A stretch of DNA of 64,000 nt. Source: Glandiceps talaboti. Lineage: Eukaryota > Hemichordata > Enteropneusta > Spengelidae. Location of the stretch: NCBI RefSeq assembly GCF_964340395.1, contig NC_135570.1:9761322-9825321 (forward strand). The letters are read 5' to 3'. Numbering within the stretch: position 1 is the stretch's first letter; each line of letters begins with the position of its first letter. The notes under the pieces were generated by a model. It was not told the DNA's origin. It saw only the letters and a list, made by a program, of their open reading frames with translations, and did not search any database. A program made the translations under genes and the position numbers. Positions 1-64,000 of this stretch are shown here, piece by piece.

Positions 1-165
1 TTCAGTGTTAGTGCAGGAGGAAACCGGAGTACCCGGGGAAAACCTGCTTTGTACGGTAGAGTCAAACTGAACTACACTCTTCTTACTTACAGTGTGGTAA
101 ATTTAATCAAACCCTGAATGGGTTCGAACCCCGACCACAGTGGTAAGAGGCAAGTGGTTTAATAC
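1..165 (-). mobile_element. SINE-like element with tRNA B-box and a widely conserved core
   Basis: Read on the minus strand, a perfect pol III B-box (GGGTTCGAACCC, near 119-132) is followed by a tail matching the phrase TCCGGTTTCCTCC (plus-strand GGAGGAAACCGGAGTACCCG near 17-36). From memory, this core resembles deeply conserved SINE domains found across marine animals. The window edge truncates it. Confidence 0.55.
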
Positions 166-1439
166 TAAGACATACATATAAACTCATGTTTCACACATAA
201 AATGACAGTTGTACAGGTTTTTTTTACAAATTTTTGGTGTATTTATTATGTTCCAAATACATATACCTGGTGCATCTTGTGATGTACATTGCAAGAGTTG
301 AACAGATGTTTTAAATGCATTCACAATTTCATGTAAAGTTCTGATCAGTCTACACCTGGCTCACTGAATATCTGTAATCACAGACAAGTAAGCCTGTCTC
401 TGCTGTAATTTACCAAATTATTACCACGGTGTTTGACTAGTGTCCAAACTGGATACCATTTTTTACCATATATTTGTTTATCAAACAACTGCATTACATT
501 ATGAAAATCGTCAAGAATAATCAAATTTACACCGTCTTGTCAAAATATCTTGATTTCACTTCAACAAAATAATCAATTTTACATCAATTGCATCATTAAT
601 ATAAAACAAATTACCAAAAATACAGACATGAGTTGTGTGAATCAAAGTCTTACTCTCAAGAAACAAAACTTAACAAAATACTGACACATATTTCCAAAAT
701 CTTATCAAAAAAAGTTTCTGAGTCACAAAACCAGAGTAGCAGCAAGTTTAGACTGTAAGATATGTTGTGTCGCTCCATGCTCATCGGTTGACTGATGTGT
801 GAGGGCGCCCTGTTATGGTGTACCTAATTACAGATGAGAGAGAGGGGTTGACTGATGTGTGAGGGTGCCCTGTCATGCTGTACCTTACAGACTACAGTAA
901 GTTCTGTCTTTTGAGTTTTTTATTCTCCTTTGCAGCACACCATAGTTGTTGTTTTAGTGAACAACAAACCATTATGTTTTAAGGTTCAACTGATTTTGTT
1001 CTTAAAATAGAGGCTTAAAATTGTACAAACCTGCTGGTGCTGGTGGGCAACATACATTTTATATTTAGCCAAGGATAATAACACTTGTAAAACACTATTC
1101 TCAAGGAAATCAACAGTCTCAATTTATCTTTAGCTGCATTTTTTTTCATGGACAACTCCACATACATTCTAAATGCTTACTACTTTGGCCTTTCATACTT
1201 CATTTTAATGGATATATATCTACTATGGTTTGCATTGTGACAACATTGTAAATTAGTCTAAGGTGACAAAATAATCAATCAAATAAATGTTTACAATCTA
1301 GGTTAGTTTATTTAAAAAAAGAAACATTTTTTAAATGTTTTTGGTGCTTGGATTACAAATTGATACTATCTTAGCTTAGAGGGTAGTATTTGTAATTGAT
1401 GTTTGATGTATAAGGGTTCATCCCTTGTTATTTGATAAT
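166..1439 (-). other. PSAP: PSAP 3' untranslated region (extent uncertain)
   Basis: AT-rich non-coding DNA after the PSAP stop. Possible poly(A) signals on the minus strand (TTTATT on plus) lie at 1307-1312, 919-924 and 242-247; I cannot choose between them. A MITE copy (752-898) and a SINE-like piece (1-165) lie within or beyond it. Confidence 0.45.
752..898 (-). mobile_element. MITE family 1, copy 1
   Basis: Bounded by GACTGTAAGATA and its inverse (TACCTTACAGACT). It holds GTGAGGGCGCCCTGT twice, so one part is internally duplicated. Other copies are at 23668-23767, 35870-35985 and 39046-39145. Confidence 0.65.
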
Positions 1440-1910
1440 CTACCACACATGCAGCTTGCAGTGCTGGACAGCCTGAAAAAAAGATAGAAAAAACCCACAT
1501 GAATTTCAACAAATTACTGAAATTAGGCAGTAATGCCGTTACTTAACAAGGATGAGGAGATGGAAATAATGGTAGTATACAACGCCCTCTTGTGGTCATA
1601 TTGCAAAATGCTAAGAAAGGCTCCATTCAGTACAGGTGTTTGGTTCTGGCTGATAAGCATTGCCAGACACATATATTACAGACATACATTTTGCAAACAA
1701 TCAAATAGTACATTTATGCTAATCTACTAATTCATTTCACTTAAAAGTTACAGGGTTGATATTAATCTGTAATAACCCCACGCAGAAGTCACTACACGTT
1801 ATACTTACATTGCACAGTTTAGCATTGGTCTCACTAGCACACCAGAAGGCAGGACCAAACATACACTTATCGGCACCAACTACTAGTTTACCTGGGCACA
1901 GACCAATAGC
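1440..1910 (-). CDS. PSAP: PSAP C-terminal saposin-A domain and stop (exons 23-24)
   Basis: Exon 1809-1910 ends with KCMFGPAFWCASETNAKLCN. Exon 1440-1472 gives AVQHCKLHVW and TAG (1440-1442). This is the usual prosaposin C-terminus, ending a few residues after the last SapA cysteine. The acceptor is a strong polypyrimidine tract followed by CAG. Confidence 0.9.
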
Positions 1911-4900
1911 CTACATTCAAGTAAACAATGCAAACATTTGTAAGTCAACATTCTACCCAATGTGTTAAAGTTGAAGTGGTAAAAATCTGCTAAGGTTATA
2001 CAAGTTTGAGGGTATGTTACGTCGTCTACTTTCAGAATTTATCACATTATAAACAGTGACAATGTGCTGTGCATGGACATTGGCAATTCTCTACACAATG
2101 AATTGTGCTGACTTTGCCAGTTCTTAGTAATAAGCCAAATTTAATGCCGAGCCATAATAACTATCGACATCAGATCAGGGCAAAAAACACTAGGGATCCA
2201 TATGTATCAGAGATTACTTGCACTGTTGCGCAGACATATTGGTGGTGTTAGCACTGCAGTGCAATACCCAAAACATTATTGCCTACCCACACACAAATGA
2301 TATGCAAATGTGGCATAATCGTTTGTTGAGCATGAAAGTGCACTATTGCACAGTATAATTTTTACTGAAATTTGCTCTTTCAGATAAACATATGTAATTA
2401 TTACAGAACCCCATTCTGTGTGTATTCCAGTGTAAGTACTCAGGGCTATTTGCACTCGTGCTTGCAGTGTTTTCTGCTGCACTTTCGCTCTCATACTGCT
2501 ACAGAGAACACTGCAAGCTCTCATGCAAATACCCCAAGTACGCCACCCTGACACTCGCGCATCATGGGGTTCTGTCAAATTGATCGGTACTTGAGAAGTT
2601 GCCCAAGTGTCCAGTTTATGATGTCAAAGCAGACAAGTTATCATGCGAGTAACATTCACAGATATAAACAAGCTGATAAAAGTGGCATGATAATCTACAT
2701 GGGGCATCAACTGTTACTTTGTATCAACTGTTACTTTGTATCAGTTGCATATACCACACCTTTGCACCAAGTTTTTCATTAGCTCACTTCATACAAGCAA
2801 GTCAAACACTATTTATTCTATAGCTATACCTCTGTACGAAGTCCTTTCTTAACTCATGGCACACAAACGAAGTAGACACTATATATTCTATAGTTCTATT
2901 TTTGTATAAAGTCTTTTCTTAACTCACTGCACACAAACAAAGTAAACACTATATTTTCCACAGTTGTATTTGGTATTTTGTATTAGAGTAAAAAGAAAAC
3001 TTACATCACAAAGTTCACTTGGAGACAAGCTTTTAAGTAAACTGAACAAGACTGGCCCGTACTGCTGCACTAAGGAATTACACTGTAAGAGAGCAGAACA
3101 TCAAATAGATTTAGGTATTGTATACAACACAACACAATCATGGTTGTAGGTTTTTTATTCTTTTATATTTATATATAATATCTCCAGACAGTTGTAGATA
3201 GAGCAAATACGACACTGGTATTGGAGGCTTCGGTTTACTAAGATAGACACAAACTAAATCTATTGTTCTTCAATGTGGTTGACAACACAAGTGGGTGATA
3301 GCAGCTCCTCTGTTGTGTGCGATTCTAATCACCCGGTGATCAAGATAGTGTAAACATTGGAAGTACTAAAACAGTACATTGCAAGTTCATGGAACTCTGT
3401 CAATAAAACTCAAATGAAGTGTATGCAGATTATCACACATCTCAACTGCATGTTAATCTACATATACTTCATTTGCATGTGTGTCATCTGCATACATTTG
3501 AATACTCCATGGTGACAACAAGCTGATTGGGCAATTATGTGTTGAGATTTTCAAACCATATTAACATTTTTTTGCAATTCTAGTTACAGGCCTATGCTAT
3601 GAGAGATTGAACGGAATATACAGTAAGTGGCATAAACAGGCTTATGACGTTGCTGCTTCAAAAACTCTCTAGACAAAGAAATAACAAAATAGACTTTGTG
3701 TAACTCACCTCATCCTTGACAGAAGCTGGAAGAAGGTTACAGACCTCTTCCAATGCCTGTTCAATCTCTTGTTCAGTGGCATTATTTTTCAACACAGTCA
3801 ACAAATACTGGCCAACCAGCTTGCAAACCTCACAGGTTGTAGAGTCCTTGACAGCCACTATAGGAATAAAACAACATAACATACATAAATATTAGTGACT
3901 CATAGAAATGTGTTACATCACATTTATGATATAATATCTTCAAGTGTATACATGTACCACTTCAGTCTGACAAGTCTAAAATATTATAGTAGCAGCACAG
4001 TTACAGCACTGCAGAGCACCAATGCTACAGTAATGCAGTAAAATACTCTTGCACTGATGTAATAACAATGTTACAGTACTGTCACATCACTTCTGAGCCC
4101 TAATATTACATCATAGTAACCACAGCCATGTAACTGGTCTGCTCTTGCACCGGTTATAACAGTACTACAGTGCTGTTACAGCATTGCTGAGCATTAATGT
4201 TACAGTGCTGTAACTGCAGCTAAGTAACTGGTGTGCATGCTCTTGCAACACTGTTAACACAATGCTACAGTACTGTAACAGCACTTCTGAGCACTAATGT
4301 TACAGTGTAGTAACCACAGCCATGTAACTGGTCTGTTCTTGCAACACTGTTACAACAATGCTACAGTGCTGTTACACCACTGCTGAGCACCAATGTTACA
4401 GCTCAGTAACTACAGCCATGCAACTGGCTTGTTCAGACAATGCTACAGTACTGTTGAGTACCAATGTTATCAGGCAGTAACCACAGCAGTGTAACCGGTC
4501 TGAGTCTATAAAACACTGTTACAATAGTGCTACAGCACTGTAACAGCCCAGATACATGCATGTAACAACACTGTAGATTTTATGCAAAACAAATGAGTTA
4601 ATCCTAATCTGAAGTGGGTCTTTAATACCACAATCATATGTTTCTAATCAACAGCTGACATTGAAAGACATGTCAATCAATCCTCACCTTTGACCTTTTG
4701 AGCTGTGCACAGTCCAAGCTCAGAGCAGACTTGTTTGGGATCCAACTGTTGTACCAATAATTTGAGAATTTCTGGACCATACTCATCAATCAAAGCTGTG
4801 CATTCAGTACCAAGAGAGCTTGGCAATGCACTGCACACTTTGTCAAGAACTGCGATAATTTCACTCTGAGAAACAAAAACACAATCAGTATTTTACTGCA

Positions 4901-7764
4901 TGCAATAATACATAGTTCTTTTAGATCACATGGATGGTAAGCAGGTAACTGTAACACACAACAAGGATATATAATGAGCACTGTGGGTAATCTATGCAAA
5001 TAAAGGAAATTCAAACTGCCATAAAGCATTCTTACAGACTCAGAGGTCTTGTTTTGACCCAAATTTTTTTCCGCACAAAATATGTGAAACCGTTTTTGAA
5101 TACTTAACGATTGCATTTATGTAAAAAAAAACCCCAAAACTCTGACAATATTCGTGTTGTATTTATGTCGTATGGAAACAGACCCAAGGGTTGTAAACAT
5201 GTAAAATCTACCTGAGTTCCCCAGTCATTTTACCAGGGTGCCCCACTGTTTTTGTTAAGGGCTGTAAGCAGGTACGTAACAGTTTCCCTGTCATTTTACC
5301 AGGGTTCCCTACCAGTATTTTTGTTAAGAGCAATAAGCAGGTAAGAGTTTCCTTGTCATTTTACCAGGTTCCCCACTAATATTATGGTATAACGTATAGG
5401 AAACTATGTCTGTTTTACTATATTGCCCCTTTCTGTTACCAGGGTTTCTAAACCTTAGCACAAACACTTACAACATCCGTCATCACAACTGGCCATAGTT
5501 TGACACTTGTCCCATGAATAATAACTATAAGGACACAAAGAAATACTGTTATGTCAAAGTACTATACTTACTGCAGTTGAGTTTTGATCAATAAAACCAT
5601 CAATGTAATTCATAGCAAGCTCACAAACAGCACAGGTAGTAGGGTTCTTTAGTGGTGTCTTCTTAAGAACAAGCTGTACAAACACAAATTAATTAACATG
5701 TTCAAAATTCATAATTATCAAATCACATAGGTGATATTGAAGAGCCATCATTATTATTAAACAAACTGCATTCTAAACAAACCGACAAAGTAACCGTATC
5801 GAACCACGACAATGCCCTGGGCGTGGCACTAGTCCAGACACCCCTCCCTTACAATGGTTGAAACTAGGCTTACTGAAACAAAAAGTATTGGGTCCATGCT
5901 TGAGTGCGGGCAATGATGCAATTCACTATAGTATGTTAAAACCCTGAGATCAAAAAATTCTCGGGGGGGGGGGGGGGAACTCTGGAAAACCATAGTCACC
6001 TACCATTGGCTTATAAATAGCTAATTACATATGAATGAGTTATGTGGTACTCTGCACTTGTGCGAAAAAGAAAACTAGAAGAAGGAAAACAAGACTTGAC
6101 TAAAATCAGTGGTGACCATGTTCCCTTTTAACAGCTCCCAACAAGAGCGCCCTCAACATGCCACTCTCAATACATTGTGACTCTAGAAATTACATAGTTC
6201 TATGGTGGACATATTCATGTAATGTTTACAAGTAAATATGTCCTGTACGATAAATTTCCATCAAGAAGCATAATGTACATGTATATAGAAATCAAGTGTA
6301 AGTTTACAACATGTGGGTTGGATATTGTGTATTTCAAGTATCTGTCTTTCCACTCTCCAACAGCTATAAGTGGGGACATGATCATATATGGTAAAATACT
6401 CCTTGGAACAAATTTCACTGAAAATCTTAGTTCTTCAAATGTCTCCATATGGAAACTTAATTCTGGTCATTTTGAAATAATTAAAACATTTTTGGAGATT
6501 TGCCATCCTGTTTTAAAAGAAACTGATTGTATTGGATTCTAAAATGGTTAAATTTGCCAACATTTTGACCTCTATGTCACATAGGGTGACCGTTTTTTTT
6601 TTCAAATTTAAAAAAAAATAATATTTTAACTGAGAATGAGTTGGAGTTTCCTTGTTTGTTTGTTTTTTCAAAAAAAAGGTTATTTCTGGGACACATTTGA
6701 CAAACCAAGTCTGTGTTTGTACCTCAATACATTGCAAAAAATTAAAAAATGTGTCAAAAGGTTTGTTATTGTATGTACAATAATAAAGATTTTACAAGTT
6801 TATTAATCTTTTGCAATTTACTGAGCTAATAATGACTTGGTATATGTTGTTTCATATTGATTTTCAAGTAGGAAGCCATGATAAAGTTGTGTTATAAATT
6901 AAAAATCCAAAATAAATACATAATCCTCATCCATATGGCAACTTTAAGAGAGAAATACTGGTAAATACATGGACGATCAGTTAACTGTTACAGAACTGTC
7001 TAGTAAAATGAATATTTTGGATATGTCAAGAGCCATGTAAAGGTAGCAGATGGAAAGACAGACAATTGCAAATCAAGGAAAAGTACCAGAAAAAATTCAA
7101 TATCAACTTACAGGTGATTTAGTTGAGCTGCATAGTCCAAGTGCCTAAATATGGATGTGAAACAGTGAAAATAGGGTCAGAATCTATCATCATGAAGAGC
7201 TTAACTAAAAAATGTGTTTATGTGCATCAATGTGCCTACATACATACATGTGTGTGTGCAGGGGTGGGGGTGGGTGGGTGGGTGGGTGGGGGTATGTTTG
7301 TGTGTGTGTTTCTGTGTGTGTGGTGTGTGTGTGTTTCTGTGTGTATGAGTGTTTCTGTGTGTGTGGTGTGTGTGTGTTTCTGTGTGTATGAGTGTTTCTG
7401 TATGTGTGGGTGGATGTATGCATGTATGTGTGGCTGTGTGTGTGCGTGCATGTGTGCGTGTATGTGTATGTGTGTATGAGTGTGTGTGCATGCGTGTGTA
7501 TGTGTGTATGTGTGTGAATGTGTATGTGTATGTCTGTGTCTGTGTGTGTACGTACGTACGTACGTGCATGTGTATGTGTGTGTATGTGTGTATGTGTATA
7601 TATATGTGTGTATGTATGTATGTGTGTGTATGTATGTATGTATGTATGTATGTGTGTGTATGTATGTATGTATGTATGTGTGTGTATCTATGTGTGTATG
7701 TATGTATGTATGTATGTGTGTATGTATGTATGTGTATGTATGTATGTGTGTATGTATGTGTGTA

Positions 7765-7839
<75 letters not shown>

Positions 7840-10800
7840 AAAAGTTATAGCTACAACAGTCTCTAATAAAAGGCAAAAAAAATTGATCTCAGAAAATAGG
7901 GTAGGTAGGTTGGGATTTCATTTTATTTTCTTTTTCTTTTTAATTGACCCCAAAACAAACAAAATGTTGGTCAGAATACTCCTGTGATAGTTTGATGAAA
8001 TATGTACAGATATCACTGGGGAAAGAAAACATACATACATGAAGGTCAAGAAGACAAAGAATTTCTTAACTTTTTGTCATTTTATTTACATTTTTAAAAA
8101 AAAATTTAGGGTCAGCAAATTAAACTAGATGTAGTCAGAAACACGCATTTTTTTTAAATATGCCTAAGTAAGTAAAATCACTGTTTAATCCTTGTCAAAC
8201 AACTTTTAAAATTCATGAAAGAAAAAAATTATCTTCATTCATAGTGTAATTATTTATAGTAATGACTGACCTTACAAACGTCATCTGGTGTCATCGTGTC
8301 AAGTAATTGTATTATGAGAGGGAAGTACTGCTTGACAAGGGTTGTACACTGTAAGCAATCAAAGTACCATACATATTACAGTAATTGTATTATGAGATGG
8401 AAGTACTGCTTGACAAGTGTTGTACACTGTAAGCAATCAAAGTACCATACATATTACAGCAATTGTATTATGAGATGGAAGTACTGCTTGACAAGTGTTG
8501 TACACTGTAAGCAATCAAAGTACCATACATATTACAGCAATTGTATTATGATAGGGAAGTACTGCTTGACAAGGGTTGTACACTGTAAGCAATCAAAGTA
8601 CCATACATATTACAGTAATTGTGTTATGAGAGGGAAGTACTGCTTGACAAGGGTTGTACACTGTAAGCAATCAAAGTACCATACATATTACAGTAATTGT
8701 ATTATGAGAGGGAAGTACTGCTTGACAAGGGTTGTACACTGTAAGCAATCAAAGTACCATACATATTACAGTTATTGTGTTATGAGAAGGAAGTACTGCT
8801 TGACAAGGGTTGTACACTGTAAGCAATCAAAGTACCATACATATTACAGTTATTGTATTATGAGAAGGACGTACTGCTTGACAAGGGTTGTACACTGTAA
8901 GCAATCAAAGTACCATACATATTACAGTAATTGTATTATGAGAGGGACGTACTGCTTGACAAGGGTTGTACACTGTAAGCAATCAAAGTACCATACATAT
9001 TACAGTAATTGTGTTATGACAGGGAAGTATACTGTTATACTGGGGATGTACATTGTCACCTATCACAACAAAATGCACATTTTGTAACTTAGCATTTCAT
9101 TTCTAACTGGTTTATAAAACGATTAACCTTTTTTTTTAAATGTCGGTGTATACATTTGTGGTGTGTTTTATTGCCTTAATTTTTCTAAAACACTGTCAAC
9201 TGAAAATACAACATCCATTTGTAGATGGTGTAAGTTGCAATTTCTTGTGTCAAACAATTTTCTTGTTTTTTTTCTTCATTTTATCTACCCATCATGCTAC
9301 ATATTCTTCACATATCATTAATACACCAATAAACTGAGAGGGGATATTTTGAGGGAATATAATACTTTACCTCATCACTAATGGAGGCTGGAAGTGCACT
9401 GCACAGTTGTTCAAGTGCATTTTCAATTTCTGCTTCAGTAGAGTTGCTTTTAAGGGCTGTTAAGGCATACTGAGCAACTAGTTTGCACACATCACAATAC
9501 TGATCATCCTTCACTGGAGAAACTACAAGGCAAACAAACAAATGAATATCAAAGTCAATTTGTAGACACCACAGATGCATTTGAATGCTTTGTTCTTAGC
9601 ATGAGAACAAAGTGAATGCCAAAGATAACAGTGTATGTTTGGCAACACTTCCACAGATTACATAAACAACATTTTTGTCCTACTTGGAATAGACAACAAG
9701 ATGTCTTGAAAGCTCCGATCCAGTACCTTCTGCATTGGGCAACCAGTGTGAGAATGATATGCAAGAGGAAATGAAAGGCTGCTCTTGGTCTTTGTGACTG
9801 TTTGTATGACAAGAACAGTGTACCTAGACACACACCTAATACTACATAACACGTCAAAATATGTAGTAGAGTGCCACCAATTATCGGAGTGTGGTTCTGA
9901 ATATTAAAATTGTAAAATAGATATTGCTGCCTTTATGAGTAGTGATAGTTGATCTTCCAGTGGTTTATAAAACCATATTTTTACTTTTTTGAGATAGAAA
10001 TTATGAAACCGAATTACAGACTACAAACCAAAAAGGTATAAATGTTTACAATGCACTGGTTTAATTTTGAGATATGTGCAGAATTTACATAAACCTAAAT
10101 CACAGGAAGAACTTAGGTGATCTTGGACTATGCCTGTGACAAGTGTTGCCATGGTTATGACCCAAGATGACTTCAATAACCCCTACCTTTGACGCTGCTG
10201 GAGCTGCACAGTCCAAGGACCTATAGAACAAGAGTAGAGATTTATTGTTACTGTAACAAAAAGGTGTACTGACCAAAAATATTTATCAGCTTGGTAGATC
10301 AAATGATTTACAAAGGTTATAACCCACAAGCAGTTCAAAGTTTTTTAGCATTGAGCTTTCGATCTGTCTTGGTCTATGATCCTCATCAGAATGACAAATT
10401 CCATAGTTACAGCTGACCACCAGGTGGCAGTATGATCTGTCTTGGTCGATGAGCCTCATCAGAATGACAAATTCCATAGTTACAGTTGACCACTAGGTGG
10501 CGGTATGATCTGTCTTGGTCTATGATCCTCATCAGAATAACACATTCCATATTTACAGCTGACCACCAGGTGGCGGTATGATCTGTCTTGGTCTATGATC
10601 CTCATCAGAATAACAAATTCCATAGTTACAGCTGACCACCAGGTGGCGGTATGATCAGCTGATTATAGATTTTAGGTAGCAAAGATGTATCATTTTTTGG
10701 GAAAATGTTGCTACATATATTTTAACAATGAAATTACAAATGGTAAATAATTTTAGATTTGATGCTAAAATACATCATTTGAATCTATTCACCTACCTGG

Positions 10801-13370
10801 CATATCTGATCTGGTGAGAGCTGATCCAATAATTGGAACACAATAGGTCCATACTCTGCAACCAGTGAGGTGCACTGTGAACAGAATTATACCTATGTTA
10901 GATGTATTTACAGCAGGACTGTTACACTACTGTGATTATTAAATATACCTATGTTAGATGTATTTACAGCAGGACTGTTACACTACTGTGATTATTTAAT
11001 ATACCTATGTTAGATGTCTTTACAGCAGGACTGTTACACTACTGTGATTATTTAATATACCTATGTTAGATGTCTTTACAGCAGGACTGTTACACTACTG
11101 TGATTATTTAATATACCTATGTTAGATGTCTTTACAGCAGGACTGTTACACTACTGTGATTATTTAATATATGTATGTTAGATGTGTTTACAACAGGACT
11201 GTTACACTACTGTGATTATTTAATATGCCATATTCTGCTGGGGTGGGGTATTTGCACTTGTGCTCGCAGTGCTTTCTGTTGCCCTTTCACTTGAAAGTAC
11301 GCCAACAAACAACACTGCCAGTATGTGTGCAAATACCCTAAGTATACCACACTGGCACTCACACATCATGGGTTGTCATATTATTTGTATTTTGGTGATT
11401 GTTTCATACACCATGATGTTCACCTACCATGGGGAAAGTTTTAGTCCTTATTTTTCATAATCAGTTTCTTAAGCAATACTTAGCAAATTCACCACAAAAT
11501 AGTGCCAATGGAATTGTAGCATAACTGTAAAGTTTGTGATCATTTAACAAAAATTGTTATCTGCATCCTTCTTGTTACCATGCAATATACACCATCATTT
11601 TAGTTTTGCTATATGCAGTTTCTAAGTTGCCAGGTAACTATATATGATTTTTTACAATATTCATCTACTTGCCAAACTATTCCTATTGTTATCTTTGACA
11701 TATAAACTATCATAAGGTTGTTGCTATGGGCATGGTCTTGTTGCTATGTAGAAATGTATTCACTTCTTTGGATATATATCCACTTGCCTAACCAACCCTA
11801 TTGGTATCTTTGCAATATACACATCCATTTGGCTGTTGCTATGGGCATGGTCTAGTTGCTAGGCAAACATGAGATCATATTTGCTAAAAACTTACCTCGT
11901 CTTTGATACTTGCTGGCAGGATAGCACAGACTTGATCTAGAGCTTGTTCAATTTCTTGTTGTGTGGCATTCTTTTCCAGGACTGTGAGGAGATACTGACC
12001 AACAAACTTACACAGTTGGCATGTTGTGTCATCTTTTACTGGAGGAAATAAACAACAGATACCATTAGTAACTGGTGTTTAGATTATAGTGGATACACAT
12101 GTAGACATCAACCATCAACTTTTACCCATCTGCAATTCGATTTTTAAGCGAGTCCTGATGTTCACTTTTATCTTAGTTGTTTTTGTATCCATCTTTTTGT
12201 CTTCTTTTTATATTGATTTTAGGAGCAACAATGAATAGCGACATTCCAATGTTTTAATACATACAACAATAAAGTATCAGAATGAGAACCTGAATTATGG
12301 ATGGGGTGGAGGGTAATCAACAGTTCAATAGGGAGTCAGCAATACCAGTGTGGTGAGGCTTTCTTGTATACAGAGTCACTTTTCTTGAATGTCTGACATC
12401 AGATATACAATGTACAATCATAGTTATTATGGAGCACAGACAGATGGAACCCATTCATAAATGCCCTCTGGTGTTGAGTGGAAAGGGTGGGGTGCTATAA
12501 AATGGCAAAAATGGGTCACAGTAGCACTCACAGAGTTAAGGAGCAATTCTTGAACACTTATTGCCACTTTTACAGTTTTGCAAATATCAAACTTAAAGGA
12601 TACTTACCACCAACATTGTGAACTTGGTTGGAAGTACAAAGTCCAATTAACTAGAGAATATGGGAAAATAACAACAACAACAAAATTGGTATAATTGATA
12701 AACAGTGGCCATTAAACGTCAATGATACAATATCCAGATTTCTGCTAGGGAGTCTGCAGGCTCTGCTCCTAAAACACCCTAGTAGCTTGAATTGTATTCT
12801 GTACATTGTTTGTAGTCAATCTACTTACAGTGTTCTAGTCAATATGACGTAAAGGCAGCAATTTGAGTACATGCCTTTGCTATCACTTGTAGAGAGATAT
12901 TCATTATACAGAATAATTTATACTTATCAATGTATTGATTTTGGTACTCAAAGATTTGTTTGGAGGGCTTCCTACTGCAAGTTCATCCTCTTCATTTCAG
13001 TCTTATGAAAGTATGGCCAGAGAGAAATCTTACCCTGTGAACCACACTGTGGCAGTCACTCATCACAGGGGTTTATTTTGGCATTCACTTTGGATTATGG
13101 TATGTACAAACCATGACAAGATTTAACACATTTCATACATACATACATACATACATACATACATACATACATACATACATACATACATACATACATACAT
13201 ACATACATACATACATACATACATACATACATACATACATACATACATACATACATACATACATACATACATACATACATAGATACATACATAGATACAT
13301 ACATAGATACATACATACATACATACATACATACATACACACATACATACATACATACACACAGACACAC

Positions 13371-13417
<47 letters not shown>

Positions 13418-16400
13418 TACACATACACATATGCATACGCATACAGCCATCAATTTTTTATAAATACATGACATGACAATCATATTCAAATAAACTTCTT
13501 ACTTCACAGACTTTGAGAGGATCCAAGAGCTGTTCAAGCAATTCTGGGATGGCCATACCATACTGGGTGATGATGTCATTACACTGCAAATCAAAGTGGA
13601 TATACAAGTCTATGAGATCAAAGTTGTCTAATTTGTGAGCCAAAACATTATCAATGTATATAATGAACTATTTTTTCTGTTATTCCACAGGGGTGGGGAA
13701 CAGAGAGAAATGGGTGGACTATACAATGAAAGAGCATGGACGATGACTTTACGATATTCTGTGCTTTCAACAAGTGGCTGCTATCAGGGTTTTGCTTTAC
13801 CCCCAACTACTGTTAAAAAGAGTTAATTTGAAATGTTGGTGATTTTACAACTTTTAAGAACTGTACATCTGCAATGTTTAGCCTTCATTGCTAATCATTT
13901 ATTGTAAATGAGCCATTACCATTTGAAGGGACCATATGGATGAGGATTGAGTAATTATTTTTGTATTTTTAATTTTTAAATTGGGAAATCAATGTGAAAC
14001 AGCATTTACCTCGTCTGAGTTGTAACTCAATACTTTGCAAAAAGCTAAAATATGTGTAAAAAGTTTGTTATTGTATGTGCAATAACAAACACATTCATTA
14101 ATCTTTTGTCATTTATTGAGGTACAAACAAGGACTTGGCATATGTTGTTTCACATTGATTTTTCAAGTAGGAAGCCATGATAACAATTGTTTTATAAATG
14201 AAATATTCAAAAATAAATACCTAATCCTCATCCATATGGTCACTTTGAAGTATAAAACTGTAACAATGCTATGACAGGGATAAGTACAAAACAGTCTCAT
14301 ATTGTGCGTTCAGTGGATGGACAGTACAAAATAGCTTTTATTACTGGCACATGTACAGCCTTTACATACACAAACCAACAATGAAATCTTTTTATGTTCT
14401 GGGCTATGTTGCAAGAATGACACAGAGTCATATTTTGAGTGGATATGATTATTTCACTTACCTGTCCTTTGAGGCTGTCTGGTAGAATGTTACAGAATTC
14501 ATGAAGACCTTGTACAATTTTTTGTTTGGTTTGGTTCTTATCAATGAAAGAATCCAGATACTGTACTACTAACTCACACAGACTACATTCAGTGTCTTTA
14601 AGATCTACAGAGAAATAGACATGATATGACACTGGTAATCCAGTCTTCGGTGTACTAAGATAGGTGCAAACTAAAGCTATTGTTTTTCGATGTGGTAGAT
14701 TACACAGTGGGTGATGGAAGTTCTTTACTTTCCTTGGACAAATACAATATATACATTGATTGGTTGGTTGGTTGGTTGGTTGGTTGGTTGATTGGTTGGT
14801 TGGTGGTGGTGGTGGTGGTTAAATAATTCTGGTTATTGTTGCCATACTGATAGTAATCTTGTCAAGAGTGAATTCCTTAAACTAATGGACTGCAAACAGG
14901 AAATTGAGAATACAGCACCCTTACTCAAATTGGGGGCATTATCACCTCCTAGTACTGTTTCATAAGAGCTTTGTCCCTTGGTATTCTATAGAAGTGTAAA
15001 TCAGAGATGTTTTTTGTATTGTTCAGACATCGAGGAAAGCACCAGTGCTCTATGATTAACAGGGTAACCTATACCATGTATACCCCCAAGGTACACACTG
15101 ACAGGAAGTAGAGCGCCACCACTGTAAATTTTGCAAAGGCCTATTTAATACATACCTCTAAAACTCTTCTGGTTAGCAGTACACAGTCCTAGTTTGGTGC
15201 AAATTTCATTGGGACTGAGTTTAAGGACCAAAAGGTTGATGATTTGTACTCCATAATCATCAATAAATGTCTTGCATTCTCCACGGATTGTGTCTGGTAA
15301 TATGGTACATACTTTATCCACTACAGAGATGATCTCAGACTGTGAGGTAAACACGACATATAAAACATTTTATTACACCTCGACGTTCTTCCGAAGGCTG
15401 TGATTGGTCAGACTCGTATCACGTGACCGATTTTAACTGGGCTATTGCCCACAAGGTGATATAAACATTATAAAGCACCATACATAATATATAAGCCATC
15501 GGTCTTTGTCAAACTCTCTGTAACACAGTGTTGAAGGATTTCAGAAATTGTAGTGAACCATAAACTTTCTTTTGGTCTAAAACTACTTAGTTCAGCTGTT
15601 GCCATGACTATAGTCATAGTTGTTCATATAGACTTTCTTTGGTTCATGTTCTGAAACACTTGCACTTCTTGATATAAACTTTTTCATACCTACAGGTAAA
15701 CGCCATCTGAATATCCCAATCTGACCTGATTTTAATATTGGGTTACAAATCTTTTGACCAGAAATAATATCATTTCAAATCAAATTTGCATGCCGTAGGT
15801 CAGCTTATCTGATCATGTTTTCACTTGAGGCATACCGCAATAAACAATCTTAAGTATATTTGCGCAAATAAAAGTAAATTAAGTAGTAACATCTCACTAC
15901 ACTACTTACAATGGTGGAGTTTTGTGTGATAAGGGAGTCAATTTCTTGCATTGCTAGGGTACACACAGCACACTCAATAGAGCTTTTCTGGGCAACCTTC
16001 TTTGCTGGTTTGATGTCTACGATAGGGACAGTCTGAAAAATGGACAAGAATAAACTTTATTTTAACACAGCTGATCTACCTTCAAATTTCATTTTTGTGA
16101 TTATCAGATACACACTTAGTCTGCAAATTCACATACGTATTTCAATCAACCTTTCTGTTGATTCAAGAGTGTGTGTGTTTGTGAAAATTACTCCTCTAGT
16201 ACATGTACTGACTTTGTGCAGACACAACATAACAAAATTAGTCATGATAAAATAATCAAAATATAATTATTAGCATGTATATAATAGCTGAAACAATCAA
16301 AATTGGAAAGAAAATGATATTCACTTTTGAATAACTTATCTTGCAAAAGAGAGATGAGAAAGATAAACTGTAAATAACTCATGAGAGATAACAAGTTGAT

Positions 16401-19400
16401 AGACTGACAGACAAGCTAATAGACAGACCAGACAGACAGACAGACAGACAGACAGACTGACAGACAGGTTGAGTGACAAGCGCATTGTGCAAGCTAACAG
16501 GAACATGATGTATGAGAATGAATTACAGTGGCCATATTTAACGATAAAATGTCTGTGTGTCACATGTCATATCACTTCATGGTTACCACTCTGTATTATC
16601 AGACCTGTGGACTGAAAACTGACAGTGTGTATAACCTGTAGCACAATAAACAGCAGATAAGAGCTGGACTGTTCAGTAGTGTTGGTTCTACATTGCCATT
16701 CAGTCTCAAACAGAAACAAACCCTTTGTGCCTAAATTACTACAAAATCTTTTTGCTTACAAAGAAATGCCTATCTAATATAATCTCTGATATATCCAAAT
16801 CTTGTGACATGTGTACACCTGTAAATTTGGTACATATTCACTTGTTAACAATATCATGTCCTTACTAGTTTACCAGCCAGTCTTCCTTGACAAAATCCCA
16901 GACCAAAGCATATGGTCTCTGGATCCTGCAACATAGAATACAAGTATAGTTAGATAACTGATTTACAATGTCCTAATCATAACAAACATGTTATGATAAT
17001 TTTGAAACGTTATCCCAAATGTACAAAATGCACTCTGGGGACCAATTTCCTTGAAAATCAAGATTTTTCAAATCTCTCTCCAAACTTTGCCACATGAAAC
17101 CTTGTTCCTAGTCCTTTTCAAGTAATGTAAGAAATTTTGGGTTCACCATCTCGCTTTCAAGGAAATCGTCAATCTTTCATATTCCATAGAAATTGGCAGC
17201 CATATTGGATTTTAACATGATTTAATTTTGATATCATTTTCAACTAAATTAAAAAAATTTGAATGGTTACCTCCAAATTTTCTTGCTTTCAACATAGAAT
17301 AGGTTGGACTTTTCTTGAACAAAGTATTGGCCAATATTTTAGACTTTTATTTCTGAAGTAAATTTTATGTCAAAACAGTTTCTCCTCCCAACTACTCATA
17401 GTATGTTTACAAGTACATGTATAGACATCTAAGTTTGTCATTTCTCTTGGGGGTTGCTTTGCTTCGAGGTGTTATCGTACAACACAATTAAAATGCTGCC
17501 AATATTTTGACTGTTCTTTTGATTTTCACAAGTCCTAGTCAAGACATAGTCATCAAAGACTGAAACCATTTCAACAGGTTGAATACAACCCATTCGGTTA
17601 AAGCCTTACTGTGAGTGTGATATAAATAGGGGTTGGATTAAGATGACACTCATTATGCTAGATGACTTTGACCGTGTAACACACTCACAGAGCTCATAGA
17701 GCACTAGTCCTATATGGAATTGCCAAAATTGTTATCACTTAATGTTGGCCTGTGGTATTATGAATATACAGGAAAAAAATCTGTAACTTTCATTTTCAAA
17801 ATAGTTGTGTTTTGGGGACGGTAATCATTAAAATGTTGGCTTGATAAAAGTTGGAAGTGTCGAGACACTGACCTGGGATTGAAAATTAGCCCTTTAATAT
17901 TCCTGTTTTGAAGATACTTTGAATGACAATTAAATAATACATGTTCACTTCTAATATGAAATCACACAGAATTGTTTCATTCATTCCATGAATTCAATAC
18001 AGTTATGTTGCTCTTTGTGTCATCCACATAGTTTGCATAGTTTTAATAACATTTTTTGAATGACTTTTTTGTGTTCCATAACCATGAAGACATACATCTA
18101 TGATAAACTAAACCCGTTTAAAGTACAGTGAATTTCACAACACCATGCAGCTTTTCTGTTTGATACAACCAAACAGAAACCAACAAGAAACTGCATATGC
18201 CACACTTCAAATAGCAAGAACACCTTTTTGGCTACATTTAGTCTATATGAAATAAACCATTTAAATGTATTGCAACTCCATGCAGACAATTGAGTCCAAT
18301 ATTTTTCTTAGTATCAAACACCCGATGAAGGGTATGTAAAATGTCCTTTGTGGTGTTCATTCGATGGCATGTATAGTTCATTTCACTTTATAGGCAAAAT
18401 GTAGCAAGAACTGTACTCATTCAATCTTGCTATCTTAAAGTGTATCATAAAGTTTCTCATTGGCTTCTGTGTGATTGTATCAAACATAAAAGCTGACTGG
18501 CTTGGTGAATGTCAAATAAGCCTTACCAACTCTGTTGCAATTAGGTTCATAATTTGTCTTATATACTCATTGACATAATCTTGGCATTGGGTTTCTAATG
18601 GTCCAAGTGCTTGGCAGAATTCATCAAGGATTTCCATAACCTCTTCCTGTGTGAAACAAATCATATTTAATAAATACTACATCATTACCGGACCATGTTG
18701 ATGTACAATAGAAATTTTGGTTGTGAAAAGCAGTTGTCTGGCAGAGTTTAGAAAAGGTGTGTCTAGAAAAAGAGAATGACCCAGGATGTAATCCTACTGA
18801 TAAGATAACACTAATGTGAGAACCTGGGATTGAATTATGGGCCTTTAAAATCAGCATCAAGAATTTCATGATGTGTTTAGTAGTATAAACATACTGAAGA
18901 CACTACACAAGATACAGAATCCATCATTTTGTTAAGTATAACAACACATGTTTAAAATCTGTGGTACCAAAACTACAAACTTAAATGCTATAGTTATCTG
19001 AAAATTTTTCATCCGACATAAATGTTCACTTATTTTAGAAGAAGAGAAAAATGTGAAAATTTAGTCCCAAACCATGACCAAAAATTTGCCGAAAATTTTG
19101 AGTACAAAAAATGTAGAGCTTCATATTTAATTACTGTATCTTCCATTATTTCAATCAAATTGTACAACATACATGTATTTGTCACAAAAACTTACAAAAT
19201 ATAAAATAATTTAGTTTTAACCTAGTAAGAAACATACTAGAAATGTCCTGTTACCGTTTGTAGCACCATAATATTTGTCTTTGTGTTTGCCACTTTTCTC
19301 GTACTGGAAGAGAAAAGCACTGGAGGAAATAGTTTGTTCAACTCACCTGTGTTTTGTTGTCTTTCAGTGCTTGCTGTGCCTCACCTATAAACTTTTTACA

Positions 19401-22400
19401 CTCAGTACAGATGTCATCATTGGGTTTCTGTAATAACAAACATGTATCTACCTATGTATCTCCCTGAATACTAGTTACTGTGTTCAATCAGAGCCACTGA
19501 CACACAGTAATTTCTTGGGACTCACAAAAAGAAATTTGATGTTCTCCTATTCCTTACTGTGTATTAACTCACAACAAAACCCATTTTTATTGAGCTTGAT
19601 TCATGTTTGTAGTAGGGTGATGCAGTACACATCTAAAGATGCAAAAGGCATCAGTGAAATATGTTTTCCCATTCTTGGTACCTGTAATATCATTTTACCT
19701 CATGCTACAGGGTCAAAATAGAACAAGAAGACTGACTTATTCTCTAACTATAATAATAGCATTTTACCTCATGCTAGAGGGTCACAATAGAACAACTTAT
19801 TCTCACACATCCCTAATGTATGTGAAGTATATGGAACAGAAGTTATGGAGTTCACCAAGAAATTGAATGTTTGTTATTTTTATGATGCACCTAGGCAGTA
19901 ATATTTTATTTCAGGTACCGAGAATTCCTTTCTATGTAGTGACTCACAAGAACACTTAATTGTAATTACGAGAATGAATATTTTGGAACTTGGTTCAAAA
20001 AGTGTTGCAGTACATCTCTAACAATGCAAAAGAGACATCAGTGACAATATGGGATTATTATCAACAATTTTCTGAGTCAGTACAGTATGTATTAAATTTT
20101 ACTATTTTGACTTACAACTAGACAATTTTGTTTAAGCACACTGCACATGACAGTTTGTAGTGTACATATTTGTGCACAAAATTGCTCATTTGTTGAAGAA
20201 TACTCTTACAATTATTTTGCATATTCTATGAATAACAAGTGAAAGAAATCACTTTGATTTGAATGTAAATATTAAGGTTGTTAGTAGATAGAATGCACAG
20301 AAAAGATACTATATGTAAATTAGAGCTGATACATAGAGTAAAGATGCTCTACATAAGGTAAGTGCATTTCCATGGTCCCTGCAGATTAGTTGTATTACAT
20401 GTGTGATATGGGTAATTGAGGGCACACTCTCATTATGTATTTTGCAAAGGTTCGGAAACTTGGATAACAACCAGTGTGCCCTCTAAGCCAATTTGACATG
20501 TCACTGATGCATACAATTTTTAGTGATGCACCAATATTTTGTGATCCCCTATTTCTTACTATGTGGTGACTCACAAGAAATTCTAGTTTTTATCTTTTTG
20601 ACTCATAGAGTCATAACAACAAAATCTGGCTACCATTAGAGGGCATACTGATAACAACAAAGGGTAAATCTGGTAAAATTTACAGAGACATTGATACCTT
20701 GTACTGTAATTTGGATGCGGAACAGGTCTTTGCTTCTTTTAAATACTTTGTTTATGTTTTTATGTTTCACAAGTTCAAAATATCAACATGTGGACTTGGT
20801 GGCAAAACCAGAACCAACACTGCTACTACTACACTGCTACTCTTTGTTCAAACATGCATTTGGTGCACACAGACGCCAAGAATACTATGAACACAAGCAA
20901 TGTGTATAGTACTCTTACAAAACTCAGTGACCAACTGACACAGGAGATTGTGTTTTTTCCAACTGCTATAATCACTGATAGATACAAGATGCTTAGTAAT
21001 ACTTTCATTATGCACTGTAGTAAGCTTGTCAGTTGCTTATAGATGGTCAAACTATGTTGCACTGACCACTATAGTGGACAGATTAGTACTGCCAAGAAAG
21101 CAGAATGAAAAAAACATGAAACAGAATGAAAACAGAATGAGATGAAGCAGAAAATGACATGCGGCAAATTTTAAAGTGACGCTACACAGCACAACACTAC
21201 AAGAAAGACAAAGAAATTGACAATAATGTTGTACTCTACCAAAGACAATACCTTAATCATTGGTTTGATAGCAACACCTGGTTTGCAGAGTCCCATAGCT
21301 GTACAGATGGTTTCTGGGTCCATTTCACTCACAATCAGATCAAACAATACATCGGCATATTCATCGACGGCTGAACGGCACTACAAGTGAAACAACAAAA
21401 AAAGCCATGGGAGTATTAGTACAAATAAAAGAGTTATTCCCTGGAAACATATTATATCATAGTTCTTGGCTTCTTAATTCAAAGTGTGGATTCTTAACCT
21501 TGTACAATGTAAACTTGGAAATTTTCGCAAAAGACTTATTTTCACCTCTTTTTCCGCTGGAAAACAAGAGCAAAAGTAAGTACCCGGTAGTGACTAAAAT
21601 GTCTGCTCGTACTTGAACACATTGTACCAGTCTTGTAATTAGTAAAACTTAGTCTTTGAGAACAATCTGAATACTATAAAATCACTCAATTTTGTAGTGA
21701 TAAAAGTGGGTAGTAGGTTTATAGTATTTTGGGGTAAATCACTCTGCCTTCACCAGCTGTTATTTTGTTCATGGCCCAATGATGAACATTTGGCACATAA
21801 CACTAGCACTACTACTTCTTGACAATCTTTTTTTAAGTGATGTCCCCTATCCCTAACTATACAAAAAGTCTAATTTACCCACCTTTACCCAACCTTTACC
21901 CTACCTGTGACCCTCCTAACCACCATTTCTGTCCAGGGGTAGTACAAGATGCAACACCACTTTTGACTGTCTACATCCCCCTGGGGAGATATCACCATGG
22001 GTAAATTGCCCCGGTAGGTAAAAGGTGGAACTTTGTCTCATACTCACTACATTTACACGTCCTTTACCTCGAGTGGAAAGACATGGTCAAGAAAAACTTT
22101 TCATATAGTGATATATATAACATAACTAATATGCAAATTCCCCTTTTGCCATTATGACTCACACCAAAGGGTGTCTTTCTCTAGCAGACACACTGAGCAT
22201 TGGTTTCCATGGAAACAGAGCTTCAGCAATCATAGAGATGCATGTATAATGTACATAAGTTTCACTTACCATGCTTTTCAGTTCAGCATCAGGAATGAGA
22301 TCACAGGCAGAGTCCAGGAAATCAACCACTTGTTTCTGTGTAGCTTTGTTGGCAATCAGGTTACGTGCAGTTGTAATCACCTCTTTGCAAAAATCACATA

Positions 22401-25400
22401 CTTCATCATTCTGTGAGAAAAAAGGAAAATATACATGAAACACATCCACAACTCAAGGAAATCTTTTAAAAGTAAAACCTGTGATGTTTTTCAACACCTA
22501 ACAGTTACAGTTACTACATGTATGTAGCAAAGTCAATACAAGTTACACATGAAATGTAGAGGTGCATTTTCCTTTACTAGAGTTTAATATATCAGTTTTT
22601 TAGAATCTCAAATCTATCATACATTTATTACAATGTATCAACTTTTGTATGATATAAATATTTTGATTTATTTTTGGCAAAAATCAATTTTTTTAATTTT
22701 TTTCCTTTTACATCTTGGGTTATATTTTTTACCAGGTCTCTCAATCAGGAAATGTTGCAGAGATCATAGGAATATAGCATCACAAATCATCTTGATGAAT
22801 TGTGATTGGATGTGATCAAGATTTGGAAAAATTTGCAGTATCATACAATTAGTGCATATACACAAGAAGACAAAACAAACTTCCAGGCACCTACATGTAT
22901 GACCCCTTCATTAGGCTCATGGGTCCATAAGGTCAAGTGTTGAATAGTGGGTCAATCTGTTGACAAAAACTGAACTGCGCAGTCGAAAATTTCATGTACG
23001 ATTTTCAAGTTTGTGTTTGTGTTTGTGTTTGTGTTTGTGTTTGTGTTTGTGTTTGAAACAAAAGTTCAATACTAAAACATAAGGTTTTACCTGTTTTGTG
23101 TATTTAGGTGACCAAACATTATCTTTGCAGTGTTGAATAGCACCACATTCCTTAGCTGTACTGATATGTTGACACCAATAACCTGGACCACGTGTACATT
23201 TCTCCTTGCCAAATAACTCAGCAGCACTGGCTGTAAGACATAGATACACACAGACAGTTATATTAACAGGGTTTTAATATACATAGATTTAGTAATCGCA
23301 CAATGTTAAACAAGCTCAAAAAACAAACTTTGTTGGTTTTTGCTATTTTCTAAGAATGACAACTTTCTCAAACGCCTTGATGACATCCGATAGTTTGCAG
23401 TTTCTTTTCTTGTCTCACCAAAAATTGTCATGGGTGAAGACAGATAGTGCAGAAAACCTGTTATTTAAATTTGACTTTGGTCGTAAGGACCTTGTGTTGA
23501 AAATGTTTCTGGGCTGTCAATTTTCTCAAAATGACATTTCTGTAGTTAGGCCTTTATGACACTAACTCCTTCAAATACAAATTTTATGCATACATACAGC
23601 AGATGTTCATTGATAAGATATATCAAACATAAGTATGATAAGTTAAACATGCGCAAACCAAGGTATCTGTAGTCTGTAAGGTACGCCGTGACAGGGCGCC
23701 CTCACACATCGACCTACCACTAGGAGGCCAGTGAGGGCAAACATCACAACGTATCTTACAGTCTAAGGTATCTGCAGCATTCAAAGAAAATACACGATTT
23801 AATTTTATTTATTTGTAGTTTTTACACAAAAACATGTATCTCCAACATTGGATTTTTAAAATATAAGTACAAGTCACAATACTCAAGTCATCATTCTTTT
23901 CCCTCATTTTTCTGAGATTATTCTTATGCAGGTATAATCATATTTAATCATTTTTCTGAAAATTTTAAATCAACTGGAAAATATTTCTGAGTGACATATA
24001 CATGTAAGTACTTTGCCACCTGTATTGAATACTGATAATCTAGATCTGACTTTTGTGAGCACTGATCAATTGTAAATTGTTTTTGCTATAACAGGAGGCC
24101 AAACAGATATTCATTCGAGAAAGGAAATTACGAGACCCCTCAATACTTGATCAAGAGAATGTACTGTCACATATACATGTAAGTGTTTATCACTACAGTT
24201 GAACAAAAGGAAGGAAAGGCTCCTTAGGTCACTCATATTTTTCTCAGCTGAACACCGAAAAAAATTGGCTACAGTGTAGTACACTACCGAATGATCAGAG
24301 AAACAATACATATAGAATCAATGACATTGAACTTTTTAGTATTTTACGTAACTTATTTTCTTGAGCAAAAAATATTTTTAATATTACATACTTTTCATAA
24401 ACCATTGCTCAAAATGATTACATAACAAATTTTCCAGCATAATATTGATTATACTTCATTATCTTTGCTCATTTTGATGATTAATGACATTTAATTTATA
24501 ATATTTAGTTATTACAAAAATTGTGTTGGTCAGTCAAGCATAGCAATGATCACGCATGTATCATTGTATGCGGAATACAAGCCGATGTACATTATCATTA
24601 TATTAGTAATGCAAATTTATTATAAATTTGCATTACTAATATTATGTAAATTTGCATAATAATTATTATTATGCAAATTTACATAATGTGCCTTTTGTCC
24701 TGAGAGCTCTAGCCCCTCATAATCATACTCTGGACCACAGACAAGTACTTACTTGTCTATGTCCGGACAGACAGCCTTGGCAAAGTTTGAGACTTATGTC
24801 ACTAAACTGTGAACAATAGGAATGATTTACAAGCCATTGTGACAAGCCTGTCACATGATTGCCACATGATGCAAATTGATATAAAAGTAAAAGTCACATG
24901 AGTAGAAGTCAGACAGGGATACCATGATGTCAATAACAGGAACCTGTGCCAGGAACTTATTGTACAAACAGGATGTCACTCTATTTAAATATCATGAATA
25001 TTCATGAGCACACTTAATACATTTTAATACTCATGATACTGGCAAGACTAACATGTAACATTACAAAATAAACAACAAAATGTACATGTGTTGTGTTCTT
25101 GTTGACAGTGTTGGGGAGGCTGTGGTTAGAGTTGTGATATTTTTATGAGGACTACAATTATTTGGTTTGCAGAAATGGCATACATAAAAATAATACCTCC
25201 CCAAGAGCATATACTGCAATCTGGATGTGAGTGGAGGGATACCATAGAGGAACTAGACTACATGGTACATACAAAATGTATCCTGTTCCTTACATGGTAC
25301 ATATAAAATGTATTCTGAGGAACAGGATATCATACAGGATGTGATTTAACAATTAAACAACTTTTCCTTTTTTTTCATTTTGTTCATTATTCCTGTTTTT

Positions 25401-27758
25401 AGTATTGAGCTTTCAATGGAACTTATCACTTTGATGAGGATCGTCAAGCAAGATAAATTGAAAGCTCTATGCTGGTGAAAACTTTGAACTGTGTAGAAGT
25501 TATTTGATCTATCAAGCTGATGGACATTTTTGGTCAAAATACTTTGTTGATTGTGAGATGATGGTCATGGTCATTCAAATATATACATACTCATATTGAA
25601 CATTTTCACATCTATTCCTCAAATGTATGCTTGACCTGACACTGTGCACATAACATAAAGCCTTGACTTGTACAACACTAATTGACCAAATTGTTAAAGG
25701 CCCATGTCACATTGGGATTAAAATACAACACTATGACTAAGGTGGTCCTAAACAAAAACAATGACCCTATGTAACCCTTATGATTCATTGATAGGATAGT
25801 AATAATCTACAACTGTGGGATTCAGACATTGGGGTTTAAGATTAAAGAACACTTGTGTAGTATGCCATGAAATAAACATACATTTTATATATTGATAAAA
25901 CAATAATGATTGATTTCCTACTTCTCATAAAAGTCAAGTTATGAATGAATTGCCTTGAACATATACAATGTAAAGATTATAGAATCATTGACTGACCTTG
26001 CTATGTGCTTTGTAACCTGTATTGAATACTGATAATCTAGATCTGACTTTTGTGAGCACTGATCTATTGTAAATTGTTTTTGCTATAACAGGAGGCCAAA
26101 CAGATATTCATTTGAGAAAGGAAATTACGAGACACATTAATACTTGAGCAAGAGAATGCATTACTCTACATTTCCACACATCTAAACTACGCCAAGCCTA
26201 TTTCTCCTTGCATTTTCGGATTTAATTTTGGATGCTTTCATTAGTAAATGTCTAAATAAATTGCCAACATTTCTGAGCAATGCTGCAGGTTATTGGTCCA
26301 TCAACTTTGCATGACTAAATGAATCCTTGTCTGTTATACATATTAGTGTCTTCAGCATTTTAATTTTTTCTAGTCATTTTTAACAACAGTTTCTTCCCAG
26401 TGCATAATGAGAAAGAGTAGTCATAATATACAATGGCCAAATCCTAATAAATTGTTTTTCACTGTAATATGGGTTCATGATATTTAAATTACTAAAAAGG
26501 GAATTTTAATTGCTGGTTTCATGATTGCATTGTGGTCTGCAGTAACACTGTACTGCACAAAATCAGACTTTGAGAATGTCTGTACATCAAGACTTGTCAT
26601 GTTTGTACCTGTTGCCAGGGGGAAATCAGGTATTAACCATTGCTATATATAAATCTCACATCAAAGCCCCTGTAGTAGTACTATAGTGTAATATCAGATT
26701 GGCCTGGTGTATGTGAACGGACCCTGGTTTTCAGTACAAAGGCTGAAGTACATATATTGGAGATAAGACAACAGAAGATGCGCTCTAGGTAAACATTCCA
26801 TTCGACACCATCCCCAAAAGGGGAAGAGGTCATACACACACCCCCTAAAATAGTTGGGCTGCTCAACAAAACTAGAACTATGGAAATAATTATTAAGGAA
26901 ACATTCATAGTTTAAGTTTCGATTCCAAATGTTATTTCCGTATTATTTTGACATGCTGATTACGTTCTCATATATTTTCATTATTGTTGTAACCCTAGCA
27001 CTTTAGCAGTGCACAAACAATTATATTATTAGTATGTAGAAAGAATAATTACTTAAAATGAAGCACTCTTGTTGAATATTCCCGAATATTGACTCATTTA
27101 TGGACTTTTCCTGTACGCCTTTCAACGTTGTCGACCTCAAGGACTCCCCACGCAATTCCTTTGAACAAACGAACTTGTGTTATGTGTTTCCTTTGAGATT
27201 CACACCTACCTTCGGCAGTCGTGTGACAATTACTCATCAATGCTTGCAGTTATATGCAAATTAACGATTTTTTTGTCTCAAACAATTAAAGATAGTGGTA
27301 CTTTGAATGCATCCCTGAAAGGGTATTATTAACTCTCGTGTGTATATTGTATGAGTCAGATTCCATTTTGACGACATTTGGAGGTTATCCCGTTTATTCG
27401 AAACGTGACTTTTTTTCGCACTCAAAAAATTCCCGTGATAATGTTATGGGCGGAGACAGAAACACAAACCTTCGCCATTCGCCAGGTACCAAATGTAGAA
27501 AACGCCGAAAAACACCAACCAAACAACTGATTTGGATAACGTTTTGCCCCTCGACATATTCAAGCTACTCAAGGACAACTGTGTCTGTTGAGTTTAACAA
27601 CGCACCATAATTTACAATTCGAACTCCTAGAAATATCGCTTCTCATTTGCAATTATCCTGATAAAACGATTATCTTTTAAGTTGATATATAATAGAATAA
27701 TAAAAGAACAGGAAAATGTACCTGCTGCCAGCAAAGTTACGAAAACCAACAGTTTCAT
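1440..27758 (-). CDS. PSAP: Prosaposin with eight saposin-B domains (24 coding exons)
   Basis: Precursor of lysosomal sphingolipid-activator proteins (saposins), which present lipids to acid hydrolases. Coding exons, 5' to 3' on the minus strand: 27722-27758, 23091-23230, 22270-22410, 21252-21380, 19347-19427, 18527-18646, 16866-16925, 15910-16032, 15156-15339, 14462-14604, 13503-13583, 12608-12650, 11896-12038, 10797-10874, 10187-10220, 9371-9513, 8271-8348, 7112-7144, 5572-5673, 4688-4865, 3709-3857, 3005-3082, 1809-1910, 1440-1472 (TAG at 1440-1442). They sum to 2433 nt, or 810 aa, and all phases join. Order: signal peptide (MKLLVFVTLLAAASA), SapA, eight SapB domains each with six cysteines, C-terminal SapA. 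An N-x-T glycosylation site lies at the same place in SapB domains 2-8. Human PSAP has four SapB domains in 524 aa, so this gene doubled its cargo. Exon ends were read by eye from splice sites and homology; no transcript was available. Confidence 0.93.
1809..3857 (-). CDS. PSAP: PSAP saposin-B domain 8 (exons 21-23), type-B layout
   Basis: Exon 3709-3857 (TCEVCKLVGQYLLTVLKNNA, EEVCNLLPAS), exon 3005-3082 (CNSLVQQYGPVLFSLLKSLS, then ELCD) and the first part of exon 1809-1910 (AIGLCPGKLVVG). Here the GLC segment is fused in one exon with the start of the C-terminal SapA domain, unlike domains 4-6. Confidence 0.92.
2399..2578. mobile_element. MITE family 3, copy 1 (in PSAP intron 23)
   Basis: Ends in inverted ACAGAACCCCAT / ATGGGGTTCTGT. 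The core holds TTTGCACTCGTGCTTGCAGT and a matching inverse part (TGCAAGC, TGCAAATACCC). Related copies are at 11226-11385 and 59757-59895. Confidence 0.6.
2775..2965. repeat. Three-copy tandem repeat, about 66 bp
   Basis: Three diverged copies of a unit with TTCTTAACTCA, CACACAAAC and ACACTATAT. It lies just downstream (gene sense) of PSAP exon 22. Confidence 0.6.
3214..3360. mobile_element. MITE family 4, partial copy
   Basis: Shares GGTTTACTAAGATAGACACA and the GTGGGTGATAGCA region with the complete element at 41802-42091, and with another partial copy at 14629-14740. Confidence 0.55.
3960..4560. repeat. Degenerate tandem repeat in PSAP intron 20
   Basis: About six diverged copies of a roughly 90-bp unit rich in the palindromic words GTTACAG, CTGTAAC and GCTACAGTACTG. 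Typical pieces are CATGTAACTGGTCTG and CTGAGCACCAATGTTACAG. No coding signal was seen. Confidence 0.65.
4688..5673 (-). CDS. PSAP: PSAP saposin-B domain 7 (exons 19-20), type-A layout
   Basis: Exon 5572-5673 (linker LVLKKTPLKNP, then TCAVCELAMNYIDGFIDQNS) and exon 4688-4865 (DKVCSALPSSLGTECTALID, QVCSELGLC). It has the same intron position and long second exon as domain 3, as expected if the domain 3-4 block was copied as a unit. Confidence 0.92.
5205..5400. repeat. Three-copy tandem repeat, about 75 bp, in PSAP intron 19
   Basis: Repeats of TTTCCCTGTCATTTTACCAGG, spacer, TTTTTGTTAAG, then AAGCAGGTA. A related fragment (reverse sense) is at about 51595-51655. A poly-G run lies farther along at 5964-5977. 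Confidence 0.6.
6560..6945. mobile_element. MITE family 2, partial copy
   Basis: Shares GTTTGTTATTGTATGT, TTTTCAAGTAGGAAGCCATGAT and the end AATCCTCATCCATATGG with the complete copy at 13929-14240. The left end is degraded. Confidence 0.6.
7112..9513 (-). CDS. PSAP: PSAP saposin-B domain 6 (exons 16-18), type-B layout
   Basis: Exon 9371-9513 (YCDVCKLVAQYALTALKSNS, EQLCSALPAS), exon 8271-8348 (CTTLVKQYFPLIIQLLDTMT, then DVCK) and exon 7112-7144 (ALGLCSSTKSP). The 5' part of the middle exon, with its acceptor, has been copied in a 78-bp tandem array on its upstream side (8349-9030). The (TG)n block 7230-7840 lies in the following intron. Confidence 0.92.
7230..7839. repeat. 600-bp (TG)n/(TGTA)n microsatellite in PSAP intron 18
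   Basis: Nearly pure alternating purine-pyrimidine, ending in an uninterrupted (TG)n run at about 7767-7838. The His-Thr and Cys-Val reading frames here on both strands are artefacts of the repeat. The length and type suit Z-DNA formation. Confidence 0.9.
8305..9030. repeat. 78-bp tandem array copied from PSAP exon 17 and its acceptor
   Basis: Nine full units plus a partial tenth. On the minus strand each unit is intron end (TTTGATTGCTTACAG) plus the first about 47 nt of exon 17 (TGTACAACCCTTGTCAAGCA...). The first unit is part of the real exon. The other exon-start edges fall at 8426, 8504, 8582, 8660, 8738, 8816, 8894 and 8972. Because 78 is a multiple of 3, a false 263-codon plus-strand frame runs through the array. 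Confidence 0.9.
10187..12038 (-). CDS. PSAP: PSAP saposin-B domain 5 (exons 13-15), type-B layout
   Basis: Exon 11896-12038 (TCQLCKFVGQYLLTVLEKNA, DQVCAILPAS), exon 10797-10874 (CTSLVAEYGPIVFQLLDQLS, then QICQ) and exon 10187-10220 (VLGLCSSSSVK). Its sequence is closest to domains 6 and 8 (VKDD/VKDS start, LPAS-KDE end of the first exon), which points to recent tandem duplication. Confidence 0.92.
10267..10660. repeat. Repeat with four 73-bp units, each with a CTCF-like motif
   Basis: The left part (10267-10390) matches, inverted, another dispersed copy at about 25395-25545. Inside it a 73-bp unit (TGTCTTGGTCTATGATCCTC... plus GACCACCAGGTGGC) is repeated four times. CCACCAGGTGGCAG-type motifs lie at 10417-10430, 10490-10503, 10563-10576 and 10636-10649. 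It lies in PSAP intron 14. Confidence 0.75.
10890..11228. repeat. 56-57-bp tandem repeat, six copies, in PSAP intron 13
   Basis: The unit contains GTTAGATGTCTTTACAGCAG and GACTGTTACACTACTGTG. Copies are nearly identical, so the expansion is recent. It lies just upstream (gene sense) of exon 14. Confidence 0.85.
11226..11385. mobile_element. MITE family 3, copy 2
   Basis: Shares GGTATTTGCACTTGTGCTCGCAGTG and the inverse half GTGTGCAAATACCC...ATCATGGG with the copies at 2399-2578 and 59757-59895. Confidence 0.55.
11640..11880. repeat. Two-copy tandem repeat, about 125 bp
   Basis: Two diverged copies of CTTGCC...CCTATTG-TATCTTTG...GTTGCTATGGGCATGGTCT, directly downstream (gene sense) of PSAP exon 13. 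Confidence 0.6.
12608..14604 (-). CDS. PSAP: PSAP saposin-B domain 4 (exons 10-12), type-B exon layout
   Basis: Exon 14462-14604 (ECSLCELVVQYLDSFIDKNQ, HEFCNILPDSL), exon 13503-13583 (CNDIITQYGMAIPELLEQLL, then KVCE) and short exon 12608-12650 (LIGLCTSNQVHNVG). Entry is in phase 1, with a 143-nt first exon and a final mini-exon carrying the GLC motif. Domains 5, 6 and 8 share this layout. Six cysteines and an NQT sequon are present. Confidence 0.92.
13133..13432. repeat. (CATA)n microsatellite in PSAP intron 11
   Basis: About 200 bp of nearly perfect CATA units grading into (CA)n. It ends about 70 bp from exon 13503-13583. All long Tyr/His/Met frames here come from the repeat. Confidence 0.95.
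13929..14240. mobile_element. MITE family 2, complete copy in PSAP intron 10
   Basis: Terminal inverted repeat CCATATGGATGAGGATT ... AATCCTCATCCATATGG, about 310 bp. Other partial copies are at 6560-6945 and 50730-50900. It has no coding capacity, consistent with a non-autonomous DNA transposon. Confidence 0.8.
14629..14822. repeat. MITE family 4 fragment and (GGTT)n/(GGT)n microsatellite
   Basis: 14629-14740 matches the end of the element at 41802-42091. 14755-14822 is a GGTT run changing to GGT. Confidence 0.6.
15156..16032 (-). CDS. PSAP: PSAP saposin-B domain 3 (exons 8-9), type-A exon layout
   Basis: Exon 15910-16032 holds a basic linker (DIKPAKKVAQKSS) and ECAVCTLAMQEIDSLITQNS. Exon 15156-15339 holds the whole remainder (DKVCTILPD, GECKTFIDDYG, NEICTKLGLC). 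The break after NST and the single long second exon match domain 7 only. Confidence 0.92.
16866..19427 (-). CDS. PSAP: PSAP saposin-B domain 2 (exons 5-7)
   Basis: Three exons: 19347-19427 (DDICTECKKFIGEAQQALKD, then NKT), 18527-18646 (EEVMEILDEFCQALGPLETQ, then C) and 16866-16925 (DPETICFGLGFCQGRLAGKL). All six cysteines are present and an NKT sequon sits at the conserved place. The second intron falls in a different place from that of the other domains, so this is an older, separately evolved unit. Confidence 0.9.
16926..18526. other. PSAP intron 6, no gene seen
   Basis: AT-rich intron sequence. Near 17870 is a CCTGGGATTGAA piece of a dispersed repeat also found at about 18770-18870, 35113-35220 and 62385-62565. 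I see no exon-like segment. Confidence 0.5.
19428..21251. other. PSAP intron 4, dispersed-repeat remnants only
   Basis: Three diverged copies of a sequence with ACTATGTGGTGACTCACAAGAA occur at about 19500-19560, 19910-19960 and 20540-20590. A related piece is near 45070. No exon is supported. Confidence 0.45.
21252..22410 (-). CDS. PSAP: PSAP saposin-B domain 1 (exons 3-4)
   Basis: Exon 22270-22410 gives the first half (VCDFCKEVITTARNLIANKA, later DSACDLIP). Exon 21252-21380 gives the second half (CRSAVDEYADVLFDLI, TICTAMGLC). Six cysteines are present. It is the only one of the eight without N-x-S/T at the usual position (NKA). The linker GVAIKPMIK follows. Confidence 0.92.
22872..23060. 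repeat. Dispersed repeat shared with LIN54 intron, plus (TTTGTG)n
   Basis: CTTCCAGGCACCTA-CATGTATGACCCCTT, CAGTCGAAAATTTCA and GAAACAAAAGTTCAAT recur in the same order at 59040-59225. The hexamer microsatellite fills one part of this copy. Confidence 0.65.
23091..23230 (-). CDS. PSAP: PSAP exon 2: N-terminal saposin-A domain
   Basis: Encodes residues about 13-59 with the SapA cysteine pattern: KCTRGPGYWCQHISTAKECG, then AIQHC. In vertebrate PSAP this domain is removed during maturation and helps lysosomal targeting. Acceptor CTTACAG and donor GTAAAAC are both canonical. A (TTTGTG)n microsatellite lies just downstream, at about 23008-23055. Confidence 0.92.
23668..23767 (+). mobile_element. 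MITE family 1, copy 2 (PSAP intron 1)
   Basis: AGTCTGTAAGGTA ... TATCTTACAGTCT ends, about 100 bp, with the core GCGCCCTCACACATC shared by all copies. Confidence 0.75.
24020..24180 (+). repeat. Near-identical 140-bp duplicate with exon-like content (copy 1)
   Basis: Matches 26008-26160 with only a few differences. The right half looks like an exon on the plus strand: acceptor TTTTTGCTATAACAG at about 24093, then an open frame reading EAKQIFIRERKLRDPSILDQ..., then CAT and donor GTAAGTG at about 24180. I do not recognise the protein. It could be an exon fragment carried by a transposon. Confidence 0.45.
24600..24687. repeat. Two adjacent perfect hairpins, each with ATGCAAAT motifs
   Basis: Hairpin 1 has arms 24600-24619 and 24623-24642. 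Hairpin 2 has arms 24641-24662 and 24666-24687. Each has a three-base TTA loop. ATGCAAAT or its complement ATTTGCAT, or a one-base variant, occurs in every arm. It lies in PSAP intron 1. Confidence 0.9.
25395..25545. mobile_element. Dispersed repeat related to 10267-10390
   Basis: In inverted sense it shares GACCAAAAATGTCC/ATTTATCAGCTTG, GTAGATCAAAT, CAAAGTTTT, GAGCTTTC and GATCCTCATCA with the repeat in PSAP intron 14. It lacks the CTCF-like minisatellite, so that expansion is specific to the other copy. Confidence 0.55.
26008..26160 (+). repeat. Duplicate of 24020-24180 with broken exon frame (copy 2)
   Basis: The upstream 70 bp and the acceptor-like TTTTTGCTATAACAG are kept. The reading frame has CGA changed to TGA (stop), and the donor is gone. 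This copy is therefore a decayed version of the exon-like segment. Confidence 0.6.
27722..27758 (-). CDS. PSAP: PSAP exon 1: start codon and signal peptide
   Basis: ATG at 27758-27756 opens a 12-codon hydrophobic run (MKLLVFVTLLAA) ending in phase 1 before GTACAT. It joins exon 2 to give MKLLVFVTLLAAASAAELFG, a normal secretory signal sequence. Intron 1 (about 4.5 kb) follows. Confidence 0.88.
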
Positions 27759-28120
27759 CCCGACCAGAGAACTTTCAGCTTGCAGTACAAAACAAGACTA
27801 GTGCCGACTGTATCAACTGCACAAGATCACATGCTTTTCCCTTTACAAAAGCCACGATATCATATGTAAGAAAGACTCCCATTGGCCCAATTTTTACCCT
27901 TGGTAACATATACTAGTTCATGGCCAATTAGAGTTCGTCTCTTAAAAGCGTACACATACATATATCGGCGTTGAGTCACCTGACTTTGTTGTCATTCAGA
28001 TCGCTTCCATGACCCCATATCAAGTTCAGATCGGGTCATGCTGCAAGGATTCGCATCAATTTCGTGTTGTAATGGAGGTGTTGTTATCTGAAAATTAATG
28101 TTTTCAAATATGCATAGTCA
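27759..28120. promoter_or_regulatory. Divergent PSAP / SELENOU promoter region
   Basis: Short spacer between the PSAP start codon and the presumed first SELENOU exon. It contains GTCACCTGAC at 27975-27984, one base from the CLEAR element GTCACGTGAC used by TFEB at lysosomal genes. The role is inferred from position; no TATA box was chosen. Confidence 0.4.
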
Positions 28121-28346
28121 GCCATCAACATTAAAACACCACCATAGAGTCGCATTGATTTGGGGTTAAAGGTCACACATTTCGGTGTCTGCTCGATTAG
28201 ATTCAGTTTTGTTACATATTAACCCGAGAAAGCTCAAGTACGTGGGTTTTCACATCTTTGGTCGTGTGGATCGCCATCATGTCCCGTGACTGACAAAGGT
28301 GAATCGTTGTGTTGAATGCTGTAATACTGTTCTACATAACCTCAAG
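28120..28346 (+). other. SELENOU: Probable SELENOU 5' untranslated exon
   Basis: CCTCAAG followed by the consensus donor GTAAGT (28347). It could splice to the acceptor at 30890-30891, just before the coding exon. The start of the exon is not determined. A full CRE palindrome TGACGTCA (28591-28598) and GTCACGTG (28420-28427) lie in the following intron. Confidence 0.35.
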
Positions 28347-28678
28347 GTAAGTGAAATTACATGAACATGTATGATCGATAGACAACACCGAACACTACTG
28401 AATCATGATCAAATATCTTGTCACGTGTGCATAATACCAGGGGTACGTTTTCATGCCAGAAAAGGTTAATTATTTGTCTACCATGCAGAGACCAAAACTC
28501 GTCGTTCACAAAGCTATGGGTATTCGATTACGTGACCACATCTGAATGTTGGCAAGAAACAGTTTCACAGCCACATTACAGCAAATGTGTTGACGTCACA
28601 GGAAATGATTAAATATATAGAAACTCTAAATCAGTCTTGTTTTACTAGACACCAATGTCGTCAACCTGTGTTCATTAC

Positions 28679-28724
28679 AAAAATAAATAAATAAATAAAA
28701 TAAATAAACAAACAAACAAATAAG

Positions 28725-28779
<55 letters not shown>

Positions 28780-28785
28780 ATACAA
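28679..28785. repeat. (AAAT)n microsatellite
   Basis: AAATAAATAAAC grading into pure (AAAT)n, in SELENOU intron 1. Confidence 0.9.
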
Positions 28786-29149
28786 TAGTATAGTATTAGT
28801 AAACATCTTTTGATCTATGTTGGGTGTTTATTTTCTTACACCTTTTTTTATATTTTGCTTATAAAAATGCAGCATCTCAAAAACCTTGGATAATAACTAT
28901 TGTTTAGAAGTATTTTCACTTGTAAAAGTGTACGTTTTGAAAGAGATAACGAAAACTTGAAGACTATGATGTAAAATTTATCACATTTGCTATGAAAATA
29001 AAAAACCCAAAAGAGATCATGAAAAGTTGTTAGTGTAATTATGTCATTAACTCTTTGTCATATGTCCTTCACTATGTTACCTCGAGTGTCTGTAAACTGT
29101 AAGAGTATGTTTATATTCATGCATTAGTGAAAATAAAATAAAACAATAC

Positions 29150-29322
29150 AAACCAATACAATACAATCCAACTGACAATACAATACAGTACAGTACAATA
29201 CAATACAGTACAGTACAGTACAGTACAGTACAGTACAGTACAATACAATATAGTACAGTACAGTACAGTACAATACAATACAATACAGTACAATACAATA
29301 CAATACAATACAATACAATAAG
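29150..29322. repeat. (TACAG/TACAA)n pentanucleotide microsatellite
   Basis: Alternating ACAGT/ACAAT five-base units. The Leu-Tyr-Cys-Ile-Val frames here are repeat artefacts. Confidence 0.9.
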
Positions 29323-29435
29323 TATATATTTAATATCATGAACCATACACCATATAGAGTCTATGAAGTTATATTATATCTATAAATTATTAAATATATA
29401 CTATGTATAACTATATATACAAATACAAATGTATG

Positions 29436-29675
<240 letters not shown>

Positions 29676-29935
29676 TTTACTGGTGATGTTTTCCCTTGAA
29701 AAGATTATGAAGACAGAGTAGTATGTACATACATCATTAATAAATAATATGAATCCATTCAGGACCTTGTATTCTAACTTTGTGTTACATGCTACAATGT
29801 ACATGTAGTATGATCACAGTCAGACAACCGAGAATTCAGTTTTCTGATGATGCATGATCACATTAGCATAAATATCAGAGTGACATCTATCTCTTGGTTT
29901 CTTATTTGTTACTCATTTCAAGGTTTTAATCTCTT

Positions 29936-30810
29936 TTTATGAATGAATGAATGAATGAATGAATGAATGAATGAATGAATGAATGAATAAATGAATGAAT
30001 GAATGAATGAATGAATGAATGAATAAATAAATAAATAAATAAGTAAATGAACTTTATTTCCTACAGATAACAAAAATAAGCTATACTTTGAAAGAAACAT
30101 ACAATACAAATATACAAAATAAATACAAAAGAAATACACAATTGTTATCTGATGTGGACCATTGAAATAGTTCAGTGGAACTACTCTTGTCCATGGCCAG
30201 TACAATTGTTATCTGATGTGGACCATGGAAATAGTCCAGTGGAACTAGTCTTGTCCATGGTCAATACAATTGTTATCTGATGTGGACCATGGAAATAGTC
30301 CAGTGGAACTAGTCTTGTCCATGGCCTGTACATTTTTCTACATTTCAAAGTTTAATTTCCTACATATGCTCTATATGTTGTTGTAGTACTTTGTACCTTG
30401 TACCTTATTCCACTGTTGGTCCACCAAGGACTATAAACTATCAACATGTACAGTTCTATCATTCAGTCAAAAGAAGTTGTGTAATATGCTAAAATCCAAT
30501 ATGACGTAATGTTCTATGGCACTGAACAGAAACAGTAGTAGAAAGCAGGAACAATAGTAGATCATTGTAAAAACTTAGAGAAATCTCTTGCAAACAGATG
30601 TGTCTTGATATCCTTCTTGAATTTATTGATAGTTGGTGATGAACGAAGTTCAAGTGGTATACTGTTCCATAACTTGAGGGGTGCTGCTTGTGAGAATGCA
30701 TACTCACCATATGACTTTGTATTACATTGGGGTACATGAAGTAGACTTTTCTTGTTTGGGTGAAGTGAATGAATTGTGAGTTGCAGTTCTATCATTTGAG
30801 AGTTTTCCAT
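29936..30810 (-). mobile_element. 3' end of a LINE retrotransposon (CR1/L2-like), truncated
   Basis: On the minus strand, 30810-30562 encodes an 82-residue piece typical of the C-terminus of non-LTR reverse-transcriptase proteins: VPQCNTKSYGEYAFSQAAPL, KLWNSIPLELRSSPTINKFK, then KDIKTHLF. A 3'UTR follows, and then a tail of ATTTATTCATTC repeats (29936-30050), as in tandem-repeat-ended LINEs. It is 5' truncated and lies in SELENOU intron 1. Three copies of a 64-bp unit with GTGGACCATGGAAATAGTCC sit in its 3'UTR (30134-30330). Confidence 0.8.
30134..30330. repeat. Three-copy 64-bp tandem repeat inside the LINE 3' end
   Basis: Unit: CAATTGTTATCTGATGTGGAC, CATGGAAATAGTCC, AGTGGAACTAGTCTTGTCCATGG split by spacers. 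The copies are nearly identical. Confidence 0.8.
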
Positions 30811-30891
30811 AATGCACTTATGGATCTTCTCTTTAATTTGTAATTTACTTTTGTAAAAGTCAGACTGATGATCTAGTCTTCTTTATTTCAG

Positions 30892-31191
30892 GTGGAGAGT
30901 CTGTGGGGGTCAGTGGTCACCATGGGTTGGACATGGAGTGGTGCAGCACTAGCTGCTGTGACTGGTATTGTCATTGCTAATATGAATTTCTGGTTACCAA
31001 CAGAACCAGCAACCAAGAGATATTTGTCTGATTCTATTCTACAAGTTATCAACAAAGAGTATGGTAGATACAGTCATTATTTTCAATATTTAGGTAAAGG
31101 TCGTACCAGTTTTAAATCTAGTGAGCTGTGGAAGGAATCTGGTGCTGTCATCCTGGCTGTTAGAAGGCCCGGATGATCCTTGTGCAGGGAG
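30892..31191 (+). CDS. SELENOU: SELENOU first coding exon with the Sec codon
   Basis: Acceptor TTTATTTCAG, 30 nt of leader, then ATG 30922. The exon ends in phase 0 at GAG, before GTAAGT (31192). It contains TGA at 31174-31176 (residue 85) and the partner Cys codon TGC at 31183-31185 (residue 88), giving U-S-L-C. Confidence 0.93.
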
Positions 31192-34100
31192 GTAAGTGAT
31201 GACCTCATGAGGGTTCAAATTTAAGTCTTTTTAGGTGAAAACTATGATCCATGGTGATCTAAAACTGGTAACAGACTCATGAGAGTTGTTGAGGGATGGT
31301 ACCCAACAAACACAACTGGCTACTCTGTAATATTTTGCCAACTATGTTTTAAAAAATTTGTTTTAAAACATTTTCAGTTCGACCACTATATTTCCATCAC
31401 TGGGCATATTTATGAGTCTCATTTCTCGATATTACTGCCTACATTGTATTTTTGACAGTTTACCTGCTATTTTAAAAATTAGCTACATCCCTGAGATTGG
31501 TCTTTTGGCCATTGTTACCTAGCATTGTTAATTTAAAGTTGGGCAGTTCAGGTTCTCACATATCTACCTTGCTGTCCCACACTACAAAATTCTAGCCAGG
31601 AACCAGTGATGTTTAAAGAGCATATCCCATAACTGTATTGAGTGTCAATACCTCTACAAGGCCATGCCCTCAGCCATGCTTCCATGTACAAGTCCATTAC
31701 AAGTACAGAAATTTGGATCTGTTTTCAGTTTCATGTCAATCACTAGTCTGCAAGATATGTGTTGTGTGTGCCATGCTACGTACCATTTTTTAACCCTCAC
31801 TAACTTTATGTATCCCCTGGTATTTACCTAAATGATAATACCCATTGTTTATAATGTTTTCCCATCAAATAAGAGCTTTTTGCACTTGAATGCAATGTTC
31901 ATTCATTATTGGTTGGCATTCCACTTCGTCTACCAGCTCGGCTATTGAGTGGTTTCCTATGGCCAGACCTTCAAAATGTAACCCTGCTATGTCTATTATA
32001 GGAAGCTGTTGAGCTGTCCTCTCTGAAAGGAGAACTTCACATCGGAACTGTCCCAGTACCCATTTTTGCAGTGGTACATGAAACAGAAGGTGTGGAGGAA
32101 TTCAAGGAATATTTTGATGGGGAGGTGTTTCTAGATAAGGAGGTAAGATTTGATAACACTGTTTGATTGGCTACTAACGGTACCAGCTGATTTGATAACA
32201 CTGTTTGATTGGCTACTAACGGTACCAGCTGACTTCTTTGTATATACAATGCAAGTGTGACCAATAGCCATGCCAGGCAGACTAACAAGAAAGCCCAGCT
32301 CATTCTTCAAGTAGTTCACTGCAGCTCAGCTGCGTAATTAAAAACATGATACACACAGATGAAAAGGATAAAGTTGGATGATAAAAGGTTAAACAGTTTA
32401 AAATGAAAGTGGTAGCAGCTAAATCCTACCAAAATCATCTTATAAACAAAACATCAAAAAACTTGTTACCATCTTTTGTTAGAAAATCTTTTTTTTTTTT
32501 GAAAGAGATGTACTCTACGTAATAAACTTTGCTTTTTTGAAGCCAAAGTTCTTTGAAACAGGTTTGTTCTCTATACCATACACTGTGTGTACTCATAATA
32601 ACACATTTTTGTTCAGCAATCATCGTGTAAAACAATGTGTTCTGTATATTTAGTAATGAAAATTTCTACTCACAGAGTCAAGAAATTTCTTGGAAGAAAA
32701 TCTCAAATTTTTGCTGATGTCTTGTCAGTATCATCAGGGGTGTATTCTATACTTTACACTGTGTACGACATGATATCACATTCTGTTCATCAAATATGGT
32801 GTTAAAAAAAGAATCATTACTTAGTTTGAGTGTCACCTAAGTCACTCATTTTTAAAGCCACAGAATAAAACCTTAGTTCATTTACATGACTCTATGAGAC
32901 AGATTCAGTGAATAAAACTGGAAGGGAAAATTGTCCTATAATCATTGTATTTTGTATGTGTTGCTGTAGTCTAGAGGCTTAACATGGCTCAGAATCTCAA
33001 GATCTCTCTTCACCCCGTCTAGGTCAACGAGAAATCATGAACCAAAAGTTGATCATACAAATGAGCAAACCCCAACAGTTAGAATGATACCATATTTGGA
33101 CATAATGTGATGTGACTGCCTCCATTTTTTTCTCTGCCTACTTATGAAAAATTTACTGAGCTGTTATCATCTGACCAAATAGTTAATTTACAAAGTCTTG
33201 CAGCCTTTCTCAAACATGCTCTACCAGTAAGAGCTGAAGCAAATGAATTAGAGCTGTAACCTTTAACCGTATTGTGTATTTTGTTTAAAGTGATTTGTAT
33301 TTTTGGCCAATGGCCTTTGAATGCAACAAATGACTTGTATATAATGTGACTGCCCCAATGAACACAAACATATCATTGGGTTGACTTCTGTGATCGATTA
33401 TGAAACAAAGATACGTGTGTGGCCAGTTCTCTTTTGAGTTGAAATTTCATCTCAAGACCTCATTGAGTTAGATGTGAGATGAGATTTGAAGCCATAGAAA
33501 ACATCTAGACTACTGTAACATGTAATATCTAATAAAATACAGTACTTTCATCTTTTCCTGCTAGTGTCTACTTTGCTATGTTTCTGTCATTACTAACAAT
33601 AGACTGAGATATTTGTCATATTGTGGGTGCTCCTTCAGTTGCATTACACTATATGTTGTTCCCCAATATTTTGCTTCATTCAGCCAAAGAAAATATGAGA
33701 GACCTAAGGGAGCTTCGTCACAAGGAGTCTGGTGACTCGTAGTGACAACCTTTAGGTCCCAAGTATTTTCTGGCTGAATGAAAATAAAATGTTGGAGAAT
33801 AACATAATTATACCAGCGCAAGTAGTATCAAAGAAAAATGGCAATTTTGAACGTTTTGACTCACAGTTCGAACACAGCAGAACCAGTGACATAGACATGC
33901 ATTGCCGAGACATTGATGCGCATTGCCATGACGTAGAATGACCAGAGTATAAATTCCATATTTTTTGTTCAACTTGGCTTGTGCATTGTATAAGGAGTGT
34001 CCACAATGATAATATTTTAAGTCCACATGAAGCACCTTCTCTTTCCCTTCTATCACTGTAATTTCAATCGTTTCAGAGACGATTTTATGGTCCTAAAGAA

Positions 34101-34993
34101 CGTTGGATGTTTTTATCTGGTTTCCTTCGACCAAACACATGGTTGTCTTTACTCCGTGCACATAGAAAACAAATCCATGGTAATTTAGAAGGTAAGAAAT
34201 ATGTGATAGTCAAAGTCATTTTCAAAAAAAAAAAATGTTGTTGTGGTTTGATTTGTAGAAGAGATTCTATGGGCCTAAGCAAAGATGGATGTTAATCACA
34301 GGATTACTACGTCCAAATGTGTGGCTGGCTGGTCTTAGAGCTTACAGGAAAGGTATTCCCCTGAACTTGGAAGGTAGGCATTTGGATCAGACATCTTTAT
34401 AATAATCACAGGATTGTATGCAGTAGAATACAAATCTATTTAGCAGCTAATCACAACTCCACTGCACAGAATGTTACTCACTGTACAGACTACCTTAATT
34501 TTCTAGTCAAATGTCTCACTTAGCATAGACTAGCTTCATTGCATAGAATACTATTCACTGTACAGACTACCCAGAAGTTTTACAGTCAACTGTCTCTGTC
34601 ACTTATCATAGACTTCATTGCATAGAATACTATTCACTCTACTGACTACCTGTAGTTTTAGTCAACCTGAACCAGTTGAGTTTTTTTAAAAGTTAGTTGA
34701 ACTCCTGCACAATTCTTTTACATAATACACCAGCTAGAACTATGGAAAAATTGATACAAGTAATTTCTGAGAGCAAGTTGGTGATAAAATTTTACTTTGT
34801 AAAAGTAAGTGATGTATTTTCATTTGCAGGTGAAGGTCGACTGCTTGGTGGTGTCTTTGTTGTTGGTGCAGGAGAACAAGGTGTTCTGTATGAACATAGA
34901 AACGCTGACTTTGGAGACCAAGCTAACTGGGATGACGTAGTGGATGCTGTACAATTGATTCAACCAACAATTCCATATGAACCTCCAACATAA
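30892..34993 (+). CDS. SELENOU: Selenoprotein U / peroxiredoxin-like 2A, with in-frame TGA (Sec)
   Basis: Thioredoxin-fold redox protein of the PRXL2A (FAM213A) family. Coding exons are 30922-31191, 32002-32142, one of 34077-34191 or 34259-34373, and 34830-34993 (TAA 34991-34993), giving 229 aa, the length I recall for human PRXL2A. The start ATG 30922 has a strong Kozak context (GTCACCATGG) and begins an N-terminal hydrophobic segment (GAALAAVTGIVIANMNFWL). Residue 85 is TGA (31174-31176) in GAVILAVRRPG-U-SLCRE; mammals have Cys here. Translation stays homologous for 140 codons past the TGA, and a SECIS element lies in the 3'UTR, so TGA is read as selenocysteine, not stop. Other motifs: FKEYFDGEVFLDKE, RFYGPK, LLGGVFVVGAGEQGVLYEHR. 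Automatic annotation will probably truncate or split this gene. Confidence 0.94.
32143..34076. other. SELENOU intron 3, with a 42-bp duplication and one foldback
   Basis: A 42-bp unit (GATTTGATAACACTGTTTGA...) occurs twice at about 32148-32231, beginning next to the exon 3 donor. An imperfect hairpin at 33679-33782 (CATTCAGCCA...TGGCTGAATG ends, ACCTAA/TTAGGT inside) looks like a small foldback element. No exon is seen. Confidence 0.55.
34077..34191 (+). CDS. SELENOU: SELENOU alternative exon 4a (mutually exclusive)
   Basis: 115 nt, TTTCAG acceptor, GTAAGA donor. Encodes RRFYGPKERWMFLSGFLRPN then TWLSLLRAHRKQIHGNLE. It matches exon 4b at 25 of 38 residues and fits the same phases on both sides. 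Confidence 0.9.
34259..34373 (+). CDS. SELENOU: SELENOU alternative exon 4b (mutually exclusive)
   Basis: Also 115 nt, with TTTGTAG acceptor and GTAGGC donor. Encodes KRFYGPKQRWMLITGLLRPN then VWLAGLRAYRKGIPLNLE. Only 67 bp separate it from exon 4a. Including both exons would shift the frame and meet TAA at 34276-34278 after six codons, so only one can be used per functional mRNA. Confidence 0.9.
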
Positions 34994-35112
34994 AGATTAC
35001 CACCATGACAAAAATTATCAAAAGGCCATAGTTCGTAGGATTAAAAATATGAGTGATAAAAACAGATGTCTGGTAGAAAAAAAGTTGGTCCAGAACAAAA
35101 GAGTAATTAATC

Positions 35113-35220
35113 CTCATGGCTCCACTGATAGGATCACACCAATGCCAGAACCTGGGATTGAACCATTGGCCTTTAAATCACAATGGCAATATTTGGATTC
35201 CATGTTCTCACATTAGTGTT
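35113..35220. mobile_element. Dispersed repeat (SINE- or MITE-like) in the SELENOU 3'UTR
   Basis: Contains CCTGGGATTGAACCATTGGCC and the end TTCTCACATTAGTGTT. Related copies at 18770-18870, about 17870 and 62385-62565 share CCTGGGATTGAA and CCTTTAAA. Its complement contains a B-box-like GGTTCAATCCC, so a tRNA-derived origin is possible. Confidence 0.5.
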
Positions 35221-35869
35221 ATTTTATATCAATGAACTATAAGAAAAAGTTAACATCATTCTTTTGTTTTGGACCAAATTTTTCTATAGCTCGATCTACC
35301 AGACAATTATTTTTCTCACACAAATATTACTATTAAATCAAACATGAGCCTTTAAGTATAACGAAAGTACCACTGTCATTATGGGACAAACACCATCTGA
35401 ATAAATTGAAAACTTGATATGGCACAAAAAAATGATAAAGTACAGGTGATCAAGAATATAATCTAGCTTTCAGTTTTTATTTCATTTTGAATCTATTTGT
35501 ACCAAATGTCTTTTTATGATTGTCAGGTGAAAATAAAAATCAGTGTAACCTACTGCCAGCCACCGTACAGGTCGTCTCTATACAATGTAAATCGTGTACC
35601 AGTATACTTAATACGTAATAAAATATTTGGCCATGGAGTTGTAAAGAATTGCTATGTTAGATTTCAGTGAAGTTTACTGTGCTTCCAATTGAAGTATGAA
35701 TGATGAACTGTTGCAATGCATTGATACATAAAGTAAAAGTTTGTAAAAACTATAGTAGGGTCAGATCAAGGGAGTGTCGCAGTTGTGAATGTTATTTCTT
35801 TCAATCGTAGCAAATTTCAAATTTGGTGTCTCTGACAGTTACTGAGGTTTGTTGTAATTAGACATTGAT

Positions 35870-35985
35870 CTACTCTGTAATGTATGCTGTGACAGAGCGC
35901 CCTCACACATCAGTCAAACCCTCTCACAAGAGAGTGGAGCCCGGTGAAGGCGGAGTGACACGATATCTTACAGTCTAACATTGAT
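35870..35985 (+). mobile_element. MITE family 1, copy 3, in the SELENOU 3'UTR
   Basis: CTCTGTAATGTATGCTGTGAC ... GATATCTTACAGTCTA with the shared GCGCCCTCACACATCAGTC core. It lies between the stop codon and the SECIS. Confidence 0.75.
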
Positions 35986-36520
35986 CACTCTGTACGTCTA
36001 GCCATGAGTATGTTTACAATGTAACAATGAATAATTGTGTGCCTGTTCAGTGTCATTCAACTTTGTAGCTGTGTTGTGACTACTATAGCTAAATCTACAT
36101 CAATGCATCCGGACAAGTTCAGTCATGTATCAGTTCAGTTGCAGTTACCCCTCAACCCTGGTAACTTTATCATACATACTGTGATAGGAAGCACTGTAAC
36201 ACAAATATAATTATGATACCTACATCTGTATTATACTGGGATGTGCAAAATATTACACAGGATCATACAACAGATTTCTTCAAAATAATGTGAAGTGTTT
36301 GAAAATTTTATAAATTAGTATTTTTTCCATAGTCTAGTTCATGCGTTTGAATTTTTGTTTGCCTTAACCATTACAATTACATTTGAAATTTCAAGAGTTG
36401 CATATTTTATGATATTATGGTGCTAAATTATCATACATGTTCAGTGTAATTTCCTGTAGTAACTTTTCTCTAACTCAGCCTGTCAGAAGTTGAGAGGAAT
36501 ATATCAGCATATACGTACTG

Positions 36521-36589
36521 CATATCTTTATGATGGTGTAAACTGAAAGGTGTCATCACCAAGGTTTACACTTGAGGTGTCCTGATATG
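36521..36589 (+). promoter_or_regulatory. SELENOU: SECIS element, type II
   Basis: A complete selenocysteine insertion hairpin. Helix I: CATATC (36521-36526) pairs GATATG (36584-36589). An internal loop follows. Quartet: UGAU (36531-36534) opposite UGAG (36573-36576) gives the tandem G.A/A.G pairs, with AUGA as the 5' signature. Helix II: GGTGTAAACT (36535-36544) pairs GGTTTACACT (36563-36572). The apical bulge GAAA holds the unpaired AAA (36546-36548), and a mini-stem GGTG/CACC (36549-36552 and 36557-36560) has a TCAT loop. The extra mini-stem makes it a form II SECIS. It would bind SBP2 to recode the upstream TGA. Confidence 0.95.
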
Positions 36590-36691
36590 TGTGTAATTAT
36601 AATGCTAGACAAGTTATATTCTGTTTAATGTCTTGACTGTTGATTTGGATACAAGTTACTATCAAGAAATTATTTTGTCTCTGATTGAAAA

Positions 36692-36697
36692 AATAAA
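36692..36697 (+). terminator. SELENOU: SELENOU distal poly(A) signal
   Basis: AATAAA about 100 nt after the SECIS. It is the first canonical signal that keeps the SECIS in the mRNA. Confidence 0.6.
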
Positions 36698-37349
36698 TGA
36701 AAATCTGATATTACACAACTGGAAAGTGTGTTTGTGGTTCATTAATGAATGATTGTGTATGGCATTATTTATTTATTCATTTATTTATCACTTCTCAACA
36801 AACCAGTTCGTTTAGGATTGTCTCTCAAATTCCTTCAAATTGTTAGAGAACCCCACCCCTTCCCACAAGAGTCTGCAAATGTATCCCATATTTGTCAACC
36901 AGAGCTCATCATTCTTCTGCGACAAATAAAGAAATCTTGAGGCTGTGTCTTTGATGGTGCTGTAAAAGAGGCTGTGGTATATGATAATGATGTATGCAAG
37001 TTAGTTATCTGTGTTGATTCCATAGATGCTTCTCCAGCTAGCACGATCCACTGTAAGGGACAATCACACAATATCACACAAGCTCATTAAATCATTAAAT
37101 GGACTTCATTCATTTAGCGAGGGAGGGGCTCTGTACTAGTGACCAAAACACTAAACTTTGATAGTCTGATCTTTATACTACCAATGGCCAACAAATCACA
37201 ATCACTGGTTCCTGATTGTTGAATGGAGAGGATGAGTAATATGATGGAGAATCTACACCATAATACATTTGTCCATCTCAATCTAGTATACAATGATGTT
37301 TTATATGTAAACAAGTATGAAAAGTCTATGAACCCAACATCCATACATA

Positions 37350-37383
37350 TATACATACACACATACATACATACATACATACA

Positions 37384-37417
<34 letters not shown>

Positions 37418-37880
37418 CATGTACGTACATACGTACGTACGTACGTACATACATACATACATACATACATACATAGACATTACACAGGCACACACGAATG
37501 CATGCACACACACACATACATCATACATACATACATACATACATACATACATACATACATACATACATACATACATGCACACACACACACATACATACAT
37601 ACATACATACATACATACATACACACATACATACATACATACATACATACATACATACACACACATACATACATACATACATGCACACACACATACATAC
37701 ATACATACATACATACATACATACATACATGCACACATACATACATACACACATACATACATACATACATACATACATACATGCACACACACACACATAC
37801 ATACATACATACATACATACACACACACATACATACATACATACATACATACATACATACATACATACATACATACATAC
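37350..37880. repeat. 530-bp (CATA)n microsatellite between SELENOU and COPS4
   Basis: CATA units mixed with CA and CGTA variants, open in several frames on both strands because of the repeat only. It marks the spacer between the convergent SELENOU and COPS4 3' ends. Confidence 0.95.
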
Positions 37881-38429
37881 AATCAATCAATAAGTGAACA
37901 CATATCATTAGAGTTGCATTCAGAAAACTTTTCTGACTTAAAAAAACAAAACTTTTTATTGAAGTCTGCAAGTACATGTACATCCACTAAAGTGAGAAGG
38001 ACACAATGTTCACTTCAAGTAAACAAATTCATATGTAATCTACTAAATTTAGAGTCAATGATTACAAGGCCTAGCCTCCAACATCTACAACCTACAGCAA
38101 CACTAGGAATGATTATGTTAACTTGTAGAAACAACTGAAAAGAAGCTGTCCATGAACAAATTTATCATTAACCATTCTTTTTTTCAAAAATTAACCTGAA
38201 CACAAGTCTTTTTCTTTTGCACTGAGAATTTGCAGTTTTCCAAATTTTCAGTTCAAATTAGTGTAACTGAATTAAAGCAATGATTATTTTTTTTACAGAG
38301 ATTGTGGGAATATAAGCTAGGGCATGGTATAAGATTAACATCTTGTAATTATAATCTTGCACATACAGGTATTTGTACAGAGGAGAATATATTGTCCATG
38401 TTGCAAGAATCAATACGACAATAAATTAT

Positions 38430-38655
38430 ACTTACTTTGGAATGGTAAGTTAGGAATGAATGCAATGTTTCGATCAGTCTAATACAGACTTTGAGAACAC
38501 AGTGGTTGGATTATTTAGCAGTAAATGTCTCTCACTGAAACTGGCAGAATAATACGTCCATAAACATTAACACTGAGTCATTACATCATTCCATGATCAA
38601 AGTCCGTAGCAGACAGATCGAAATATCACATTAGTTTCTACCATTCCAAAGTAAC
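38430..38655. mobile_element. MITE-like element with ACTTTGGAATGGTA ends
   Basis: Inverted ends ACTTTGGAATGGTA (38431-38444) and TACCATTCCAAAGT (38639-38653), with inner TTCGATC...CAGAC / CAGACAGATCGAA also inverted. About 225 bp, near the 3' end of COPS4. Confidence 0.65.
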
Positions 38656-38815
38656 TATGTATTATACTATCCTACTAGTACAGACTCTAGAACTTGTTCA
38701 TGTTATTTAACATGTTATTTACATCTGCTGGCTCTTCAAATCATATGTCTTGTCTTGTCTTGGTAAAATCAGGCCAAATATTAGTCTAAGACTACATCCA
38801 TATCACTAGTTCACC

Positions 38816-39194
38816 TTTATTTTCCATTCAGCAAGTACCAGAGTATAACAAGTGTACAACATCTCTATTATCAAAATGTGCTCATACCAAAGTTTGACAA
38901 AAAGCGGTGGTCTTAAGTTTAATTTTGATCTGTGTTCAGTATGGAACATACCACATCAGATAATAATGTATGCTATGCAACAGGCTACATCATATAATTC
39001 CTTTCAGGATTTGTTCTCAGTTTGTGTTCAAGACATGCTATATTCTGTAAGGTAGGCAATGACAGCGCCCTCACACATCAGTCAACTCTTTTAGAGCAGG
39101 TCGGTGATCAGGGCGGAGTGATACAACATATCTTATAGTCTAGATATCCTAATACGGATCATATCGTCTTTCAGGATTTAAATGCAGTGTCTCT
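38816..39194 (-). other. COPS4: COPS4 3' untranslated region
   Basis: Sequence after the stop, down to the first clear minus-strand AATAAA (TTTATT on plus at 38816-38821). It contains MITE family 1 copy 4 (39046-39145). Confidence 0.55.
39046..39145 (+). mobile_element. MITE family 1, copy 4, in the COPS4 3'UTR
   Basis: TCTGTAAGGTAGGCAATGAC ... CATATCTTATAGTCTAG, with GCGCCCTCACACATCAGTC inside. It lies about 50 bp downstream of the COPS4 stop, antisense to the gene. Confidence 0.75.
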
Positions 39195-41070
39195 TCAAGA
39201 CATTTGAGAGTCCATAGCTTGTCCTGCCCAGTCTGGAGCTGCTTGTATTATCTTTTCAAGAATAGTATTCACTTGAAAACATAAACTCTGTATCTGTTTG
39301 TCCCAGTTTGGTAGGGTTTCCCGACCTAGAAATCAGGGGAGAAGAGACTCAGTAAGTTATTCTTACTTAGTTGTATTTGATGCTGTTAAAAATTTCATAA
39401 ACTTTGGGTTCTGGAGAGTGATTTCATTCTCCGCCACGTTGAATAGCATCAATGTGTGCCATGTCAAATAGCGCCCCTAGTGTCAGTATGGTTACAGCGA
39501 AATACGGATATAATGAACTGAATTCCCTCATCCCAAGCTATTTGTACTAATGAGGTTTGACTGTACATGTAAACAGACCATGAAATGATTTGTAACAAAC
39601 CATGAATGCATTCACTCACACCCTAAGAACTTTACAAAGCTGGTCAACTACTCAACATTTTCACCACCAAATTTGTCCAAAAAGTGTTGTTATAAATCCA
39701 TGTAAACCAACACAGCGCAATACTTTAACTATCAGTTATCTCATCTGCTCATCATTCATTTTTGTATTGTAAAAAATCATTCTATTTAGTGGTTATAGAC
39801 AAAACTAAAACCAAACAAACCATACTTTACCTTCAAAGTGTACAATACTTGCTATCTGATCTATGTAGCCATTCATTCGACCTTCGGAAATCATCTGTGA
39901 TGCTATTTTCTCAGCCTGAAAGTGTTAATTAAAGTTTACAAATTATTCATTATCTCCCAATACAACAACATTTGTTGATACTCCATAACTGTACTAATTT
40001 GCAATGGTTTGACCATAGAGTGAAAACTACTATCTGGCTTTACTACACCATTGTTTTGTTAAAGTGGAACACCACTCCAAAAAATAAACTTTTGGCATTT
40101 TCATTAACTTTGGGTTCTGGAGAGTCATTTCATAGTTTTACGTCCCCTACATTACGCGCAAATTAAAAGAAACATGAAGTTGAAGTTGTCTCTCAGTTCA
40201 GATCTTTGCTGTGGACCACATTGTATCATGGGAGTCAGTAGTAATGTTTATGCTGCAATAGATTAACAATGAATATTCATGATGCTTTATTGAAGGTAAT
40301 TGGCACTTAGGAGTCATGAATATTCATTGTTCATATATTGCATAAACATTTCTGCTGACTCCCATGATGCAATGTTGCCCTCACTCAGCAAAGATCTCAA
40401 AATGACAGACAACTTCAACTTGATGTTTCTCTGAAATCACATGTAATGTAGGTGATGTAAATCTATGAAGTGATTCTCCAAAACCCCAAATTAATTAAAA
40501 TGCCTTTATTTCCTGGAGTTAACTATATTTGGGTACTTATTCTGTACTCAACGATGATGGCTTACCTTAGCTGGTGGAATTTCAAGCAGTGATCCTAACT
40601 CACCAAAAGTGATGTTGTTGTAAAGTTTACTGGCAGATAATAAATTATGCTCTATTACTGCTCTGTCTAGAATTGTAGAACCTGTTGGAAGAAGAACAAA
40701 GAAATTAGTAAGACTTATTACTATACATTCCTTTTACTTCAAAAACCGATATCTAAGGTTTTAACTTATCAGCATTATCCCTCTTATGTCTTCTATTTTA
40801 TCTTAACATTTTGGTCTAGCTGTCTATCTTTAAGGAAGGAAAGGAATTCTTAAGCTATGAAGCAACATGTGGAAAGCTAGACTGTCATAAGTACTATTTC
40901 ATTGATAGACCTTTCATTGCCAAACAAAGTATATCCATAGGAGACCATGAATGTAGATCTGGGTGCAATTCGTCATTGGGGCTTTTTTAAGGCTTGACTC
41001 TGGTTAGTAAACAAGGAGAAAGGTGGCAATAATTTTCTGTCTGGTTTATGATTATAATGACTCATTCATA

Positions 41071-41148
<78 letters not shown>

Positions 41149-44100
41149 GTGTGAAATATGGGTATACCATCCCAAGGGGTGGTCTATTACTTAGTACACT
41201 ATCCAAGGGCCCTTAGGCTTTGTGTGGTGTTTATAATTAGTTGAGGACAATGAGACATTTACAACAATGTCGTTGCCGCCGCCGCCGCCGCCACCCCCAC
41301 CACCACCACCACCACCACCATCAACAGCAGCAGTAGCTAACTGATGTTGTTGTAAACATTGAGATGGGGAAATTGGCATTTATAGCTTGTACTGTTAATA
41401 ATAATAAAATATCGCTGCATACACTCTCCAATCTGAGGGCATCATTCCAAAGGTTTCCTGTCTACCCTTGGTCTTTGTATGATGGTTGTAATAAGTTGTT
41501 GACTCAGACAACATATAACGATGTCCTTACCATCAGCAGTAGTAGCTAATTGGTGTTGTTGTAACATTGCTGCAAATTCTTTTAATTGATAACTTCTGAT
41601 AATTCTGTCCAGGTACATTTTTTCCATTATACCATAGGCTGGTAACTGCTGACATCTCTCATCCTTGAACAAAGTGGCTAACATACGTGACCTTTGTTGA
41701 CCTATCATAGTAAAGAAATATCATGATAAAGTCAGAGGAGTAAAATATTTGTGCTTTGGATAACTCAACTCTATTAAGATTTACTCTCTCATATCTTATG
41801 ACAGTGGCAATCAAAACTTTGGTTCACTAAGATAGACAAAAACTAAAGCTATCACTGCAACATGTTGATATAAGTGTTGAATGGACATTGGTCTAACTAT
41901 ACCCTCCATAGGGTGGTGTTTCTGATGGCTAGTTTTTCTCAAGTAGACACACACTATCTTGATTACAGGGTGATTATATCAGGACAACAGAGGCACTGCT
42001 ATCCCCTACTTGTGTTATCTACCACATTGAAAAAACAATAGTTTTAGTTTGTGTCTCTCTTACGGAGCCAAAACCTTGGTTGCCACTGTAATAACCTTGT
42101 TTGATACTTAATAGCTGAGTCTAAATTGAAGTAAGCTTATGAGGTAGAAATCTGATATCACCATGACTTTGGCACAACATTTTAAAACTTGCAAGGACAA
42201 TTGTTCCTTTATTGCAAGCCTTGTGAATGGTTTATAAACGTCTTGGAAGTACACACACAGCTTGTTCTGTAATAAATGAATCTCCTACAAGGAACTAAAC
42301 TATGCCTACTCAAGAATGCTGGTATCACTATCAGCCTCTTGTTAGTACAACTTCCCTGCTCTATTGTAGCATATCCATGAAATAAAACTGTGTTCCTACA
42401 TTTTAAGACCTGCTAAATGCATTTATTACAAAACTGTGAGTGGAGGGTTTATGGTACTGTACTACATATAAACAGTTGGTTATGTCAAAAAATCTTCGGA
42501 AAAACACTGTGTAGGGAACATGACTATGAGATATAACTACTACATAGTAAAGTACATTGTAATACATGTAAATGTTACATTGAAACTAGTTACCTCCTGA
42601 TGCTAATATAGTAAAGTACACTGTAATATATGTAAATGGTATGTGGAAGCTAGTCATCTGCTGATGCTAAGAGATTTAACTACTACGTAGTAAAGTACAC
42701 TGTAATACATTTAAATGTTACAATGAAACTACCAATAGTTACCTGCTGATGCTAATATAGTGAAGTACACTGTAATACATTTAAATGTTACAATGAAACT
42801 ACCAATAATTACCTGCTGATGCTAATATTGTACAGTGTAGAGCATGTTTCAGAGCTTCCATACGTTCATCTTCAGCAATGATGGTACGATATGATAACTC
42901 ATTATATCTCTGTGCTGCTTCTATGAACTTCCTACGATAATCCAACACCCTGGCATAACAAACCTGTGGAAGAACCAAACCAAGTCTGATTATGACAACA
43001 GCTTTTATTTACAATACAACAGCCTTTAATATACCAGCCTGTGAAGTAAACATTCTTATCATATATCCCAGTATTGATTCCAATGCAATTCAATGGAGAG
43101 CATGCATATCAAACCCAGGCAATAACTTCCATATCAAGCCCTGACACACTTTGCCCAAATATGGCAAGTGGCACGCTCATCAACATCCATTCGTTCAGTG
43201 ATTTGGCTATGTCAAATTCTTCACAATTTTAATGTTTTTGCAAATAAAGTAAGATGTGATTATATAATTCAAATGATGTTTCCATGCAACTACATGGGGT
43301 ATATGATAAAACCTTTATGGCCTCAGATATGGGTTTTGAGGACGTCGGTAGTACAGCTTACAGGCCCTCCTACAGTCAGGCCATTCCGCCGTGCAACTTC
43401 GGTCTGCAAAACCATATCTGGGTCATAAAGATTATTGTAGTAGAGAAATCATCATTTGTCAAAACTTACACTTCAAATATCAAGTATCAGTAGTTGTTTC
43501 CAATAACACACTCAGTTAAAAGGAGAACATTACTCCAGAAAATAAAGGTATTTTCATAAACTGTGTGTTCTGGAAAGCAATTTCATGATTTCACACCACA
43601 TAAATTTCACTTGATTGCCAAAAACTCCAAACTGAAACCTTTCTTTCATCTCTACTGTTTTAGCAGTGGTAGTGTTGACTCATGGATCTTTACACACATG
43701 AATATGTATCAGATGAACAATGTATACTCATGAGTATTTATCTGAAGGTAATAAGCATGAGTCAAGAGTATCGGTTGTTCATCTAATTCATATGTATGTC
43801 TGCTAAGTCCCATGAGATGAAAAAAGAGATTTCATTTCGGTGTTTCTTGGCTATCGAATGAAATTTATGTGATGTGAAATCATAAAATGACACTTCAGAA
43901 TCCAAAGTTATGAAAATACCTTTTTTCATGGAGTGGCAGTCCCCTGTGACAGTTTATTCCTCAGAAACACCTTTGCAGGTTACATACCTTGTAATGTATA
44001 TGTAACTGTTCATTAGTTGAATCTGCTTGGAGTAATGATGCTCTGTTGATATAGGCCTCAGCCTGAACTGGGTCTTCATCTTCTAAGTATAACCGAGCTA

Positions 44101-47100
44101 TCTTGAGATACGTTTCTAGTTTATAGTCTACAGAATATTGTCTGTTGGAACAAACAAGTTATAAATTACAACTCCCAGAATGTTGAATATCATATCCATG
44201 CAAGTAACACTACGGTGTCAATACCACGGTATGAACAATGCGACCTGGTGTGAATGTGAATGTGAATGTGAATGTGAATGTGAATGTGAATGTGAATGTG
44301 GGTGTATATGCAAAAATAAGAGATGAGCATGCTGTTGTATCCTGAACATCACCTGTCACCACCACAAAAGCAACCATGGTATTAGGAAGATATACAACTC
44401 AGTGTTCACACACCTTGTTGTATATCCCTTTACTCAGTAAGTTATGACTACTTAAAACTACACAAGTATAATGTTGCATCAAGGTTTCTTTACTTCAAGC
44501 TAAAGGGAGTTTCAATATTCTTTACTCAAAATAAGGGGTGGAGTCACAGGAACTTCATATTTCAAAAGAATTAATTATATTGCACTGTTCTCAAGAAATC
44601 ATAGGGTGAGACCTGCTACTCCATAAAGGTGTGGGAAGACCCATAAATGGACAAGTTTGACAGGCTTGTTGACACCAGTAACCATGTAGAATAATACACA
44701 TAGTTTACTTTATTTACTGTCACATTTGATTCTGCAATTCTCTACTTTCAATACCTATTATCAGTTTATCATATCATGATTTGCATTATGCCCATACTTT
44801 TTAATAACATCATGCCCACATGGTCATATCTTGTATTACTGTTATATTAGTAACTAAATATGCATTTTCACAGCAAACTCTGTTTTTGTTGATTAATAGG
44901 AAACTTACTTCTGGCCTGTCTCTAGTGGTATTCCCACAAGAACATTGGCAGCATCCCTCCATCTTTGTTCTCTTTCATAGATCTCAGCTAAATGTTGTCT
45001 CACTGATGCTACCTACGTGTATGAATAGATACAATATATGTGGTCAACAAAAGTTTAGCATGTAAATGTTCCCCTATCTCTTACTATGTAAAGTAAACCT
45101 AGTCTTTATCATTTTGATCCACAACAAACATGTTTTCTTTTGTAACCAGTCTGGGCTAAAGTATTCAACTTTCTTTAGTTCTCTTTTGCTCAACTTTCAA
45201 CTTTGCGAAATTTTAGTTTGTTTTTGCATTTGTATTCTACAGACATCTATATTAACCCTGTTTGGATGCAATAACTTGTGAAAGTTTACTCAAATCATCT
45301 TTGAATGAATGAGACTTACTTGTTCCTCAAATGAAATAACTCTAGGTTGTACTTTGTCCAGTGTGTAATGTGACACTTCCTTTGATGTATCATCCGGTAA
45401 CTTGGCAAGATGATTACAGCAATCAGTCAGTATTTGTCTAGAAATCACTAAGCTTACATTTTCATTGACCACTGCAAAGAGGAAAACATGTATTTACTGT
45501 TAGGATCTTATCTTCTTTGTTTTTTAATATATTAGTCACACAATCTATCACTAAAGAGGGAAGTTGTAGGGAGATATTTGGTAGAAAAGTTGGAACAAGT
45601 AAGATACCTAACAAATAATGTTGATAAAACTGACCATATTACAACCTGCAGAAAAACATTGGTGAGTTTGCTTGCTTGTGGTAAGCAGGAATGAGACAAG
45701 GTTCATGCAAAGACATACAATGTAATTAGTGCCGGTAATTTATCAAAGTTAGTATAAAAACACTGTAGGAACCCAGATCCCATGACTCAGTTCACTGATA
45801 GAACATTACACACTATAACTGTTACTATTACACTATAACTTCCTCACCAGCTTGTAAAATACTTGTCAGTACAAATCTTCTGCAACATACATGTTTGATG
45901 CATGTCTTCATGACTTGAAATCATTTTTTTTCTAGGGCTCAAAATAGCATTAGTTCAGAGCACATAGACTACTAAACATTGTATCTAGACTATCAAATTA
46001 GTAGTAGTTCAGGTCACATAGACTACTAAACATTGTATCTAGACTATCAAATTAGTAGTAGTTCAGGTCACATAGACTACTAAACATTGTATCTAGACTA
46101 ACAAATTAGTAGTAGTTCAGGACACATAGACTACTATACATTGTATCTTGACTACCAAATTAGTAGTAGTTCAGGACACATAGACTACTAAACATTGTAT
46201 CTTGACTACCAAATTAGTAGTAGTCCAGGACACATGGACTACTAAACATTGTATCTAGACTACCAAATTAGCAGTATCGGTAGTCCAGGACACATGGACT
46301 ACTAAACACTGTATCTTGACTACCAAATTAGTAGTAGTCCAGGACACATAGACTACTAAACATTGTATCTAGACTACCAAATTAGCAGTAGTCAAGGACA
46401 CATGGACTACTAAACATTGTATCTAGACTACCAAATTAGCAGTAGTTCAGGACACATAGACTACTAAACATTGTATCTAGACTACCAAATTTATAAGATG
46501 GTAGTCTGTTAGAGCAATAAAAATCAATAGAAAATTGAAGGTGAAACTGTTCACTCAGCTCAATATGACTCCCCAGCATAAATGTTACAAATTTGAGCCA
46601 GATTTTCAATTATTTTGCTAATACCACTTTCTTTTAATGAAATTAAAAATTCATGCGAAAAAGTCATTGACATACATGCTTCAACAAAAGACTTCAATCC
46701 AGCAACAAGAGGCTTGCCCTTCTTCTTGAGTATGTTGTCTAAGATTTTACGATACCTGTAATACAAAAGAGAATGAAAATTATCATCTCCATGGAGATAA
46801 GTCTTTAAATATGAGATCTACAATGGAATTACTTCCCCTGCAACAATTATATATTGTTTTTAACTTTAAAATTTTGATAGTTTTAGATTCTTTGTGAGAA
46901 ATGGGACATATGCATTGTACAATTTGTTCACATACTGTGCAATAATTAAACACAAAACATTTTATCTACTACCGACCCAACAAAACCACATAATGGCTGT
47001 GGTAGAGGGTATCCCTAAATCCTGCCACAGCCATTTATGTAGGCATGACCTGAAGAGGGATACATATACTTCACATTCTTACAATGTATAAATTACATGA

Positions 47101-48349
47101 ATTAGGGTTTTTGATGTTTTTTTTTGCTTGGGGTGAATAAACTTTTTATATACAGTGTATTGTACATTTACCAGAGTTTCACCTTTTTTTAACAAGCATT
47201 GATTGTTAGCAATGGTACAAATACTGGTAACTGAGAATTGCTTGTCTGTTAAAATTAAAATAAATTTCAAATGTAAAAGCATGCATGTTTGAGTTGCAAC
47301 TTGTGATTTCTAATTTCCACAAACTAAGTATTTATTAGCCTGTTAACATTGCGATGTCATTTTGCTTTGCTTTCTCACTAACTGTCATACAGTGAGACAG
47401 AGAAGCAAAATCACAGATTGCGATGTAACCAGACTAAGTTACTAAAATAGTTGGTAAGTATTATAATTTGGCTGATTGTCAATATTTGTCAAATCATTGT
47501 CATACAATTGTTACATTTTTCATGCCCTAACTGCTCATGTACTTCACACTGACAGTCTTCTACCAAAAAAAAGATGTAAATATAAGCATGGGTGTATTCA
47601 CTAATACATCCATGCCTTGCCCACAAACACTTGTTTCCCGGAGATATATAATAAAATAGTTTTGACATATTTGGCTGATAATATGTGAAAGTGGTAAAAT
47701 CACAGGTGTGCCAAATAGGTCAATATTATCAATATTTTATTATATTTTCAAACATATCTCAGGAAACGAGTGTCTGTGGGCTTGCCATATGTTATATTGG
47801 TACAGGGCAAGTGCTTGCTGATGGAGTAATTCAGGACTCGATTATGACGTCACTCCCTTCTCCATATAGTCTCCATGCAAGCAGGACGATTACTATGATA
47901 CCATTATTAGTAATACTAGTATTACACTGGTTTTAGTCTACTGTCTAGGGCTTCATTTTTTACTCACTTATTCACAAATGTGATAATTTGTCACACTATT
48001 ACATATGCGTCACGCATACAGCAAACATATCTCAAAGAGGACGTGTGTTTACACGATAGTCACACATCTAGCACTTCGTAAGCACATATACTATTGAAAA
48101 TCAATGTGAGACAGCAAAGTGAATCCGAAGTTATCAACATCCGGGGACCTTTCGACCGTCTTTCCTGAAGGATCCGGACCCACAATGATGTGTATTTAGT
48201 GATTGTATTTCCTTATACATGCCCGAATCATTAACATGGAGGGAATTCACAAATTCATGTAATAATTTATACACTTACTTGTCGGCAACGTCTTTATGAG
48301 AACCACCAGTACTTGCAAGTGCAGCAAGTTCCTGTTTGATGTCCGCCAT
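39195..48349 (-). CDS. COPS4: COP9 signalosome subunit 4 (10 coding exons)
   Basis: PCI-domain subunit of the COP9 signalosome, which removes NEDD8 from cullin-RING ligases. Coding exons in gene order: 48279-48349, 46676-46755, 45320-45471, 44909-45012, 43988-44141, 42813-42963, 41531-41701, 40566-40681, 39831-39915, 39195-39325 (TGA 39195-39197). They total 1215 nt, 404 aa; human CSN4 is 406 aa. Recognisable runs: [20 protein letters not shown] at the start, [99 protein letters not shown], and the PCI segment [20 protein letters not shown] then [20 protein letters not shown]. The C-terminus is [11 protein letters not shown]. The ATG context AAAATGGCGGAC also resembles a YY1 site. All phases join. 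Confidence 0.96.
40063..40520. mobile_element. Long foldback (inverted-repeat) element in COPS4 intron 8
   Basis: Two arms of about 200 bp: CACTCCAAAAAATAAA...GGAGAGTCATTTCAT pairs with ATGAAGTGATTCTCC...TTTATTTCCTGGAGT. The inner parts ATGAATATTCAT and GACTCCCATGATGCAATG are also inverted. Similar to 43510-43945. Confidence 0.75.
41065..41148. repeat. (GT)n microsatellite
   Basis: Uninterrupted GT dinucleotide run in COPS4 intron 7. Confidence 0.95.
41200..41380 (-). pseudogene. Partial copy of COPS4 exon 7 end with (GGT/GGC)n expansion at the donor
   Basis: On the minus strand the copy reads [14 protein letters not shown] then a run of glycine codons. The real exon reads [13 protein letters not shown] and then its donor GTAAGG. 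Similarity continues into the intron (TGTCGTTG / ATATCGTT...; CTAATTATAAACACCACAC...). The copy lacks a donor at the equivalent place because the GGT there became a (GGT)n/(GGC)n microsatellite (41272-41322). It looks non-functional. Confidence 0.6.
41802..42091. mobile_element. MITE family 4, complete copy in COPS4 intron 6
   Basis: Ends ACAGTGGCAATCAAAACTTTGG and CCAAAACCTTGGTTGCCACTGT are inverted repeats. AAGATAGACAAAAACTAAAGCTAT and ATAGTTTTAGTTTGTGTCTC extend the pairing. About 290 bp, no coding capacity. Confidence 0.8.
42560..42812. repeat. Tandem repeat that copied the COPS4 exon 6 donor
   Basis: About three copies of roughly 70 bp containing TACCTGCTGATGCTAATAT (minus strand: ...ATATTAGCATCAGCAG then GTAACT) plus AGTACACTGTAATACATTTA. 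The real exon 6 boundary is 42813. Equivalent boundaries lie at 42743 and about 42593, with a mutated one near 42657 (ATCTGCTG). Confidence 0.75.
43308..43432. mobile_element. Small foldback element
   Basis: TTTATGGCCTCAGATATGGG-TTTTG pairs with CAAAACCATATCTGGGTCATAAA across a GC-richer centre. It lies in COPS4 intron 5. Confidence 0.55.
43510..43945. mobile_element. Long foldback element in COPS4 intron 5
   Basis: CTCCAGAAAATAAAGGTATTTTCATAA...AAATTTCACTTGAT pairs with ATGAAATTTATGTGATGTGAAATC...TTATGAAAATACC. The central region also folds. Its ends resemble 40063-40520 and a fragment at 39385-39430. Confidence 0.7.
44247..44300. repeat. (GTGAAT)n microsatellite
   Basis: Nine near-perfect hexamer units in COPS4 intron 4. 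Confidence 0.95.
45945..46492. repeat. About 52-bp tandem repeat, ten copies, in COPS4 intron 2
   Basis: Unit: AGTAGTTCAGGACACATAGAC, TACTAAACATTGTATCTAGAC and TACCAAATT split by short variants. The copies are very alike. No frame or splice copy was seen in it. Confidence 0.9.
46756..48278. other. COPS4 intron 1, no gene seen
   Basis: AT-rich. Two short inverted pieces are visible (AAATGGCTGTGGTAG...CTGCCACAGCCATTTATGT near 46990-47040; TTGCTTTGCTTTCTCAC...GTGAGACAGAGAAGCAAAATC near 47360-47415). No exon is supported. Confidence 0.5.
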
Positions 48350-48750
48350 TTTGAGTCTAAGCCTCGTATAAAGTATAATAAATGTATGTACAATAAAGTA
48401 TGTAGTGAATGAAAAGATATCACTTACTGTATTAAAATATATCAAATATATATATGTTAACAACATCAGTACCAATCAAAAAATGAATTCATCAAACATT
48501 ATCAATTACGTTATACTCAATAAATTATCTATATGGACGAGGCTACGTACTTCGCGGAAAGTCAAGGCTTATTATGGGATGGTAATGGTGGGCGCGTGAT
48601 TTTGAACAAATATCTAGCCAGCCGACCCAGAGAGCGAGAAAGATGCACCAAAATGCATCAATTATATATAAAATTGATCAAACACCTGTAAACAATAGGA
48701 CCTAAACTGCCCTGGGACCAAGTTCAGTTGTGATCACTTTAACGGGTCGG
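48350..48750. promoter_or_regulatory. Divergent COPS4 / LIN54 promoter with CDE-CHR-like site
   Basis: Spacer upstream of the COPS4 ATG. It contains an E2F-like TTCGCGGAAA (48551-48560) and GGCGCG (48591-48596), a 4-nt gap, then TTTGAA (48601-48606). A CDE plus a CHR spaced by 4 nt is the classic arrangement in cell-cycle promoters bound by DREAM through LIN54. A possible LIN54 first-exon donor GTGAGT starts at 48750. Confidence 0.5.
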
Positions 48751-51700
48751 TGAGTATTATGGTGGTTTTCTGGTAGTAGAGGGTCAGGAATTTCCACTCA
48801 GATTGTGTATGTATTCTATGCAAGCGAAAAAAGGTCACTGCGTCAAAGACGCGCGGTGTTTAACTTCTTATACCCTATCGTCACTCATTATTTGCGACGG
48901 CGTACGGTCCTTAATCGAGAACACCGTCACTTTTCGTTAACTATGTTTGTATAGCATTAGGTTATATAGTTTTGAAAGGATGTCATCTGTTTCTTTCCCG
49001 GATTTGTATCCGACTTTTAACGTTACAGAAATGGAGGAACGCCTCTTCGAGATCACAGTTCATCAACTTTAAATGATAGTAGAAAAATCATGTGTGTACA
49101 TTATTCAGGTTACTAACATAATCGTGGTGACTTAACAAACCACCCATCGTCCGTATTTGATGCATATCTGACAGAGAAATTGATCAGAGAAAGAGAACCT
49201 TGTTAGTTCCGGCATGTGTGTGTTTCATATGGAAATGAACATTTTCACCGGTGCCAGTGCTTCGGCGCTTTGTCCACGTCGATCATATGTTGGTAAGCAG
49301 TGAATAATATTTTTCACGGCAGTGCACTTGCTATTTTCTTTCTCAGTTCTTTCACGAAAGGGACTTGTTTTATTTCAACTATTATGGCATTGTAATTTTC
49401 TGAGAGGATTCAAGTGTGCGTGCCGTTGTCTTTTTCTATGGACTACATTATGTTTGTTGTCCTCTTTGTTGTGCTATCCGTATCTAAGTATTACATTTTC
49501 TGTTTTTTACTTGTGAGAATAGAAACCCAACCGTGTCATGGTATCCATTAATATAGAAATGCAGACAAAGAAGATTTTTCAGAAGTATACTAACTCATTC
49601 TGTATTCCAGTTTTCAAAACAAGAGTTATGAATAGAATCATTGGAGCTTACTTTAAATAACACTAAAAAGTTAACAATGATTAATCATAATCAATGTAAA
49701 TATAATTTCCAATAATATTATATTTGGAGTAGCTCTTCTATAGCAATAAACATTTCCTTGTTACCAACTAAGGATGTTTTGATGAATAAAGAATGAGGCG
49801 TCATGGTTCATGAAATATTTTAATTTGTGGTAAAAATGTCATTAGAAAACACCTTCAGGTATATCGTCATCCCATACAAAATCCCATAAAAAAATAATCA
49901 TCTTTGAAAGAAATTAAACAATTTCTCCTGCTGTGAAGGTTTACTGTGTATCTGGTATTGAAAAAATTGCTAAATTAAATGCAATAAACATATGCAAAAT
50001 TTTGTGTAAAAGCCACGATTTTGTAACTTTCACCAACTGTGTAAATTGCAGGGAATATAATCCATTTCTATTGTCAGATACAACTGTTCTTGTTTTACTG
50101 AGTAAATAGTATATATTATGACTAAAAATGATATTGATATAATTTGTAAATAAACATGACTTTAGGTCACAGCTTATATAAGTACAAGTTCAACTATAAA
50201 GATGTACAGCATAGGAAGTATACTGTATTTGTAATTCAAAACACTTGTCTGTACAGGAGAACATTTGGGACGTAAGGGGTAAAACAACTTTACAATACTT
50301 TTAACACTTAAAGTTTTTAAGAGAATTACAAAAATATATAGCAAAGTGAACATGCAACAAATCAGATTGGTTTGTAAGCAGAACAAGTATCAGTCCAACT
50401 ACAGACAAACACCAGGTGTTGTGTACGGAAACAGGATTTGAGAGAAATATGGTTGTGGGTACAAAGGAAAACAATGTCCAATTTCCAAAAAAAATATATT
50501 GTTTATTAGAAATTTCTAATAAAGAATAATATATTTTGGAAAATGGAACTTGTTTTCTTTCATACCTAAATCTGATTATAGGTATGTTGTTTACAGGCAT
50601 GGGCAATCCATCAATTAGATTTTGGTTGATCAAGGTATATGTGAATTATCAAGCAGAATTTGAGCTAATATTCTTGTAGACTATTAGCAGGACAAGAGAG
50701 CAAAGTCTAATCCCAGTCTTAAGTAGGTAAATGGATGAGGATTTGGAACTTATTTTGGAATTTTAATTTAAAAAACAATTTTATCATGGTTTCATACTTG
50801 GAAAATAGATGTGAAACAAGATGTCAGTGTTTGTAACTCGATACATTGCAAAAAGCTGAAATATGTGTAAAAAGTTTTTAATTGTGTAAATGACACAAGG
50901 CTCCCCAGTGACTTCAGTTACTCTGACCGAGAGTCCCTTAGCTTGCATCATCGAAATCACCCCTGGCTGCACTGAGGGTGTTGGCATGTCACCATTGTCA
51001 TTCAAAGTTGTCAACGATGAAATGTGACAAATTCATACATAGAAGTCTTATTACTCTGCAGAAATACTAGTTTGATACAATTCAAACTGTTAAAAATGAA
51101 TATGATAGGGTTACATGTAAATATTTAGTACATTGTACATGATGATATACATTGGTACATATTTATATTTACCTATGCATGTAGAGATGTATGTTTATAT
51201 TGTGGGCCGCAAACAAATCTAATACAACTGACTGTTGTTTTGTGTATGCAAGTGTGTAGTTAAAATATTGTGTATACAGGAAGCAATGCATGTGTTCACA
51301 GGTTGAATAAATAAATAAATAAATTGTACTCTTTCAACAGTTCTAGTCTTACCTGTATTCTAGCAGTGTAAATCATTACGTAGTCTTCAGAAAAAGAGAG
51401 CATAGTAGTATAGATATGAAAAGTGTTGTAGTGTTTTGATGACCTAACCCTACAAATTACAATGTACATAGATTTTCCTGGCTGACCTCAAACTTCTAAT
51501 GTAACTTAGGAAAAATCAGCTGTGCTTTTTCTAAGGTTACATATGTATATGGTAAAAATGGCATAATTTTGAGTTTTCAACAAATGATACCATAATATTG
51601 GTGGGAAAACCCAGTAAAATGACAGGTAGACGTTACTTGCTTACCGCCTGTGACAAAGCATTGAAAATTATGGTTGGAAAATGAGTTTTATGTGTGTACA

Positions 51701-53582
51701 TGTATACTGTCCGTCATGGAACTAGACTAGACTTGTACTGGTACTACTAGTTATTAACTGTTCAATCATGCAGTATATATAATAAAGAAAGGCTATCTGT
51801 CAGTGAAATTAATGTAATTATGTTCTGAAATATGTAAGTTTAAATAATGCAATTATGTTCTTAAATGTCGAAGTTTAAATAATGTAATTATGTTCTTAAA
51901 TGTTTAAGTTTAAATAATGTAATTATGTTCTTAAATGTGGAAGTTTAAACAATGTAATTATATTCTGAAATGTTAAGATTTAAATAATGTAATTATGTTC
52001 TTAAATGTTTAAGTTTAAATAATGTAATTATGTTCTTAAATGTTTAAGTTTAAATAATGTAATTATGTTCTTAAATGTGGAAGTTTAAACAATGTAATTA
52101 TATTCTGAAATGTTAAAGTTTAAATAATGTAATTATGTTCTGAAATGTACATATATAAATACCTTTTATTTTGTGTAGCACCAAGTGTTGGTCAACCTGA
52201 AGAGTTTTAGCACAACTTTAATGTATTTCACTGCAAACAATGGAATAATACTTGCACATAATGTGTAGAGAAATGAACGGACAGAGTTGTCTTTGTTCTC
52301 CATGGCTATGTATGATTCATAAACTTTAGAGTAGAAAGGGTGATGTTTGTGTAAAGAAATGAAAGCAAACTACATGTAATGTATTGTAACTTCTACATGT
52401 AGAATGAATAATACTGTTTTCTTAAGTTAATACAATCAGACTACAATTTACAAGGATGGGAGTGGATGTAACTTAAAGAAAATGGTGTTCTTATTTTCTC
52501 AATCACTCCACTGTATGCTTATGGTTGAATACACCCTGAGGCCAGTTTTTACAAAAAAAGATCACTCCAATGTTTGCCATATGAAACATTGCTCCTGGTC
52601 CTTCCTCGGCTGCCCGTAACAAAATCCATTTTTTTTTTGGTAACTAAAGTATCAATGTACAGAAAATTGGATTTTGTCACAAATGTCAAGACAATTTAAG
52701 AACAATATTGGACATTCTAGAAAATAAACTTTATGGCCATTACATGTATATATAACTTTTCTTCATAGGCATGTAAATTATATGCAGATTTTTGCAAATT
52801 GATCACCCTTCCAAGATTATTATTTTTTGAGAACAATACTTTTATAATACTAATAATGTTGATTTCTGATGTACAACAGTTCAGGTTTTCCCCAATGCAT
52901 CATTTGCATGTAATAGTGGGTATGATTACTTGAAAACCAAGGAGATACTTGTAAATATATGAACATAACAGTCTGATCCTGTTATGCAAATTTCAGGTGG
53001 CTCAACTATTGGGGACATTCAGAAAGAGTATTCTAGCATTAGACCCCACGTTGGTAGAGGGTCTATGGTTCTAGCATCTTATAAGGTGACTAAATTGCTG
53101 CATTTCTGTCGTCAGTACACTTGTATCGATGCTGCTATCAATTTATGTATGATTTTTGGTGGTAAACTCCAACAGTAGTTAACTTATTCAACTTTTAAAT
53201 CTTGTTCAGGAACCCTACTGCACTAACATGTGATAAGCCAAGGACTTGGGATTTGTAAGAGATTACACAGATTGTACTGCAGCGTAGTATGTTTGTAAAC
53301 AAAGAAAACGAGAGCACCATATTCGGACATGTGCATTGATTGACCACTGGGCCTGCTTTTTTATGTTACATATATTTACAAAATGTATGTTGTATATTGT
53401 AGTTTACGTGTATGTTATTCCAATCCACTCTCTATTAGGAGCGTTTGTTTATAGACAGATAACTACAAGTTGAACAAAACAAAAGTGTATACATGTTGTG
53501 CAACCATTGAATTACATTTGCTCAGTTATTCATTCATGGAATTCACAGAAGTGTAATCATACTATCTTTGGGTTTTTTCCAG
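48751..53582. other. LIN54 leader intron region
   Basis: No coding exon was found between the promoter and the acceptor TTTTTTCCAG (ending 53582). It holds a MITE family 2 fragment (50730-50900) and the 35-bp tandem repeat (51785-52150). A possible exon at 52997-53083 (acceptor ATTTCAG, donor AAG|GTGACT, open frame GGSTIGDIQKEYSSIRPHVG) has no recognised homology. Confidence 0.4.
51785..52150. repeat. 35-bp AT-rich tandem repeat, about ten copies
   Basis: Unit: TAAATAATGTAATTATGTTC TTAAATGTTTAAGTT. Variants alternate (TCG, TTT, TGG), and an about 140-bp higher-order block appears twice (TGTTTAAG, TGGAAG, TTAAGAT order). It lies in the LIN54 leader intron. Confidence 0.9.
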
Positions 53583-53712
53583 GTGTTCCTTTAGCATCAC
53601 AATTCATCGGTTTATACTGTATACATTGTAGAAGTGTTGATGTTCCATCCATGTTCTATGGATAGACTCACTGGAGAGTAGAGAGCAGAGACATTGGGGG
53701 TACAAATCCAAT

Positions 53713-55466
53713 ATGGAAACATCTGATGTGACAGCTGACATACAAGCTGAGTTAGACAATCTGTTAGCTGGCGCCCTGGACAAATCAACCATATTGACAG
53801 TTACTCCCATTGCTGAAGCTACATCCACCACATCTACCGTTCCGGTCAATGTCAATATCGCAAGTACAGCAACAACTCCTGTACCTGTAAGTTTGACATT
53901 AGCAAATCCAGCCATGACTACCACTGCATCACAGGGACAAGTTTCCAATGCCAGTAGTACAATGAAGAGCAGTGTTGTAGTCTGTTCTGCAACGACGTCA
54001 CCTCAAAAAATTGTGACCGTCTCACAAGGAACTAAACCCATTGCACCGACTACCCCACCAAGAACAATAGCAGGTATAAAAAGACCTGCTCCTACAGGAA
54101 CAGGACAGTATGTGACAAAAGTTATAATCACGAAAAACCCCACAATGGTGCACCGACCAGTGTCAAATGCAGTGACAGTTACGAATGTTTCATTGACACA
54201 AGTGCCAAGTTCAATGGTACAGACATTAACACAATGTTCATCACCTGTAAAACTAGTAACTGTATCACAAGGCAGTCTTACAACTAAAGGTATTGTGTTA
54301 GCTTCACCCACTAAACAAAATCAATTAGCACCTGCCAACAAGATAGCAATATCTCCTTTGAAAAGTCCAGTCAAGACAACAACCAAGTCTATTACAGTCA
54401 CTACACCCAAGAAAATTGCACCTGCTCCAATACATGTTCCGGGACAGATAACAAATCAGGCTGCTTCTGCAGTTATGAATGCTACTCTGATTGGAGGATC
54501 ATCAGGGATTTCCACGGTAACGGTGACTAAACCGATGTCAACAACTCCACAAGTTGCCACGGTTACAGTAAGTATTGTTTTACTGTGCAGCTATGCAATG
54601 GTCTGGACTGAGAGAGGGATGGCTAAGAACTCATGACATTTGTCAATGTTAGATTTCTCTTTACAACTAATGGAAAATACCATCAAATTTAGATTTGAAA
54701 AGAATGTACCAAATTGAAAAATATAAGTCAGTCTTATATGATGCAGGAAAAGGGAACAAAATATACATGTAGATACAAACATTTGCTGACTATGTTACAC
54801 TTGGGTTGTGTGACAGTGATTTGGAAAATGGTCTGAACACATCATGTACCCAACATTGCACCATAGTCAAAAACAAATGTTGGATGTCTTGATGATAATT
54901 TGATATGAATTAGTCCAAACCTGGCCATAATTTGACAAATGGCCTGTATTTTGGGAGTTGGTATTTTTCAGTTCCAGAGATATGTATCATCAGATATCTG
55001 GTGATGATGAAAGTTACTTATCCCATGGACTAATCGTTATAATATTGTGTTTTACAGAGTGGTGGTAAACCAATTGCTGTTCATGCTGTAAACTCTAAAG
55101 GAGCCATACCGTCATCAATGCAGCAAATACAAGTACCTGGTAGTAAGTTTACGTATGTCAGGCTGGTCAGTTCAGCTGCTACCAATGCCACCAATACAAT
55201 CAGTAAGTACCCCATAGTGTAAACTATGTTTTATCAAACCACCCAATTGTACCCCAGAGAAAATGGTTTAGGCTAACATCTACTCTTCCACAAAGTTTTG
55301 GAGTCACAAAACTTTCACCAAGAACAAATTCTTGGGGTATGTGTAATTCTTTTACTGAAGGTATCATGAGTGAAAAAAAAAAAGCAGCGATGGTCATGAT
55401 GATGCTGATTGTGATGAGGATGATGTTGGTTATTGTGGTGATAGTGATGATGATGATGATGATGAT

Positions 55467-55549
<83 letters not shown>

Positions 55550-58500
55550 CGATGACGATGATTTACAATGTAGACACCTTGCCTTTGTATATAATGGAAA
55601 TTGTATACTAGTATCCTAAAAAACATATTTTCTTTACTGTCTAGCCAAACCCATAGCACCAGTTCCAAAAGCAATCCAACCAGCAACTGTTACAGTGGCA
55701 TCAAGTGGTCAGCAACAGATTGCACCAGTGCCAGTAGGTGGGCAGGTGAAAGTTGCAGCTGTACCAATAGCACCTGCACAACAGGTTAGTGTTACAACTG
55801 TACCTATGGCACCTATACGTTTGTTTAATCCATAGAACTTGAACCTTAGAGAGATTGAACAGCTTGCTGTAAAGACCATAGCACTAACAAAACAAATAGT
55901 TGATAGAGTATTTGATGGGTCATACTGTGTAAACAATTATAAATGATTAGTAACTTGTAACATGCCTAATGTTTGTGATACAGGTGATCAAACCATCTAC
56001 TGCAGTACCTATTGCTGTGAGTACATCACAACCAGGCAGACTGTTGATGCCAGCAAATGCGTTACCACCACTCAGACCTGCTACACAACCAGGTGTAGCT
56101 CAGCTTCCCGCTGGTACAACTGTCTTTGCCACAGCTGGTCCTGGGAATGTTGTACAGGGATATGCTGTTGTACCAGCACAGTTTGTAGCCCAGGTAAGAA
56201 ACTCATGATGACTGCAAAAACAGAAGTGTGTAGGAATTCATGGTGTGGCTTGAACTTTCGCAAATTAATTTACAATTTTTGAAAGCATCTAAATAATTGT
56301 ATCTTTGTGCAACGTATGTTTGATTAGTCCATGTTCAGAGGAAAGTTTGTTAAAAGAACATAAATTTCACACTTCGATAGGCTACTATATTTTGCATGAG
56401 AGACAGAGAAAAGGGTTGAGAGCATCTGTCTTAGTCTTGTTTACATGTTGTGTTGTAATCTTACCTCAAGTAGAACAGTTTTACATTAACATAAGGATAA
56501 CATGCAATAGAGAAGAACAAGTTCATGAGAGAGACCTTCCATAAGGTATTCCGTTTCAGGACACCTCCCTTAGGTGTCATAGGCCAGAACAGTTTCAGGA
56601 GACCTCCCTTAGGTGTCGTAGGCCAGAACAGTTTCAGGAGACCTCCCTTAGGTGTCATAGGCCAGAACAGTTTCAGGAGACCTCCCTTAGGTGTCGTAGG
56701 CCAGAACAGTTTCAGGAGACCTCCCTTAGGTGTCGTAGGCCAGAACAGTTTCAAGACACCTCCCTTAGGTGTCGTAGGCCAGAACAGTTTCAGGACACCT
56801 CCCTTAGGTGTCATAGGCCAGAACAGTTTCAGGACACCTCCCTTAGGTGTTGTATGCCAGAACAGTTTCAGGACACTTCCCGTAGGTGTTGTAGGCCAGG
56901 ACAATTTCAGGAGGCCTTCCTAATTAGGTGTCCTAAGTCAGGACAGTTTCAGGACACCTCTCGTGGTTGTCTTAAATCAGGATGGTTTCAGAAAGGTTTC
57001 AGGAGGCCTTTCTTAGGTGTCACAAGTCAGGACAGTTTAAGAAGTTCTTTATGAGAAATATGTATAACAGATGATCCAAGTTTAGACAGTTTCTGTATTG
57101 TATTAGCTGGATTTTGTTTCATGTCCCTTATATGATTATAATTAACCTTTGATTATAGCTTCAACAACAACAGCAACAGAAGCAGCAGCCACCAGCAGCA
57201 ACAGCAGTGACAGCAGCAGCAGCAGCAAGCAGCTATGTTCCGATAGCAACCAACAACTATCAACAATCCACTGTTTCAAGGCATCCTGCTTGTATCAATG
57301 GGTATGTATGTTATGTTGAATACCATTGTGAATCTGAGTCTATTCAACTGTAATCAAATTTTAAATTTGAGTATTAGTAATGTGAGAGAGAGAAAGAAAG
57401 AGAAAATGTGAAGTAATTCAGAGGATTTACATCCTAACAAAAACTCAAAAAATGAATGAGGTGTTTTTCTCTTGCAATATGCATCCATTTCAAATACTGT
57501 ATTATACATGGTGTATATTAATTGTAAATGACCAAGATCTTGTTACCATGGTAACTGAGAAGGAGACCTACTATTTCATATGTATAGCGGTATTTTCAAT
57601 TATTGTATATTTGTAAGGGTATATATCTAATGAAAGCTTACCAAATTCAGGTAGATAGTATTCACTTTCAATAACTAGTGTTCCTTTTTTCATTGTTTTT
57701 TGGATTTTTGGTACTTTCAGCTCTGTACAGCCAGAACAGCCAGGAGCACGGCCTAGAAAACCATGCAATTGTACCAAATCACAATGTCTCAAATTGTAAG
57801 TAATATCAATAAATACTTTGTATCTCAAGGAGACTTCCATATTTTGGCGGCAATACAAGCCTGCTATACTGTATGGACGTGATGTGGACAATAAAGAATA
57901 CAAATAAAGAATTTGACCTTAGTTTCATTTTAAAATCAATATAATTACATGGTCACAGGTAGTCGGCCTTATTGATTAATATAACCAGTAACACTTTTTA
58001 AATTCACCAAACTTTTACTTGTATGTCCTTCCTTTCTATCTGATAGTATATGTATTTTGATTTGATTATGGTAGTTGAGATACAAACTCAAGAGCAAGCA
58101 CTGACTTGAAAAACAAATCTTTGGTCATAATTTGAAAAAAGATAAAAGTGAGATTTATGTAGCTTTTTCTATGTAACTAAAACCATATCATAAACCTACA
58201 TGTCTTTAAGCCCCATCCATAATGATGTCCTTGCAATTACATGTAAATCCACTCTGGCAGTGTTTTAGTTTGAAATTAAAAAAGCTGTCTACAAAATCTA
58301 TTTTTGCATAAAAAGGACACAAAACGGAACTGTGAATGTACTTCAGTATTTTACTTGATTCTCGTCCAAAGTTTGCAAACTTTAATGAGCCAAACATGTG
58401 CAGCTTTATAATGACCAATACATGTAAGCCTAGAGCAACTAGTAAATATATTCATCACGCATACACCAAAAGGCGTAATCATTTGTATATTAAATCGTTG

Positions 58501-61024
58501 TCATGTTACTTTTCTTTACTTGTTATGATTGTACTCTTTCCATTTTCCAGTTACTTTAGAATAGTTATTTAATATCACAGAGACAAATAAGGCCAATGGA
58601 CTGGGTGATGTATAAACTTTTTCTTCTTTTTATTGGTAATTTGTAACTGTATATTCACATGTCACTATAATAAACAACTCTTACTATTATTTCAGGTACT
58701 GTGACTGCTTTGCTAATGGTGAGTTCTGTAACAACTGTAATTGTACAAACTGTTCCAATAACTTGGACCATGAGACAGAGCGGGGTAAAGCTATCAAAGC
58801 CTGTCTTGATCGCAATCCTTTGGCGTTCCATCCCAAGATTGGCAAAGGAAAAGATGGGGAAGCTGAAAGGCGGCACAACAAAGGCTGCAACTGCAAGAGA
58901 TCAGGCTGTTTAAAAAATTATTGTGAATGTTACGAGGTAAGTCATCACTGTTTGTGGACTTTAATACAGCAAATATACAAACTCAGTAGTAGAATCTTGT
59001 ATTAAAAGTTGTAGACATCAAGTTTAGTATCGAATTGAACTCTTGTCCGTACCTTCAGTCTTTGTCAACAGATTGACAAACTTCCAGGCACCTATGACCC
59101 CTTATTAGGCTCACATGTCATAGGTCATCTGTGTGGAATCTGTTGACAAAGATTGGAGTGTGCAGTTGAAAATTTCAGGTAAAATTTTCATGTTTGTATT
59201 TGGAACAAAAGTTCAATTCGATACTATAGTCTACCAACACAGATGAATTTTCATTTGAAGTATAGTATTTGCCCATTGTCTCTGCATAAATAAGATATAT
59301 GGTCATATGTCGACGTCAGTCCTTTCATTCATAACATTTGAATCAATGATTTATTTCAAAAGTAATACATATACACATGAATTATCTTGAAGTTCAAATC
59401 ACCTTTGACAGATAGATGGTCATGTTTGTCTGAAAAAAAACCTTTAGTACACTAGTTGGGGAATATGTCTGTGATGAAGACTTGTTTTCCATCGAATTCT
59501 CTTTACGTATTTCAGGCAAAAATAATGTGTTCATCATCCTGTAAATGTGTTGGGTGTAAGAATTTTGAAGAGAGTCCAGATAGAAAGACATTGATGCACC
59601 TTGCCGATGCAGCAGAAGTACGTGTCCAGCAACAGACAGCAGCCAGGACCAAACTTTCTTCACAAATACAAGATCTTCCTGCTAAACCATCAGCAGTAGC
59701 TAATTCTGGTGAAAGGTTTGTGTTACATTTGTGTCATTTTGTCATTGTCATAGAAATATGACAGAACCCCATGACATGTGATTGCAAGTGTGGCGTACTT
59801 GGGATATTTGTACTCACGCATGCACTGTTCTCTGTGGCAACAGAAAACACAGAGTACCACACTTGAACTCACACAGCACAGGGTTTATAGTTATTACACA
59901 TGTTTAAACGAAACAGCAAATTTCTGTAAAAATTATACCAGTACTGTGGGATAACATGCTTTTGTGTACAACGAACGATCAGCCCTCATTTGAGCTCCTG
60001 TTTCCCAGAATGCCTTATCCCAGTGTACAGTAGACCTCTTCTAAGCCAGACATGCTAATTTTTATGTCTCTGTTAGAGAGGTTGTGCAATGCAGAATTGA
60101 TGAAATTATTGTGCTGGGTCCCTAACTTGTATAAAAAAATGCAGATAAGTTGAAGATCAGTTGTGCCTTTGTTCCCCTTTGACATATATATTTATTAGTA
60201 ACTACACAGGCATTGATAAAGTTGTAAGAATTTCCAATATTTTGACACTTAGTTTGAATGTTAAGATTGCAACTCTTGTCTTGTTGTAGGCTTCCATTTT
60301 CATTTATAACATCAGAGGTTGCCGAGGCAACATGCCAGTGTCTCTTAGCTCAAGCTGAAGAAGCAGAGAGTTCAAATTTGGCTCAAGCAGAAGCCGAAAA
60401 GATGATTCTAGAAGAATTTGGAAGATGTCTTCTACAAATAGTTCATTCAGCTAGTCGGACGAAAGGTAATACCACTTCTTGGGTACTCTGTGAATAGCTT
60501 TGTCTATGCTTTTAAATCATTATATTTCCTGGAAAGATGAAAATAATCTGATTTCTTGAACATGACGTATCACCTTCAATTAGGTTATTTAAGACTTAGT
60601 ACATCTCACACAAGGTGTTTTGTTACAAATGACATAAAACAAAATACCGACATTGATAGCATATAAAATGATATATTTTATCTCACTTTGAACACAAACC
60701 AACATCACTGTCAGATGAAACAAGGTTCAAATACAGAACTTTAGATTTGTTTTCACAATGAGATACAATGTAACATTTCTCGTGTGTGCATTATCAGTGC
60801 CTGTATTTTGTTTGTGTAATTCAGCAAAAAAAGTTGTGAGATATAACAAACATTGTGTCATCTAATGGAGACTCTATAGTCTTTCTGGTTTGGTAGTAAA
60901 TAAATAGAATTATAGTCAAATACAGATTCTGTACTTCAAAATGCTGACATTGTTCATACAACATTGTTATATTTTTCTATGTTTTCCTTTACCTTCAGCA
61001 CAACAGCAACAGTCGACATCCTGA
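53713..61024 (+). CDS. LIN54: LIN54, CHR-binding subunit of DREAM/MuvB (10 coding exons)
   Basis: Tesmin-type CXC DNA-binding protein that anchors the MuvB core (DREAM, MMB) to CHR elements in cell-cycle promoters. Coding exons: 53713-54567, 55058-55202, 55645-55784, 55984-56193, 57159-57301, 57721-57795, 58696-58936, 59516-59715, 60290-60465, 60999-61024 (TGA 61022-61024). They total 2211 nt, 736 aa; human is 749 aa. The N-terminal half is Thr/Ser/Val-rich and low complexity, with the conserved [11 protein letters not shown] motif. A Q/A-rich stretch is in exon 57159-57301. CXC1 (about residue 513 on: [18 protein letters not shown]) and CXC2 ([19 protein letters not shown]) keep the minor-groove tyrosines (Y524, Y598). 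The helical C-terminus includes [20 protein letters not shown] and [12 protein letters not shown]. An upstream in-frame TAG near 53630 supports the ATG. All phases join. Confidence 0.96.
55372..55562. repeat. (GATGAT/GATGAC)n trinucleotide-type microsatellite
   Basis: In the LIN54 intron between exons 55058-55202 and 55645-55784. Frames read poly-Met on one strand and poly-His on the other; neither is a gene. Confidence 0.95.
56555..57045. repeat. 39-bp minisatellite open on both strands, LIN54 intron
   Basis: About 12 copies of GGACACCTCCCTTAGGTGTC plus ATAGGCCAGAACAGTTTCA. Each unit has the palindrome ACACCTccctTAGGTGT-like (ACACCT/AGGTGT). Since 39 is a multiple of 3, both strands show long frames ([26 protein letters not shown]). 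It sits between exons ending 56193 and starting 57159. Confidence 0.9.
57721..58936 (+). CDS. LIN54: LIN54 exons with the two CXC zinc-binding domains
   Basis: Exons 57721-57795 and 58696-58936. They contain the first Cys-rich CXC block, a linker ([20 protein letters not shown] with a conserved KIGKGK), and the second CXC block. The junction splits the Leu codon before the key Tyr of CXC1. All metal-binding cysteines that I can align are present. Confidence 0.95.
59040..59225. repeat. Dispersed repeat, second copy (see 22872-23060)
   Basis: Shares TTGACAAACTTCCAGGCACC, TATGACCCCTTATTAGGCTC, CAGTTGAAAATTTCAGG and GGAACAAAAGTTCAATTCGA. The (TTTGTG)n expansion is absent here. Confidence 0.6.
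59757..59895. mobile_element. MITE family 3, copy 3 (LIN54 intron)
   Basis: ATGACAGAACCCCATGACATG ... GCACAGGGTTTATAGTTAT, with TACTTGGGATATTTGTACTC and its partial inverse. Confidence 0.5.
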
Positions 61025-61860
<836 letters not shown>

Positions 61861-64000
61861 GTTGACAACCATGCAAAGCACAGAGGTTTTGAACCAGCAA
61901 TTTCACAAACATTAAATGTGATTTTTTTATAACACAGTAAAAGTAACGGAATAACAATAGACCCAACCCACTTGATTAGTAAAATTTTGACGCACTCTTA
62001 CAAAGGGGATTCAAACTGAATTGCAGAGTTCTACCAGATCATAAAAAACAAGATCCAAACTGTTATATAGCAGGTTTTAAAAATGAATTTTAGAACATTT
62101 TATTTATAAATTGATGTCGTGACCATGAGGTCCAGAAAATCAAACAATGTGTATGTGTACAACTTTATAGAAGAGTTTAGTCACCTTGTTTTTGATCATT
62201 GATCCAGCCATGGTACACATCATACTAAAGACTGAAATATTTTGGTAGTCCACAATCAAAACAAATTATAATGAGCATATAGGGATGATTTCAACTTTGT
62301 TGACTTCCTAAGATGTTATTATTTACAAGTAGTATTTTTTTTTTTTTACCCCAAAGCAGCTTAGTATCTTGTAATGATTGTACCATGGAATGGTATCACA
62401 GTATAGATTTAAAGGACCATGTTTCAATCCTGGGTCAGCACATTTGTCTTGTCTTATCAGTGGAACTACAAGGATTGCTATTGTTACTCTTTTGTTTTGG
62501 ACCAACTTTTCTCAATGGCTCTACCAGACAATTATTTCATACATCAATTTAAATTCTAATCCAAAGTGGGCTTGTAACACAAATGAAAACATCGCAATAA
62601 GTATCAGTGTTTTTACTGTGGGTTTGGAACCTCGGTAACAACCTACAGTATGGGGTGGGGACATCTTGTGAAAAACATGAATAGATTTTGATACCTTTTA
62701 CTAATACTTTAGCGGGGAAATGCAGTAATACACTTCAGGAAGTCAGGTAAATTATGTCTATGACCCATCCTTGACAAAAACACGAAATGAACTTCCTTCA
62801 ATGCTTATCGTGACAAAGTTTAGTTTCATATAGAGTATGGCATCTATTATGATTCTGTAATTGAGTTTCCACTTGTCTTCATACATGTCTAAAATGCCCT
62901 CACCATCTTACAAGAAAACTGCAATTTCTCAAGCTGTTGGTGCTTATTTTGAGTACGTAAAGAGCATTAACATTTGCTTTAAATGTATTTCATATTGATA
63001 AATGTATGTCCTATAACAAAGGTACTAAATATAATCTAAGAAAAATGTGTGGATTGTCGGAAGCTATGATTGTAGAGTCTATCACAGACTTGGCCTTAAA
63101 TAGTGATTTCTTGATATTTAACCATAAATTGTAAGCATATATCCCATAGCAACCATTTTGTGAAACTGTATTTTGTCTTTAGTCAGACAGCCATGTACAT
63201 GATTGATATTTGATCGTTGAAATCAAACCGTTTGTGTTTCATGTTTAAGATCTATACCTGACCTGTACTATTAGATTGCAAGTTGCTGTCTGAGGATACA
63301 AGTCAAAATATTCACTCCATGTGATAGGTTGAGAAAGTAAGGCCTTTGAGCAAATTACCATATAACATTGTAGGGGTACAAAACTGAAAGTGTTGGGTTT
63401 GCTCAAAAAGACATTGAATGTGTTTGATTTGAAGTCTGTGAACTGCAGTGTAAAGTTTTTGAGTGGTTATGGTATGTGATGTAAATCTACATCTCATAGT
63501 CAAGTATCCAAATATGGTCATCAACATCTCATCCAAGTATCCAAATATGGTCATCAACATCATCCAAATATCCAAATATGGTCATGAAGCAAATTATTTA
63601 TTTAAATGAAACAACACCTTCCCCCTCTCTCCCCAACAAATTGACAATGCACTATGGACATACATTGGGTAACTGATGATGCATGGCCTACTAGCCGTCT
63701 TATAGATATGTTGGTGCTTTTAACATAGTTATCTTTGGCAAAGTCTCATTACCTGAAATAGAAGTTAGAATTTGACCACTTTAGGTATCATACAAATATC
63801 CATCGTTTGATTTCTTAGTCGACACCCTAACTTCAGCTCCATACATGCATTACTATAGTAAGACATTTTTACAAGTCAACCTTTTTGTTCTGCATTGAAC
63901 ATCTAGGTCTAGCATGATGTAAAAGTTATTACAGGTACTCAGAATCACATTCAGTTTTGTTTGGCTTCTTAGACATGATGCAAACATAGTCTGGATGCCA
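61861..64000. other. Distal region with no gene seen
   Basis: AT-rich. It holds a dispersed-repeat copy at 62385-62565 (also 35113-35300: TTGTTTTGGACCAA, CTACCAGACAATTATTT) and a three-copy 35-bp repeat with CCAAATATGGTCATCAACATC at 63487-63590. No exon was recognised on either strand. Confidence 0.5.

Follow-up and report, generated by a model that had tools for sequence, protein, structure and literature searches.

A gene on the + strand of the Glandiceps talaboti window (the whole stretch of 64 kb analyzed here) very probably encodes a SelU1 selenoprotein, in which Sec85 would be read from a UGA with the help of a SECIS element at 36522-36588, and two copies of coding exon 3 would give rise to two isoforms. 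We estimate the probability of this reading at roughly 95%. An AhpC-TSA_2 domain, an in-frame UGA at RRPG-[U/C]-x-x-C, and a SECIS predicted in the 3′ UTR identify the gene as SelU1/PRXL2A. It shares the RRPG-U-x-x-C motif, the PF13911 domain, and the downstream SECIS with the Sec forms of SelU1 (PRXL2A, FAM213A, C10orf58), whereas the tandem duplicate of coding exon 3 and an insertion, KEYGRYSHYFQYLGK, distinguish it from these Sec forms.

Coding exons and the in-frame TGA

The PRXL2A/SelU1 gene has four coding exons on the + strand, and the assembled CDS of 690 nt encodes 229 residues. Coding exon 1 (30922..31191), which is covered by the homology alignment, runs from the ATG to TGC AGG GAG, which is followed by the donor gtaagt. 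It includes the Sec codon and is translated as MGWTWSGAALAAVTG...ESGAVILAVRRPG-TGA-SLCRE, with the stretch GAVILAVRRPG before the TGA. The acceptor ..tatttcag stands immediately before 30892, and the part of the first exon that precedes the ATG (30892..30921) represents either the end of the 5′ UTR or an upstream continuation of the coding sequence; an upstream stop in frame with the ATG at 30922 ends at 30876. Coding exon 2 (32002..32142, EAVELSS...FLDKE) was assigned by its reading frame and homology, and the position of the intron between exons 1 and 2, CRE|EA, is the point at which several gene models of relatives rejoin. Two tandem copies of coding exon 3 follow, 3A (34077..34191, RRFYGPKERWMFLSGFLRPNTWLSLLRAHRKQIHGNLE) and 3B (34259..34373, KRFYGPKQRWMLITGLLRPNVWLAGLRAYRKGIPLNLE), and coding exon 4 (34830..34993), taken from the assembled CDS, ends in TAA. 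All of these exons lie on the + strand.

The TGA at 31174..31176 on the + strand, the putative Sec85 codon of a U-x-x-C motif, is in frame with the ATG at 30922 and is the sole internal stop of the 690-nt CDS, of which the terminal codon is TAA. It is followed by 144 codons, 5 in exon 1 and 139 in the spliced exons. The sequence-only reading had proposed an in-frame TGA in a PRXL2A/SelU gene with homology continuing for about 140 spliced codons, and both proposals agree with the computed gene anatomy.

Pfam returned only AhpC-TSA_2 (PF13911), which scored 60.9 bits with exon 3A and 54.3 bits with exon 3B against a cutoff of 27. When the exon 3B isoform, with Cys in place of Sec, was compared with 5.8 billion proteins, 54 matches were obtained. 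The best match was a Batillaria protein (50% identity over 92% of the query, E 7.6e-56), and the leading matches also included sea urchin proteins named peroxiredoxin-like 2A. Seven of the ten best matches are named peroxiredoxin-like 2A or FAM213A and three are unnamed. Alignment with the relatives revealed homology on both sides of the TGA, which occupies the column of the leading Cys in the C-x-x-C motif (RRPG-U-SLC), the first catalytic position. In human prostamide/prostaglandin F synthase (PDB 9us9), the Sec85 column corresponds to C44 of the C44/C47 pair as counted along the alignment, and the title of PDB 9usa describes the C44S/C47S mutant of this type of enzyme. Thus, the placement of the TGA on the C-x-x-C site in the earlier reading is borne out both by C44 and by the Cys found there in related proteins, as described below. 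Prostamide/prostaglandin F synthase (SelU3 type; 9us9, 9usa) has the same fold and its CxxC aligns with U-x-x-C, but it contains Cys rather than Sec, belongs to another subfamily, and is only 24-27% identical to the structural model of the Babylonia homolog (P0006) used below.

It is exceedingly improbable that the TGA is a true stop, which would make the locus a decaying pseudogene or the source of a truncated protein of 84 residues. Although simple-repeat and LINE-like sequence lies close upstream of the gene, the remaining codons are all open across the four spliced exons with their splice sites intact, and the 3′ part of the protein is 81% identical to a Saccoglossus model. Moreover, the TGA falls precisely on the Sec/Cys column and a SECIS lies downstream.

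The Sec site in related proteins

To classify the Sec site by sequence pattern, 100 distinct proteins were collected from three homology searches. Cys occupies the site in 40 of them, while 38 start only one or two codons past the site, at [M/L]CRE. The remaining 22 comprise one protein with Trp, four without the site, and others that either start in its vicinity or beyond it or have a different sequence there. Two of the three queries began past the Sec site, so that this collection is biased towards truncated models; with the full-length exon 3B query alone, 39 of the 54 matches have Cys, 12 start at xCRE, and three are of other kinds. The 39 include the sea urchin protein and those of two gastropods. 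This prevalence of Cys indicates that Sec is dispensable for the fold or function. The Trp was found in a metagenome cluster (P0079, RRPG-W-RLCRE), and it probably reflects translation of a Sec UGA as Trp in the source pipeline.

The many models that break at exactly the Sec site fit the earlier expectation that gene callers would stop or start late at such a codon, and their sequences suggest that these relatives may carry Sec as well. The breakage pattern corresponds to that described for the annotation of vertebrate selenoprotein genes, in which almost 22% of Ensembl transcripts are reported to skip the Sec codon (PMC12822975). SelU1 is a further example of selenoprotein genes that ordinary annotation breaks. 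Four models run through yet lack the site and rejoin at EA..LS, namely those of Saccoglossus (P0030), Stylophora (P0072), Mizuhopecten (P0084), and Liparis (P0087), and taken at face value they would suggest that the TGA is removed by splicing. However, the products would lose the active site RRPG-x-x-LCRE, no good donor was noticed just before the TGA on inspection by eye, and the same source documents skipping of the Sec codon as an error of annotation (PMC12822975). We consider removal of the TGA by splicing hardly credible, and retain the reading of the TGA as a translated Sec codon.

The nearest sequences are two partial Saccoglossus kowalevskii models named peroxiredoxin-like 2A, P0030 and P0082. 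The identity is 62% over 125 residues with a query lacking the active-site stretch, and 81% over 80 residues with P0082. Saccoglossus has the same insertion as Glandiceps; among 30 aligned rows only the Saccoglossus row is similar to KEYGRYSHYFQYLGK, and the sea urchin stretch at this place is unlike it. Two extra residues in ELxIGxVxVPIFAVVHE are likewise common to Glandiceps and the Saccoglossus row only, among the 30 rows. Within the limits of database sampling, these similarities and the divergence from S. kowalevskii point to another hemichordate species. The Saccoglossus gene model breaks at the Sec site: the annotation splits the gene into two fragments, neither of which includes the Sec motif, and P0030 omits RRPG-x-x-LCRE. 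SBP2L has been reported in Saccoglossus (PMC2746813).

That SelU is an established Sec/Cys family with Sec in some invertebrates, as the sequence-only reading had stated, is in the published record: SelU1 proteins with Sec have been described from invertebrates, fish, birds, and reptiles, with conversions to Cys at later stages (PMC3473315), and all vertebrate Sec SelU proteins have been assigned to SelU1 (PMC3316567). Since Sec in SelU1 is already published, the Glandiceps Sec codon is a further case of a known phenomenon. We found no report of SelU in hemichordates among the matches listed for the open-access literature, as judged from titles and the starts of abstracts. The present gene would add a Sec-form SelU1 in a hemichordate, while the one public gene noticed there, that of Saccoglossus, is annotated without the Sec site. 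This would be consistent with Sec being an ancient condition of SelU1 among deuterostomes, even though Cys is present in the sea urchin protein.

SECIS element and poly(A) signals

All Rfam families were scanned on both strands of the whole 64 kb, and the only match of any family at the gathering level was RF00031 (SECIS_1) at 36522-36588 on the + strand (40.4 bits against a gathering threshold of 35, E 0.0001). The element contains ATGA (36530-36533), a 10-bp helix, an apical loop with AAA (36546-36548), an inner mini-helix, and TGA (36573-36575) opposing the ATGA, an arrangement that we take to be form-2-like. The folding energy was -19.3 kcal/mol with a modest z score of -2.54, and 3 of 200 shuffles were as good.

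The SECIS starts 1.53 kb past the TAA of exon 4 on the same strand. About 104 nt after it there is an AATAAA poly(A) signal (36692..36697, +) with a GT-rich stretch downstream, and earlier AATAAA sequences occur between the TAA and the SECIS at 35400, 35532, and 35617; all of these were recognized as patterns only. Because three AATAAA sequences precede the SECIS, transcripts without the SECIS are possible. An imperfect, MITE-like palindrome is present in the 3′ UTR at 35044-35328. The sequence-only reading had placed a SECIS in the same transcript as the TGA. The SECIS itself was confirmed, on the + strand as required, but the AATAAA signals that precede it had been overlooked, and we infer the shared transcript from the strand, the distance, and the subsequent AATAAA.

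The 1.53-kb gap with its three AATAAA sequences might suggest that the SECIS is part of a different gene or of a transcript of its own. However, the window contains no second SECIS at the gathering level, and no Sec candidate other than the SelU gene was noticed. A weaker argument in the same direction is that no other + strand gene was recognized from 34993 to the presumed LIN54-like region described at the end, with 10 selected ORFs of the window compared with Pfam. An origin of the SECIS in another transcript is therefore very unlikely. Four lines of evidence point the same way: the codon position, the homology on both sides, the SECIS, and what has been published on the history of Sec and Cys in SelU1. 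Decoding of the TGA at 31174-31176 as selenocysteine explains the sequence far better than any other reading, and it is from this agreement that we infer Sec insertion itself.

In the proposed mechanism, the ribosome would decode the UGA at 31174-31176 as Sec85 under the direction of the 3′ UTR SECIS at 36522-36588, using the ordinary animal machinery of an SBP2-type protein, eEFSec, and Sec-tRNA. The product would be a SelU1/PRXL2A peroxiredoxin-like thiol (here selenol) oxidoreductase, in which Sec85 attacks a peroxide or disulfide substrate and Cys88 resolves the intermediate state, presumably as in the Cys homologs. As three exon junctions lie past the TGA, the mRNA would be expected to become a target of nonsense-mediated decay when selenium is scarce.

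Tandem copies of coding exon 3

The earlier reading was upheld, but it did not mention the duplication of exon 3. Exons 3A and 3B are adjacent homologous exons of 115 nt each and equal phase, separated by 67 nt and flanked by the shared exons 2 and 4. They are identical at 70 of 115 nt (61%) and 25 of 38 amino acids, and both retain AG acceptors and GT donors. Inclusion of one copy gives the CDS of 690 nt, whereas both copies leave a length of 1 mod 3 and neither copy a length of 2 mod 3, with premature stops. These are the features of a mutually exclusive pair. Because the frame is broken by both or neither, 3A and 3B are predicted to be mutually exclusive, a prediction that rests on this frame rule and not on steric exclusion by the 67-nt intron. 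Splicing would then pick 3A or 3B to produce the two isoforms.

The 45 nucleotide differences between the copies are distributed over the three codon positions as 13, 6, and 26, that is, mostly at third positions. The NG86 dN was 0.28, and dS was not computable. This codon-position pattern together with the dN argues for selection on both copies. For comparison with homologs, exon 3 was aligned in 87 of the 100 retrieved proteins, 86 by a pattern, which itself fixes four columns, and P0082 by hand; 13 proteins without the pattern were left out, and a trailing column filled in 45 rows was kept outside the count. Eleven columns are dominated by a single residue (80% or more of the 87 rows), and of these 3A keeps 11 and 3B keeps 10. 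In the seven columns unfixed by the selection pattern, the numbers are 7 of 7 and 6 of 7, respectively. The deviation in 3B is a change from G to L before a conserved N, where Gly is kept in 83 of the 87 aligned sequences.

Some of these data would suit a dead or unused 3B, with only 3A spliced in. The donor of 3B (gtaggc) is further from the consensus than that of 3A (gtaaga), the conserved Gly is lost, and the sequences of other animals are closer to 3A (63 of 86 homologs, against 13 nearer to 3B and 10 ties). Only a 3A-like exon is visible in Saccoglossus, where the P0082 fragment is identical to 3A at 21 of 29 positions and to 3B at 18 of 29. On the other hand, 114 nt of 3B are still open despite the divergence of the copies to 61% nucleotide identity, and the predominance of third-position differences, the dN value, the conservation of six of the seven unbiased columns, and the intact acceptor and donor dinucleotides all speak for a functional exon. 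It is thus rather unlikely, if less so than the alternatives considered above, that 3B is unused, and alternative use of the two copies is the preferred reading.

An AlphaFold2 model of the Babylonia homolog P0006 (mean pLDDT 91.6) was used to locate the segment encoded by exon 3. A Foldseek search with this model gave proteins of the prostamide/prostaglandin F synthase type as the top three matches (TMt 0.78-0.83). In the model, the segment corresponds to residues 129-166, lying between predicted strands 122-125 and 174-178 and covering predicted helices 141-145 and 147-158 together with the loops that belong to them; the catalytic Cys 77 is followed by a predicted helix at 78-88. Thus, 3A and 3B are predicted to exchange a helix-and-loop segment of 38 residues in the peroxiredoxin-like fold. 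By analogy with this fold, the swapped segment may be near the active site or touch the substrate. We consider it reasonably likely that a single selenoenzyme gene gives two SelU isoforms through 3A and 3B with the Sec site unchanged, that the segment swap probably affects the choice of substrate or partner, and that poly(A) signals before the SECIS might switch between Sec-containing and truncated products. The exon pair would be a natural experiment, in which the same Sec is combined with two versions of a nearby segment, and the isoforms are of interest because the substrates of the SelU family are poorly known. Among the matches listed for the open-access literature, titles and the starts of abstracts contained no report of such an exon pair in SelU/PRXL2A or of mutually exclusive exons in selenoproteins.

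The window has 35% G+C and contains spliced genes. Upstream of SelU, saposin-type exons of a prosaposin-like gene are present at 3661-23273 on the - strand; four selected ORFs within 9311-23273 gave Pfam matches to SapA or SapB_1, and other ORFs looked alike by eye. Directly upstream of SelU exon 1, a - strand ORF at 30565-30882 without a Pfam match ends in LKLWNSIPLELRSSPTINKFKKDIKTHLF, which we take to resemble the tail of a LINE reverse transcriptase. A perfect 42-nt tandem duplication (32147-32230) lies a few bases past the exon 2 donor, and intron 2 also contains an imperfect, MITE-like palindrome (33653-33807) with sub-threshold matches to plant-type miRNAs. The below-threshold Rfam miRNA matches were dropped, as they came mostly from simple repeats or from this palindrome. 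At 58640-59758 on the + strand, there are exons of the Tesmin/TSO1-type CXC domain (PF03638), presumably LIN54-like, the second ORF of which scored 21.2 bits, below the cutoff of 23.5.
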